Source of the DNA: Tricholoma matsutake
Taxonomy: Eukaryota > Basidiomycota > Agaricomycetes > Agaricales > Tricholomataceae
Assembly (NCBI GenBank): GCA_026075535.2
Contig: AP026543.1
Coordinates: forward strand, 9,796,001-9,860,000
Length of the DNA stretch: 64,000 nucleotides
Reading direction: 5' to 3'
Shown here: positions 1-64,000 of the stretch, piece by piece
How the letters are laid out: each line of letters begins with the position of its first letter
Position numbering within the stretch: position 1 is the stretch's first letter
The notes under the pieces: generated by a model
Databases searched by the model: none
Seen by the model: only the letters and a program-made list of their open reading frames with translations
Told to the model about the DNA's origin: nothing
Made by a program: the position numbers and the translations under genes

Positions 1-234
1 TGGATCAGGGTTTCCCCCCACGGGAGGTTGATCATCAGGATCATTGGGATTGGGGTCACCCCCAGGGCCGTCCAGACCACTATGGTCGTCGGGTCCGCTG
101 GGAGGTCTGTCCTCTAGACCACGATCTTCCAACCCATAGGGTTCAGGCTGGTTGATGCCCCCTACGTACTCAAGGGGAGTCGTGGATCAGGGTTCTTCTG
201 GATTTGTGGGGGATTGTTGAGCTTGAGTAGACAT
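1..234 (-). CDS. Ty3/gypsy gag N-terminus (partial, runs off left edge)
   Basis: The minus strand reads from an ATG at 232-234 into a proline, glycine and aspartate rich stretch (PPSGPDDHSGLDGPGGDPNP near 50-100). This is the usual low-complexity start of gag in basidiomycete gypsy elements. An in-frame TGA follows 15 codons in, where the context suggests a former CGA. Gag would package element RNA in cytoplasmic particles. The adjacent LTR at 464-1160 lies upstream on the same strand, which fits a 5' LTR, leader, gag order. The rest of gag and pol lies outside the window, so family assignment rests on the LTR and on composition only. Confidence 0.6.
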
Positions 235-463
235 GAGGTTTGCACTGATTGATGGGGCTCCGAAACTGATTTGTCAGAAAATGTTGGAAGGTCTGGAAGT
301 TACTCTGAATGTTGAGGTGGGTCGTGGGCTAGGAAGTGTGGATCGCTGAATTGCAGAGATCCCTGGAATGGTACCGGCACGTTGAGAGTTTCTGGTTGTG
401 CGCTGGCAAGTTTCAGTTGGGGTCATAGGAGAAGAGACGAGTGAAGTGTGAGTTTGTATATAC

Positions 464-1160
464 TGTTAAGAACTGATCCGAAAGGGCTCGTCGGCATCCG
501 GTTGGACCCGGCAGGTGTTTGAGAGCGGAAGATTGTTGGGTCATAGCGGATTATGTGGATGGGTAACGAAAAGGACTTGGCTTCAGCTTGTAAGAAGCTG
601 CGCCCTTCACCTCGTCTGGTGTCCTAATTTCGGGTAGAGGTTTTAGAGATAGGAGTGGGAGAGTGCGGGTAAATGCGGGAAGGAGTATGGAGGGACTTAG
701 GTTAAATTCAGATGAGACTAGAACTTCAGAGAGGAACTAGAGGTTGAGTCAAATGGAGTTCAGACTCTTAGAGGTCAGGAGTTGGAGTAGAAGGAGGTTT
801 TAGATTGACAGGGTAAAGTCGAGTCTATGTCGATATATGAACTGAGGAATACAAAGCAAAACTAACTAAGCTTAAATACTAGAGTCCGGAACAAGAGCAG
901 AACAGAAACGGAAACTGCGGCAGTGTCTCAACTGCATAGATAAATTGCCTAGCAGAGGCCACACAGGAATCCATAGTTGAATTTGCAAAACTAGACGGCA
1001 GCCTTGGAAGGCAGCCGTGGTTGCTGTACACGGCGGCCTGGTGCACAGCAGTGTGTGCAGTGCAAGGGGGCCAGAACAAAGGTGGTAGGAGTTGAGTTAG
1101 GAAAAGCGGAAAAGATCGGAAGGTTGCGGGTTCCGAGCAGGTGAGGAACAGATCATGACA
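464..1160 (-). mobile_element. 5' LTR of gypsy family TGTTAAG (copy 1)
   Basis: The ends are inverted, with TGTTAAGAAC at the left and GATCATGACA at the right. Two other copies of this LTR occur at 5395-6120 and 26058-26766. This copy keeps many CpG sites that are TpG or CpA in the others, so it is the youngest of the three. It abuts the gag start at 1-234 through a 229 bp leader. No target duplication can be tested because the far LTR is outside the window. Confidence 0.8.
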
Positions 1161-2024
1161 AGAATTTAAAATAGTATAATTGAATAGTATAATTAATTCT
1201 CCCCCCCAGAGGGTTTAAAAAAATCTATATTAGTTATCTACTCCCTTGCGAAGACACGAGGGCTCAACAATTTTTTTTTGAGCTCTTGTGAGGGAGGTTA
1301 AAAATAAGTGAACTAATCCTAAGTGCTTTGAATGGACTTTATATTACATGTTTATTAATGCTCCTGGGGCTCAACTGGTTGAGCACTTGTTTGGTGGTCA
1401 TGTCACTTATATCCCTAGGAAACTGCATGGGTTTTACCTGTGGGTTTCCCATGCTTTTATTTCCTAATTTATTCAATGAGTTTTGCATGAAAACTCATGA
1501 AAAAATGATTTTCTGATAGCTATTCAATGGATGCTTGTGATACAAGGAACAAAATAATTTATTTTCGACCTTGTCACATGACAGATGTCACCCAAATATT
1601 GTTTTATGTCTTAGATCACAAAGAGCCAACAAAAAGCTTCCAGAAACTTTTTTTTTCATGATTTTTCATGCAAAACTCATTGAATAAATTAGGAAATAAA
1701 AGCGTGGGAAACCCGCGGCTAAAACCCGTGCAGTTCCCTATATATCCCAAGGTCTGGGGTTCAATCCCTCCTCTGCTCATTTATTTTGTAAGCACTTTCA
1801 CCAAGTTAAGTCTTCCAAAATGGTGTGGTATTCTGACTACCTGTTGGAATTTACTTGGAATTTACTAGGAATTTCTTGCAAATAAGAGTACATGGTCATC
1901 AAGATACATTTCAATCAGATTCCTATCAGACTCCTAGGACTAGTATTGGACTAGTAGGACTCCTATCAGATTCCAATTGGACTCCTAGGACTCCAATAGA
2001 AATATGGGGGGAGTGCAAAGTCTT
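1161..2024 (+). mobile_element. Right-end fragment of a composite L-A-B-C-R element
   Basis: From left to right this piece has a C-type hairpin (CCCTTGCG...TGTGAGGG, about 1236-1300) and a tRNA-like R module. The A-box-like sequence GGGGCTCAACTGG lies near 1360 and the B-box-like sequence GGGGTTCAATCCC near 1757. Then come short TCCTAGGACT-like repeats (1920-2000) and the terminal sequence GGGGGGAGTGCAAAG (2006-2020). The left half is missing. A MITE is inserted between the A and B boxes. Confidence 0.6.
1416..1740. mobile_element. hAT-like MITE, 325 bp, nested in an R module
   Basis: The left end TAGGAAACTGCATGGG and the right end, read in reverse, TAGGGAACTGCACGGG start inverted repeats that continue for about 100 bp each. 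The element is flanked by a perfect 8-bp duplication TATATCCC (1408-1415 and 1741-1748). Eight-base duplications are typical of the hAT superfamily. It has no coding capacity. Removing it restores the normal spacing of the tRNA-like A and B boxes of the host repeat. Confidence 0.85.
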
Positions 2025-2344
2025 GCCCAAGGGTGCAGCAGGAGCCAAAAAACATGCCAAAAAGTCACTACAAACCACAAAACCATGTGAACATTAATTT
2101 ACAAATCATTGATTGACCCCAAGATGCAATGACAAAAAAGAAGAGAACCACCATTTGGCCAAAACTCAGCATGGCCAAGGCAGAGGTTAACAAAAGCGAT
2201 GGAGTGTGGTGAGAGCACTTGAAGAGTGCAAAATTCAACTTCCATGTCAACTGCACTCAACATGTGACTTTGTGCCATGCTACCCAGTTATATACTTAAT
2301 ATATAAGTAATGGAAATAATTTTGTCAGCAAAGAGTCATGTCGC
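2025..2344. other. Unassigned sequence
   Basis: I see no gene, repeat module or terminus here. The sequence is moderately A-rich and lies just upstream of the helicase ORF remnant. It could hold that element's 5' end or leader, but I found no signal for this. Confidence 0.4.
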
Positions 2345-3016
2345 TTGACTACTTTCCCTTGTCATCTCCATTTGCCTATTGTGATGTTGCAAGCTTGGGT
2401 TCTTGGTGAACTTGTCTCCGCAGCCTTTGATGGTTCATTTTCCAGTTATAAGATATCTCAAACACTGGCAACTACTCTTAATGTGCTTGGCAACAATGTC
2501 TCACTTCCCATTAATGCTGATATGGGTTCTGGAAGTTTTACTTGCATTGTGAATTTGGAAGTTGATAATGGACTACATTCTGATGTTGTACTTGGGAGAG
2601 ATTGGATGACATATTATTGAGATTATCTCATTTTGGAGGGATTGGTGGAATTCAGGTCGTTCCAATGTGAGCAGCAGGTGAAAAATGCAGGTGAGTCATT
2701 GATATTTGTTTCTCTTTTTACTGTGTTTAATTTTTGCATGTAGATGACCAGAGCAGAGTACTTTACACTCCCCCACCTATTCCAATTGGATTCCAGTTTG
2801 TATGGCTGGAGTTTCTGGAATTTCTGGAATCCAGTGGAATTTTTTTTGTATGTAGTTTTCCCTATGCAGCACAATTCCAGTCGGAATAAGCAATTTACAG
2901 CTGGAATCCCTGGAATCTGACCGGTCTCATCACAACCAGACTAACCAGAATGCATGGACTAATTGGAATAACTGGAATGCACGTGCTTTCCCAAATAAAA
3001 GTTTCACATACAGTAA

Positions 3017-3077
3017 GAATTGAACACTTGACCTTGGGTCTGCACACATAACAGTGTGCTTAACCACTGAGCTACCA
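3017..3077 (-). ncRNA. L tRNA-like module (A and B boxes), element copy 1
   Basis: On the minus strand, GGTAGCTCAGTGGTTAA (3060-3076) fits a tRNA A box. AGTGTTCAATTC (near 3017-3031) sits where a B box would be. Box spacing and sequence are tRNA-like, but the remainder does not fold as an intact tRNA as far as I can judge. Transcription would run leftward, toward the element end. Confidence 0.6.
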
Positions 3078-3348
3078 AGCAATTATTCCTCTACATACAT
3101 TTAATACTTTGATTACCCAACCAAGGTGCATAGTTAATCACAGCCATTAATGGAATAATTAATAAGTATGCATGACATGTGACACATGACTGCCAGCTCA
3201 CAACCACCACCACCACCACCGTCGTCAACGCCGCCTCCTCCTCCTCTCCACTCTACCACCACCACTGTGTGCACACCTCCCACCACTGTTCCCATGCCCA
3301 CTTCCACCATCACCACAACCTTCAAATGAGCCGACTGGATGGAATGCG

Positions 3349-3460
3349 GGCCCAAATGATGGCAACTGTTGTTTGGGCCATAGATAAGTTTTTTTCTTTT
3401 TTCTTTTTCTTTTTATCAATCAACTAATTGTAATTTATTGCTTCTTAGGTTATATACTAC
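3349..3460 (+). repeat. Hairpin A plus intron-like tract
   Basis: GGCCCAAATGATGGCAACTG and its partner form a near-perfect inverted repeat (3349-3379). It is followed by ATAGATAAGTTTTTTT, a long pyrimidine run, CAACTAAT, and CTTCTTAGG at about 3450. Sister copies have GTAAGT in place of ATAAGT, so this copy has probably lost its donor site. Confidence 0.65.
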
Positions 3461-4681
3461 TGGTGATGACCTGCTGTGACGAAAACATGCAATGCATGCC
3501 CACAGCCACCCAATCCCCTCCTCCCCTTTCAAATTGGATGTGAGGCTGTTGACACGGGCTAGGTGGGTGCAGAGGGATACCAGGAGACCCCAGAAGGGGG
3601 ATATCTACCTAGTAAGCACCCACCAACTGCCATAAGCGCACCACATCACACTGACACACCCCAACCCCCCCCCCCCATACAGAAATCCATGGCAACACTG
3701 ACTTACCACCCACTCCCACTGCTGCAAGCACCTGCTTGCAGGTTGGGTAGGGTGAGTGGATGATGGTCACCAATGACAACAAAGAACGAGCACCAGGGCC
3801 CCACCACAATGAGGAACAGCCCCAGGACCCACCATGATGACCCAGATGCCAACGCCGACACACCACCTGCCTCCAGCCCCATGAGCAACTGCTTGTGGGG
3901 TGGATGATGGGTGGAACAATGCTGGTGATGATGACAAAACACCAAACAGCACCACCAGCGGCGCCACCACCACCACCACCAGGGCCAGATGACAATGACG
4001 AGTGCCATGGCACCCACCCCACGCCTACAAGCAACTGCTCATAGGGTGGATTGTGGGGACGGATGATGGGAGGGAAACAACAGGAAGGGCCCAGGAGACA
4101 TCACTGATGTCTCCTGGGCCATAAGTAAGTTTTTTTAATTTAATTTTCTTCCTTTTGGTACAACTAACAACACAAACAGGCCACACAACAAATGATGCAC
4201 TACCTGCCCCCAGCCCCACAAAGCAACTGCTTGTGGGGTGGATGGCGAGTGGAACGAGGATGAAGACAACAGCACTGAATGACATGGCAGGCCCAGCACC
4301 AGAGCGGGGAGGATGACAGGCACCAAGGGCAACAATGGGGAGATACGGGACCACAGGGAGCAGGCAGGACAATGGGCACCCAGGATGGTGAACCCAGGAG
4401 ATGCACCAAGGACAGCGGGGCCGTGTCGCCTCCCCGTCCCCTGCATTTCACTTTTTTTTTCTTTATGTTTTTACCTCGCCCCTCACACCAAATGCAAGGG
4501 CTTTTTATATATATAAATAACATAGTTTATGTATTTAATCACATCATATTCCACTCCCTCACGTTGAACGTGAGGGATGTGGTTAATTAAAAAACTTTGC
4601 CCTTAATTACTTGGGAAAAAAAAGAGTTATGAGTCTGAGTGTCATAAATACACCTTATATTACCAACTAATAATTCTCCTG

Positions 4682-4746
4682 TGGCTCAACTGACATGTTT
4701 GGTTTGTCATGTGATCACTCTAATCAAGATGTCTTGAGTTTAATCC
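4682..4746 (+). ncRNA. R tRNA-like module, element copy 1
   Basis: TGGCTCAACTGA (4682-4693) matches an A box and GAGTTTAATCC (4736-4746) a decayed B box. The downstream body, with AGGCACTTTGACAACTTAAG, is shared with copies at 23475 and 57409. Transcription would run to the right, toward the element end. Confidence 0.6.
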
Positions 4747-5394
4747 TTACTCTGCACAAATATATTTGTAGGCACTTTGACAACTTAAGACTTGAAATTT
4801 GACTATCCATTAGGGTATATACCCTAAGTTGAGCATCTGGAGTAACTGGAATCTGGTTGGAATAACTGGAATAACTGGACTCTGGTTGGAATAGCTGGAC
4901 TCCAGTCAGAATAACTGGATTCTGGTTGGAATAACTGGAATAACTGGACTCCAATTGGAATAGGTGGGGGAAGGCAAATTACAGCCAGAGCACAACCCTG
5001 GAAATAATGGGAGGCACTTGTCACGATCATGAAATGATTGTCATCAATTCAACTTCCCTTGCTTCTTCCAGTTTGGTGTCTAACGTTAATAATCTCCCTA
5101 TAATTCATGAAATATTATTAAATCCTGCATATCCCATTTATTGTGATTGCCCATCTGCTTCATTGGAAATATTCCTTCAGTCTCATGGAATACCTGTGCA
5201 TGATGACTTCCAATTTTCTCAAATGGCACTCATTCATCATCTTCTAAATGGTGTTTGTGTTTACAGCACTCATGTGGGCTGTCAGTCTGTTGCAATGATG
5301 AATAATGTTCTTAATCTTGTGCTGACTGTTTTGACCCATGTCCTCAATGCTCTGCTCAATATCTTTTGTATTCTTTGCAAAAGTCTGGGGTATC

Positions 5395-6120
5395 TGTTAA
5401 GAACTGATCCTGAAGTGCACGTCAGAATCTGGTTGGACCCTGCAGATGTTGAAAGCAGAAAGTTGTCAGGTCATAGTGGATTCTGCAAAAGGGGAACAGA
5501 AAGGACTTGGCTTCAACTTATAAGAAGTTGCACCCTTCACCTCATATGGTGTCCTAATTTCAAGATGAAGGGTTGGAGGTAGGAGCAGGTAGGTGCAGAA
5601 AGTGCAGGGAAGAGTATGGAGGGACTTGGGTTAGGTTCAGATGAGACCAGAACTTTGGAGGGTGAACTAGAGGTCGAGTTGAATGAAGTTCAGACTCTCA
5701 GAGGTCAGAGGTAGGAGTAGAACGAGATTGGATTGGCAGATTTATGTTAAGTCTTTATCAAGTTTTTGTTGAGTCTATGTTGATATACAAGCTGAGGAAT
5801 ACAAGTCAAAACTAACTAAGCTTAAATACTGGAGTCTGGAATTGGAGTGGAGCATCTCAGTAACTGCAGCAGTGTCTCAACTGTGTAAATAAATTACTTA
5901 GCAGGGGCCGCACAGGAGTCCATAGTTGAATTTGCAAAAGAGATGGCAGCCTTGGGAAGGTGGCCATGGGTGCTGTACAATGCAGCCTGGTGCACAGCAG
6001 TGTGGGCAGTGCAAGGTGGCCAGGAACAAAAGTGGGAGGAGTTGGTGAATGTCAGGTTTGAGATGCAGAAAAGGGTCAGATGGATGCAGGTTCCAATTGG
6101 GTGAGGAATGGTTCTTGTCA
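5395..6120. mobile_element. Solo LTR, family TGTTAAG, with TSD GTATC
   Basis: The LTR starts TGTTAAGAACTGATCC and ends GGTTCTTGTCA. It has a perfect 5-bp duplication GTATC (5390-5394 and 6121-6125). There is no internal sequence, so it is a solo LTR left by LTR-LTR recombination. It sits inside the helicase ORF. Removal joins codons for SLGY to QCKLDVFEHH in frame. Most CpGs present in the copy at 464-1160 are TpG or CpA here, so this insertion is old. Confidence 0.9.
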
Positions 6121-7307
6121 GTATCAATGCAAATTGGATGTGTTTGAACATCACCAATTGTTATGTTGGATGCGAGCTTGGCATGATACTCTTCAACATG
6201 ATGTTCTTCCACATCTTCAGGATTCCTTGAAAAATTTTGAGTATCTAACTAGATCTGAAGTGCTAGCTATGGCTGCTAGCCATGGACTATCCCCTCTTGG
6301 GACATTGGATGAAATTAAAAATACAGTTATGGCACACATCAGTGAAGGAGCATGTTCTCGATTTCAAGTTATGCTACCTCCTGCATGTGCTAAACTGTGA
6401 GACGATTGCCCAAACCAGCTGTCACAAATGCCTGATAACAATGATGATATGTGTGTGTTCTTTTTGTCACAACTGAGCAATAATATATGTCACTGTCCCT
6501 TGTGCAGATTACTTCAGTTGTATAACATACAACACAACACCAAGGCATTGTTTAATGTTCTCCATTGAGCTTTAAAGACGTACATTAATCAACTCCAGAA
6601 AGGGAAAATGTCTGCGATGCAAGTGCAGTCTCACAGATTTCCACCGACAAACTCAAGACAAGCCAAAATCAAAAGGAATTGGCCATTCATTGTATCTGAT
6701 ACATGCAGATGTTGTGCCAAATCTTGTCCTGTGTCTGACTGTGAATGGATTTCAGCGAAACTGTTAAATCTTGATTGTATCTGATGTCCTGAAACTAACT
6801 GTGATGAAAGCACATACAAAACACTATTCTTTCAGGCTATTCATCCTCTCCTTCCATACCAAGGTGGAATATTAAAATGTTGTTCTCAATCCCTCAGGTG
6901 GGAGATGATGTATATAAAATCAATCTGTGTATGTCTTGTTTGAAAGCAATCAAAAAACTAAAAATTCTGGCACCTGCATTAGTGAATCAAATGTTTCTTG
7001 GACCAGTGCTATCAGAATTGAAAAATCTGACACCAATAGAAGAATCAATGATCACATCATGTCATGCAAAATGTTGGATTGTCCAGTTAAGTGAGCAAGA
7101 CTCCGGACTCATGCTCCCACAATCCCAACGGGGATTTCATGGGAACATCATCATTTATCCCCAGCAGCCTCAATGAGTTACCACCATTTTACCACCTTCT
7201 GTAGAAGAAATCACGTCTCCTATTTGTATTATTTTTGTTGGCTCTTCTCCCCCTTCCCATGAGTGGCTTCATGAAAAAGCTAAGCTGAGGACATCTGGTA
7301 GTTTGTC

Positions 7308-7922
7308 TCATACAAACACTATATTTGCTATCCCTGGATCAATTTTGGCATGTTTTGTGAGCTTGAGTTTCTTTGCATGCACCTTGTATGTCTCCACTTC
7401 CATTCCCCCATATGACTCCATCTTATCCAGATTGTCTGCCTTCAACACCAGCTCTGCAGCCATTTTCTTTGCCTTCTGGATCCTGGGGAACCTGCTTCTA
7501 AACTTGGCTTCAAATTTGGTCCATACCATGATGGCTCCCTGTGTCAGTATAGCATTCTTCAGCTGGTGAATCTGGTGTGAGGTACAGCCCAAATCATTGT
7601 ACTTTGTCAAGTCTGCTGTAACTTGAGTTTCATGCATGATTCATAGGAACCTCAGGAGGAATGTTGGCCCTTGGATCTTGCCATCCAGTTTGCCATCAAA
7701 CTGATCTAAGTTCATCAACTGCATGGTGTGCAAGCTGGTGAGTGGTTGGGGTTTTTGGATGGGTGATGAAGGTGGTGTGGGTGATGGAGGTGGTACAGGG
7801 GGTAGTGCTGGGGAGTGTGCTGGTGATGGGCTAGATGCAGTGGATGTAGTTGATGAGCTTTTGGATTGGAGGCTAGACAATAGGGAGGAGCTTGTCAACA
7901 TCCTTGGGACTATTGTGTCCAC
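7308..7922 (-). pseudogene. Ty3/gypsy gag fragment
   Basis: Two minus-strand reading segments (7641-7922 and 7308-7637) form one broken gag. The first is Ser/Pro-rich and leads into LDQFDGKLDGK. The second carries WTKFEAKFRSRFPRIQKAKK, which resembles the capsid part of basidiomycete gypsy gag. A stop or shift near 7640 separates them. There is no zinc knuckle and no pol. The fragment abuts the end of the plus-strand helicase remnant near 7295, so that junction is a truncation or insertion point. Its family differs from the other gag genes in the window. Confidence 0.6.
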
Positions 7923-8047
7923 TCTAGTTCATGGTAGAAAGCAGCCTTTGCTGTCTCGGGTCATGTACTTTAAGTGTTGTTCTGCATGTATTGGGTGAGG
8001 CTGTAGTGAGGCATGTTCAGTTACATGTTACAGAGAAATTGACTGTG

Positions 8048-8080
<33 letters not shown>

Positions 8081-8779
8081 TGGCTTCTGCTTAGAGATGT
8101 GGTTTGAAGCTTTCTCTCATCACCAAGATGGAGACATGCTTAGTCCCCTATGCTCAAGGCAATGTAGTTGTTGTCATGATGACTATCTACATGTGACTCT
8201 GCTGCTGACTATGTTGTCATGTGACTCCTGGAGTAGGTGCCCACACACTCTACTCCAGGGTTAGTCAATTTGACAAAAAGTGTTTCCAATGTCAGCTGAC
8301 CATGTACACCACAGGATACATTCCAGTCATATACTGTAGCTAACATAGTATGAGTGAATATGAACGCTAGGGAATGGCAGGAGTATACCCCTTAAATAGT
8401 CTTTACAAATATTTGCCTATTCTTTGGTACTATTTTTGGCTGCCAAGATTGGTGGTGACATAACCCACAAATAAACTTGTTGGTTACTAGAGATGACCTG
8501 AAAGCTATAATTCTCCACCTAGTGAATCTGCATTAATCTGCATTCCCCCTAGTTGACAGTATTGCACCAATACACTTATGTTGCCTTGACTGCAGATGTC
8601 AATTTTTAACTTGTTCTAGTTGGGCCATGGCTGCGCCTGGCATGTACAAGTCCTCTGAATCAATCATCTTCTTTATCACAGACATCAGGAGAACCCAAAA
8701 ATCCAAATCCAAATTTTTTGTATGTTCAGTAGAAATAAGATATCTTAGTTTTCCCTTTGCAAGCTTGTAGATAGGGGGG
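7923..8779. other. Gag upstream region, short repeat and helicase scrap
   Basis: This stretch is upstream of the minus-strand gag. It contains a GGTTCT hexanucleotide repeat (about 8050-8078) and a TATTTAAG-like sequence on the minus strand near 8392-8400, possibly from an LTR promoter, though I could not delimit an LTR. The minus-strand segment 8258-8350 reads ATVYDW...LETLFVKLT, matching the helicase C-terminal region at 27020-27110, so a small helicase scrap is present. Confidence 0.4.
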
Positions 8780-10400
8780 TGTACAGGCCCTGATGATCTC
8801 TACTTGTCCATAACATTCACAGATGTGGAATCCAGCAATTCCAGTTGGACTCTGGGGATTCTGGTTGGAATAACCAGATTCCAGTTACTTGACAAAAGTA
8901 AACCATATTGGATAGTCAAATTTGATATATTCAAGTTCCAAGCTCTTTGAAACTTCATGAAGTGCCTACAAAATAAGTTTGTGTGAAGGAAAGACTGAAC
9001 TCAAGACCTTTTAATGGTATGATCACATATACTGTACAAGTGTGCTCAACTAGTTAAGCCACAGGAGATTACTAGTAATGACTATAAGGTTTGTTTATGA
9101 CACTCACACTCAAAACTCTATTTGCATCTTCCTCGAGGGAGGTGCTTGTCACATAATCAAGATCAAAAAATTGATTAACTACATCCCTCGCACAAGATGT
9201 GAGGAGGGAGTACTACAAACCCCTTTCCCACGCAAAATGCAGGGGAGGGGCATTAAAACAAAAACAAAGACATCCCTGCCCCACACAAAATGTGGGGGAG
9301 AGGGGGACATGGTCCTGTGCATTGGTGCTGGTGTGTTGGCCTCATGGATGTGTCATCTTGGTGCATTGATGCAGGTGCATTATCCTGGGCGCATGGGTCC
9401 CACTCCCATTGTCCCTGGCCACCATCCCTAGTGGTTGGGGGTGCTATGGTGGTAGCCATCATTGTCATCTTGTTCTCCTCCCTGTCTCTCGCTGTTGCCA
9501 TCCCTGTGCCTGGTTGTCCTGTAGTCTGGCCTGGTCTTTGTCCCCACCATCTTTTTGTCGTCACTTCGTTGCTATCTGCCTCCTTGTTGTCATTGTCCCC
9601 CTAGCCCCCATCCTTGCTGTGTTGGTCAGCCTTTCTTGCTTGTTGTTGTCCTCGCCATTGTCAGTCCCTTGGTTTTGGTGGCAGTAGTGGTGGCAGTGGG
9701 TTTGGGAATTCCAGTCATTGTCATCAGTAGTTTGAGTTAGTAATAAGAAAATGAAATGAAAGAGAAAAAAACATATTACAGGCCCAAGAGATGTCTCTTG
9801 GGCCTGTTTCATCGTCGTACGGGCCATCTCTGTCTCCTGTGCCTTCCTCGTGTGCCATTATTGTCCCGCCCTGGTCGCTGCTGCCACCATTTTTGTTTTG
9901 GTTGTGTCGTCCCCCTGTCATCATCCCAGGAGTTGTTGTTGTTGTTGTCTCCGTTGTTGCTATGCCTTCGCTGTGATTATCATCATCCTCCCATGTTCCT
10001 TGCTGTCCTCGCCATCGTCCTTGTTGTCCTGGTTTGGTGCTGGGTCAGGGTTGTCATTGTTGTCCATAGTTAATACCTAGAAACTTTGTTAGCACCACAA
10101 AAAATTAAATGAATAAGAAAAAAACTTAACTACAGCCCAAGAGATGTTGGCGACACCTCTTGGACCCTTTTTGTTGTACAGTGCTGCATCCTTTGCCTGC
10201 ACTTCCCTCTCATCCCATCCTCATCATCCCCCTCGTCATCTGCCACAGCCGCTATTTTTGTTGTGTCATCATCCCCGTCCCTGTGTCGTGATCCATTATC
10301 CACCCTGCGAGCAGATGCTCGCAGCAGTGGTGCAGGTGTGGATCTGCTGTCTTGGCACTGTCTCATGGTAATAGAACTTAAAGATCAAATTAGAACATTA
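8780..10400 (-). mobile_element. Composite element remnant in reverse order (R-C-B-A)
   Basis: The R tRNA-like module is on the minus strand (A-box-like TTAACTAGTTGAGCAC near 9040-9056). C hairpins follow at about 9185-9310, then GT-rich low-complexity DNA. A hairpins on the minus strand lie at 9782-9808 (CAGGCCCAAGAGATGTCTCT) and 10136-10170, and a B-like hairpin at 10305-10325. The minus strand has TGCTAACAAAG...TTTCTAG near 10080-10105, the 3' part of the intron-like module. The left terminus is degraded and no L module remains. The Val/Ser/Leu-rich reading frames here follow the repeats and are not genes. Confidence 0.55.
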
Positions 10401-10480
10401 GTTAGTTGAAAATAAAATAAAAGCAAAGAACTTGAAAACCATTACTTAGGGCCCAACAAACAACTCTTTTGTGCATACAT

Positions 10481-12080
10481 CATGCTGCTGTCAGCCTGCT
10501 GAGCTTTTTGCACCTGGCTTTCCCACAAACCCAGCCTAATAATAGTGGGTGATCCCATCCCTGACTCACTATAACTATACTGGTTTCCATCAAAACCTGA
10601 CACCAGTGTTAGCTCATTCCCCAGCTCACAGCTAAACACCACCAAGGTAGGTGTAAGCTACTATGCTCACATAAGCATCACCAGCCTGCATCAATCGGGA
10701 ACGTGCGGGATACTTTCCGGTACCAGTGCCCATCCCGATCAACACCCGATCACTGTTGATCAACATGTGCCACAGTCTCCACTAATGTCATGCTCATCAT
10801 CCCTGACGATGAGCAGGCTATTTCACTCTTTCCTGACCCTTTCCCTTCGCTTTTTTTGGTAGATAACACTTATGTATGTATATATAATGTTAATAAACAG
10901 TTGTTTCCGCTTTTACAGCTATATTTAGCCCATAACAAGCTCTCTCCCTGGTGGAGAGGAGGGAGGGGGGTCTCTTCTATTCATTAAGGGGGTCTGTAAT
11001 GCATGTATATGCTATATATTCATATTTATAACTATATACATGACTGTAAAGGGTGCTGCATGAGGTGGGAAGGGGTGAAATGTGGAGAAGTGACAGAATG
11101 AGGGGAGGAGGTGCCATCTACTGGGCTTGTACACCCTCTACAGCTGAAAAAAATGTATGTAAAGGGTAGAGGGATGTATGTAGAGGTGGGAATTAATGTT
11201 GGGAGAGCTGGGGATAAGGTGCTCTCTGTCAGTGCACCTGTATGGGGAGGGTGGGTGTTGTCACTTACCTGCATCCCTAGGCCTTCCCCTGATAAAGTAC
11301 ACATTGTAAGAGAGTATAATGGTCCTGATAAACGACCTGATAGAGCCCCTTAAGGCTCTACAGTTGTCGGTATAGACAGAAAAATGAATATGTACTCAGG
11401 AGGAGATATGTCTTCCCTATAAAATCCGTGGCACCAAAGGGTTCGCTTTCTTCGATTCCTAGGCCTAGTTGTAAAGTAGAATGAGGGTCAGAAAAGGGGA
11501 TAGCAGGGGGGAAGGTCCTGGCTCACCAGAGCATGGGTTCCCCATCAACAGAGGTGAATTTTGCTCTAATGTTCTTGTTACTCCATGCCAGCTCATGGGA
11601 CTCACTAGTGGCCATATATACAGGCATAACAATGGATTAGGAGTAGATTTGACACCTTTGAACGGTTTATTATTCTATAAAAGAGTGGTAGAGAGTAAAT
11701 GCATTGAGATATGGTATAGTCACTCACCTAAGGACTATAGGACTTCTGTATCTTAATGCAATGCAGATATAACAGTATAATCATGTAGTAATATGTGTTC
11801 CCTACAGCAATAGACCATCCAGACATCAGGAGAGGCCGAGCTATGCACCAGGGAGCAGGTTGAATCAGGTGTTCCAAAAATAGTAACAATCTTGAAATAT
11901 GTCGGTAGTGGAACAACGCGCCATTGATTAGAGGGCAGAGATAGATAGAGGGAAATGGTTTGCATGGGAATAAATTTGACCACAAGGGAATCCATGGAAG
12001 AACAAGGGAGTAATGGGCAAAACAAGGTACTTTGCAGTAATTGATCGGTGAGCATTTTGAGGTGCGTCCGATCATACTCC
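10481..12080 (+). repeat. Left arm of a 4 kb imperfect palindrome
   Basis: The sequence matches 12100-13540 plus 14405-14480 in reverse complement. The part from about 10790 to 11640 looks identical to 12440-13314. The inner part toward the axis near 12090 is clearly diverged, and the outer part moderately. It encodes no recognisable protein, and the short identical reading frames on both arms are only a result of symmetry. It contains GGTACC-flanked CGATCAAC motifs near 10720-10765 and T/A-rich TATATATAA-like sequence near 10880. Confidence 0.75.
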
Positions 12081-12099
12081 CGGTCACACTATTCATCAA

Positions 12100-14480
12100 C
12101 ACTCTCTTGAGCATGTTCCCTCCATTTCTTGCCGGATTCCTCTCGTCTCTCTTCTCTCCTATGGATTAAATCTCCCTCTATCTGCCCATGCTCTCCGATT
12201 AATGGCGCGTTGTCTCGATGTCAAGCTATTTCCGTGTTATTGCCTTTTTGGGAACACTTTGTTCAACCTGCTCTCTGGTGCATGCTACGGCCTCTCCTGC
12301 TATGTGGGCTGTCTCGCGCTCAAGGGAACCATATATAATACCATATTATGGACTATTTTTAATACTATATCAAAAACATGAAGTGCTGTCGGCCTTGGGT
12401 GAGTGACTGACATCTAGCTCAATACATTGACTTTCCACTTCTTTTCTATAGACTCATGTACTCCTAATACATCGGTATGCCTGTATATATGGCCACTAGT
12501 GAGTCCCATGAGCTGGCATGGAGTAACAAGAACATTAGAGCAAAATTCACCTCTGTTGATGGGGAACCCATGCTCTGGTGAGCCAGGACCTTCCCCCCTG
12601 CTATCCCCTTTTCTGACCCTCATTCTACTTTACAACTAGGCCTAGGAATCGAAGAAAGCGAACCCTTTGGTGCCACGGATTTTATAGGGAAGACATATCT
12701 CCTCCTGAGTACATATTCATTTTTCTGTCTATACCGACAACTGTAGAGCCTTAAGGGGCTCTATCAGGTCGTTTATCAGGACCATTATACTCTCTTACAA
12801 TGTGTACTTTATCAGGGGAAGGCCTAGGGATGCAGGTAAGTGACAACACCCACCCTCCCCATACAGGTGCACTGACAGAGAGCACCTTATCCCCAGCTCT
12901 CCCAACATTAATTCCCACCTCTACATACATCCCTCTACCCTTTACATACATTTTTTTCAGCTGTAGAGGGTGTACAAGCCCAGTAGATGGCACCTCCTCC
13001 CCTCATTCTGTCACTTCTCCACATTTCACCCCTTCCCACCTCATGCAGCACCCTTTACAGTCATGTATATAGTTATAAATATGAATATATAGCATATACA
13101 TGCATTACAGACCCCCTTAATGAATAGAAGAGACCCCCCTCCCTCCTCTCCACCAGGGAGAGAGCTTGTTATGGGCTAAATATAGCTGTAAAAGCGGAAA
13201 CAACTGTTTATTAACATTATATATACATACATAAGTGTTATCTACCAAAAAAAGCGAAGGGAAAGGGTCAGGAAAGAGTGAAATAGCCTGCTCATCGTCA
13301 GGGATGATGAGCATGACATTAGCGGAGACTGTGGCGCATGTTGATCAACCGTGGGAGACAGTGATCGGGTGTTGATCGGGATGGGCTCTGGTCTTACCGG
13401 AAAGTATCCCGCACGTTCCCGATTGATGCCTGGTGATGCTTATGTGAGCATAGTAGCATACACCTACCTTGGTGGTGTTTAGCTGTGAGCTGGGGAATGA
13501 GCTAACACTGGTGTCGGGTTTTGACAGAAACGAGTATATCCCCATCCGTTGTGGTGGACGGCCCGGTTCCCGGGCGGAGCTCTGTCGGGGATTCAAAATA
13601 CGCTGCAGAAAAGTCCACCACAACGTCTGGTGCACTTACCTGCGTGACGCACCCATCGAGTCACAAAGTCACAAAACATCACGATATCAACAAGATCACG
13701 ATCAACGCGATGCGTGTTTCAACAAGCGCCTGGCGTACCTACAGGCCCATACTTCCTCATTTATCACTGTACTGCCTCATGGATCAAGATGCTGATCGAA
13801 AGCGACACGAGGCGCATAAAACACTATCTCAAAATATTCTACAGAAAGCACGAGAGGAGGCAAGCAAGAAAGCGACATATGACTCTGTCAAGATGCGCGC
13901 TGACTTGTGCAAGCTCTGAGAATCATGCTTTAGTCCTCGCGAATGGCAACTGGATGTGGCCGAAGCCTTGCTCTTAGGTATTGACACTGGTAATTGCAGG
14001 AACTGGTTCTGGGAAAACAATTCTGTTCATGTTGCCGCTTGTATTGAACCGCGAAAAGATGGTCCTGATCATCTCACCCCTCAAAGTATTGCAATGTGAT
14101 CAGGTATGTCCTTCTGCAGTTTAAAAGCTAATAATAGATATCAACGTGCTATTCAGGCTTGTCGATTCAAGTCCAAATATTCTGCAGCGCGAGCCTCAGC
14201 ATCTGTAAAGATATCAGCCCAGCTGTCGTCCATTCAGATATGTCACCAAAGAGTCGATAAGATCAGATAAACATGTCACGGTGACATTGTGACTCGATGG
14301 GTGCATCATGGGGTAAATGCATCAGATGTTGAGGTGGGAGTTCTGCACACATTTTTCACTCTCCAACAGAACTCTGATACACCTCAATGGATGGGGACAA
14401 GACTAGTATATGTAGTTATAGTAAGTCAGGGATGGGATCACCCACTACTATTAGGCTGGGTTTGTGGGAAAGCCAGGTGC
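12100..14480 (-). repeat. Right arm of the palindrome, interrupted
   Basis: This is the reverse complement of 10481-12080. The match stops at AGTATAT (13533-13539) and resumes at AGTATAT (14405-14411), so the 865 bp between is an insertion relative to the left arm. The very high identity of the middle arms against a diverged centre argues against a simple assembly hairpin, which would be identical up to the axis. Confidence 0.75.
13540..14404 (+). pseudogene. Inserted helicase-gene fragment (DEAD/RecQ-like N-terminus)
   Basis: The segment encodes a charged N-terminal region (RKRHEAHKTLSQNILQKARE near 13800-13860), then SPREWQLDVAEALLLG near 13930-13975. A Walker A motif AGTGSGKT follows at about 14000-14020, and LIISPLKVLQCDQ just before a GTATGT donor near 14104. 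This matches the start of a SF2 DNA helicase. It is broken by a TGA (CTCTGAGAA, probably former CGA), a frameshift before VIAGTGSG, and loss of everything past motif Ia. It is CpG-rich compared with its surroundings. The fragment is bounded by direct repeats AGTATAT and by imperfect inverted ends CCCCATCCGTTG / CCCCATCCATTG. Confidence 0.6.
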
Positions 14481-14496
14481 TTTTTGAGGAAGCATG

Positions 14497-14745
14497 ACTC
14501 AACGTGACAGTTTCCTTTTTTGTTCAAAATCCGTGTGTCGGTAAAACCCGCGGAGTGTGAAAGTCTATAAGGGGCTGAGTTGGACTGACTTCAAAATATA
14601 AGCCTGTCTTCAGACAGTGTTGAAACTCCGACATCTGCCGAGCAGCCATCAGACTTAATGTATCACTTTTGCTGGCTGGTTGGTCGGGTTAAAAAGACGA
14701 GTCCTCGTACCTCAGACTTGTAACTTATTGCTCAAAAATCAAGTT
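14497..14745. repeat. Diverged direct repeat, copy 1
   Basis: It shares GTGACAGTTTCC, GGGGCTGAGTTGGACTG and GAGTCCTTGTACCTC-like blocks with 21474-21705 in the same orientation. The nature of the parent element is unknown. The CpG-containing version is here and the TpG version at the other copy. Confidence 0.55.
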
Positions 14746-14779
14746 ATGTTGGAGCATCTCAATGATGGAGCATCTCAAT

Positions 14780-15191
14780 TGTTAGGGCGACACCCACTAT
14801 CTGCTAGCTAAGACCATGCAGGTTCTCTCTACAAGAAGGGGGCGGAATCTGCGCGCGTGATGGGGAAATTGATGGTTTTGATGCAAGGGGTTATTAATAG
14901 GTAAGTTTGTTGAGATAGGCCTTTCACACCGAAAACGTAGGTGGAATACCTAAGAGAACACAACTGGGGTCCCCTAGGTGTATATTTTGGGTTTATATAC
15001 TATGTTACATATATTGTACATTGTTGTTACCGACGCGCGCATACAGGCGTGTACATAGTGATGTGTGCGAAATAATATTCTCACGCTATCAAAGTGTAGC
15101 GTCATTTGGCATCATTTGGTGTAATGTAGTGTAATTCGACATAATAAAATGAAAATGAAATTTTATTAGGTAATGGGGCTGTTTCCTAACA
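14780..15191 (-). repeat. 3' LTR of chromovirus A
   Basis: The 412 bp LTR is followed on the minus-strand upstream side by the polypurine tract AAAAGGGGGGTAA (about 15191-15205), which would prime plus-strand DNA synthesis. Its minus strand has the same TATA and start-site layout as the 5' LTR. Confidence 0.93.
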
Positions 15192-15273
15192 TTACCCCCC
15201 TTTTATGCCTCGACTTCCAGGTGAGAAAATATTATGTTTGTCCCCTCTGTGAAATTTTGGTAAGGCCGGAATT

Positions 15274-15666
15274 TCATCCCTCATACACCATTCTCGCAAT
15301 GCAACGCAGAGCATTCGGATTATGTTTAAAGAATTGGGCGATCGCATTATGCGCTTGCTTACAATTCTCTTCAGGTTCCCGTGGATTATTTTCGTCAGTA
15401 TAGTTTTTCCACTTTATTAAGAACTCCAATTTGTTCCGTCGAAGACATGAGTCTAGAATTTCTTCAACTATGTATTCTGGAGCACCTTCTACTATTATCG
15501 GAGGTTGTGGAGTAGTTTGTTGGCCAGGAATAGTGGGCAGACGGTAAGGGCGTAGGCAGGATACGTTAATCTTGGGATCAATCTTAAATGATCGGGGTAA
15601 TTTTAGCACTACCGCATTAGGCAAGATCGCTTTAGAGATCGCATATGGGCCAACTTGTTTCTCCAT
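15274..15666 (-). pseudogene. Chromovirus A integrase C-terminus and chromodomain
   Basis: The segment starts with EKQVGPYAISKAI, the GPY/F module of the integrase C-terminus. It then reads into EYIVEEILDSCLRRNKLEFL and IKWKNYTDENN, a chromodomain with the expected aromatic residues (Y, W, Y). Such chromodomains guide integration to marked chromatin. It is separated from the integrase core by a TGA at about 15679 (LNIP-stop-PSKK), consistent with a CGA to TGA change. The reading frame ends at a natural-looking stop close to the polypurine tract. Confidence 0.85.
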
Positions 15667-15681
15667 GAGTTTCTTTGAAGG

Positions 15682-16548
15682 TCATGGAATATTCAGGTCC
15701 TTGGTACTTAGCCATACCAAGTCACCAACTTTGTACTCTGGAGCACGTGCTCGAGTACGATCCGCGTGTCGCATCATATCATCACGTGCTTTCTTCAATG
15801 CCGCCTCTGCTTCCTCTTGTACCCTTTGCATCTTAGATACAAAATCTTCTACTGACTGTACTTTGACTTCCCTTCTGGGTTCTACTCCCATGCGAGGATG
15901 ATATCCATAATTCACGAAAAAGGGTGACATACGAGTAGCTGAATGGAATTTATTATTGTGGGAAAATTCGGCAATTGCCAACCATTCGGGCCAGTCAGTT
16001 TGTCGGTAGTTGACAAACATATGTAGGTACTGCTCCAACTCCTGATTCATTCTCTCTGTCTGCCCATCAGTCTGTGGGTGATATGCCGTAGATAATTTAG
16101 TTTGAATTCCCAATATGTTGTTTAGTTCTCACATAAACGCGGAAGCAAATTGTGGTCCGCGATCGGAGATAACAGTATTGGGTAACCCATGTAACCGCCA
16201 TACCTGATTTAGATAGAGGCGCGCCAAGCCCAATGATGAGGTTTCTGTAGTAGTAGGAATAATATGGACCTCCTTTGTAAAGCGGTCACATACTACGAAT
16301 ATTGCATTGTACCCTTGAGCCTCGGGTAATCCGGTAATAAAATCCACAGATATATCTCGCCACGGCGCTTTAGGTATAGGGTTTGGCATTAATTTTCCTG
16401 CAGGTTTCTCTGGAAATTTCTTCCCCCTCATGCATGTATCACATCCATCCACATACCCCAACACATACTTCAAAATTCCAGGCCACCAATAATTTCTCAT
16501 TACTAATTCCAATGTCTTCCATCTTCCTGGGTGTCTGGCAATCGGCAT
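15682..16548 (-). pseudogene. Chromovirus A integrase core, split by TGA
   Basis: Two segments (16129-16548 and 15682-16113) carry the integrase. The zinc-binding part ends in CDTCMRGKK, with its histidines in HHNMPIARHPG. The catalytic D, D and E residues lie in SVDFITGLPEAQG, VISDRGPQFASAFM and STAYHPQTDGQTERMN. The stop between them reads ATGTGAGAA (FM-stop-EL), a former CGA by context. Another TGA separates this from the upstream RT-RNase H frame (KDQDL-stop-REIV). Integrase would insert the cDNA into host chromatin, but this copy is inactive. Confidence 0.88.
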
Positions 16549-16575
16549 ATTGTGATGTAACTGGACAATCTCCCT

Positions 16576-18180
16576 TCACAAATCCTGATCCTTCAGTACA
16601 TACACTTTTCCTCGAAACAACACCAACCCTTGTTCCTCAGCCCATTCATCTCCTTTGATATTACCTTTCTTCTCTCCCTTCAGAGCTTTCACGGCTTCCA
16701 CTACTTCATCGTCCATTTCCAAACATTGTCTAATTTTAGACAACATTTCCATTTCCGAGCTATCTATTAATAGATGCCCTTGACACATAGCACAAATGCG
16801 AAAGTATTTGGGTTTGAGTAAGGTAACATTTTTATTGTCCTCCTCCACCCCCCTTTTATGATCAATACGTCTGGATAAGGCATCTGCTTTCCTCATTAAG
16901 CTTCCCACTTTATGGACCAAGTGAAAGTTGAAATGCAATAGGAATAGTGCCCAACGCGCTTGCCTGCGATTAAGCTTTTTAGCCGACATGAAGTATTGCA
17001 GATTTTGATGATCCGTCCAGATCTCAATTTGATGCGTACATCCCTCCAAATAATGCCTCCACGCCTCCAATGCTTGTATTATCCCCAACATCTCTTTGTC
17101 ATGCACATCATAATTCCTCTCCACATCATTCAACCCTTTTGACAAGTATGCACAAGGATGCCATTTGTCATCTTCACACAGCATTGATAACACCGCTCCA
17201 GTAGCAAAATCGGATGCATCGGATTCCACTTGCAAAGGGCGTGTGAAATCTACTGGGGCTAATATTGGTCCCTCCACAAACTTCCTCTTCAACTCCTCAA
17301 ACGCTGTCTGCTGCTGCTCTCCCCACCTCCACACTACTCCCTTTTGCATAAGGTTATGTAAGGGTGTGGCAATTTTAGAAAAATTGTGCACAAAGCGACG
17401 ATAATAATTTGCGAGTCCCAAGAAGGCTTGAACCTCCTTGACACGGGTGGGCACAGGCCAATCTGTGATTGCCTGTACCTTGATCGGATCCATTTTGATC
17501 CTGTCAGGGCTGATCAATAATCCTAGGAACTTGATCTCGCTTGCCCCAAACACACACTTCTCTGGTTTCAAAAATAGATCGTTTTCCGCCAACCTCCGTA
17601 ACACCTCCTGCACTATCGCCTCATGATTCTCTTCATCCTCCATGAATATCAGAATGTCATCAATAAATATTATTACCACGCCTTTGTCTATTACATCCTT
17701 GAAAATGTCGTTCATCATATTTTGAAAGGTTGGGGGACTATTAGTCATCCCAAAAAACATGACAAGCAGCTCGAAGGATCCTCGATGCGTGGCAAATGCA
17801 GCCTTCCACTCATCTGCTTTCTTTATTTGTACATTGTTGTATCCCCATCGTAAATCCAATTTTGTAAACACCTTGGCTTTTCCCACCTTATCAATTATTT
17901 CTGAGATCAACAGCAGGGGGTATGCGTTCTTCACTGTCCACTCATTCAGATACCTATAATCAGTACACATCCTCTTCCTTTGGTCTTTTTTGGGCACGAA
18001 GAATATTGGTGATGTCTGCGGTGATTTCGAAGGTCGTATGTATCCTTTGCGCAATTGCTCCTTCAGGAATGCATCCACTTCTTCTTGTTCCATCGGAGAT
18101 AACGGATATACCTTTGACTTCTTTGGCACAAACCCTGGCTTCATCTCAATCGCATGATCCCATGGCTTCCACACCGGCAT
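16576..18180 (-). CDS. Chromovirus A reverse transcriptase and RNase H
   Basis: This is the longest open stretch of the element (534 residues). The RT opens with PLSPMEQEEVDAFL, has the KLDLRWGYNN segment and the catalytic box FIDDIL near residue 170, and continues through FLGLANYYRRF. RNase H follows with LQVESDASDF, HDKEMLGIIQALEAW and IWTDHQNLQYF, ending ADALSRR. The W in DLRWGY replaces the usual R/S, and several T-rich substitutions suggest decay. The frame overlaps the protease segment because of a small deletion near 18178 (SE then MPVWKPWDHA). It is part of a broken gag-pol, so no enzyme is expected from this locus. Confidence 0.88.
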   Translation of the reverse strand: MPVWKPWDHAIEMKPGFVPKKSKVYPLSPMEQEEVDAFLKEQLRKGYIRPSKSPQTSPIFFVPKKDQRKRMCTDYRYLNEWTVKNAYPLLLISEIIDKVGKAKVFTKLDLRWGYNNVQIKKADEWKAAFATHRGSFELLVMFFGMTNSPPTFQNMMNDIFKDVIDKGVVIIFIDDILIFMEDEENHEAIVQEVLRRLAENDLFLKPEKCVFGASEIKFLGLLISPDRIKMDPIKVQAITDWPVPTRVKEVQAFLGLANYYRRFVHNFSKIATPLHNLMQKGVVWRWGEQQQTAFEELKRKFVEGPILAPVDFTRPLQVESDASDFATGAVLSMLCEDDKWHPCAYLSKGLNDVERNYDVHDKEMLGIIQALEAWRHYLEGCTHQIEIWTDHQNLQYFMSAKKLNRRQARWALFLLHFNFHLVHKVGSLMRKADALSRRIDHKRGVEEDNKNVTLLKPKYFRICAMCQGHLLIDSSEMEMLSKIRQCLEMDDEVVEAVKALKGEKKGNIKGDEWAEEQGLVLFRGKVYVLKDQDL

Positions 18181-18830
18181 TCACTCAGACTCCTTCTTTG
18201 GAACACTGACAAATGTTCATGATACACTTTTGGCACCCACTCCTCCACTGGCTTCTCCACCTTCATGATATTCTTGTCCCATGACTGTCCTTTACGAACT
18301 GCTCTAAAGGTTTGCTTCTGCTCTTCTTTCTCGATCATGATCGGAACTTCCCCATTTGGCATTTCCTCATCCTCCACTTCCTCCATCGTAACAGAATACT
18401 TCCTCGGATGTTCTTTCTCTTTCTTTTTCCTTTTTTCTTTCTTCATCTTCCTCCCATACACATTACATTCCTTAGGACAATGAGTCATTTGTACTTTCCC
18501 AGTTTTCCAATCAATTTCGGGATTATGCTTCTGTAACCACAGACATCCTATTATTAGATTGGTTTTCCCAAGATCGCACACTTCGAATACGGCTCGCTCC
18601 TGATGCTCCTGATACTTTAATACCATAGTCACCTCCTCCTTGATAGTTCCTCCATGATTGACTGTTCCGTCAATATTGTACACCATTATAGGTTGTGCCA
18701 GCTTGCGTGTGTTAATACTGTTTCCAGTAATTAAGGATCGATTAATAAATAATCCTGTAGCACCACTGTCAAGCAACGCTTCCACATCAATAGCTGCATG
18801 CATGTCCACTGTCTTCAGTCCCACAGTCAA
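18141..18830 (-). pseudogene. Chromovirus A protease segment
   Basis: The retropepsin active site is visible as ALLDSGATGLFINR, with LIIGCLWLQKHNPEIDW as the C-terminal part of the fold. A Lys/Glu-rich linker (KKEKRKKKEKEHPRK) leads to the RT. Upstream, an in-frame TGA near 18846 (RSA-stop-IEPE) and a frame change separate it from gag. Downstream, a short deletion near 18178 puts the RT in another frame. The protease would mature Gag and Gag-Pol. Confidence 0.82.
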
Positions 18831-19021
18831 GGTGATTTCGGGTTCTATTCACGCAGAGCGAATAAAGAATTTAGGGGTTTTCAGAAATGACATGTGACAA
18901 TTTTCTTTGTTGCGTGATTCACAACAGTTGTACTCCTCCTCGATTTCCTTTTCTGATTTACTCTGGGTTTCCTCAGATACTAATACATTGTAACGATTCT
19001 GGGTCACCAATGGGGAAACCT

Positions 19022-20119
19022 TCACTGGGACTCTTCCACATAATTCTCCTGCTTGCCTTCCTCCTGCTTCACTTCCTCAATTGTAGCTCCCCTGATCTTT
19101 CTCTTCTGCTTGCAATACTTAGAAATGTGTCCTAACTGCCCACAGTTAAAACATTTAAGTGGGGCTCGTCTCCCCACTTGATCAACCTCCATTGCCTCTG
19201 CTGGTGCTGCTGACTCCATAACTATAGGTGTCACTGCCATGGCTGGTGGCTGTGCCCTTGGAGCTTGCGCCTGAGGCGCCTTTCCTTTCTCGGACTTTCC
19301 TCCTGATGACTTTCCAAATTTACTACTCCCGTACATCAACTTTGACTCCACCTGTTCCTGCCGATATTGCCGGTCAAGGCGCATTGCCCAATTATACCAC
19401 TCATCCAACTTCTCTGGCATAGAAGGTAGTCAGTAGATAGACTTGAATAAAGAGGGATTTAATCCTGCTTTCAAAAACTCTACCAATGCAGCTTCTCCCA
19501 TGTCCATTTGCAAAGCTTCTGCTTTGAACTGCAAAATAAATTCATCCGCTGTTAAGGAACCTTGGCGCATGGTCTTTAATTTAGCATTGGCTGTCGCCTT
19601 TGGATTAGGGTCTCCAAACTGTGCCTCCAATCTCTCCAGAAATTCCTTGAAGGTTGCAAATGGTTTATTTCCCGCGGCAATTTGATTAATAGCCTCGTTT
19701 CTCCAGAACTGTGCTTTCCCCCCCTGAATGTATGAGAGAGCAAACATAATCCTAGACTCGGCTGTACGAAACTTGGGCTTCCTCCCATGGATGTACAATA
19801 CTATAGAGCTGATGAAGGATTTTGTATTCTCCATGGTACTGTCAAAGATTTGTGGGGGCGCGTACTTAGGTAAGTGTGCTTTTCCATTTCTGGATTTCTC
19901 CACTGTCTCATCCTCCTGCGATATCCACTCCACCATCTCCTCCATCTCATCATCTCTTTCTCCTGTCGTCTCTGGCTGTACTTCCACTTGTCTGGGCTGT
20001 GATGCTGCCAATACTGACACTAATTGCAACATTTGCACTGTGAGCGCATCAATTTTTGCCTCTAGTGCTGGTATGGGAACAGGATTAGGACCGGGATTAG
20101 AAGTTGAAGGTTCGGACAT
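19022..20119 (-). pseudogene. Chromovirus A gag with zinc knuckle, split by UGA CUA
   Basis: The first part (19430-20119) starts MSEPSTSNPGPNP and carries the capsid region with FWRNEAINQIA and FLERLEAQFGDPNPKA. The second part (19022-19420) starts MPEKLDEWYNW and contains a canonical CX2CX4HX4C knuckle, CFNCGQLGHISKYC. They are in one frame and separated by a single TGA followed by CTA. A second copy of this gag at 52946-53638 has the same TGA CTA. It could be an inherited CGA to TGA mutation or a readthrough site. The start codon lies 486 bp downstream of the LTR, leaving a long leader. Confidence 0.85.
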
Positions 20120-20592
20120 AATTGTAGAATCTGTGATGAATCACTTCTTTGACAAATTCAAAATTTTACTTCGAGACCTCTCCAAATGTCTATGGGTCAC
20201 GTGATAAGGTTTGTCGAGGTTCGTCAATGGTTCGTCGTTCATCAGGCGCCTATTTTGACACTTCAGATCAACAACCCTTCCAACAGTGCCTGATCTCGGA
20301 GATATCACTGAATTCGGCTTGTAACTAAAATAGTCATCCGAATAGAGTAATGTAAATCGTAACTAAACCAGATCCAATTGGTTGTCTGGTTGCAGCTGTC
20401 CTAATGATGAGCGCTGCCTCTTGATCACTGGCAGTCGCAATGTAAGGCGAGGCCTGGCATCAGCTTACAAAAGAAAAGGTAGATTACATATATACAAGTA
20501 CTTCCAGCTCGTGCCGAAAGGATGAGTAATCGGATGTGGCGCGGTGAAACAATGACGTATGTGCAAGTAAGAGAAGGCGCACTGATATGGGA

Positions 20593-20603
20593 AGTTGTGT
20601 TCT
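20593..20603 (-). promoter_or_regulatory. Self-priming type primer-binding site
   Basis: Two bases downstream of the 5' LTR the RNA reads AGAACACAACT. This is an exact reverse complement of AGTTGTGTTCT, whose 5' base lies at 20791 inside the LTR, where transcription is predicted to begin. There is no TGG start as expected for a tRNA primer. Tf1-type chromoviruses prime with the first 11 bases of their own RNA, and this matches that length. Family copy 2 keeps the same site at 52462-52472. Confidence 0.75.
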
Positions 20604-20605
20604 TC

Positions 20606-21017
20606 TGTTAGGGCGACACCCACTATCTGCTAGCTAAGACCATGCGGGTTCTCTCTACAAGAAGGGGGCGGAATCCGCGTGCATGATGGGGAAATTGATG
20701 GTTTTGATGCAAGGGGTTATTAATAGGTAAGTTTGTTGAGATAGGCCTTTCACACCGAAAACATAGGTGGAATACCTAAGAGAACACAACTGGGGTCCCC
20801 TAGGTGTATATTTTGGGTTTATATACTATGTTACATATATTGTACATTGTTGTTACTGACACGCGCATACAGGCGCGTACATAGTGATGCATGCGAAATA
20901 ATATTCTCATGCTATCAAAGTGTAGCGTCATTTGGCATCATTTGGTGTAATGTAGTGTAATTCGACATAATAAAATGAAAATGAAATTTTATTAGGTAAT
21001 GGGGCTGTTTCCTAACA
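20606..21017 (-). repeat. 5' LTR of chromovirus A with TATA box and start site
   Basis: On the minus strand, TATATAA lies at 20819-20825 and the predicted RNA start AGTTGTGTTCT at 20791-20781. That start is 28 bases past the end of the TATA box, a normal spacing. The start was inferred from complementarity with the primer-binding site, and the TATA position supports it independently. Confidence 0.8.
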
Positions 21018-21770
21018 TCAATGACCAGACTCTACAAACACCACAAGCAACCAGAATTACTCATCTTAAGACAATCAAACCACCATGAAACTGTTTTGTG
21101 TGATATGGAGGTGATGGAAGGCAAGAATAAGGCTAAAACAAACAGTGACCAACACAGCCTGTGCAGAACAGCAATTGCCATTCAGAATGAATGGAAGTTC
21201 AGGGACATCTCATAGCATGGCATGCACCTGTTTACTGATGATGGTTGATCACTTCTGGGCCACTCTTACAACAAACATTCTTGAGCACCCTGATCATACA
21301 TCGTAGACATTTCTTTTTGTCTAGAAGCATGTGTTTTAATTTGTATTCAACTTTGTATCCCCTTGCACATACCAGCATACATAAGAGGAGTTTATCTTCA
21401 TTGACATTGGGCAGTGTTGTTGTCACCATCTCATTTGAAAGTGCCAGAAATTCCTGGTTCAAGTTCAGAGTGTGACTGAGTGTGACAATTTCCTTTTTGT
21501 TCAATATCCACATGTTGGTAACACCTGCTGAGACTGTGTAGGGGGCTGAGTTGGACTGGCTTCAAAATACAAGCCTGTCATTAGATGGAGTTAAAACTCT
21601 GGAGCCAGCTGAAAAGCCAGGTGTCTTAGTTCCCACTTTCATTGGCTGGTTGCTCAGGTTAAAGGAATGAGTCCTTGTACCTCAAACTTGTAAATTGCTC
21701 ATCATTGTTGTATCTTCCTGTCTGTAGCATACATATGCAGAGTTTCAATGAATAACATCAATGATTATGT
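21018..21770. other. Chromovirus flank with diverged direct repeat, copy 2
   Basis: The segment 21474-21705 repeats 14497-14745. The rest holds no gene I recognise. A 93-residue minus-strand frame (21232-21513) and a plus-strand frame at 21021-21215 show no family resemblance and may be chance. The last 8 bases form the target copy of the element that follows. Confidence 0.4.
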
Positions 21771-23713
21771 GAGTACATTACACTCCCCCATCTATTCCAG
21801 TTGGATTCCAGTTATTCCAGCCAGAATTTCTGGAATTTCTGGAATCTGGTGGAATTTTTTTTGTAGGTAGTTGGCCCTATGCAGCACAATTCCAGTCAGA
21901 ATAAGCACCAAATCTACACCTGGAATAACCAGAATCTGACCAGACTCATCATAACTGGACTAACCAGAATAACTGGAATGCATGTGCCTTCCCAAATAAA
22001 AGTTTCATATATGACAAGAATTGAACACTCAACCTTGGGTCTACACACAGAACAGCACACTTAACCACTGAGCTATCAAGTAATTATTCCTCTACATGCA
22101 TTTAATACCTTTATTACCCAACCAAGGTGTGTGAACAAGTAATTCCAGCCTATATAGTTATGATCACATGTTGTGACTGCCAGCTCACCATGACCACCAC
22201 TGTTGTTGATGCTGCCTGCCTGCCTCCTCTCCACTCTACCACCACCACCACTGCATGCACCCACCACCAGTGCTCCCATGCCCATTCCCACCATTACCAC
22301 TACCTTACAACAAGCTGACTGGATGGAATGCAGGCCCAAATGACAGCAACTGTCATTTGGGCCATAGATAAGTTTTTCTTTTTTTCTTTTTTGCTTTTGT
22401 TTTTATCAATCAACTACTTGTATTTTGTTGCTTTTTAGGTTGTATACTACTGGGGACAAACTGCCATGATGAAAAATGTGCACACCCACCCAATCCCCTC
22501 ATCCCTGTTCAAATAGGATGTGAGGCTGTTGACATGGGTTAGGAAAGTGCAGAGGGATGTGGGAGACCCCAGAAGGGGGATACCCACCTGGTAAGCACCC
22601 AGCAACCCCCATATGCATGCCATGTCACACTGATGCACTTAACAACCCCCCCACCCCCCCCAAAAAAAAAAAAAAACAGAATGCAACAACACTGACCCAC
22701 AGGCCCCAGCACCACCCCATGCTGATGAGCAACTGCTCATTGGGTGGATGGCAGGTGCACCAGGGCCATATGATGACAATGATGACCACAAGCAGCACCA
22801 CCACCACCATCAGGGCCAGACAAGAACACTGAGTGCCACATAGGGTGGATGATGGGTGCAGTTTGCTACAGTGGTGGGTGTGAGAGAAGAGGGGGGCAAG
22901 ACCACCACCAAATGACATGGCACCCACCCCATGCCTATGAGCAGAATCTCATAGGTTGGATTGTGGGGGCTATGGATGATGACAGGGAAATCATGGGAAA
23001 ATGGCCATATGTAAGTTTTTATTTTTATTTTGCTTCATTTTTGTGTAACTAACAACAGATGCAGGCCCCACACTGAACAACACACCACTCACCCCCAGCC
23101 CCACTGAGCAACTGCTTGTGGGGTGGATGGTGAATGGAATGAGGACAATGCCCACAGGGGCAGCATGCCCATGAGCTCTTGCTTGTGGGGTGGTTTGTGG
23201 TTACAGTGATGGCTAGAGGCACCAGGGAAACTGCCAGGACAATGTACCAAGGACAGCACATGCAGGACAACACACCAAAGATACACCAAGGGTGATGCAA
23301 CCAGGATAATGCACCAAAGAAAATGCACCTGGGATGGCAAACCCAGGAGAAGCACCAAGGATGATGCACCACAGTGGGGCAGCATCCCCTCCCCCCCACA
23401 TGAAATGTGGGGAGGGTTTTTTTTATACTTTTAATAGTTTTGTGCCTCCCACATTACTAACCAATAATTCTCCTGTTCCTCAACTGGTTGAGCAAACTCA
23501 TTTTGTTTGTCATGTGATCACTTCATGAGGCCTTGAGTTCAATCCTTACTCTGTACAAATATATTTTGTAGGCACTTTGAGAACTTAAGGCTCAAAATTT
23601 GACTATCCATCATGGTATACTCTAAGTTGAGCATCTGGAGTAACTGGAATCTGGTTGGAATAACTGGAATAACTGGAATCCGATTGGAATAGGTGGGTGA
23701 GGGTAAATTACAG
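21771..23713. mobile_element. Composite L-A-B-C-R element, copy 2, with 8-bp TSD
   Basis: The left end GAGTACATTACACTCC and the right end, reversed, CTGTAATTTACCCTCACC match copy 1. The flanks are GATTATGT (21763-21770) and GATTATGC (23714-23721), an 8-bp duplication with one C/T difference. Modules in order: L tRNA-like (minus, A box 22061-22077), hairpin A (22333-22363) with an intron-like tract to about 22440, poly-C/A (22650-22678), B hairpins (about 22725, 22940, 23100, 23170), C hairpin (23388-23415), R tRNA-like (plus, A box 23475-23486, B box 23535-23545), GGAATAAC repeats, terminus. It is non-coding. Confidence 0.8.
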
Positions 23714-23721
23714 GATTATGC

Positions 23722-24503
23722 CCATCTGGGGCTTAGTCTAAGCCACTCATATGCACTATTCAAGAGTGCAGTAATCATTCACTCTCTCTCTTCACAGGAT
23801 GCAGGCCATCAGGTCTTTCCTCTTGCATTTGAAAAATGTAGAAGAGGAACTCAGAGAGTGACCAGCAATACATCTCAAATGGAATCCAAACTACTCTGCC
23901 AGGCGGTGTGCTGGCTTTCTTTTCTTCTGATGTGTTTCTGGAGTCAATTGTGGGTTGCCATGTTGAGGTGCTGGGGTTGTGTGGGTTTGATAGATGCTTA
24001 GATTGTCTTCTTCAGCCTGACTGAGCACTCAATTATTCTTGTTAATACCTATATTTCCTTTCAATCTTATCATGATCAGATTTTGTCAAGTTGTTGCTGA
24101 GAACACCAAATGACCCCACATGCTGCACCACTGTTATTTTGAAGCAGACCTTATATATCAAATCAGATTGACTGTCATCTGTTTATATTAGGTCAGCATC
24201 AGAGACTAACTTCCTGCAGTGTCTGCAAGCACTTGTCCAATGAGGCCATGACTAAAGCCTAGCATGAACAAGTCATCCTTTTTAGAGTAATGAGTCATAT
24301 GAACAGAAATATTAGCAGGCAGTTAGTATAGCAAGACATATCTCAGTACTTACTATGAGATGTTATTATTGTCATCATTACCAAGTGAGGACTGGATATG
24401 GAAACTGGGTATAGAAACAGGATCATACAAGTTCATAGTAATTCACATTGTAATACTGCATTTTAACATCACAAGTTGCTGCAAGAGCTGTATTATTTGA
24501 TTA
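23722..24503. other. Unassigned AT-rich flank
   Basis: No gene, module or terminal signal was recognised. It lies downstream of the minus-strand helicase and protease-like remnant and might contain that element's 3' end. I did not find a convincing Helitron 3' hairpin followed by CTRR. Confidence 0.35.
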
Positions 24504-25454
24504 CTATGCATATATTGCCACAGTTGCTTCTGTTCCTCTGCCATGCATTAGATCTGTTGTAGAAGGCAGTAGTCTCTCATATATCATGTTAGCACCAGCA
24601 GTAATACCATCATGAAGCCATAGTTGTTGGTTCAGAATAATGTGTGATGTATAATGTGCTTCTCCATGGTAGATGATACCTTTTAGTCTTATTGTGAAAT
24701 GCTGAGTATGTCGGCTGACAATTGTCACTTCTGGATCAATTCTCAAAAACATTTCTTCAAATTCAAATATGATAATAGCTGGAACTGACAAAAATGAATA
24801 TAAATGTATAAGATGTTGATTGTATTCAGAACACCTAAACTTTGAATCTTCATGATAATTCTGAATCAAACCTTGGATTGATGCATAAGGATTTGCTCCA
24901 GCAGATAAGACACAAGATTGAATAGAATGTTGATGAGTTTGAGCTTGAGTCAAACTATGTTCTTGAGAACATGTAAGTTGTGAGGACACAATTTGAGTGG
25001 GTGTTGTAAACATAAGTTGTAATAGTCTAACTACTGATGTTGGTCTGCCCCACTGCAAGCCAGCAATCTGTAAGTCATCCAGTTCATGTCTAAATATGTC
25101 CCTCACATGTTCTAATGAAGTCAGACCATTTGAATGACTGTGAAATCCATTGCACATACCCTCAAGTATATCATTATTTATAGAACCAAAATTATGACTC
25201 CAATATACTGGATTAGTCTTCCATACTGCATAAAGTATAGGAAAAACAGAATTATATGCACAGCTGTTATTGCTCCATATTATGCCAAAAGGAACTGAGA
25301 TTTGGTAAACTTCATTACCCATTGTATTGGAATTTGTTTTACTGTTAACCCTTGATCTTTTATGTGGATGCTTAACAGAAATATTTTCATTGATAGCTAC
25401 ATCACTGATTTTTCTTTTCAAACTAACTATAGTACAATTGGTATAAGACTTCAC
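24504..25454 (-). pseudogene. Ubiquitin-hydrolase-like tail of the helicase ORF
   Basis: This 316-residue segment has the cysteine box of papain-fold ubiquitin hydrolases (WSNNSCAYNSVF, Cys at residue 65). The histidine box is GEAHYTSHI (His 267), followed by LWLHDG (Asp 282), so the catalytic triad looks complete. A basic stretch (KHPHKRSR) precedes it. Such domains form the C-terminal end of some fungal Helitron-type helicase proteins. Here it continues on the same strand from helicase segments at 25770-27560, with a MITE between. Substrate and activity are unknown. I could not tell if the short C-terminus (AIYA) is natural. Confidence 0.65.
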
Positions 25455-25514
25455 AGAGAATACTGCATTTGTGGTAGTAGTAATCTGAGGTGCACTTTTC
25501 TTCTGCTTTTCTAC

Positions 25515-25769
25515 ACTGTACTAATATGACCAACTCTTTGCACCCATTTGAGCATGACCTATTTCAACCATCTCTTCATCCATTCAAAGCTCATGAGAAG
25601 TGTGACCAAAGATATTTTAATTCAAGTTTTGGTGCCACAGGGCTGTGACCTCAACCTTTCAGCTGAAATTCTCTTCAAAACACAATGTGATGCATGACAA
25701 ATTGAAAAATCTCTTCTCTTCATGAGCCTGTGTGACATGTGACTGAAGACTTGGTCATATTAGTACAGT
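25515..25769. mobile_element. Tc1/mariner-like MITE, 255 bp
   Basis: Perfect 19-bp inverted ends, ACTGTACTAATATGACCAA at 25515-25533 and its complement at 25751-25769, enclose non-coding sequence. The likely TA target is intact on the right (CAGTAA) and CA on the left, so class assignment is tentative. It lies between the helicase end (HVKWRI) and the basic linker of the protease-like tail (VEKQKKSAP), so it is nested in the ORF. Confidence 0.65.
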
Positions 25770-27560
25770 AATTCTCCACTTAACATGGATTATCTCAGGT
25801 TCTAGTAAAGGATCCCTTGAATTCCATCTAATGGCTATGTGAACAACATGGTACATAGTGTAATCCTTTCCACAATCTAAAAGATGTAATTCACATATCT
25901 CTTTGCTCACCAATAACACTTTGATGCAGCTTGCCATTATATAATAGATCAGTAATTTCATCAAGTAGTTCTAACTCTCTAAATCCTTGTCTCAAAGCAC
26001 CAGAGGCACATCCTGTTATCTTCTGGGGATGAAATGGCTGTGTTATTAATGTACCAGTGTCAAGAACCATTCCTTGCCCGATTGGAACCTGCATCTGTCC
26101 AACCCTTTTCCACACATCGAACCTGACATTCGTCAACTCCTCCCATGTTTGTTCCCAGCCACCTTGCACTGCCCACACTGCTGTGCACCAGGCCGCCTTG
26201 TACAGCACCCACAGCTGCCTTCCCAAGGCTGCCATCTCTTTGAAAATTCGACTATGGATTCCTGTGTGGCTCCCACTAGGTAGTTTATCTATGCAGTCAA
26301 GACACTGCCACAGCTTCCATTTCTGTTCTGCCTTTATTCTGGACTACAGTATTTAAGCTTAGTTAGTTTCACTTTGTATTCCTCAGTTTGTATATTGACA
26401 TATGTAGACTCGACTTTAACCTGCCAATCTAAATCTCATTCTACTCCTACCTCAGTCCTCTAAGAGTCTGAACTCCATTCAACTCAACCTCTAGTCTCCC
26501 TCTGAAGTTCTGGTCTCATCTGAACTTAACCCAAGTCCCTCCATACTCCTTCCCGCATTTACCTGCACTTCCCTGCCTCTACCTCCAAACCTTCATCCTG
26601 AAATTAGGACACCAGACGAGGTGAAGGGCGCAGCTTCTTACAAGCTGAAGCCAAGTCCTTTCTGTTTCCCCTTCACAGAATCTGCCATGACCCGATAACC
26701 TTCTGCTATCAACACCAGCAGGGTCCGATCAGATTCCGATGTGCCTTCTAGGATCAGTTCTTAACAACCAGCAGCAGATGTACCTCTTGATAATGAGGTA
26801 TAGTAAGACTGATGAGAATGATTTTCACCACATTATAAGGCCTTGTTTTACCTTGGGATGAATAATCAGTCATGGCAAAGTTAGGAAGTGCCTCAACTTG
26901 CATTCTAAAAATAGTTACACTTGGAATCATCAGGCAATGAACAGCAAACTGGTGTTGTAGTTTTGTATAATGGTACAACATTTTCTGGAACACCATCAAA
27001 CTGAATACTAGATGGAGGCTTGGTTAATTTATCAAAAAGTGTTTCTAATATTTGATGACCACATGAACCCACAGATGAACACCAATCACATACAGTAGCT
27101 TCTTGCCCTTTTGTAATACAGAGTTCTGTTGCACCATTAAAGCAAATCATAATAGGCAAACCTTTGCATAAGGACAATTTACCAGGTACATGCCTGTCTG
27201 TTGTACAGTGTGGTTGATTCCATAGTAGCTGTTGCAAATTATCAGGTAACTCATGACACTTGAGTATGTTGGACTTGGTTTTTCTAGAGGACACTTTTGC
27301 TATGTCATCAGGATAAAAGTGTGTTAATTTCTGTCTAGTTTCAGTAGCAAATTGTTGAGACCCTAGTCTGTTAATCTCATCCTTGTGAACATTGAGTGCA
27401 GTAATTATAGATACATTTCTGAATTCGGGATCACATATTGATTTTTGACCTGCAATACTAGATGAAACTAAAGTCTGCAAAAATGAAATATCAGCAGGTG
27501 TACAAGCTTTATACTTGGGGGTGAGGGCCAATTCTGGCAGGTACGAGTCCTTATATTTTA
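25770..27560 (-). pseudogene. Helitron-type helicase ORF, C-terminal half, interrupted
   Basis: The minus strand carries the rear of a PIF1/SF1-like helicase. Segments include FRNVSIITALNVHKDEINRLG (about 27380-27440), ATVCDWCSSVGSCGHQ, and AMTDYSSQGKTRPYNVV (about 26830-26885), which resembles the late helicase motif region. HQSYYTSLSRG then leads up to a solo LTR. Past the LTR it resumes TLITQPFHPQKITGCASGAL and LRQGFRELELLDEITDL (25940-26050). It lacks the Walker A/B region, and the truncation is near 27560. This half is on the opposite strand to the N-terminal half at 2345-7295, so they are different copies or parts of a rearranged one. Confidence 0.7.
26058..26766. mobile_element. Solo LTR, family TGTTAAG, with TSD ACCAG
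   Basis: The LTR is in reverse orientation (TGTCAAGAACC...AGTTCTTAACA on the plus strand). A perfect 5-bp duplication ACCAG flanks it (26053-26057 and 26767-26771). It interrupts the helicase reading frame between SAAG and TLITQPF. It has diverged from the copy at 464-1160 mainly by CpG loss. Confidence 0.9.
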
Positions 27561-27862
27561 TGATCTATAATCAAATAATGCTAAATACCTGACAATATTT
27601 GGTAATAAAAAACCCAATAGTATGCAAAGAAATAAAAAATATTAAATCAGCTCAAGAAGCGGATCAGAATGATATATAAAACATAAAATACAGGATATAA
27701 ATGTTACATTTAGCCCTAATAAATAATACCCAATAGTGGAAACCATTATGTTAATGATGCATCAATGATATTGTGTTCTATTACAAGTTAAACATTAAGG
27801 AAGATATAGTTTATTTTCATTAATAACAAATAATAAAAAATATATAATAATATCTCTTGATT
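27561..27862. other. AT-rich spacer at a rearrangement breakpoint
   Basis: Strongly A/T-rich DNA (AATAATAAAAAATATATAAT near 27830) lies between the helicase truncation and the cut end of chromovirus C. No gene was seen. The boundary at 27862/27863 is sharp. Confidence 0.45.
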
Positions 27863-29414
27863 CTGTTCCAGCGTGTCACTTGCTTGTGTTGCAGGTCACA
27901 AAAATTTGGTTCTCTCCTGGATCCTGGTGGTCGATGGTCATCAAGCAATCTTGGCTAAGTACCAATCCTTTGATCACTTGAAATGTATGCTGATGTTCCT
28001 TTGTCCAAGCTGGGAATGCCTTACTGCATTCCTTCTTTGTTAATGGTGTCAGCACTGCTGTGTGCTCTGCCAGTGCTGGTATGAATGCACTGATGTATCT
28101 CACCAGTCCAAGGAACTGTCGGACCTGTTTTGCTGATGTTGGCACCACCAATTTAGGACGTGTTCCACCTTGGAACCATCGGCCTCTATTCTGTGTGCAG
28201 AAATGTGGTGTCCCAAAATGAACAATGAAGATTTCTTTGTTGAGCAATACAGGTGAGCTGTCCGTAATGCCTCCAGGACCAATGCTCCGTTTGTCTTATG
28301 TTCTGCTAGTGTTGATGACCAGATGATAATGTCATCTAGATACATGTGGCAAATTCTTCCTATCAACTCAGATAGCGCCAGTGTCACACGTCGTTGGTGT
28401 GTAGCGGGAGAGTTTTGCAACCCAATCGGCATCATGACTTACTCCCACAGGCTGAAGGGGGTCACTGTGGCGGTGTACTTTACATGGTCAGGATGCACGA
28501 GAGTTTGAAAAAAAGAGTTCATCATATCTATTTCCCCCCATATTCTCCCTTTAGCGCAATCCACGAGTATATCATTGATCCATGGTAATGGATAATTATC
28601 AGGTACTGTCATTTTATTTAACTTTCAGTAGTCATTTACCCATATAGGCAACACAGTACTGTCCACCTTTGGGATAATGAAGGACAGTGACACATATGGT
28701 GATGAGGATGGGCAAATACGTCCAGCTTCTGAGTGCTGTTCGATAAGCTTCTTCCATCCCTCACAGTATTTTCTTGGGCAAGAGTAAGCATGGCCCACAG
28801 AAATCAGTGCTCCCAGCTTTACTTCAATGTGGTGATACACATCGGTCAGTAACTTGCTTGTCCATTGGGAAGCAGTCTGAATATCGTTCTTTGTACATTG
28901 AGTCCAATTTTTCTAAAATTGTCTTCCCAGCTAACTCTTCGATATGTTCCTTTACAGCTGCTATCACACAGGGAGGGGTTGTGCAGTGTGCCTCCAGGTC
29001 GAAGCGGGTTGGGTTTTTGTCAAATACACACTGTAGTTCACATAGCACTGCTCAATGTAGTTTTTGTGTTTTGAAACACCCCGATTTAATCAATCTGGCT
29101 TCCATCTTCTGTTATTCATGCAAGGGGCCCCGTGGTTTTGCTCATGTCACTGGTTGTGGGTTCAGCAGGTCATACTGGGTGTCGTTCGCAATAGCTGTCC
29201 TGAGTTCTGCATCCACAATGATTTTGTTTTTTGTCAAGAAATCCAAGCCTAGGATTATGTCCGTCTGCAGGTTTGGGCAAATTACAGCATTGACAACTTT
29301 GGCTTTCCATTGTGAGTCATGAGACTGGAGGTGTAATTTACAATACTTGGTTAAACTAGAGTCCATAGTTCTCTTTCCATCTATGAAGGCTCCTAATACT
29401 GCAAAAGGCTTCAA
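27863..29414 (-). pseudogene. Chromovirus C protease and RT, cut inside RNase H
   Basis: Protease remnants lie at 29142-29414 (DIILGLDFLTKNKIIVDAEL). RT segments follow with stops and shifts: SLSFIIPKVDSTVLPIW (about 28640-28690), the catalytic box YLDDII (28331-28342), and QVRQFLGLVRYISAF (about 28060-28120). The last residues are VTCNTSK, where CDAS is expected in RNase H. Then the sequence leaves the element at CTGGAACAG (27863-27871 on the minus strand). The missing half fits the fragment starting at 53656. Stops again include TGA at likely CGA. Confidence 0.78.
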
Positions 29415-29514
29415 TAATTTCTGGTGAACCCCATCACTTCTACGAGCTCAGAAGAAATCAGCACTGGGGGTGAACCATGGTCAATTAGCGCTCATATTGG
29501 AGTTGGGGCACAGG

Positions 29515-30801
29515 TTACTTGTCTGCTTCTTCTCCAGTCATTTCAAACTCCTCACTCTCATCCTCGTCTTCAAACATGGTGGCGACAAAGGCGCTGCCTT
29601 TCCCCTCGAACACTGCTTTTGCCTTTAGAGCTGCAGTGATGGTGACATTCTTGCATGCTTCCACAGATGGCCTTTCATTAGTGCTGAGTGGGCAATCTGG
29701 AGCATAGTGACCTGCATAACATACTCTGCAACAAAAACATCCACGGTGCGCTTTCAGAAGATCATGTTCTGGCTGGGTCAGTTTTGGGGTAGGTGGTTGC
29801 TGGCTGTTGGTTGTGTTTGCGAGGATCCCTGGTCCCCCGGTGTTGCCTGTGGCAGCCACCAGGTTTGCTTTTCCTCCATTGTTTGTCAAAGCTGTGGTAA
29901 CTTGTGCTGTTGCACCCTTCGTGTTCGTGTGCGCCGAGGCCTGAGTGATCTTCAACCACTCCTCACACTTGCTCTGATTTTCTAAGTCAAGGAGGTGTAC
30001 ATGTTGGATCCATGCTTCAAGATCCATGATAGCGTCAAGTGTTCCATGGGTATTGTTTGCATCGTACAAAGTCTTCAGTGCGGGTGAGAGATGGGGCACA
30101 AAGTGGGCATGTAATTTATCCTTGGGAATATGGTAAGTGGATCCTGCGATAGATGATTCTGTGTTTGCCTTGCAAACGCCTTCCGTCCACATCAAAAATG
30201 CTTGGGAGCTTTGCAATGTGATCTGCATGGCGATGAGGTTGTCTTTCCAGTTTGCTGGCAGAAATTTGTTCTTGAACTCCATGAAGAACTCCCCAAAGGT
30301 GAGGGCTACTAAACGATCATGATGAGTGGTGATCCAAGCCTGAACTGCAGAAGACTTGAAATTGTAAATGATGCTCAATATGTGTTCCGCCTCTGGCAAC
30401 TTCTTGTTCTGGAAGAAGCGATGGCAGGCATTCTCAAAGATCCAGATGACAGGGATCATTATCCATCCTGCCAACAAGACCAGTGCATGGCTCCCATTTC
30501 TGCCATTTACAGTTGCAAGGGCATATTGAATGTTATCCATGTGTATATTATGAGAATGGGGGCTGCAAGCTGAGGTCGAAGAGTCAGAGGATGAGGTAGA
30601 CGATCCTGGCAAGGATGGTGGGGCAATGTCATGGGGTGGCTTGTGACTAGTTGGTCGGGTAGTGGGTGAGCTTGGAGGTGTGGTCAGCGGGCTGCAGTTC
30701 ACAGTTTGAGCTGTGATCCATGACTTGCTGCATGTCATTGCGGAGTGCTGGGTGGACAGCTTTTGAGACAGGTTGGTCTGGTCTGGTTGTGAAGAAGGCA
30801 A
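29515..30801 (-). CDS. Chromovirus C gag
   Basis: An open frame of about 428 residues. The Ser/Pro/Thr-rich N-terminus (TPPSSPTTRPTSHKPP) is followed by a capsid-like region (FENACHRFFQNKKLPEAEHI, FLPANWKDNLI) and a variant zinc knuckle CX2CX6HX4C, CFCCRVCYAGHYAPDC. It ends in an acidic tail (EDEDESEEFEMTGEE). The C-terminal knuckle binds element RNA. No ATG opens the frame at 30801; the first visible codon there is TTG, and the sequence CTTGTTAAAATTAG just upstream could be an acceptor site, so the true start is uncertain. It sits between the LTR at 31015-31292 and the broken protease. Confidence 0.75.
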   Translation of the reverse strand: MPSSQPDQTNLSQKLSTQHSAMTCSKSWITAQTVNCSPLTTPPSSPTTRPTSHKPPHDIAPPSLPGSSTSSSDSSTSACSPHSHNIHMDNIQYALATVNGRNGSHALVLLAGWIMIPVIWIFENACHRFFQNKKLPEAEHILSIIYNFKSSAVQAWITTHHDRLVALTFGEFFMEFKNKFLPANWKDNLIAMQITLQSSQAFLMWTEGVCKANTESSIAGSTYHIPKDKLHAHFVPHLSPALKTLYDANNTHGTLDAIMDLEAWIQHVHLLDLENQSKCEEWLKITQASAHTNTKGATAQVTTALTNNGGKANLVAATGNTGGPGILANTTNSQQPPTPKLTQPEHDLLKAHRGCFCCRVCYAGHYAPDCPLSTNERPSVEACKNVTITAALKAKAVFEGKGSAFVATMFEDEDESEEFEMTGEEADK

Positions 30802-31014
30802 GAGTTTTTCATGCTCTTCAATCTAATTTTAACAAGAAAAGGGTGACTATATGCACATTAGAGCAGTGAAGCAGTGTAGCAGTAGTGATGTTGTGTTGGT
30901 GTTCCTGTAGGTCTTTGGTGTGTATGAAAGAAGGTGCAGACATATACAGCGCAGCTTCGTCAGTTTTGTCAGTCCATATACAGAAAGATTTGGCAATGTT
31001 ATCTCCTCGCTGGT

Positions 31015-31292
31015 TGTAAGGCCTTGCTAGTCTGAATCACTTTCATCACAAAAAAAAAGTGGAAGGGAGCATGTACTCCCTACACTCAAGCTCAGGAAAT
31101 GTGATGATAGTGGTATTGATTCAAGAAAAGGTGGTTCTACTATTACAAATGTTTGTGTACCTAAGGAACTAAACATGTGATTATGACATGTGATCATAAT
31201 GAACATGTGATGTGTTGATGTTCGTGATGGTTATGCTGAATTGATGAAGCATGTCATGGCAAGATCATTGTAAGAGAACCTATTCTCTTACA
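31015..31292 (-). repeat. 5' LTR of chromovirus C
   Basis: The LTR starts TGTAAGAGAATAGG on the minus strand and ends GGCCTTACA. It matches the LTR at 55562-55798 over TTCTCTTACA, AACATCAACACATCACATG and TGTAGGGAGTACATGCTCCC. The first 25 bases form a short palindrome (TGTAAGAGAA...TTCTCTTACA). Beyond it (31293-31315) lies AATAGGTGGGGGAGTGTAAC, the terminus of a composite element, so the LTR inserted at or near such an end. Confidence 0.78.
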
Positions 31293-32079
31293 AATAGGTG
31301 GGGGAGTGTAACATACTCACATTTGGGGTCAGTCCAGTTGCCGGTTGCCTTATTTTGAGATTCTTTGAAAACCATTCAAAGACCAGTTGCAATCAGTTGC
31401 AACTGGTGTTCTCACATTAGTATATACTTGTGTAAAAGTGACTATATTACAAAAAAAAAAAATACAATTAATATACACTATTAACACTATTTATACTAGA
31501 TATTCTGTAAAGGAATGGGGGCTGGAATAAGCCTGGGAGAGAAAAGAAGTGATTTCATGAGTCCTTATATACCACATGGCTGCACACAGATCATTGGGTG
31601 GTGCTTGTGCCCTGAAAAAATAAAGTGGCACCACTTCCCAAACAATTCCCATGACCACCAACAACCCATGACACTGCTTTCTCTCCAATGTCTGCTCTCA
31701 CCACCAACAATGCACACACTGCCTAGCTCAGAAACACCAGAACCTCAACTGGATGACCGCAAAGTGGGCCCAAGTGATGAGCTAGTCATTGTTTGGGTCC
31801 CAGGTATGTTTTTATTGGTGATTTCTTTTCTACAGACTAATACCTTGTCTTTTAGTTTCTTACCTGTTGATAACAACATCATGCACCTGCCACATGCCCT
31901 CATGATGCAGCACTAACACCAACCTCAGCCAGCACCACCAACAATGAGGCACTGCCTGCAAAGTGGGCCCAAATGACAACAAGTGTTGTTTGGGCCATAA
32001 GTGTACATTTTTATCATTGATTTCTTACTTCTACTAATTAACTAACTATTCTGTCTACTTTTTAGGTACTTGCTTGTTG
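31293..32079 (+). repeat. A-type hairpin and intron-like modules
   Basis: Two modules are present. The first has the hairpin GGGCCCAAGTGATGAGCTAG (about 31768-31800), CAGGTATGTTTTT, and a CTTTTAG near 31852. The second has GGGCCCAAATGACAACAAGT (about 31966-31996), GTGTACATTTTT, TACTAATTAACTAAC, and CTACTTTTTAGGTA at about 32056-32067. The 3' end directly abuts the composite element starting at 32080. A poly-A tract is at 31451-31462. No coding gene was recognised. Confidence 0.55.
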
Positions 32080-32682
32080 GAGTACTTTACACTCCCCCAC
32101 CTATTCCAGTTGGATTCCGGTTTGTCCGGCCAGAATTTCTGGAATTTCTGGAATCCGGTGGAATTTTTTTGTATGTAGTTTTCCCAACACAGCACAATTC
32201 CAGTTGGACTAAGGATCCAATTTACACCTGGAATCCCTGGAATCTGACTGGACTCATCACAACCAGACTAACCAGAATGCATGGACTAACCAGAACAACT
32301 GGAATGCACATGCTTTTCCAAATAAAAGTTTCACATACAGTAAGAATTGAACACTCAACCTCAGGTCTACACAGGTTTACATGCAGAACAACACACTTAA
32401 CCACTGATCTACCAAGTCTTTATTCCTACATACATTTAATACCATTATTAGCCTTTAATACCTTTATTACCCAATTAAGGGTGTAGTAACCATACATAGC
32501 CGCATGCATTGCATGACATGTGACATGTGACTGCCAGCTCACAACCACTACCACCATCGTCAATACTGCCTCCTCCTCCTCTCCACTCTACCACTACCAC
32601 TGCATGCACACCCGCTACCAGCACTCCCATGCCCACTCCCACCATCACCACCACCCTCAAACGAGCTGACTGGATGGAACAC
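32080..32682. mobile_element. Composite element copy 4, left part
   Basis: The terminus GAGTACTTTACACTCCCC (from 32080) leads to an L tRNA-like module on the minus strand (A-box complement TTAACCACTGATCTACC near 32397-32413) and then A-flank sequence up to GACTGGATGGAAC. There a gypsy element is inserted. The rest continues at 42385 with ATGCAGGCCCAAATGATGG, exactly as in the uninterrupted copies at 3340 and 22322. Confidence 0.75.
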
Positions 32683-33696
32683 TGATGATACTCGACCAGG
32701 AAACCCAAACAAAACCCACAATAAGGTCTCAAATGGTATAACTCTAGTTAGAGGAAGGTTGCAAGGTAGTCCTAAATATCACCACTGTTACCCAAGGCTA
32801 GGGAAATGACTTTAGAGAGTGTCCGATGAAGTTTGAAGAGATTTGAGAATATTTGAAGTGCTGCAAAGGTGTTTGAGAGAGGTTCAGAGAGGTTTGAGGA
32901 GGTTCAAGGAAAGTTCAAAGAAGTTTGAGAGACTTATAGAGGACAAGGACATTTTTGATGAAGGCTGAGGAAAGACTATAAGGATGTAGGAAGGTGTCGA
33001 GAGGGGATAGACAATATGCGATAGTTTCGAGAAGCTAGTATGAGTTCAAGGAAATTCGGCATAAAACACTGAGCTTCGAGACTAAGTCGAGATGCTTGGA
33101 CTCAAGAGAATGGCTCTTAAATCAGATGATTGGTGTGAGAGGACAATCTATTCTGTTGTTCTAAGTAGCTAGTACAAGGCTATATATGTTTGGGAGAGGT
33201 GGTACTTAAAAAGGAAATAGAACATGAGGAATACATGAGGCAAGATATAAAACAATAAAGAACTTTGCAAATCATAAAATAAATGAAAGATGATAAGAAG
33301 GGAAATGTATAGAGTCACAATTTATTGTGGGTACCTGTCCTATTGATTCAATATATCATCAAGATGTCAAAGCGCCACAATCACGTCCTAGAATCCCATC
33401 GTTGTGTCTCCTCATGTCTGGTGGTGCTCAATATGCGACACACTAATTTATACAAGGTGTGCTGCATGTGTCTGAAGGACTGTGAAATAAGCATATGGTG
33501 GCCAAAGACCTTCGAGGTGCTGCAAAGTCATTCAAACTTGCTCGAAGTGTTGCAAAGTTGTTTGAAGTTGTTTGAAGTTGTTTGAAATAGTCTCGGAGTG
33601 GTTTCATGGGGTTCATAGGGGTTTGTAGCGTGAGTGGTTGTGTGTCGATGCATTTGGAGGCATTCCCAGAGCTTGGAGCTCAAGGTGGACCTATCA

Positions 33697-33710
33697 TCCT
33701 CCCCCTTACT
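33697..33710 (-). promoter_or_regulatory. 3' polypurine tract of gypsy B
   Basis: The minus strand reads AGTAAGGGGGAGGA directly before the 3' LTR start TGATAGG. It would prime plus-strand DNA synthesis. Confidence 0.8.
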
Positions 33711-33840
33711 GAAATACTGACTGTCCCAGTCAGCCAATTGGAGTCACATGCAAAATGTGTGATTGTGTTGAAATTGTAAACAAAAGCCAAAAATCTTCTC
33801 GTTCTTCTTTGTCACCTCTTAAACCTTTGACACTACTATC

Positions 33841-35160
33841 ATGTCTCTCCTCTCTGAACTCAACACTGAGGTCCTCGAATATGCAAAAGCAATGCCCAAT
33901 CGCAGTGTTGCTGAAGATGTTGACTTTGAAGTGTGGGGGAAAGGTTTTTGTGAGAAGATGGTAAGTTTCCATTTGTTATTCGATATTCAGATTCTAACAC
34001 AATATGTTCAGGTGGAATACGACGAACTGGTGGATGATTTGGGTGAAGAGCACAACTCAACCATGCAACAGGTTGTCGAAGAAGTTTTTGAGCTTTTCAA
34101 ACTGATGGCTCAACGTGAATGGCTTTTGTGGGGGGGACTTTTTGTTTGCAGATCTGAGTGAGCAGGTAGAGTGAGAGCGAAGGGAAGAGGAAGCAAGATG
34201 GGTTTGGGAGGAGGAGGAGGTTCGCAGGGTGGAGGAAGTTGAAGGTCGAGGCTCAGAGGGGGGCCTTAGTAGACGCTAGCTCTTGCTGTGTTTCGTGCAA
34301 AAATGTTGTTGAAGGAAGAGTTGCAGTGAGGAAACGCAGAGCTCACAGCAGAGGCCAGATCTATTGAGAGCCTAGAGGCTGGAGAGGAAGATGAAGAAGA
34401 AGATTTAGGAGGATTGCTGATAATCAGGATTGGGAAGCAGAAGGCAGTGGAGATCAAGGGAAGTGAGGATGAGGAGGATGAGATCATCGAGGATGAGGTA
34501 GAGAGCAAAAGGAGAAGGTTCACTGAGGGTGGACTTCTCAACTTCGAGGGCCCAGTAAGTTTTTTTGTTTGGCTTTGATGTTTTTTCTGATTGCTAACAA
34601 TGTCGTAGTGTGATTGATGTGCTGGGATGAGATCCCAGCCATTGTGTGTTGTCAAGGAGGGAGCCATGAAGTGCACGAAGTGCACTCAAGCAGTGCAGGG
34701 GTGTTACTGGGAAGGGGTCTCGAGGTGGGGACTTCACAAAGGCAAAGCAAGAGGATTTGGGGTTGCAAAACAAGATCCATGCCCAAAACAAGGTATGAAA
34801 GTTATTCGAAGTAATTTGTAGTGTTCGCTAACTTATTTATCAGATCAGAAGTGCCTCGGATTCGCATAGTGGGACCCATCGCCACAGTCGAACCAGTCAC
34901 AGGACCTTTGAGATCGTTGAAGTAGAAAAAGAGGTCGTCGAAAGGAAAGCAAAAGGCAAAAGTGAAAGTATCATGTGGTTTTGAAGAGGGTGAGGATGTT
35001 GATGAGGAGGTTGTGATTTGTCGTCGATTCCTGATGACAAGGTTAATGGAGTTGAAGGTCAAGATGGAAGTATTGTGTAGACAAATAGAGGTGGTGGAGG
35101 AAATGTTTGGAGGAATAGGAATATTTTGTTGTTCTTTCTGTTTTTACAATTTTAATTTTT
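33841..35160 (+). pseudogene. Antisense accessory gene inside gypsy B
   Basis: On the strand opposite to gag-pol, a spliced gene is visible. Exon 1 (33841-33960, MSLLSELNTEVLEYAK...) and intron 1 (33961-34011) join in frame to VEYDELVDDLGEEHN. Intron 2 is 34555-34608 with TTGCTAACAA. Intron 3 is 34793-34843 with TTCGCTAAC. The product has an acidic middle and a Cys cluster (PCD..., LCVVKEGAMKCTKCTQAVQG). This resembles small Cys-rich proteins seen in basidiomycete repeats. Stops (a TGA after PCD) and at least one frame change break it. The function is unknown. Intron signals on this strand argue that it was a real gene. Confidence 0.6.
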
Positions 35161-35292
35161 TTGTGAGTCTCGAAAGTAGCGATAAGAAAAGTAAAAGAAA
35201 ATGAAAAAATGAAAAATTTAGGGAAAGGCTCAGTATATCATCATGGCCAAAAAACCCTTTTGGAGTCTGCGCAACCACACTATAATGCAATA

Positions 35293-36574
35293 TCACGACT
35301 TGTATTGTACACTAAAAGAAATCAAGGTCATAGGTAAGTGATCGCAAACAAAGAGAAAGGGATAATTATTCATCTTTGAAGTCTGGAAGGTCTTTGGGAA
35401 TATCTTTGTCAATGTTTGAAGTGTTTCGCAGTTTTTCGAGACGTTTGGAGTCAATATCGAGGAAGTTCGGTGGCAGGGGAATTGGTTTTCATGCAAAATA
35501 GGGAAGGAGTTGGAAGGCTGCAACTGGTCAATGAAATACTGATCCATCGAGTTCACAGATGATGGAGGCTCCTCCATAGTTCCGATCGATGACAATGAGG
35601 GGACCTAAATATTGAGGATGCATCTGGTGATTGAGAGATTTCTCGATTTGCGTGTTGTGAAGTAGGACCAGGTTGCTTTTTTCAAAGTCATAGTCGTGCA
35701 TCGTTCATTTGTGAACAAGTTCAAAACATTTCGCAGCTTCGAGTCGAGCGGTATAGACTTTTGAATAGAGAGTTTCAAGGTCGGATGATCGTTTCTGTAG
35801 TGCTATTGCTCTTTGAGCAATGAGATCAGTTGTTGATAAGATAGAATTGGGAGGGGGTTGCAAGTATGTTGCTTTGGAGGTGTCGAGTGGGATCAGGGGA
35901 TGTGATCCTGTAATTGTGAAGTAAGGAGAGCAACCTATGCATCTATGAACTGTAACTCGTTCTGCCCAAAACACTGAGTGTGCTCCAGCTGACCATTTTC
36001 TCTGATCTCCATTGACTGCTTTGCATAATGATTGTCGAATATCGAAGTGAGCTTGTTCAACAATTCTGTTCACATGAGAATTGTAGCCACTAATTTGAAT
36101 GTGGTTAATGTGATATCATTTTGAAATGTATTCCAATGCTGCAATGAAAGCTGATCCGTTATCGCTCATGATTTCATATAGCAAACCCCATCTACAAATG
36201 ATGTCTTCAAAGATCCAATCCCCGAGGGTCATGGCATTTTCTTGTCAAAGGTTTTGCCATTCGGGATAGGTCGTTAGTGAACATCAACTTTGTATGATAT
36301 ACTTGAATCCGCTCAAAGGAGGCATTTGCATGGTATCGATGTAGGCTTTGCCGAATGAAGGTGTGGGTGTGGCGACTGTAAGTGGGATAAGGAGATCTCG
36401 AGTTTGTTGTACTTGGCACAGCTGGCAAGTGCGAATATACCATGCAATGTCTGCTTTCATGTTAGGCCACCAGAATTGTAGGGAAATAACGGCTTTCATC
36501 GCGAAGACCATTTTGTGTCCGATATTGTTGTGAGCTGCATGAATAACTTTGAGACGACGCTTGGGGATTGCCAC
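35293..36574 (-). pseudogene. Gypsy B integrase, broken
   Basis: Segments carry the zinc-binding part (VIHAAHNNIGHK with CQLCQVQQTRD), the first catalytic Asp in KAYIDTMQMPP, the second in IMSDNGSAFIAALEYI, and then GYNSHVNRIVEQAHFD. A C-terminal region follows (QYLGPLIVIDRNYGGASII). Stops and shifts occur between 36207 and 36080 and near 35705. No chromodomain was seen, which separates this family from the two chromoviruses. Confidence 0.82.
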
Positions 36575-36779
36575 GATTTTGTGAGCTCCATGAGAATCCT
36601 TCCTCCAAAGTTTGCTGCAATCTAAGAAGAATTCGGTGCAATATCAAACAAAGGTAGCATATTTGGAATCTGATAAATCTGGAGGTTGTACCAAATCCTC
36701 TCACCATTTTCAAATACGAATTAATCTTTTGTCTTCCTTTTTTGCATTGTTTGTTCATGGGACATTGTCGTAGGTCAGA

Positions 36780-36793
36780 TCCTCCCCCTTACT
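36780..36793 (-). promoter_or_regulatory. Second (internal) copy of the polypurine tract
   Basis: The 17 bases at 36779-36795 are identical to 33696-33712, which include the 3' polypurine tract. The copy lies between the RNase H and integrase coding parts. A central tract could serve as a second plus-strand primer, as in some other retroelements, but its use here is inferred. Confidence 0.5.
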
Positions 36794-36823
36794 GAGATCT
36801 GAAGAGAGGGAGAGTGTCGAAAC

Positions 36824-39577
36824 TCAATAGGAAGTGAAGGGATGAGTCATAAAGGGATTGATTTGGTGTACAAAACCATGAAGACAGTCAATCCAGTCTC
36901 CAAAATTGTTTTCATTACCGAACTGGTCATCTTCGTCTTGTGGAGGACGTCTCGAAAGTCCATCTGGACCATGATGTGTACCTTGACATGAACTAATGTG
37001 AAGTGAAAAGTGAGAATCGAGACGATCCATTGATTGATGCTAGCACTAGGTGCAATATCAGGATTCAAGAGCATGCCTTTGATATACCTTGTGTCAACTT
37101 CGACAATGAGGTTTCGGACCCCTATTAGGTACAATCGAAGTGATCCAAGAGTGCAATGTAGACCATAGAGTTCAAGTTTTGCTTGCGAGAACTGGGATTT
37201 GCCGTTGTTAAGCATGATAGAGCCGAATCAACTGTAATATTGTTTTCAAGGGTTGTCGGGATCACATTGCATGAGAAAGAAACCAATAGCGATGTACAAA
37301 GTGTCGACTGATAGGATAACTGGGGCATCGGATGAGTAGTTGATAGCACAAATTGCTGGGGAATTGATGAGTGCTTGCTTCAGGTCTTCCTGTGCTGCGA
37401 TTTGTTTCGGTCCGAATTCAAAAGGGACATCTTTTCGTGTAAGGTGTATTAGAGCTGTAGCACGTTGAGCAAAGTTTTGAATAAAGATACGACAAACTCC
37501 AATAGTTCCTAGAAATGCCTTGACTTTGGTAAGGCTTCAACGAGGTCCCCATTTGCTAACCGCTGTGATGTGAGTGGGATCGGCCATACGACCTTCGATA
37601 TTGCATCGATGACTTAAAATGATTATTTCGGGGACACAAAGGTAAAGATTTGGACCAGAAAATGTTCCTCTGCAATACTTCATGCATTGGACTACACAAT
37701 TTAGATTCCCAAAATGTTCCCAAACAAAGCATCGAATGCCTGGATTATCGGCGATCATTTCATAAGATCCTCCAATAGTTCAATATTCTGATTTTGGACC
37801 CTTAACTGGTGTGTCATCGATGTAAGGGATGGGGATATGATTTCGGGTTGTAGGATGAATGTTACATTGTCGTGTAAGATTGGAACCAAGTTCGTCCAAC
37901 CCATCAGTAGGGTGACAATTTGAAGCGCTCCAAAAGGTGTCTGAAACATTGTTAGATCTTGAGATGATTCTGCGACTTTCCTTTTGTCGAATGCAACATA
38001 TAGGTCCAACATTCCACCACAAGCACGTCTGCCAAATTGTTCAGCTAGATGCTTGGGGATCGGGATGATGCCAGAGTGCTGAATTATTACTTGATTAAGA
38101 GGTTTGAGACTGTGGACAATTTGAAGTGATTTTGTGTCTTTCTTTGCAATGCAAAACCATCGCGATCAATACGATGAGTTCAACGACTCATATACTCCTG
38201 CTTCTATCTTCTTTTTCAGCATTTTGCAGATTTGTTTGTACAGACCAGGAGGTATAGGGATATTATGTTCAACCCATGGAGTGTGAGGAATAACAGGGAA
38301 TTCAATAGGAGGAAAGAAGTCAGGGCAAAAGCTTCCTCATTCTTGTTCGGTCCATGCAAAACCCATTTCATGATTTTGAATAAAGTTGTGCATAAACTTT
38401 CGTTCTTCTGGCCATAGGAAATTGCCAGGATGGTTTTTGTCGATAATAGCTTTGCATTCGAGTGTATACCAGGGAGAAGGGACAAATGATGGGGGGTGAG
38501 GATTGAGTTTTGGCATTTTCTCGAGGGGGTCACCAGTGATTGTTCAAATGATCCAAAATCAATTGGGTAGTTCAGTAATAACTGGTCAAACCTTCTGTGT
38601 GACTGGTTTATATTTCTTCGAGGCTATGAAGATTGGGTATATAGAGTCGGTTGATGAGACATGGGGAGAGGAAATGATAGCAGAGTCATGCATAGAGGTG
38701 GCCATCCAGGCCAATAAGAAAGTTGCATACTGGTGGCTAGCCATTCAATATAAGTTTGCAAGAATTGAGGAAAAGGAAAGGGTGTTCAAAGAGTTTGAGG
38801 AGTCAATATTGGGAATATTCGCAGTGTACTCAATAGTTATAGAGGAATTAGAATGGTCAAAAGAAATAATGAGGGCACACTGGTTATTCTCTGAGATTTT
38901 ATTCTCTAGTTGCAAAAATCCTTGTGAACTACTCTTCTTCGATGATTAGATTGGGGGATAGTTGGAATAGCACAGGATCGTGTCGAGTTCAGATCAAAAA
39001 TAGTTATCGCTTGTGCTTCATTCTGATAATTCTTCACTGTACTTTCAGTGAGAACATTGAATGGTCATCCAAGCAGAATGTTGTAGGCTGGATCGCAGAT
39101 AATGTGTATTTGCATGTAGAGGGTGATGCTACCAATTTCGCAAGGTATGTTCCTTGCTAAACCTAGACTCTGGTCAATACCACCATTAGCCAATTGGAGA
39201 GGGATGTGTATCGAAGGATCGAATGCAAGACTGAGTTCGTGACAAACTTCTTCCGACATTGCAATGATTGATGAACCCAGATTGACTACACTTTTGACTG
39301 GATTTCTGCCGTTGATGTTCATAATGACCAATCTAATAGAGTGTGATTCCTTGGCTGCAACGAAAGGTTTAGGTATTTCTCCAGGGTGAAGACTGCTAAT
39401 ATATGTTTTGTAAGGGTCATCAATTATGAAGATGTCATCATTAAGGAGATTTGTAGGATTATTTCCTTCAGGTTGCTGGATACGATGCACAGTGACCTGT
39501 TCCTTCCATTTCATACAAACTTTGGGCGATAGTGAAAGTAATTCTTTGGGAGTTAGAGTGATAATTGGGGTTTTCAT
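36824..39577 (-). pseudogene. Gypsy B protease, RT and RNase H, broken
   Basis: The protease segment (39065-39577) reads VVNLGSSIIAMSEEVCHEL, where the catalytic DSG is expected, so the Asp is lost. The RT is in pieces: GGMLDLYVAFDKRK (about 37990), FQTPFGALQIVTLLMGWTN (about 37900), the box YIDDTPVKGP (about 37800-37830) and FVWEHFGNLNC (about 37700). RNase H follows at 36824-37349 with LYGLHCTLGSLRLYLIG, VEVDTRYIKGMLLNPD and HGPDGLSRR. At least three frame changes and many TGA or TAA stops occur. The order and motifs match a common basidiomycete gypsy lineage. Confidence 0.82.
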
Positions 39578-39580
39578 CGA

Positions 39581-41300
39581 TCAGTTGAAGACATCTTCGG
39601 TGATTTTGTCCTTTTGAATGGGAGCTGGGGTATGGTATGATGGGCTGTCTTTTGCTTTTCCTGTCGATGCGAAGTTGAGTTCGTGGGGAGGTAGATAAGA
39701 ATTTTCTTTAGCACTGTTGTAGGGATGTATTACCGGTTGAGATGGTTGTTCAGAGATCAAAGATGGTGCTGAATTCAAAGGAGGTAGGTTGGTTGCTGTG
39801 GACAATATCAATGGTGCTGGTGCTTGTGGGACGAATCATTCGACTGGTGCAGGGATTGAGGGCCATGATGTAGAAACTGTTGGCACATTTGAATCAGTTT
39901 GTGCAAAAGGTCTACCACTTCATAAAGCATATATCTCTTGTTCGAGTTGTGTGATATGATCTTTGGCCATTGTAGATAGGTTGGTAATTTGGTAAACACC
40001 TCTGGATGGCATCAAAGAAACTGTTGAAGGTGCAATATTATACATTAGCAAAGGGGTAACATTAGATGGAGGGTTTTGTCGAGTCCATTCATCAATCCTG
40101 TCCTTGATAAAATGACCGGGGATGCTTCAAGGAGTGAATTGACCATTTGGGAGAATGATTTTGCCTTCAGTGTTCTTCTTACACTTTCCTTCATTGATAT
40201 ATGACTGGCAAACCAAGCAATCACTAATGAAATGTCCTGTAAGCCCACAAAAGATGCAAACTAAAGTTTCGAGCTGGTCCAAATGAAATCCACTGTTAGG
40301 TCGAGTAGTGTTCATGGTCTTCGAACCTGCTCAAGCGGTTACAATAGTGGCTGCAAATTTCTTGAGGATTGCTGTAAGATCTTCTGATTTAATTTGAGGT
40401 GAAGATGTTGAGGTTGTTGGGATTGCCGAAGGTGCTGAAGAATGCGAACTGAGTAGCAATGTTGAATCCGAGCCGATAGATCCTGCTAAAACAAATTTTG
40501 CCACTGCGTGAATATTGTCGAGTGGGTAGGGGTCGTCGGGGTAGTGATCAGGGAATTTTAGTTCGAGTCATCGAGTGATTCTAGCCCAAAAACCTGGTTG
40601 GAAACCCCGGATGAATGCTCTGCTTTGTTCTGCTTTGAATCACTTGCATTGTAAATACCTATGCAAAGTTGTTCACCAATGAGTTTGTCCATGTCTGAAA
40701 TTAACCATTTCCGATCATCTTCAGAACCAGGGTACAGTTGGTGAATAGCGATGTGAAAATTCTGGAACAAAATGCCAGCATTGTATTCTGGAATTGATTC
40801 CCAGAGTTTGGAAGTGTCAATATTGAGGTAGCAACAAGCGTGCTTCTTCATTTCTTCTGAGTTCGTGACATTGCACGCTGAGAAAAGCAATTCAAGCTCA
40901 TTAAAGTATCTGCAAAGTTCTTGCGGCTGGGTAGGGTCAAATTTTGGAGCCGTGGAATGACCACAAGCTGGCATCATTGCTTGTGTAGTCATGAATGTGA
41001 TGTTTCTAGGGGTAGGGGTTAAAACTTGTGTGAATGATGGTAGAGGAGTCGAAGTTGTTGGAAGGATGAATGAAGATGTAGATGATGAAGATGAAGAAGT
41101 AGAGAATGATGTTGAAGGCGATGAGATTGGTGAAGGGAATAGTCAACAATGAGTCGATTCTGCTTCAGAAACAGGGATTAGAATATCTCCCAGTTGTACG
41201 AGAGATTCGAAGGTGTGGTGAGTGTCAATTTGTAGGTTTCTAGCTCGTGTTGGCCTAAGCCAGGAGATTCGAGATGGATTAGGCGATGAATGATTTAGAA
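39581..41300 (-). pseudogene. Gypsy B gag with zinc knuckle, broken
   Basis: The capsid part (40558-40992) reads TTQAMMPACGHSTAPKFDPT and DRKWLISDMDKLIGEQ. A canonical CX2CX4HX4C knuckle, CIFCGLTGHFISDC, lies at about 40225-40265. A Pro/Ser-rich linker follows to 39581. A Ser-rich tract (TSSSSSSSTSS) lies near 41070-41110. Stops at about 40555, 40130 and 39835 break the frame. The knuckle would bind element RNA in the particle. Confidence 0.78.
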
Positions 41301-41302
41301 AC

Positions 41303-41320
41303 CCCTCACGGTGGGCTCCA
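41303..41320 (-). promoter_or_regulatory. tRNA-type primer-binding site of gypsy B
   Basis: Just inside the 5' LTR, after TTT, the minus strand reads TGGAGCCCACCGTGAGGG. The TGG start is complementary to the CCA of a tRNA 3' end. The priming tRNA would end CTCACGGTGGGCTCCA. This contrasts with the self-priming site of chromovirus A. Confidence 0.75.
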
Positions 41321-42384
41321 AAATGATGATACTTGACCAGGAAACCCAAACAAAACCCACAATAAGGTCTCGAATGGTATAACTCTAGTTAGAGGAAGGT
41401 TGCAAGGTGGTACTAAATATAACTGCTGTTACCCAAGACTAGGGAAATGACTTTAGAGAGTGTCCAATGAAGTTTGAAGAGACTCAAGAGTATTTGAAGC
41501 GCTGCAAAGGTGTTTGAGAGAGGTTCGGAGAGGTTCAAGGAGGTTCAAGGCTAGTTCGAAGAAGTTCGAGAGACTTATAGAGGACGAGGACATTTTTGAC
41601 GAAGGCTGAGGAAAGACTATAAAGATGTAGGAAGGCGTCGAGAGGGGATAGCCAATATATGATAGTTTCGAGAAGCTAGTATGAGGAGTTCAAGGAAATT
41701 TGGCATAAAACACTGAACTTCGAGACTAAGTCGAGATGCTTGGACTCAAGAGAATGGCTCTTAAATCAGACGATTGGTGTGAGAGGATGATCTATTCTGT
41801 TGTTCTAAGTAGCTAGTACAAGGCTATATATGTTTGGGAGAGGTGGTACTGAAAAGGAAATAGAACATGAGGAATACATGAGGCAAGATATAAAACAATA
41901 AAGAACTTTGCAAATCATAAAATAAATGAAAGATGATAAGAAGGGAAATGTATAGAGTCACAATTTATTGTGGGTACCTGTCCTATTGATTCAATATATC
42001 ATCAAGATGTCAAAGTGCCACAATTGTGTCCTAGAATCCTGTCGTTGTGTCTCCTCATGTCTGGTGGTGCTCAATATGCGACACACTAATTTATACAAGG
42101 TGTGCTGCATGTGTCTGAAGGACTGTAAAATAAGCATATGGCGGCTGAAGACCTTCAAGGTGCTGCAAAGTCATTTGAACTCACTCAAAGTGTTGCGAAG
42201 TTGTTTGAAGTTGTTTGAAGTTGTTTGAAATAGTCTCGGAGTGGTTTCATGGGTAGTCTCGGAGTGGTTTCATGGGTAGTCTCGGAGTGGTTTCATGGGG
42301 TTTGTAGGGGTTCATAGTGTGAGTGTCATGTGTCGATGCATTTGGAGGTGTTCCCAGAGCTTGGAGATCAAGGTGGACCTATCA

Positions 42385-42737
42385 ATGCAGGCCCAAATGA
42401 TGGCAACTGTCATTTGGGCCATGGATAAGTTTTTCTTTTTTTTCTTTTTTTGCTTTTTGCTTTATCAATCAACTAATTGTATTTTATTGCTTTTTAGGTT
42501 ATATACTACTGTGGACAACCTGCCATGATGAAAAATGCACAACCCATGCCCATGCCCACCCAATCTCCTCCTCCCCATTCAAATGGGATGTGAGGCTGTT
42601 GACATGGGATAGGAGGGTGCAGAGGGATGCCAGGAGACCCCAGAAGGGGGGTACCTGCCTAGTAAGCACCCACCAACCTCTGTACTCACCCCATGTCACA
42701 CTTATGCACCTGAATGCCCCCCCCCCCCCCCCCCCTG
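42385..42737. mobile_element. Composite element copy 4, right part, truncated
   Basis: Hairpin A (GGCCCAAATGATGGCAACTG, about 42390-42421) and its intron-like tract (to TTTTTAGG near 42497) continue the copy begun at 32080. It runs to a poly-C tract (42717-42735) and stops there. The remaining B, C and R modules are missing, replaced by a new terminus at 42738. Confidence 0.7.
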
Positions 42738-43935
42738 AGGTCTTTACACTCCCCCCCCCAATCTGAGCAGACTCCACTCGGACTTCTTTGGCTGAAAGTC
42801 CTGCCAAACTAAATGTCCAGTCCAAGCTGAGTCCAAGTTGCTTATATAATTGACTGAAAAATCAGTGGCTACCACAGGGATTGAACCCTCATAGTCACAT
42901 GATAAAGTACAATTAAGGCAGCAATATAACCGTTAGACTAAAGCATCATTACAGATAAGTAGTTATATCTCTCTATGTACCGCCCCAGCTGTGATGACAA
43001 ATCAACACAGCTGCTTCATCAACAATGCTGGCACATCACCTTCAATGGCACCGCCTCCTCCTTACTTCCTACCCCAATAACCAACAATGGGAACAAGCCC
43101 AAACAATGGCGTTGTCATTTGGGCTCACTTGTAAGTGTTTTTTTACATGATTTTTGTTGTTTTGTTTAACTAACTGAATTTTCCTTAATGATAGGTTTTA
43201 TCTATGTTATAACGACACCGCAGCCTCAAAACCATGACAATGGCTGACACAGCCACTACCCTAGGACCCAGAACCACCGCCGCAAGCAACTGCTTGTGGG
43301 AATGGGTGCAACTGCAAAATGGCAGGACAATGGCGATGCCAACTTGGCCAAATGGAACAACAACACAATGAGGCAACTGGAGACAACTGGGACTGGGAGA
43401 TGGAATGACGAGGGGACAAGCAGGAAACAACAAAAGGAAGGCAAAGCAAATGAACAAATGATGTCTCTTGGGCTGTTGGTAAGTTTTTTTTTCTTGTTTT
43501 TGTTACTAACAAACTTTTTTAGGTATTATCTAGTAGCTGCTGATGATGACAAGCACTCAGAACCACTGCCACAAGCAGCTGCTCGCAGGGTGGGAATGGG
43601 TACAACTTCAAAATGACAAGAACAGCTACCCCAACAGAACAAGCCCCCACCCCCAGCCTTCACGCCCACCATGCAGGATGCACCACCCACCTCTAGCCTC
43701 ATGAGCAACTGCTCATGGGGTGGATGGTGGGTAGTGTTGCTGTGACTCAGCTAAAAGTCGACTTGAAAGCCAAAGTTGGTCACATGCTGGTTCAAGTTGC
43801 ACACCACTTCCTGATGGAAACAGCTGGTTGATTTGGTCACAACTTTGACTCAGTCACATGCTGGTTCAAGTCATGCACCACTTCCTGATGGAAACAGCTG
43901 GTTGATTTGGTCACAACTTCAACTCAGGTCAGGAC
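42738..43935 (+). repeat. L terminus followed by A and B modules
   Basis: The terminus GAGGTCTTTACACTCC near 42736 begins an L tRNA-like module on the minus strand (GGGTTCAATCCC near 42876-42890 as B box, TTTAGTCTAACGGTTA near 42930-42945 as A box). A hairpins follow at about 43099-43125 and 43459-43475, each with a GTAAGT donor and TTTTTAGGT or ATAGGT acceptor; TACTAACAAA at 43502 is a strong branch-site match. B hairpins lie at about 43272-43295, 43565-43592 and 43690-43722. A tandem duplication of about 97 bp with CACTTCCTGATGGAAACAGC occupies 43770-43925. Confidence 0.6.
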
Positions 43936-43952
43936 TTGAAGTCGACTCACAC

Positions 43953-45583
43953 CATGCTCACCACTCCCCCAAATACAACTTTGCCACTTCCCCAGTCAAC
44001 TCCGATCAAGATCGATACTTCCATGACACTTCCCTTTACTACCCATAACAAATATTGTATAGAATCATGTACTGCGATGGCAGTGGAGATGGAGAAATAT
44101 CTTGTTGGCCCAATGCCCATCCAACAGTTTCTAGATGATTTCTTTCCAGTCAAGAAACTCCCCCATCTTTCAAGTTCTAATATTCCTCAATTCAAACACA
44201 GCAAGTATAATACTACCGTTCAAGCTAAAACAGAAATAAATGCATACAACCACTTTGTGAGTTTCAGCTACCTAATAACTTGCTTGTTCTCTCACAACAT
44301 TTTTCTTCAAGGTATAATCAACTCAAGTATTTGCTCCTAAACTCAAAATTGTCAATTCATTTGATATCCCTGATGGTAATCCTCAACTTGATTTTCCATT
44401 CAAGATCAAACCTGATATCTCCATTTATTCCATTGACTCATTCCCTGGGGTGGTGACCAATTCTTCAAAAGTAGAGATGTTCCTCGAGTTCAAGTGGAAA
44501 TCCAGTGATGATCCATTCTGTGATGTGTATGACGTAGAACATCCACATGACAAGGACGGCAAGACTGTTAAGTCATTCCTTCATGACACAAAGCAGCTAA
44601 AGACACTCTAGGGCAGATTACTGCTTATGCTGCTGCTCAACTTGGCTCCCAATTTCATACCCATATCTATTCTGTCCTTATCATAAAGGATACAGCAAGG
44701 ATACTTCGATGGGACAGATCTGGCATGCTTGTGACTAAAGCTATCAAATACAATGAATCTCGCCATCTTGCTGAGTTTTTCCATCGCTACTCAGAAGCCT
44801 TGCCAGAGATGCATAGTAACAATCAGTCTGTAATGGATCCAACACCAGCTGAAGCAGTCATGGCTAGGCAAGCCTTGAACCTAGACAACATGGTCCCCCT
44901 TGTCAAGCTTATGATCCCTGACATGGATGGCTCTCCACTCTATTATATTGTGGCTAGCCCTCGGGTGACCCTCTATACCCCACCAGGGCATGCTACCCGT
45001 GGATTCCCGGCATATGACGTCTCACAATGCATGCCAGTGTTCATGAAGGATTCATGGATGGTGGATGTACCAGATATATGGGCAGAGGGGCTCGTATATA
45101 ATAAATTGAAGGCAGCCAGCATTTGCCATGTTCCAGACTATCTGTCATCAGGAGATATCTTGGCAAACTGGTACCACGCTACAAAGACATTTAAGTATGT
45201 CAATGCACCATGGGCCTGCTATTCGACTGTGCATTTCATTCCTTATTGACACTATCGTCTCACTTTGGATGTCATTGGGCATTCCCTGACAACATTTCGA
45301 TCTTCTTATGAAATGGTATCTGTTGTGTGTGATGTGATTATAGGTAAGCTTTTGTGACACAGCTGAGAGGCAGAAGCTGACTATGCATGCATTTTAGCAC
45401 TCATGGATGCTTATAGAGCTGGGTTCTTGCATCACGACTCCTGGCAACATCATCATCACCCTGGACGGCAAGGGAGTGCTCATCGATTGGGATTTGTCAA
45501 CACTTTTGGCTGGGAAGTCGGAACCTCCTAGGTGTGCAACACGAATGGAAGGCATAGGCAATGGAGACAGCACTGTACAATGA
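43953..45583 (+). pseudogene. FunK1-type fungal protein kinase, broken
   Basis: The protein matches the FunK1 kinase family of basidiomycetes. Visible are EMEKYLVGPMPIQQFLDDFF (N-terminal region), FLEFKWKSSDDPF, QITAYAAAQLGSQFHTHIYS, ILRWDRSGMLVTKAI, FMKDSWMVDVPDIWAEG and HYRLTLDVIGHSLTTF. The catalytic loop reads HHD instead of HRD, and the equivalent of DFG is LIDWDLS. Introns at 44257-44311 and 45344-45397 splice in frame. Lesions are a TAA at about 44315, a one-base shift near 44597, a stop near 45247, and a deletion with frame change right at the catalytic loop (about 45438). Repeat modules flank it on both sides. The substrate is unknown. Confidence 0.75.
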
Positions 45584-46971
45584 GGGAAGAACACAAAAAA
45601 GGGCACAAGAGATGACAACAAGGTCTCTTAGGCCATAGGTGAGTTTTTTATTTGTCTCATTTTATTTTTTTATCTATTGACGTTAACAACAACAACAACT
45701 GCCTAGACCACAAAACAAACAGGGAGATCAAGCGGGCTCAGCAACAAGGGGAACACCTATGAGGATAACGTGGATGACCAAGATGATGGCGAGGACAGCA
45801 GGGAAGAGGAGGACAACCAGCAAGAGCATGGCGACGATGGCAACAACGAAGCAGATGGCAATGACAGGACAACAATGATGAAGGCCCAGCAACCCAGGAC
45901 AACAGAGACAGGATGACATGACCCAGCACCCAGCACCCAGCACTGCCGCTGCAAGCAACTGCTTGCAGGGGGAGATGCGAGGACAGAGATGACCATGAAA
46001 TGATGGTGGGGGAGACCTGGGCATGAGGGCAAAGGTGAAAGACAGTGAGGAACAAGGCCACCACCACTATGGTGGCTGCCACCCTCAGCACCCCCAACCA
46101 CTGCTGTGAGCAACAGCTCGCGGGGTGGAAATGGGGACACGGACATGGAGGACAACCCATGAAGAGGACAACAACAACAATGAAGAGGACAACAACAACA
46201 ACAAAGAGGACAAGAACAACAACAAAAAGGATGACCATGACAATGACAATGACAGGGAGGGGAGAGCGATGGCGATGGGGAGGAAGGGGACAATGGCAAC
46301 AAGAAAAGGGGCAGTGGCCAGGGACGACAAGAACTGGGACCCACGTACCCAGGACAACACACCAGAGGACAACACACCAAGCCGCACCAGGACAATGGAC
46401 TGATGCCAATGCATCATGATGCACCCAGGATGGCAAAGCTGTGTATGCCCTTCCTCCACAATTTGCATGGAGGAGGGGATTTCTTTCAATTCAATTTTTA
46501 ATTAGTATTATTACCCCTCCCCTCCCCCACGATTTGCGGACAAGGGGGTTTTTCTTTGTTTTATTTTTAACTAATATTGTTACCCTCCCCTCATGTTTGG
46601 TGCGAGAGGTTGATTTTTTAAAATGTATCTACCTCGTATAAACATGCCGCTTTCTCCTGAAGATCTTCCCCACCAAGTAACAGTCAGCTCTTTTTTCAAG
46701 TCACCATAGTTTTTCAATGTGAAAATTTCAAGTTCAAGGTAGTTCTGAATTTGTGGGATCGTACTGTCTTTTTCATTTTCCTGTGTACTCCTTTCCTATT
46801 TCTGGTTTACTTACTTCTATCCTGTGTTGGTATTGTTCACTTCCCTCTCCTTCCACCTTTTTGTGTGCATCCACACACAAAATTGATTAATTGATTGATT
46901 TTCTGCTGGGCTACAATGCCGCAACATGTCACATTGATGGCTGACAATGTGACTTGTGAGTACTTGGAGTC
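45584..46971 (+). repeat. A, B and C modules downstream of FunK1
   Basis: Hairpin A (CACAAGAGATGACAACAAGG, about 45603-45632) is followed by ATAGGTGAGTTTTTTA and GACGTTAACAAC. B-type hairpins lie at about 45945-45972 (CTGCAAGCAACTGCTTGCAG) and 46098-46125. AACAACAACAA repeats occupy 46165-46230. C hairpins lie at about 46450-46475, 46510-46545 and 46585-46605, each followed by a T-run. From 46620 to 46971 there is no recognisable gene or module. The V/C/S-rich or T/N/D-rich frames are repeat translations. Confidence 0.5.
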
Positions 46972-47479
46972 CAGTACTTTACACTCCCCCCCCCCCCAGT
47001 CCGAGTGGACTCTGCTTGGACACACTCGGACACTCGGACTGTCCTCAGACTTCACTCGGACTCTGCTCGGACTCTGCTCGGACTGCACTCAGACTTTGCT
47101 CGGACAACATCAACTGTGCATTTATTTACACCTTTAAAGTACTGTCCAAGTAAAGGCCAAGTTCCAGTCTTAGAGAAAGTCTTATAAGTCTCACAAAATG
47201 ATGGGTGCACAGCAGGAATTGAACCAACAGCCTTCTGGACTAGCAATCACATGACAACAAAACATGCACACTCTACCACTTAAGCCAAGTAGCCATTTAA
47301 AGTTATATACATTATATCTATTTATTACTGAAATCTAATTTTTTATATATCATGAATAGATTATTAAATTCACCCCCTCACATCTGTGTGAGGGGTAATT
47401 GATATGTATAATACTAAGCCCTCCCCTCGCAAGCTCAAGGGGAGGCAGCCATACCTATCAATTATAAAAATCATATTTG

Positions 47480-48260
47480 TAATGGTTTATACCAAGATCA
47501 GTAATGGTTTGTATCGAAGTCAACAACATTTTGTAATAGTTTATACCAAAGTCAGTAAACAAGTCTGTAATGGTTTGTATTGAAGTTAATAACATATTTG
47601 TAATGGTTTGTATTGAAGTCAACAACATTTTTGTAATAGTTTATAAGGTCAGTAAAGGTTTGTAACAAAGTCAGTAAACAAGTTTGTAATGGTTTGTATT
47701 GAAGTCAATAACATGTTTGTAATAGTTTATACCAAGGTCGGTAGAAGTTTGTAACAAGTCAGTAAACAAGCTTGTAATGGTTTGTTTGTATTGAAGTCAA
47801 TAACATATTTGTAATAGTTTACCAAGATCAGTAATGGTTTGTATTGAAGTCAACAACATTTTGTAATAGTTTATACCAAAGTCAGTAAAGAAGTCTGTAA
47901 TGGTTTGTATTGAAGTCAACAACATTTTTGTAATAGTTTATAAAGTCAGTAAAGGTTTGTAACAAAGTCAGTAAACAAGTTTGTAATGGTTTGTATTGAA
48001 GTCAATACTATGTTTGTAATAGTTTATACCAAGGTCGGTAAAGGTTTGCAACAAAGTCAGTAAACAAGTCTGTAATAGTTTGTTTGTATTGAAGTCAATA
48101 ATATGTTTGTAATAGTTTACACCAAGCGTAACAAAGTCAGTAAACAAATTTGTAATGGCTTGTATTAAAGTCAATAACATTTTTGTCATAGTTTATGCCA
48201 AGGTCAATAAAGGTTTGTAACAAAGCAGTGAACAAGTTTGTAGTGGTTCATATTGAAGTC
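47480..48260 (+). repeat. Minisatellite 1
   Basis: Irregular tandem units of about 24-35 bp occur with cores TTTGTAATGGTTTGTATTGA, AGTCAATAACAT and AAGTCAGTAAACAAG. No open protein is encoded. Confidence 0.85.
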
Positions 48261-48609
48261 AGTAATGTGCTTCTAATGATTGACTTAGTACTATAAATAT
48301 GTTGACTAAAAAACGACTTACAAAAGTCATTACTTAACTTGCAATAGGTCGTCAGGTTGATTTCACATTTAGGCTTACCAAATGCCACAGTATTAACCTG
48401 TGAATATAAACATTAATTTGTCGTTTACCCATTTGATGATGCAAGACTTACAAAAATGACTGTGTGAATGAATGAGCCGTTAGTATGTCTAATACAGTTC
48501 GCAGTGTGAGTTGTTTGGTTGTGTTGTGTGTGGATACCGCGAGGCATGAAAGTAGGTGTCCACTATATCGCGTGCACGAAGTCACTGCAAACTTGTACTG
48601 ACTGGTTTA

Positions 48610-49120
48610 CAAGCTTTGCCAACTTGATTATAAACTTTTACTGACCTCATTTCACACATTGACTGACCTTATTTACATACCTTTACTGACTTGATTACAA
48701 ACTGTTACTAACATCATACCATTACCAACTTTTACTGACCTCATTACAAAGTTTGACTGATCTCATTACAAACTTTTGCTGACCTCATTACAAAAATTTG
48801 TTGACTTCATTACCAACTTTTACTGACCTCATTACAAAATTTCACTGAACTCATTACAAACTTTTGCTGACCTCACTACAAAATGTTGTTGACCTCATTA
48901 CTGACCTCATTACAAAACTTTACTGACCTCATTACAAAACTTTATTGACCTCATTACAAAACTTTATTGACCTCATTGCAAAACTTTATTGATCTCATTA
49001 CAAAACTTTATTGACCTCATTGCAAAACTTTATTGACCTCATTACAAAGCTTTATTGACCTCATTGCAAAACTTTACTGACCTCATTACAAAACCTTACT
49101 GACCTCATTACAGACCTTCA
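48610..49120 (-). repeat. Minisatellite 2, mirrored relative to minisatellite 1
   Basis: More regular 22-bp units (CATTACAAAACTTTATTGAC plus CT) repeat more than 15 times. In reverse complement the unit reads AGGTCAATAAAGTTTTGTAA, which shares the TTTGTAA and GTCARTAA cores of minisatellite 1. The two arrays thus form a large inverted repeat around 48260-48610. Confidence 0.85.
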
Positions 49121-49573
49121 CAGATATCCAAATGACTAATTTCTTTGGGGTATCTTTTATGAATAGTTTAATTGAATATAACTATAGATATCAAAGGACA
49201 AAAAATACAAAAAGTCCCCCCCTCGTCGTCATTCCTCCGTTGTCGCTCCCCTCTCCCCTTTGTTGTTTCCCTTTGTTGTTCCCCCCTCCCCTTTTCATTG
49301 TTGTTCCCCTTCCTGTTGTTGTTCCCCCCTTTTTGTCTCTGGGGTGCTTGGTGGGCCTTGTCATCATTCCACCCATGGTCCACCCCATGAGCAGTTGCTT
49401 GTGAGGCTGGGGGTGGGTGGTGTGTTCCGTTGTCATTGTCCCCCACTCTCATCTCCATTGTCATCCCATCATTGTGGTCATTCTCCCCCCCTCTCGTCTC
49501 CTCCTGCCTCATCATGGTCGTCCCCTGTTGTTGTCCCTGCTGCCGTCGCTGTCCCCTGTTGTTGTTGTTGTCC

Positions 49574-49690
49574 GCTGTTGTTGTTGTTGTCTGCTGTTGT
49601 TGTTGTTGTCTGCTGTTGTTGTTGTTGTCTGCTGTTGTTGTTGTTGTCTGCTGTTGTTGTTGTTGTCTGCTGTTGTTGTTGTTGTCCCTC
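49574..49690 (+). repeat. 19-bp tandem repeat (GCTGTTGTTGTTGTTGTCT)
   Basis: The start points 49574, 49593, 49612, 49631, 49650 and 49669 are spaced exactly 19 bases apart. Because 19 is not a multiple of three, each frame alternates V and C runs; these are not genes. Confidence 0.9.
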
Positions 49691-50291
49691 CCCTCCTGTC
49701 ATTGCTGGTTCATCGTTGAGCAGCAGCGATCCACCTTGCAAGCAGGGGCTCACAATGGTGGTGGCTGGTGCTGGTTGTTGGCCTTCTTGTTCCTCCTGCT
49801 GTCCCTTCCTATCAATAGTTTAAATTAGTACCTAAAAAGGTTTGTTAGTAAAGAAGGAAAGGAATCAGAAAAGAAAAAAAAAACTTACTTGCAGCCCAAG
49901 AGATGTCGATGGACGTCTCTTGGGCCTTTTCTCGTCATTTGCTGCTGCTCCTTGTTTGTCGTTGTCATCTCATCTCATTGTCTTGTTGTCCAGTCGTCTC
50001 ATCCAGTCATCTCGTCCCATCATGTTGTCATTATATCAAACCTATTACTAATGAAAAATGAGTTAGTTAAGCAAAACAACAAAGAACATTTTAAAAAATA
50101 CTTACTAGTGGCCCAAACAACAATAATGTCATTTGGGCCCTGCTTCTGTCTTTGGTTTGTGAGGTAGGAGGAGGCGGCATCATTGCAACTTGACAGTAGT
50201 GATGTGTTGATGACGCGGCTGTGTGCTTTGTAATACACAGCCACTGGGTGTTGTATGTACAGCATTGCTTTTCCATGAGAGAAAAGCTATT

Positions 50292-50360
50292 GTAGTATAA
50301 TGATTAGGCTCATTTGCTTCATTACGTAAGCTATGTCAAAGTGAGGGTTCGAATCCTACC
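50292..50360 (+). ncRNA. L tRNA-like module with perfect B box, element copy 5
   Basis: TGTAGTATAATGATTAGGC (50292-50310) is A-box-like, and GGTTCGAATCC within 50343-50360 is an exact Pol III B-box consensus. It is the best preserved of the tRNA-like modules. It lacks a matching acceptor stem as far as I can see, so it is not an intact tRNA gene. It would direct transcription to the right, over the terminal repeats. Confidence 0.6.
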
Positions 50361-50780
50361 GTTAATTACATTTTCTATTTATAAAATAAGTAACTGCAAA
50401 CACATTGAATGCTAGGACTGTCCTAGAATTGTCCGAATGGATGCAGCTAGGACTGTCCGATCAGACGCTAAAACTATACTAGGAGTCTGCTTGGACTGGA
50501 CCTAATAATTTGGCAGGTGTCTCAGCCAACAAATTTCTAGTTGAGTCCGAGTGGAGTCCACTCGGATTGGGGGGGGGAGTGTAAAGACCTCCTTGAGTCA
50601 TGAGAAGTTGAAAGTGCGTGTATCAGGCGATCATCCATTGTATTCTGTATTCTGTATCCATTTATCTGTGTACTATATTGTAACATCGATGCTTTGTTGT
50701 TTGTGCATAATGTCTTGCTCAATCCATCTATGAGATCTGATTTTTTTTCACTTCCCATCAGCTCGAGCTGTGCAGTTGTC

Positions 50781-51816
50781 ATGGACCTGGATATCATTCG
50801 GTTAGATGGGAGGTACAGATTGCAAAGAAGGGTTGGAACTGGGTCATTTGGTGAGCTTAATGCAGTCATGCTACACCCACTCTCGATGACTCATAAGCAT
50901 GCAGGTGAAATTTACCTTGCTTGTGATATTCTGTCAGGACAACCCATCATCATTAAACTGGAGCCACTCAACAGTGATCATCAAACATGAGTTTCATGTT
51001 TACCGCAAACTTCGTGGAGGAGTTGGAATTCCTGAAGTCTATTGGTTTGGTACAGAATGTGGCTTCAACACAATGGCCATGGATCTGCTTGGTCATTCAC
51101 TCGAGGACCTGTTTATTCAATGTCAGTTTTAATTCAGCATCAACACTGTCCTACTCTTAGGCTGACAATTGGTAAGTTCACAATTCTGGCTTTTTACGTG
51201 GTAACACATCTAATGTCCACCATGCCCAGCTTCATCATCTCCAATATATGCACGCTTGTAACTTCCTTCATTGTGACCTCAAACCCAACAACATTGCTGT
51301 GGGTGTTGGGCAGAAGGCTGGCATAGTATATCTCATTGATTTTGGCCTTTCAAAGCATTTCAGGGATCCAAACATGCATATGCACATTCCATATATTAAC
51401 ATGCACAGCCTCACTGGAACAGCTGTATTTGCCTCTATTCACAGTCACATCAGTTGGGAGCTAGGCAGATGGGATGATCTTGAGTCTACTTCCTCCATGG
51501 TTCTTTGCCATGGCAGAGCTTGGGCCATCAGGACGTTGAAGAAAATTTTGTGCTGAAACTCAAACAACAAATCAATGTGCACGACTTGTGCCACAACCTT
51601 CCAGTGGAATTTTGCAAATTCCTAGAATACATGCACTCACTTTCTTTTGATGATAAACCTGATTACAACTACTTGTATGACCTTTTTGATGGTCTCTTGT
51701 CACAAGGGGGATTCCCAAATGACTCATTGTTTGATTGGAGTGTCGATGGTGGGCAATTAGGTGGCAAGGATAGACACGGTGCAGGCAATGCATACAACAA
51801 ATCTGGCATATGTTGA
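50781..51816 (+). pseudogene. Casein kinase 1-like protein kinase, broken
   Basis: The kinase starts MDLDIIRLDGRYRLQRRVG with the glycine loop GTGSFG, the catalytic Lys region (IIIKLEPL), GGVGIPEVYWFGTECGFN and DLLGHSLEDLF. The catalytic loop is HCDLKPNN in place of HRD, where CGT to TGT would explain the change. LIDFGLSKHFRD follows, then DDLES. An intron at 51172-51229 splices in frame to LHHLQYMHA. Lesions are a frame change near 50987, a TAA and a shift near 51131-51165, and a deletion that removes the segment after DDLES (about 51490) before YFLHGSLPWQSLG. It begins 189 bp right of a composite-element terminus. It may be a captured or hitchhiking host gene. Confidence 0.75.
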
Positions 51817-52261
51817 ACTGGGTAAGTGCTATGCACCAACTACATTTATGCTGGATACTAAAGGAATTTCCACCAGACTGTGCTCTCAGGCTCGAAAGCG
51901 AGAGTCACGTAGCAAGATTGACCTATCTTGACTTTGCTGGTGGTGCTGACATGGCATAGCAGTATTGACTTGGACCAATGGATTATCAAACCCCTTGTCT
52001 TGCATTTAGTTATATTCCTCAGTTATCCTTTATATCACTTCTGTAGCTATATAGAGTATACCCCTTCAATCATGGTATATAGAGTATACCACAACTAGCT
52101 GGCTGAAGTCATGTCAATTAATCTTTGGCTGAAACCGGCTTGAAGTGCCCACTCGAGTCGAAGTTGCAGCTTCTGAATACAAACTTGCTGAAAGCTGGTC
52201 ACATGTCAGAAAAGTCATGACTTTCAAAGTCAGCCCGGGACCAGCCAAGTCATGGCAACAC
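51817..52261. other. Unassigned sequence downstream of the CK1 pseudogene
   Basis: No gene is recognised. A short direct repeat of GGTATATAGAGTATACC type lies at 52055-52092. A segment at 52150-52260 shares AAGCTGGTCACATG and AAGTCATGACTT-like wording with 43760-43930. Confidence 0.35.
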
Positions 52262-52459
52262 TAAGGGGACCCCAGTTGTGTTCTCTTAGGTATTCCACCT
52301 ATGCTTGTGGTGTGAAAGGCCTTTGTCAACAAACTCATCTATAAACAACCCCTCACATCAAAACCATCAATTCCCCCATCACATGCATGGATCCTGCCCC
52401 CTTCTTGTAGAGAGAACCCGCACAGTCTTAGCTAGCAGATAGTGGGTGTCACCCTAACA
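52262..52459 (+). repeat. Truncated 5' LTR of chromovirus A, copy 2
   Basis: The match to the family LTR begins about 11 bases before the predicted RNA start (AGTTGTGTTCT, 52274-52284) and runs to the LTR end CCCTAACA. The U3 part is missing. The primer-binding site AGAACACAACT is intact at 52462-52472. Confidence 0.8.
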
Positions 52460-52945
52460 GAAGAACACAACTTCCCATATCAGTGCACCTTCTCTTACTT
52501 GCACATACATCATTGTTTCACTGTGCCACATCCAATTACTCATCCTTTCAGGACAAGCTGGAAGTACTTGTATATATGTAATCTACCTTTTCTTTCATAA
52601 GCTGATACCAGGCCTCACCTTACATTGCAACCACCAGTGATTGAGAGGCAGCACTCATCATTAGGACAGCTGCAACCAGACAACCAATTGGATCTGGTTT
52701 AGTCACAATTTACATCACTCTATTCAGACGACTATTTTAGTTACAAGCCAAATTCAGTGTTATCTCCAAGATCAGGCACTGTTGGAAGGGTTATTGATCC
52801 GAAGTGTCAAATTAGGCGCCCAACGAACAAATGAACAATTGATGAACAATTGACAAACATCATGTGACCCATAAACATTTGGAGAGGTCTCAAAGAACAA
52901 ATCTTGAATTTGTTGAAGAAGTGATTCATCACAGATTTTACCATT

Positions 52946-53638
52946 ATGTCTGAACCCTCAACTTCTAATCCCGGCCCTAATCCTGTTCCCACACCAGCAC
53001 TAGAGGTGAAAATTGATGCACTTACAGTGCAAATGTTGCAATTAGTGTCAGTGTTGGCAGCATCACAACCCAGACAAGCAGAAGTACAGCCAGAGATGAC
53101 AGGAGAAAGAGATGATGAGGTGGAGGAGATGGTGGAGTGGATGTCACAGGAGGATGAGATGGTGGAGAAATCCGGAAATGGAAAAGCATGCTTACCTAAG
53201 TACACACCCCCGCAAATCTTTGACAGTACCACAAAGAATACAAAATCCTTCATCAGATCTATAGTATTGTACATCCATGGGAGGAAGCCAGAGTTTCGTA
53301 CAGCTGAGTCTAGGATTATGTTTGCTCTCTCATACATTCAGGGGGGGAAAGCACAGTTCTGGAGAAACAAGGCTATTAATCAAATTGCTGTGGGAAATAA
53401 ACCATTTGGAACCTTCAAGCAATTTCTGGAGAGATTGGAGGCACAGTTTGGAGACCCTAATCCAAAGGTGACAGCCAATGCTAAATAAAAGACCATGCAC
53501 CAAGGTTCCCTAATGGTGGATGAATTTATTTTGCAGTTCAAAGCAGAAGCTTTGCAGACAGATATGGGAGAAGCCACATTGGTAGAGTTTTTGAAAGCAG
53601 GATTAAATCCCTCTTTATTCAAGTCTATCTACTGACTA
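52946..53638 (+). pseudogene. Chromovirus A gag, copy 2
   Basis: It starts MSEPSTSNPGPNPVPTPALE and is close to the gag at 19430-20119, with FWRNKAINQIAVGNKPFGTF and DPNPKVTANAK. A TAA follows (NAK-stop-KTM), after which the frame resumes (GSLMVDEFILQFKAEALQ) to KSIY and TGA CTA at 53632-53637. The sequence then leaves the family after ATGCCAGAA and joins another chromovirus at 53656. No zinc knuckle or pol of this family remains. Confidence 0.82.
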
Positions 53639-53655
53639 CCTTTTATGCCAGAATG

Positions 53656-55533
53656 CAGTACTTTCATTTGGAAAGAGTTGGGAATTGGCTAGGCCAGTGG
53701 CCTTTGAGAGTTGACAATTGAGGGGAGCAGAGCTCCACTACCCAGTACATGAACAGGAAATGCTCAGCATCATGCACGCGTTGACAAAATGGAGAGTAGA
53801 CTTACTTGGAACACACATCCACATCTACACTGATCACAAAACCATTCAAAACTTCGATGGACAGAGAGATTTGTCACTCCGGCAGGTGAGGTGGATGGAG
53901 TACCTCTTGCAGTATGAATATACAGTCATGTACATCAAGAGGGAGGACAACACGGTAGCAGATGCACTATCAAGGTTGTCAGAACCAGTGGAGACAGAGA
54001 CAAAAATCAGTGCCATGTTCAAAATCAAGGGAGACCCTAAACTGTATGCGAAAATATGCAAAGGTTACATGAAAGATAAATGGTGCAAAGGAATATTGAA
54101 TAACCTGAAAAGGGGCATTGTCAATGCCAAACTGGAAATAGCCTCAAGGAATGGACTGCTCTTCGTGGGGAAGAGGTTGATCATACCAAAATATAAAGAC
54201 CTGCAGGAACAATTGTTCAGACTCACCCATGATCATCTCGGACATTTCGGGGGCAAAAAGTCATACAGCTCATTGCAAGACAATTTCTACTGGCCAAACA
54301 TGAGAAAGAACTTACTGAACACATACATTATGGGGTGTGGCGCTTGTCAGAGAAACAAGTCAAAGACAGCAAAGACACCAGGACCACTGCACCCACTGCC
54401 AATCCCAGATAAACAATTTGATGCAGTAGCAATTGAGATTCGACTTCATTGGTCCCTTGCCCATGGACAATGGATTTGATTTGATCATGACAATAATGGA
54501 TTGGCTGGGAGCTGATGTGCAAATAGCACCATGCAGAACAGAGATGACAGCCGAAGAGTTTGTGACACCATTTTTCAACAAGTGGTATTGTCAAAACGGT
54601 TGCCCAATAGAAATCATCAGTGACTGAGATAAGATTTTTGTGTTGAAATTCTGGAGGGTGATGATGAAGATGACAGGTGTGAAGCACAAACTATCAACTG
54701 CATATCACCCTGAAACAGATGGATCATCAGAGAGAACAAATAAAATGGTCATGCAATGTTTATGGTACCATGAGGAGCAAAATCAAACAGGATGGGTGAA
54801 GGCACTACCAAAAGTCCTTTTTGACATTATGAATACTGTAAACCCATCTATGCAGGTATCACCATTCGTACTGAAGACTGGGAGGTTACCGAGAGTGCTA
54901 CCACTAATTGGAGGATGGGAAGAGTTGGGAGAAACAGGAGAGGAGCTAGAACCGGCAACCATGGCGAGAGCACTGATCGAGAAGACGAATGAGGAAATGG
55001 AAGGAGTAAAGGACTGCCTGCTGGCAGCAAAAATCTCGCAGGCTCATCAAGCAAATAAAGACTGGGAGGTGGATCCAGAGTTTGCAGTCAGAGAAAAAGT
55101 AATGCTCAGAATGGCACATTGGAGGTGAGATTATATGCAGAAAAAGAGCGGAAGGGTGGCCAAATTCATGCCACAATGGGATGGACCTTACAAAGTGTTG
55201 GATGCATACCCCAAAACCTCAACATACAGACTAGCAGTACCTGGTCCGCCGACACGATACACCACATTTCATGTGTCACATCTAAAGCGACACGTGGAAA
55301 ACAACAATGAGATGTTCCCAGGCAGGAAGCTGGAATGGCCAGGACCAATCAGCACAGCAGAAGGAGCAACAGAGTACTTTGTGGAGAAGATAATGGATGA
55401 GAGGCCAAGAGGGAGGGGAAGACAGTATCTGATCCGATGGAAGGTATATGGCCCGGACACCAACTTGTGGCTGCCTCGGTCGGAAATGTTGGAAACAGAG
55501 GCACTGAAAGATTGGGAGGAAAGGAATCAATGA
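53656..55533 (+). pseudogene. Chromovirus C RNase H, integrase and chromodomain
   Basis: The segment starts inside RNase H (VLSFGKSWELARPVAFES), then HEQEMLSIMHALTKW, IYTDHKTIQNF and ADALSRL. Integrase follows with its zinc part (LTHDHLGHFGGKKS and CGACQRNK). The catalytic residues lie in RFDFIGPLPMDNGF, IISD, and STAYHPETDGSSERTN. The chromodomain reads EYFVEKIMDERPRGRG and YLIRWKVYGPDTNLW. A shift near 54436, a TGA after IISD (former CGA by context) and a stop near 55126 break the frame. It supplies exactly what is missing from 27863-31292. Confidence 0.85.
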
Positions 55534-55561
55534 GTATGGAATTTTTTGGAACATGGGAGAG

Positions 55562-55798
55562 TGTAAGAGAATGGGTTCTCTTACAACGATCTTGCCATGA
55601 CACACTTCATCAATTCAGCATAACCATCATGAACATCAACACATCACATGTTCATTATGATCACATGTCATAATCACATGTTTAGTTCCTTAGGTACACA
55701 AACATTTGTAATAGTAGAACTACCTTTTCTTGAATCGATACCACCATCATCACATTTCCCGAGCTTGAGTGTAGGGAGTACATGCTCCCTTCCACTAT
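55562..55798 (+). repeat. 3' LTR of chromovirus C, truncated
   Basis: It starts TGTAAGAGAATGGG after a GGGAGAG tract and follows the LTR at 31015-31292 to TGCTCCCTTCCACT. There it changes directly into the composite element sequence ATTCCGGTTGGATTCC. Confidence 0.8.
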
Positions 55799-57655
55799 TC
55801 CGGTTGGATTCCAGTTTGTCTGGCTGGAATTTCTGGAATTTCTGGAATCTGGTGGAATTTTTTTTGTATGTAGTTCTCCCTATGCAGCACGACTCCAGTT
55901 GGAATAGGCATCAAATTTACACCTGGAATCCCCGGAATCTGACCAGACTCATCACAACCAGACTAACCAGAATAACCTGCTTTCCCAAATAAAAGTTCGA
56001 TGTACAACAAGAATTGAACACTCGACCTTGGGTCTACACACATAACAGCACGCTTAACCACTGAGCTACCAAGTAATTATTCCTCTGTATACATTTAATA
56101 CCTTTATTACCCAACCAAGGTGCATAGTTAACCATACATGCATATTGCATGACACATGACATGTGACTGCCAGCTCACAACCATCACCACCACCGTCATC
56201 AATGCTGCCTCCTCCTCCTCTCCACTCTACCACCACCACTGCATGTGCACCCACCACCAGCACTCCCATGCCCACTCCCACCATCACCACCACCTTCAAA
56301 CAAGCTGACAGGACGAAATGCAGGCCCAAATGATGGCAACTGTTGTTTGGGCCATAGATAAGTTTTTCTTTTTTTTTCTTTTTTTGCTTTTTGTTTTATC
56401 AATCAACTAATTGTATTTTATTGCCTTTTAGTGTGTATACTACTGGGGACAACCTGCCACAACAAAAAACGCGCAACCCATGCCCATGCCCACCTGATCC
56501 CCTCCTCCCCATTTGAATGGGATGTGAGGCTGTCAACATGGGCTAGGAGGGTGCAGAGGGATGCCAGGAGACCCCAGAAGGGGGGTACCTGCCTAGTAAG
56601 CACCCACCAACCTCCATACTTGTGGCATGTCACACTGACGCACCCAACCCCCCCCCCCAAAAAAAAAAAACAGAAATCCAAACAGGGGACAACTGTGATG
56701 AATGTCAATGTACCACCCACCCAGGTGCAGGGACAGGAGGCGATGATGACACACCACCCACCCCCAGTCTCACAGACAATGATGACAAGCCACCCACCCC
56801 CAGCCTCACGAGCAACTGCTTGTGGGGTGGAACATGGGTGGAATGATGCCTAGGTGCAGGGACAGGAGGTGATGATGACACACCACCCGCCCCCAGCCTC
56901 ACAAGCAACTGCTTGTGGGGTGGATCGTGGGTGGAACAACAATGATGACAAACCACCCACCCCCAGCCTCACAAGCAACTGCTCGTGGGGTGGATCATGG
57001 GTGGAATGACAGACAACACACCTAGCACAGTGGGGTTGCATCCCCTCCCTCCCCCGCACTTTGTGTGGGGAGGGATGTTTTTTGTACTTTTAGTTATTAT
57101 TAGTATTGTGCCCCCCCTCCCCCATTTTGCATGGGGGAGGGATTTTTTTCTTCATGTTTTTACCTCCCCCCTCACACCAAACGTGAGGGGTTAGGTTTTT
57201 ATGTATATAAATAAAACTCCCTCTCACATCTTGTGAGAGGGAGGATTTTTTGTTTATGTATGTAATAATCATCCCCACTCCCTCGCATTCAATGTGAGGG
57301 ATGTGGTTAATTTAAAAAAACTGATCTTAATTACTTTGAAAAACATTAAAGAGTTGTGAGTTTGAGTGTCATGAGTAAACCTTATATTACTAACTAATAA
57401 TTCTCCTGTGGCTCAACTGGTTAAGCACACATCTTTAGTTTGTCATGTGATCACTCTCATCAAAAGGCCTTGAGTTCAATCCTTACTCTGCACAAATCTA
57501 TTTTGTAGGCACTTTGACAACTTAAGACTCAAAATTTGACTATCCATTAGAGTATATACTCTAAGTTGAGCATCTGGAGTAATAACCAGAATCCAGTCGG
57601 AATAACTGGAATAACTGGAATCTGATCGGAATAGGTGGGTGAGGGTAAATTACAG
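55799..57655. mobile_element. Composite L-A-B-C-R element, copy 3, left tip lost
   Basis: The extreme left TIR is missing. Order: L tRNA-like (minus, A-box complement TTAACCACTGAGCTACC near 56056-56072), hairpin A (56323-56353) with intron-like tract to about 56432, poly-C/A (56648-56670), B hairpins (56800-56835, 56899-56930, 56963-56998), five C hairpins (57048-57303), R tRNA-like (A box 57409-57420, B box 57472-57482), GGAATAAC repeats, and the right end GGTGGGTGAGGGTAAATTACAG (57634-57655). It is non-coding. Confidence 0.75.
57048..57303 (+). repeat. Array of five C hairpins
   Basis: Units such as CCCCCATTTTGCATGGGGGA (about 57118-57137) and CCCTCTCACATCTTGTGAGAGGG are spaced about 50-65 bases apart. 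Each is followed by a T-run and an AT-rich spacer. Stems differ in sequence but keep pairing. Confidence 0.7.
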
Positions 57656-58527
57656 CCAAATGTGGGCAACCACAACCAAAAAAAAGACCGGACCAAGGTT
57701 TGGTCCAGTTCAGTCCTATGAACTGGACCTTCAAACACTATATGGCAGCCACAAAAAAGAATGGCTTCAAACATCTTTTATGCCACTACTCTTATCTGTG
57801 ACAGTATCACAGGTGTGGCTGGTATGTTGCCATACCAGCCACACCCCACCAGATGACCTGCGATTTTCCTGATGTGATGCAAGGGTTTATTTCAAATAGT
57901 TTCCTGATGATGCTCAAACATGGTCCTATCCATTTTTAGTAAATATCTCAGCTTTTAGCATGTTAAAAAGCACAAGGCAGTAGTCTAGTGCTGTCTTTAG
58001 GAGGATATGTTTGCCTGAATAACTCAATAGGCTGAGACCATAGAGGAAATAACCCAACTTGCACAGCACACAGTGGTCAGAGAGGTCATCAAGTTTCATA
58101 AGGGTTACTATACTGATATCATGGGTGGTTAAGTCTGACTCTGTATACCCTTGTACCCTCCTCAGGGGTAAGGGTATGTAGAGGGTAGGAAAGTTCATAC
58201 CCTTACCCTCACATACCCTTCACCCATACCTCCAGCATCAGGAAAATATAGAAAAATTTTAGTGCACTTAGTGTGCTTATTTCATGGATAAGCCTGTTAA
58301 GTCACTCAAGTTGCTTATTTTCCACTTAGAGAGTTAGTTAGTAAGGGTGAGCAATAACCCAAGCACATCGTAAGTATGCCAAGTGGTTGTAAAAGCACAG
58401 GCAAGTAAATAAGTAGTGAAAACATGTAAGGCATGATAAGTACACACATTTGTCAAGTGAACATGATAGTTAAGTCTTGACACTGGAAAGTAAGGATAGC
58501 AAGTGTATGTAAGGTGATCAAGAGGTA
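57656..58527. other. Intergenic DNA with two strong hairpins
   Basis: A perfect 15-bp stem with a 4-base loop lies at 57811-57844 (GGTGTGGCTGGTATG, TTGC, complement). A 10-bp stem GGTCCAGTTC / GAACTGGACC lies at 57702-57729. A 13-bp stem GGGTAAGGGTATG / CATACCCTTACCC lies at about 58153-58195. No gene was recognised. The last hairpin may be near the end of the transposon whose gene follows. Confidence 0.5.
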
Positions 58528-61500
58528 TCAGAAAGCAATCTCAAATGCTTGGTGGTCTGCATATTTGTTGATGTAGAACCTAGTAAATGTATCAAGTGTG
58601 TCTGTGAATGAAAGAGTCTTGTAAACATGTTCTTCACTGAACACTGGAAGGAGATGTGATGCTCGAACAATTGTATCAAGGTGTATGATAGAGACTTCAA
58701 CAGTTTCACCATCATCTGACATATCTGGCTCAACTGTCCACATGCCAGGTATTGTCCCATCAATCACCCACACACGAGAACCAATGTATAAGGGCATAGG
58801 GGTATTCGACACCCTCATGAGAGAACAAAAAAAAGAGGCACATGTGGGCAACTTCAAGGCCTTGCATACCATCCATAGATGGGTCAGTGTTGACAAAGAT
58901 TGTGTCATAATGACCAGGTCCCTTCCACCAGGACTTCACTGCATGTATGCATTCATGATGCATGCCACCAATTCCAGAAATGTCACTCAGTGCATGGAAT
59001 GTGGCAACAGCAGAAAGATAGATAGTTATTTTGCCATAGAAGGTGGGGAGATCTGTGGAACTTGTGTTGGAAGTACAGTCAGAATGCTGTTGGTTGTAGA
59101 TAAATTGTGCTATGAGATTAGGAAAGTCAGGTTGTCAAATTTTGGCAGTGATATCTTCTGGATAAATGTGGTACACTGTAAACCAGGTAAGTATATTCTG
59201 ACAAGATTGAGTGACATAATACTGACATGCTATCTTTGCTAGGTCAACATGGGCCTCCACAGTGGGACCCTCAACATCGCCACCGTCTTCACCATTGTCA
59301 GGTTCATTAATGTTAGTATCCGAGTCACTATTGTGACCATGGTCACTGTGGTCTTTGTCGAGAGGATCTTGGTTGACAGAGAAATATGGTAGATCAGGAT
59401 CAGCTCTGTTCATTTCTGTATTCATATAAACTAGTTTATGGGTTATCTGAGTAAGCAGGAGCATGCATGAAGGATTGGTTCCCAAACTGCTGATAGACAC
59501 ATGTTCTGTAGCATCCTGTGGTCAGCAAAATCATCCTGAGCAGCAGCAAGCTTGTCGAGGTGCTGGTTGGTAAGGAGCATTTGGCTAAGCACTTCAAAAT
59601 GACTTGAGTGCCACCATGGCTCCTTTAAAGCCTTGATATGCTTAGATTCGGTAATCGAAGAGCAAAGCCCATTTGGGGCTCCATAGGCACAAATGAGTTT
59701 GATATAATGGATGAGAGAGTGCTGTTGAGGAAGATTGAAGCCCTCAGAGCGAACACCACCAGTGCAAAAGATTTCGTGGTGGTGGTGAAACTGTTGAAGG
59801 GCATGGTCTAGGGCAGCAAGGCTGTATGTATCATATATGTCACATCAAGCAATATGGTAAGATTCTATGAAAGCTTACATTGTCTGCACTGCCTCATCTG
59901 GTACATAGCCTTCAATTGCTGGTAGATAAACCTGTACATGTATTTGTTAGACTTAGTTATAAAGCAGTAAAAAGGGTTTACGTACCTTCATGAGTGCCTT
60001 TGAATCATCGCCAGTCCATTGTTTGAAATTTCTACCTTCAGGAAAGTGTCGAAGCCCTGCAAAGGATGGGGCAAGTGCGATGCTATGATTAATTAAGTAA
60101 ATATAATCATATCAATGAAGAGTTAAGCTTACCACCAATCAATATTGTTGGGTATCTTCTGTGCTTCTGCTGCTGGACATTCAGCTTTGATGTAGTCATT
60201 CACCCATGTGACAAGATGGTCCTTGAAGGCACCTTTGATTAGTTGGTGTAGGAGATTGGGTGACAAAAGTTCATTAATATCAGCTCATGGGAAATTGGCA
60301 GTGAATGGCTAAAAAGATAAAAAAAAGTCAGAGATCCAGCTACAGTGGATAACCGAAGGAGATGAACAATGATATCCCCAACTAGTCCATACTCATCCCA
60401 CAGCATGCCAAGCTCAAACTCCTCAACAAGCAGTTCAGTATGTGCCTGAGAGCGATGCACATGTTGACCAGAGTCAAGGTCATTCACAGGGGCAGTACAT
60501 CTGGATTGACACATCAGCAGTGCATTTTGTTGGTAGGAATATGTACTTTTCACCCCAGCCTTGAACAATGCAGGCAAGTAAGGCCTGTTCTGGGTAGTCT
60601 GCAATATAGGGACCAAGCCCATAGATGACCCTTCTAAAGTAACCATCTGAAAAACAGATGACCTCAGGCATTGTCATGCCAGGCTTGAGAGATTCAAGAA
60701 TTTTTGCAAGTGATGAGTGAAGGAGTTGATGATGGAATTTGCAAAAGCGGGCATCATCACAAAATTCATGGGCCACTAAATGAGGCTAACAAATATACAT
60801 GCATGGGTGCATACAGCATAACACTTACATTTGGGAATAGCAAGGAAACTGAGGAGCACAACACCATTGCAATGCACTCATTGGATGTTGTTATGTATGT
60901 TGCCAATAGAAAGATATATGGGCCAGTATTTGTTATGTCCTGTAGCTACAGATACAGTAGTTTTGTCGCTGCCGAGGATAATGGGGAAAAAGACAGAGCC
61001 ATGAGTTTTGGGATCCTCAGCAATGATATCCTTTGTGACAAGTATCAATATTAGATCAAAGAGATGGTGGCAAAGATGTACTGCCTGTGTCCAAGCCCAA
61101 TTTCCAGACATGAAATCTTGAAAGTGATGGGTCCCATCAGTTGTGTGCTCTTGAAATGGTGCATAATCAAAATCGGATTTGAAATCGGGATTAGACAGGA
61201 GGTTGTGAACGAGAATGTGGGGATCCCAGAACCAAACATCATACTCCACCTCCATCCATGATGGTACATTGTCAAGAGGTTGGGTTCTATTGTACTGTAA
61301 GCTAAAGGATTCCCATGCAAGATTGCCAAGAGGAGTAGAATCAATTGTATTGTACATATCCGTAACCATTGAAAATGGTGGTTCATCACCATGGACAGCA
61401 AGTGACGCAGCCCACAGGCTGAGCAGGAAGTTGATATCCCCAGTGGACATCGGGTTTCGGCAGAATAGAAAGTCAGCAACTTCAAATTCCAGGTGGGAAT

Positions 61501-61873
61501 TATATGGTGTCCAGTCATCAGGTCCCTTATTGGAGTCACCAGGCAGTGGCGGTGTGTCAGGCTGTATGTCCTCTCCATTCTCACCACAGATCTGCCCTAC
61601 AGGTGGTAAAGTTAATATCTGCATATATTTAACAAAGATCGACTTACCATCAAGGTTGGGATGGTAAGCATGAGTAATAGATGGAGGGATAGGAATATGC
61701 TGGCTGCTTGCAGGCAGTGGGTCTTCAGGTGGGGCATATCCCAAGTCAGAGTGTGGTTGTTCAACATCCCAGTTGGCAGGATCAAATTCCCTGTGTAGAG
61801 GAGGCATTGTAGACTCAAAGTTGGATGGAATAGGACTTGAAGGCCCAGGAGACAGTTGCAACAAGGATTGCAC
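58528..61873 (-). pseudogene. Plavaka-type transposase (CACTA-like), broken
   Basis: The minus strand encodes a Plavaka transposase almost end to end. Segments are DDWTPYNSHLEFEVADFLF, INFLLSLWAASLAVHGDEPP, MYNTIDSTPLGNLAWESFSL, FDYAPFQEHTTDGTHHFQDF, HGSVFFPIILGSDKTTVSVA and GLGPYIADYPEQALLACIVQ, then GLRHFPEGRNFKQWTGDDSK, APNGLCSSITESKHIKALKE and, at the C-terminus, INKYADHQAFEIAF. In-frame introns are 61597-61647, 61031-61081 and 60776-60828. Many TGA stops sit at former CGA by context (NIQ-stop, FP-stop-AD). The cut-and-paste enzyme would act on its own ends, which I could not locate. The N-terminal exon upstream of 61873 is uncertain. Confidence 0.8.
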
Positions 61874-62279
61874 AGATGTTGGTGGTACAGATGGATTGGG
61901 GTCAGGAGGTGAGGACTCATCTGTCTGGTGCTTTGCTCATATATGTTTAGTGCATCCACCTGTGCTGTGAAAGTGTCATGGACAGTGGGGACATGTGAGG
62001 GTTGGTGGCAGAGAACCAAGGGTGAAAGCATTCTGAACATGCAGATTTCAATTTGGTAGCATGACAAGAGAATAAATTATTGTGTAAATTTGACAAAGTA
62101 AGTTGTGAGAAGTGAGCAGCACAGGTACGTATGGGTGACAGCATGATAAAGTCCACAGTCATCAAAATCTGCAAAGTCCCAAGTCATACATTTGTGTTAT
62201 TTGCACAGTTTGCTGGCATTATTTTTTTTCACATACCTCCTCAAACCCCTCATACTCCACATTTCTTAATTAGATTACC

Positions 62280-64000
62280 ATGCCTGAAACTAGGGCAAGC
62301 AACAAATTGGCCCATCCAGGAGAGCCTATCGCCCCCAAACCCCATCGAACCAAAGGTGAGGTCAAAGCAGAGCATGCAGCTAAAGCCCAGAGAAAGGTGG
62401 ATTGTAAAGAGGTGAAGAAGCAGTCCATCATCTGTGCAGCTGAGTTCAAGCATGCAGACAGGGCCAATGAAGACCTCATCAATGCTACTCCCCACCCACC
62501 CTTCACTACAAACCAATGGCCACCCCTCCATAACAAAAACAAAGCCAACCTCATCCCAGTTGTAGACATCAGTGATGTTGAGATGTCCGATGATGTTGAG
62601 ATGTCTGATGATGTCAATAACACCTTGTTTGTCCTACCCTGCTCTAAGAAGTCTGTCAGTGAGGATGACTCAGCTGTTGAAAGCGATGACCCACCTCCTT
62701 CCAAAAGGTCAAAGGCTCAAACAGCTGGGAAAGCCATAGCCAAAGTGGGAATAAAGGCAACCGGGAAAGTGGGAAGGAAAACAAAAGCTGATAAGTATGA
62801 TGAAGAAATAGTGCCAGCCTCTGATGAAGAGCGACCTCAGGAACCCAAGCCAAAGAAAGTGAAAGTGAAGGTGCACAATGAGATCAACATTGTGGCAAAG
62901 AAAATAGAAGACAAGACTCAAGGGACGCAGAGTAAGTATGGTGATATAGTGAAGTCCATGTCTACTATGCAAGCAGAAGATGGATCAAACAGGAAGCCAG
63001 CTTCCAAGACCCCATCACAGGCCCAGGCGATGGGTGGCAGAGGTTGAAGAGAGAGGGGGCGATAGCCGATATTAATGTGTTGTATAACTCAGATGCAAAA
63101 CCCAATCTCAGGCTGTCAACAAACCGTTCTGATCTGATGGAAGTCAATAACAGGTATATTTATATTCTTCTCACCATATATTCATGCTTTCATTGCTGAT
63201 GCTTGATCAATCCACACTGTTTTATTGGACTCTCAGTGATACCTCTCACAAGAAGTGAAAACATGCCTCTGCAATCAAGGATTGGGCCTTGGCAGTTCCC
63301 ACCCACCTTGAAAGCTCCATCCAGCCTTGCCAAGTCCAATGTTCCCCTACTTACTACAAGTGGCACTAGCCACTCATCTGCTCCATCAGTTCTTACTGAC
63401 AATGTCAAGATTATCAGCCATCAAGCATTGGACTTGCTCATAATCCAAAAAACCATTGAAGGCCAGTGAAATGGCTACCAGAAAGCCTCAAAATGAGGAA
63501 CTCCCACAATGGGTTGAGGCACAATGGTTCTGACATACATTCGTCACAACTTATATGGTGTTTGCTGGTCAAACCACCAATCCTTGGGATGTGCTGGTTA
63601 AGCAATCGGTCCAGGTGATGCAAAATATCTGGGATGCAACCAGTCACCATGAGTATGAGATAACAACATCTGCTGCAATCTATCAGAAAGTATGTGACTG
63701 ACTTCACTCAAGAATGATACTAAAATATATTCCAGATGGTTCAACACCTCTCTGACTCCTGGTGCAATATTATTGGATACACTGGCATTGCAGTCCTCTA
63801 GGCATTTTGTGATACTCAAGAAAGCTTACAAGATTCAGATGAAGGACATGTAGAGTTTGCAAAGTACTACCTGGAGGATCTTCACTTTTTGTATCAAGCG
63901 AGCGAACACGATGACAAAAAGGTATGTGACCCAAAATTCTCTCTCTTTATATGTCTAATAATAACATAATACTTTCCAGAAATGGAAGGGGCTCTTTCAC
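62280..64000 (+). pseudogene. DUF6532-type gene, partial and broken
   Basis: The ATG at 62280 opens a 255-residue frame with a basic N-terminus (MPETRASNKLAHPGEPIAPK), a doubled acidic DVEMSDDVEMSDD motif and a Lys-rich middle (EPKPKKVKVKV). After a stop near 63047, exons continue with introns 63154-63236, 63690-63735 and 63922-63979. The C-terminal region reads YEITTSAAIYQK, then SDSWCNIIGYTGIAVL, FAKYYLEDLHFLYQASEHDD and KWKGLF, matching the DUF6532 family of basidiomycetes. A TAG after IAVL and frame changes near 63047-63060 and 63470-63600 suggest decay. The function is unknown. It runs off the right edge and is divergent from the Plavaka gene, 406 bp away. Confidence 0.6.

Follow-up and report, generated by a model that had tools for sequence, protein, structure and literature searches.

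Elements classed as MITEs carry terminal inverted repeats, have no coding capacity and measure less than about 600–800 bp, whereas hAT transposons are recognized by a target preference of nTnnnnAn and by tip motifs of the YARNG/CAGNG type. At tDNA insulators and TFIIIC boundary sites, which are host genes or host sites, B-box sites mark boundaries; to our knowledge, the Pol III machinery is known in such roles solely for host boundary elements and for the targeting or expression of retroelements. A word-based comparison with the titles and abstract beginnings of the open-access literature, which is weak evidence, brought up no description of an element like the one reported here; the letters of its tips together with "transpos" had no match in that literature, and the main text of PMC6980582 never mentions SINE, hAT, tRNA, unclassified, MITE or DNA transposon. 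Target duplications of 8 bp are usual for hAT elements; among the KDZ (Kyakuja-Dileera-Zisupton) transposons, they are also described in Zisupton and in a single TET+ lineage of Dileera (PMC12730594). In Agaricomycetes, including Tricholoma, a "dimeric Alu-like" element, megB1, is counted as a retrotransposon; it is multicopy in the rRNA spacer of many Agaricomycetes, and in Tricholoma section Caligata a copy lies outside the rRNA gene (PMC10627285). The telomere-to-telomere assembly of Tricholoma matsutake comprises 13 sequences and 161.0 Mb, with 25.4% unclassified repeats and 13 annotated SINE copies (PMC10211490).

The window analysed here is a stretch of 64,000 nt of T. matsutake DNA (contig C6, positions 9796001–9860000), and the genome searched with it has 161,040,721 bases in 13 contigs. 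Positions 2756–4984 of the window are a complete non-autonomous transposon with target copies on both sides. As located in the sequence and by comparison within the family, the left 8-bp target copy CCAGAGCA (2748–2755, no strand) borders the left terminal inverted repeat, whose tip is GAGTACTTTACACTCC (2756–2798, plus strand), and the right terminal inverted repeat, whose tip is ..AAATTACAG (4942–4984, plus strand), borders the right copy (4985–4992, no strand), giving the layout CCAGAGCA / GAGTACTTTACACTCC ... AAATTACAG / CCAGAGCA with exact target copies. The two ends match each other in inverted orientation over 41 bp at 88% identity (query positions 3–43 against 2187–2227). An earlier note, made from the letters of the window, had described inverted ends and an exact 8-bp target copy at this place, and both are borne out.

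In addition, the window holds further copies. The second (21771–23713, plus strand) is flanked by target copies GATTATGT and GATTATGC that agree at seven of eight positions; the earlier note had given it an 8-bp target. The third (55795–57655, plus strand) has an intact right end and a damaged left tip with remains near 55777, and no target repeat is seen by eye around it. By alignment to the element, the stretches 32080–32679 and 42384–42728 (both plus strand) correspond to its positions 1–589 and 588–921; since these are adjoining parts, the two stretches seem to be the left half and the apparent continuation of a fourth copy, which looks as if it had been split by about 9.7 kb. The partial copies proposed earlier are therefore present, but seem to be a single split copy. 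A copy in reverse, also claimed then, is missing among the matches listed, where no reverse-strand match to the element exceeds 90 bits; what was meant is probably the sister element at 46972–50591 that is described below.

Genome-wide, the left-tip 20-mer with at most two mismatches occurs at 1225 sites (reversed-pattern control, 3), and a degenerate exact tip 21-mer at 884 sites (control, 0). The first 100 listed sites of the 21-mer, all on contig C1, contain 28 neighbouring convergent tip pairs with spans of 1707–11095 bp; 19 of the 28 span 1.7–2.6 kb and the remaining pairs are longer, beyond the size of a MITE. Inside the five longest pairs (7.9–11 kb) are other insertions with retroelement frames. 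The tips of the family are GAGTA and CTGTA, with CAGTA in a subfamily, and the best other copies, among 40 scored of 3548 candidates, are 83–89% identical to the window copy across about 2.1 kb or more. The copies are old: their pairwise difference is 0.15 in the median and 0.05 at minimum, and their CpG decay is strong, C>T amounting to 0.32 at CpG versus 0.06 at other C.

Target duplications were counted in 36 copies with both tips recognized, a non-random sample drawn from best matches or tip pairs, from which duplicates and, before the count, copies with one tip had been removed. An exact 8-bp repeat flanks 22 of the 36, and a repeat matching at seven or more of eight positions flanks 26, whereas mispaired flanks gave 1/1260 and 4/1260, respectively; exact flank repeats of 5, 6, 7, 9, 10 or 11 bp are found at none of the 36 copies. 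The 8-bp duplication has been kept at L049, L050, L051/L052 and L053/L054 despite large later insertions, and at L016 one copy is nested within another with both duplications intact. These duplications around the whole unit settle its insertion as a TIR element. In the samples examined, the tip search and 8-bp test that the earlier note had proposed yield precise ends and a predominance of 8-bp duplications.

Both ends carry tRNA-type promoter boxes that are directed outward, a claim of the earlier note that box scoring bears out. In the window copy, the left unit lies on the minus strand and consists of an A box (TAGCTCAGTGGTTAA read on that strand, 3060–3074), a B box (TGTTCAATTCT read on that strand, 3016–3026) and, 15 nt past the B box and at the position usual in the family, a terminator-like TTTT (2997–3000). 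The right unit lies on the plus strand, with an A box (4682–4696) whose family form is TGGCTCAACTGGTTA and which is degenerate here after TGGCTCAACTG, and a B box (4737–4747) that reads AGTTTAATCCT here and AGTTCAATCCT in the family; its T-run is only TTT in the window copy and TTTT in most family members. Scored against a tRNA-type consensus (maximum 24), the boxes reach a mean of 19.4 at the left and 21.5 at the right end in the outward direction, compared with 16.8 and 17.2 for the same regions read inward, and with a mean of 16.7 and a maximum of 22 for random window pieces, some of which overlap elements. Together with the inverted ends and the 8-bp duplications, these boxes agree with the earlier description of a large non-autonomous DNA element.

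The spacing between B box and T-run is narrow. In 9/9 module types, which are not independent (two are from family W, two are left modules of family X and four are homologous right types), the first T4+ run follows 14–17 nt after the B box, whereas shuffled sequences give this in 0.7 on average and 4 at most. Within the window family, left modules have T4+ at 14–15 nt in 32/34 (the B box was not found in 2/36) and right modules at 15–19 nt past the B box in 34/36; for most of the first 12 copies listed, no other T4+ run lies ahead of the tip. With a T-run so close behind the B box, each unit is compact, and its transcription would be expected to end within the element. The termini, ending at their own T-run, are therefore unlike those of a SINE and resemble short Pol III genes, which parts with the earlier description of them as SINE-like. 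Each end is thus predicted to be a compact Pol III-type unit in which an A box and a B box are followed, ahead of the tip, by a T4+ terminator, and this compactness, the sister families with the same design and a hairpin preceding an intron-like segment (see below) are new here.

The units are not whole tRNAs: in the two stretches compared with the Rfam tRNA model, nothing matches at E up to 5, and ARAGORN reports the window to be free of tRNA genes, on which grounds an identity as real tRNA genes was rejected. With loosened thresholds, ARAGORN makes many calls on the modules, which we do not trust. The promoter boxes and the terminator do mark out a short unit, such as could give rise to Pol III transcripts acting in trans, for instance as short regulatory RNAs; we consider this very unlikely, as left and right units of the window family show just a weak homology (z 5.9, mononucleotide shuffles), no RNA family is matched at the gathering cut-off, with weak sub-threshold matches solely elsewhere in the element, and the transcripts would end before the inverted repeat.

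Divergence is lower in the boxes than across the entire end regions. Across 35 copies (L068 was dropped, its left tip being that of another family), divergence from the consensus at the right end is 0.028 for the A box, 0.030 for the gap and 0.034 for the B box versus 0.079 overall; at the left end, the corresponding values are 0.065, 0.106 and 0.081 versus 0.130. Directly downstream of the right B box, conservation nearly equals that of the right boxes, and at the left end the last 45 bp (divergence 0.073) are conserved like the left boxes, so that the contrast in conservation extends beyond the boxes. Alternatively, the low box divergence could stem from a single master copy from which all were inherited.

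The units are tied to the tips. Among the 71 exact right A-box cores that lie on C1 below 15.02 Mb, 47 have an exact outward tip at 218–634 bp (0.16 expected at random placement) and none has one on the inner side; a right B box with terminator has an outward tip in 30/36 and an inner one in 0, and 16 of 27 left cores in the same part of C1 have an exact outward tip at 279–318 bp, again with 0 on the inner side. No exact tip is nearby for the remaining 24/71 right A-box cores, 6/36 right B boxes with terminator and 11/27 left cores, for which mutation, truncation or membership of sister families may be the cause. With at most two mismatches, the right A-box core occurs at 1605 and the left core at 609 sites genome-wide, by patterns of different lengths; these numbers indicate that many right-type modules sit in other families or contexts, and the surplus would belong, at least partly, to sister families with homologous right units.

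These data bear directly on whether the ends are two SINEs that were paired head to head by chance, as the SINE-like A and B boxes at each end and the 24/71 right cores without an exact tip nearby might suggest. Such a pairing is contradicted already by the samples examined, and its probability is minimal: the tips are fixed and an 8-bp duplication encloses the whole unit in 22/36 copies, most exact cores are joined to an outward tip and none to an inner one, the terminators lie inside the element, and the same plan is found in sister family X. Likewise, in these samples from C1, the left and right modules do not occur mainly as separate 3'-tailed insertions, the finding by which the earlier note would have given up its composite; most exact cores stand beside an outward tip.

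Four further families with this design were recognized: X, W, V and an element that ends near 2019. In the window, a terminal repeat of X (42737–42784, plus strand, tip GAGGTCTTTACACTCC) is 94% complementary to 50544–50591 and is followed by an outward tRNA-like unit identified by box scoring (42870–42960, minus strand). A sister element in reverse orientation (46972–50591, minus strand) has its right-type end at 46972 and its left-type end at 50591, each with an outward unit by box scoring (about 47215–47300, minus strand, and about 50280–50370, plus strand); no intact 8-bp repeat is seen around it. In the sister copy at about 43.9–45.5 kb, where a captured host gene was considered, the scanned pieces show no Pfam family above the cut-off. 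Genome-wide, matches to the pattern GAGGTCTTTACACTSCCCC number 1073 (control, 0), which include W and are otherwise X-type, and the W pattern GAGGTCTTTACACTGCCCCAT has 125 (control, 0); the V tip CTGAACTTTACACTCC is known from one site, L062, and an example of a W tip is L066. The bodies of the sisters share blocks of about 60–81% identity and one exact 22-bp match with the window element, by which the families are related. Homology also links the right-type modules of these elements, namely those of the window family, X, V and the 2019 element (z 8.7–20.8, mononucleotide shuffles).

Although the tips of X, W and V adjoin different subterminal DNA, each has an outward unit with a B box ending 140–287 bp from the tip. 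Among listed tips, scores of at least 19 are reached outward in 7/8 and inward in 2/8; without L046 and L059, which represent a single place where the unit of the window family itself has been borrowed, the counts are 5/6 and 0/6. The units are present at both ends in X, and at the single end seen in W, V and the element ending near 2019. Of the 26 X B boxes (GAGGGTTCRANYCC, a pattern chosen from X) located on C1 below 11.66 Mb, 15 sit 98–277 bp inside a GAGGTC-type tip in outward orientation (0.075 expected at random placement), and none has an inner tip within 700 bp; when the distance is widened to 4 kb, 18/26 have an outward tip and 3 an inner one. None of the 26 stands beside a tip of the window family.

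The age of the copies and their strong CpG decay, noted above, and the lack of a full tRNA fold in the units are also what would be expected of relics, namely an ancestral SINE or tRNA pseudogene that was trapped in long inverted repeats and copied along without function. We regard this as a serious possibility, though short of an even chance, since the spacing of A box, B box and terminator is kept in 9/9 module types despite strong divergence of the families (blocks of about 60–81% where alignable), and the boxes diverge less than the whole end regions at both ends.

The interior of the element consists of hairpins and intron-like segments, all on the plus strand. Hairpin A (GGCCCAAA..TTTGGGCC, 3349–3379) is followed, after about 4 nt, by intron-like segment 1 (3384–3448), which starts with ATAAGT rather than GT, contains a CTAA branch-like motif and ends with AG. 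Further downstream, motif GACCCCAGAAGGGG and segment 2 (3586–3682; GTAAGC at 3612, CTGAC, AG at 3682) are shared with W. A zone of type B hairpins with loop GCAACTGCT (3877–4239; 0–5 per copy, median 3) includes a second GGCCCA-type hairpin (GGCCCAGGAGACATC..GATGTCTCCTGGGCC, 4088–4120) and segment 3 (4125–4179; GTAAGT, CTAAC, CAG), and is followed by the C zone, in which hairpins of the CCCTC..GAGGG type next to T-runs were recognized by eye (4421–4600). The three hairpin families proposed earlier hold for A, present with its downstream motif in 34/35 copies, and for B, with its loops in 34/35, whereas type C is recognized by eye only; their meaning has changed.

Segment 1 starts with ATAAGT in 29/35 copies and with GT in 14/35, some copies having more than one such module, and thus is frequently without a canonical start; canonical introns in every copy were rejected on these counts. 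In the sister families, the modules after hairpin A start with GTAAGT, GTATGT or GTGAGT. The second hairpin with the GTAAG motif is present in 12/35 copies, and motif GACCCCAGAAGGGG, which sits within a stretch common to W (70% over 560 bp), in 29/35, with GTAAG next to it in 28. From these segments, the body looks like a spliced transcription unit, non-coding or decayed, that would run from left to right. Hairpin A as a selected RNA structure was rejected for want of covariation: in 46 hairpins of 31 nt, taken from 65 sites after other lengths were dropped, the arms form 142 Watson–Crick pairs, 104 wobble pairs and 25 C/A mismatches versus 145, 103 and 23 expected, that is, the two arms vary independently.

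The 8-bp duplications of the family (22/36 exact) suit both hAT and KDZ transposases (PMC12730594). Profile searches of the genome found hAT dimerization domains to be common (449 candidates, 150 scored), KDZ domains to be very common (831 candidates, 150 scored) and MULE domains in 60 of 97 candidates, all scored. The position of the domains relative to the tips was compared within 12 kb inside or outside of the first 93–100 listed tip places per family, which makes a weak test. By this count, hAT domains inside/outside number 0/0 for W, 0/0 for X and 2/2 for the window family, and KDZ domains 1/0, 0/5 and 2/1, respectively, the one in W lying 2.8 kb inside its tip. Inside the W tips, of which 100 of 125 were listed, no MULE domain is present out to 12 kb, and none of six MULE places comes within 45 kb of the window-family and X tips in the part of the C1 lists compared. 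No superfamily is supported by enrichment inside the tips in this weak test. Among 37 open frames, each 150 aa or longer, picked from 15 loci of longer tip pairs, including the five C1 pairs of 7.9–11 kb, no hAT, KDZ or MULE domain marks an autonomous copy; the Pfam matches fall into 19 families, all of retroelement type except DUF6830 in one frame.

For a hAT element mobilized by a transposase of that superfamily, in line with the hAT-like label of the earlier note, the usual duplication length and the commonness of the dimerization domains would fit, but the other signs do not. The 22 exact target duplications have T at position 2 in 5/22, A at position 7 in 3/22 and both in 0/22; the tips GAGTA and CTGTA do not fit the hAT tip motif; and hAT domains in the partial lists are not enriched inside the tips. 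We therefore consider this assignment unlikely. Mobilization by a KDZ transposase agrees with the 8-bp duplications of Zisupton and the Dileera lineage, with the abundance of KDZ domains and with the one domain inside a W tip; as these domains too show no enrichment among the tips listed, we rate it as possible, though short of an even chance. Neither the hAT label nor an origin from SINEs is established.

In sum, this is probably a non-autonomous TIR family in which each end has, a short way in from the tip, an outward-facing Pol III-type unit, and in which these units probably act in cis. Its members, usually about 1.7–2.6 kb long, inserted with an 8-bp duplication, which would be the work of a transposase supplied in trans. 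The recurrence of the units at both ends of X and at the seen end of three further diverged families indicates that they are probably maintained for a cis action on the ends, and the design as a whole suggests that the element benefits in some way from them. Given how they are conserved, oriented and terminated, we infer a favoured candidate function: binding of TFIIIC/Pol III would keep nucleosomes sparse at each end and shield it from read-through and from the spread of heterochromatin, and ends kept open in this way would allow the transposase to reach both of them. That the units are such Pol III/TFIIIC sites is a tentative reading, to which we give less than an even chance. The mirror-image layout would arise most simply if the long inverted repeats of an ancestor had already included a unit. 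More broadly, and rather doubtfully, there may be a lineage of fungal TIR transposons with working mini Pol III genes as standard termini that insulate or open the ends, and TFIIIC clustering may pair these ends.

Among described systems, the closest are large non-autonomous TIR or MITE-like derivatives of superfamilies with 8-bp duplications (hAT, KDZ/Zisupton), which are alike in their inverted ends, precise 8-bp duplications, high copy number and in that no transposase gene is found; the present element differs from them in its length of 2.2 kb, the outward Pol III-type unit at each end and the intron-like modules inside. The tRNA-derived SINEs are alike in their tRNA-type A and B boxes. 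However, where a SINE has a single Pol III transcript over the element, a 3' tail and variable target duplications, this element has inverted repeats, 8-bp duplications and two opposed units that each meet an internal terminator-like T-run of their own ahead of the tip, and no 3' tail is seen. The likeness to megB1 lies in the same genus and the Alu-like label; compared by description alone, megB1 differs in that the passages describing it mention neither inverted ends nor 8-bp duplications (PMC10627285). If the assembly is the same as that of PMC10211490, a structure would be available for a high-copy repeat in a genome with 25.4% unclassified repeats. The architecture is common to X at both ends and to the other families at the ends seen. 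With tDNA insulators and TFIIIC sites it shares B boxes at boundaries, which here are situated inside both ends of a mobile element, and the analogy in function is conjectural; if the units work, DNA transposons would have recruited the Pol III machinery into their ends.

What look like the two halves of a fourth copy of the element, a non-autonomous transposon with terminal inverted repeats and an outward tRNA-like unit at each end, are separated by approximately 9.7 kb (positions 32680–42383 of the window). A diverged relative, which ends near 2019, carries a split within its right-type tRNA-like unit (1355–1800), where by eye the A and B boxes lie about 330 bp apart. The intervening segment of about 330 bp has ends that, again as judged by eye, appear to be mutually inverted, and it is perhaps a small inserted transposon.

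Sister family X, a diverged relative of the element, is represented by a copy starting at 42737, within which a gene-like stretch lies on the plus strand at about 43900–45560. This stretch appears to resemble a fungal kinase; a Pfam scan of pieces of it returned no families above the cut-off. It may be a host gene that the element has captured. The X element contains two AT-rich repeat arrays, one with a 22-bp spacing (48632–49183) and one with irregular spacing (47467–48281), which are related to each other, partly in inverted form.

By domain matches, the window also holds Ty3-type retroelement genes on the minus strand (16576–20119; gag, protease, reverse transcriptase and RNase H) and on the plus strand (53718–54479; RNase H and integrase zinc domain), together with a Plavaka transposase fragment on the minus strand (60878–61873; PF18759, E = 2.3e-46). 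In the whole genome, a first-look profile search gave very many transposase domain candidates, 831 for KDZ and 449 for hAT. At three tips of another diverged sister family, W (C1:12188522, C1:18747653 and C3:7568045), a MULE domain lies 13.0–14.6 kb away on the outer side; duplication may be behind some of these three pairs.

Table 2 of PMC10211490 lists 2,342 copies of 'small RNA' repeats, comprising 1.94 Mb, or about 830 bp per copy. We conjecture that this entry of the table may include elements whose ends are tRNA-like.
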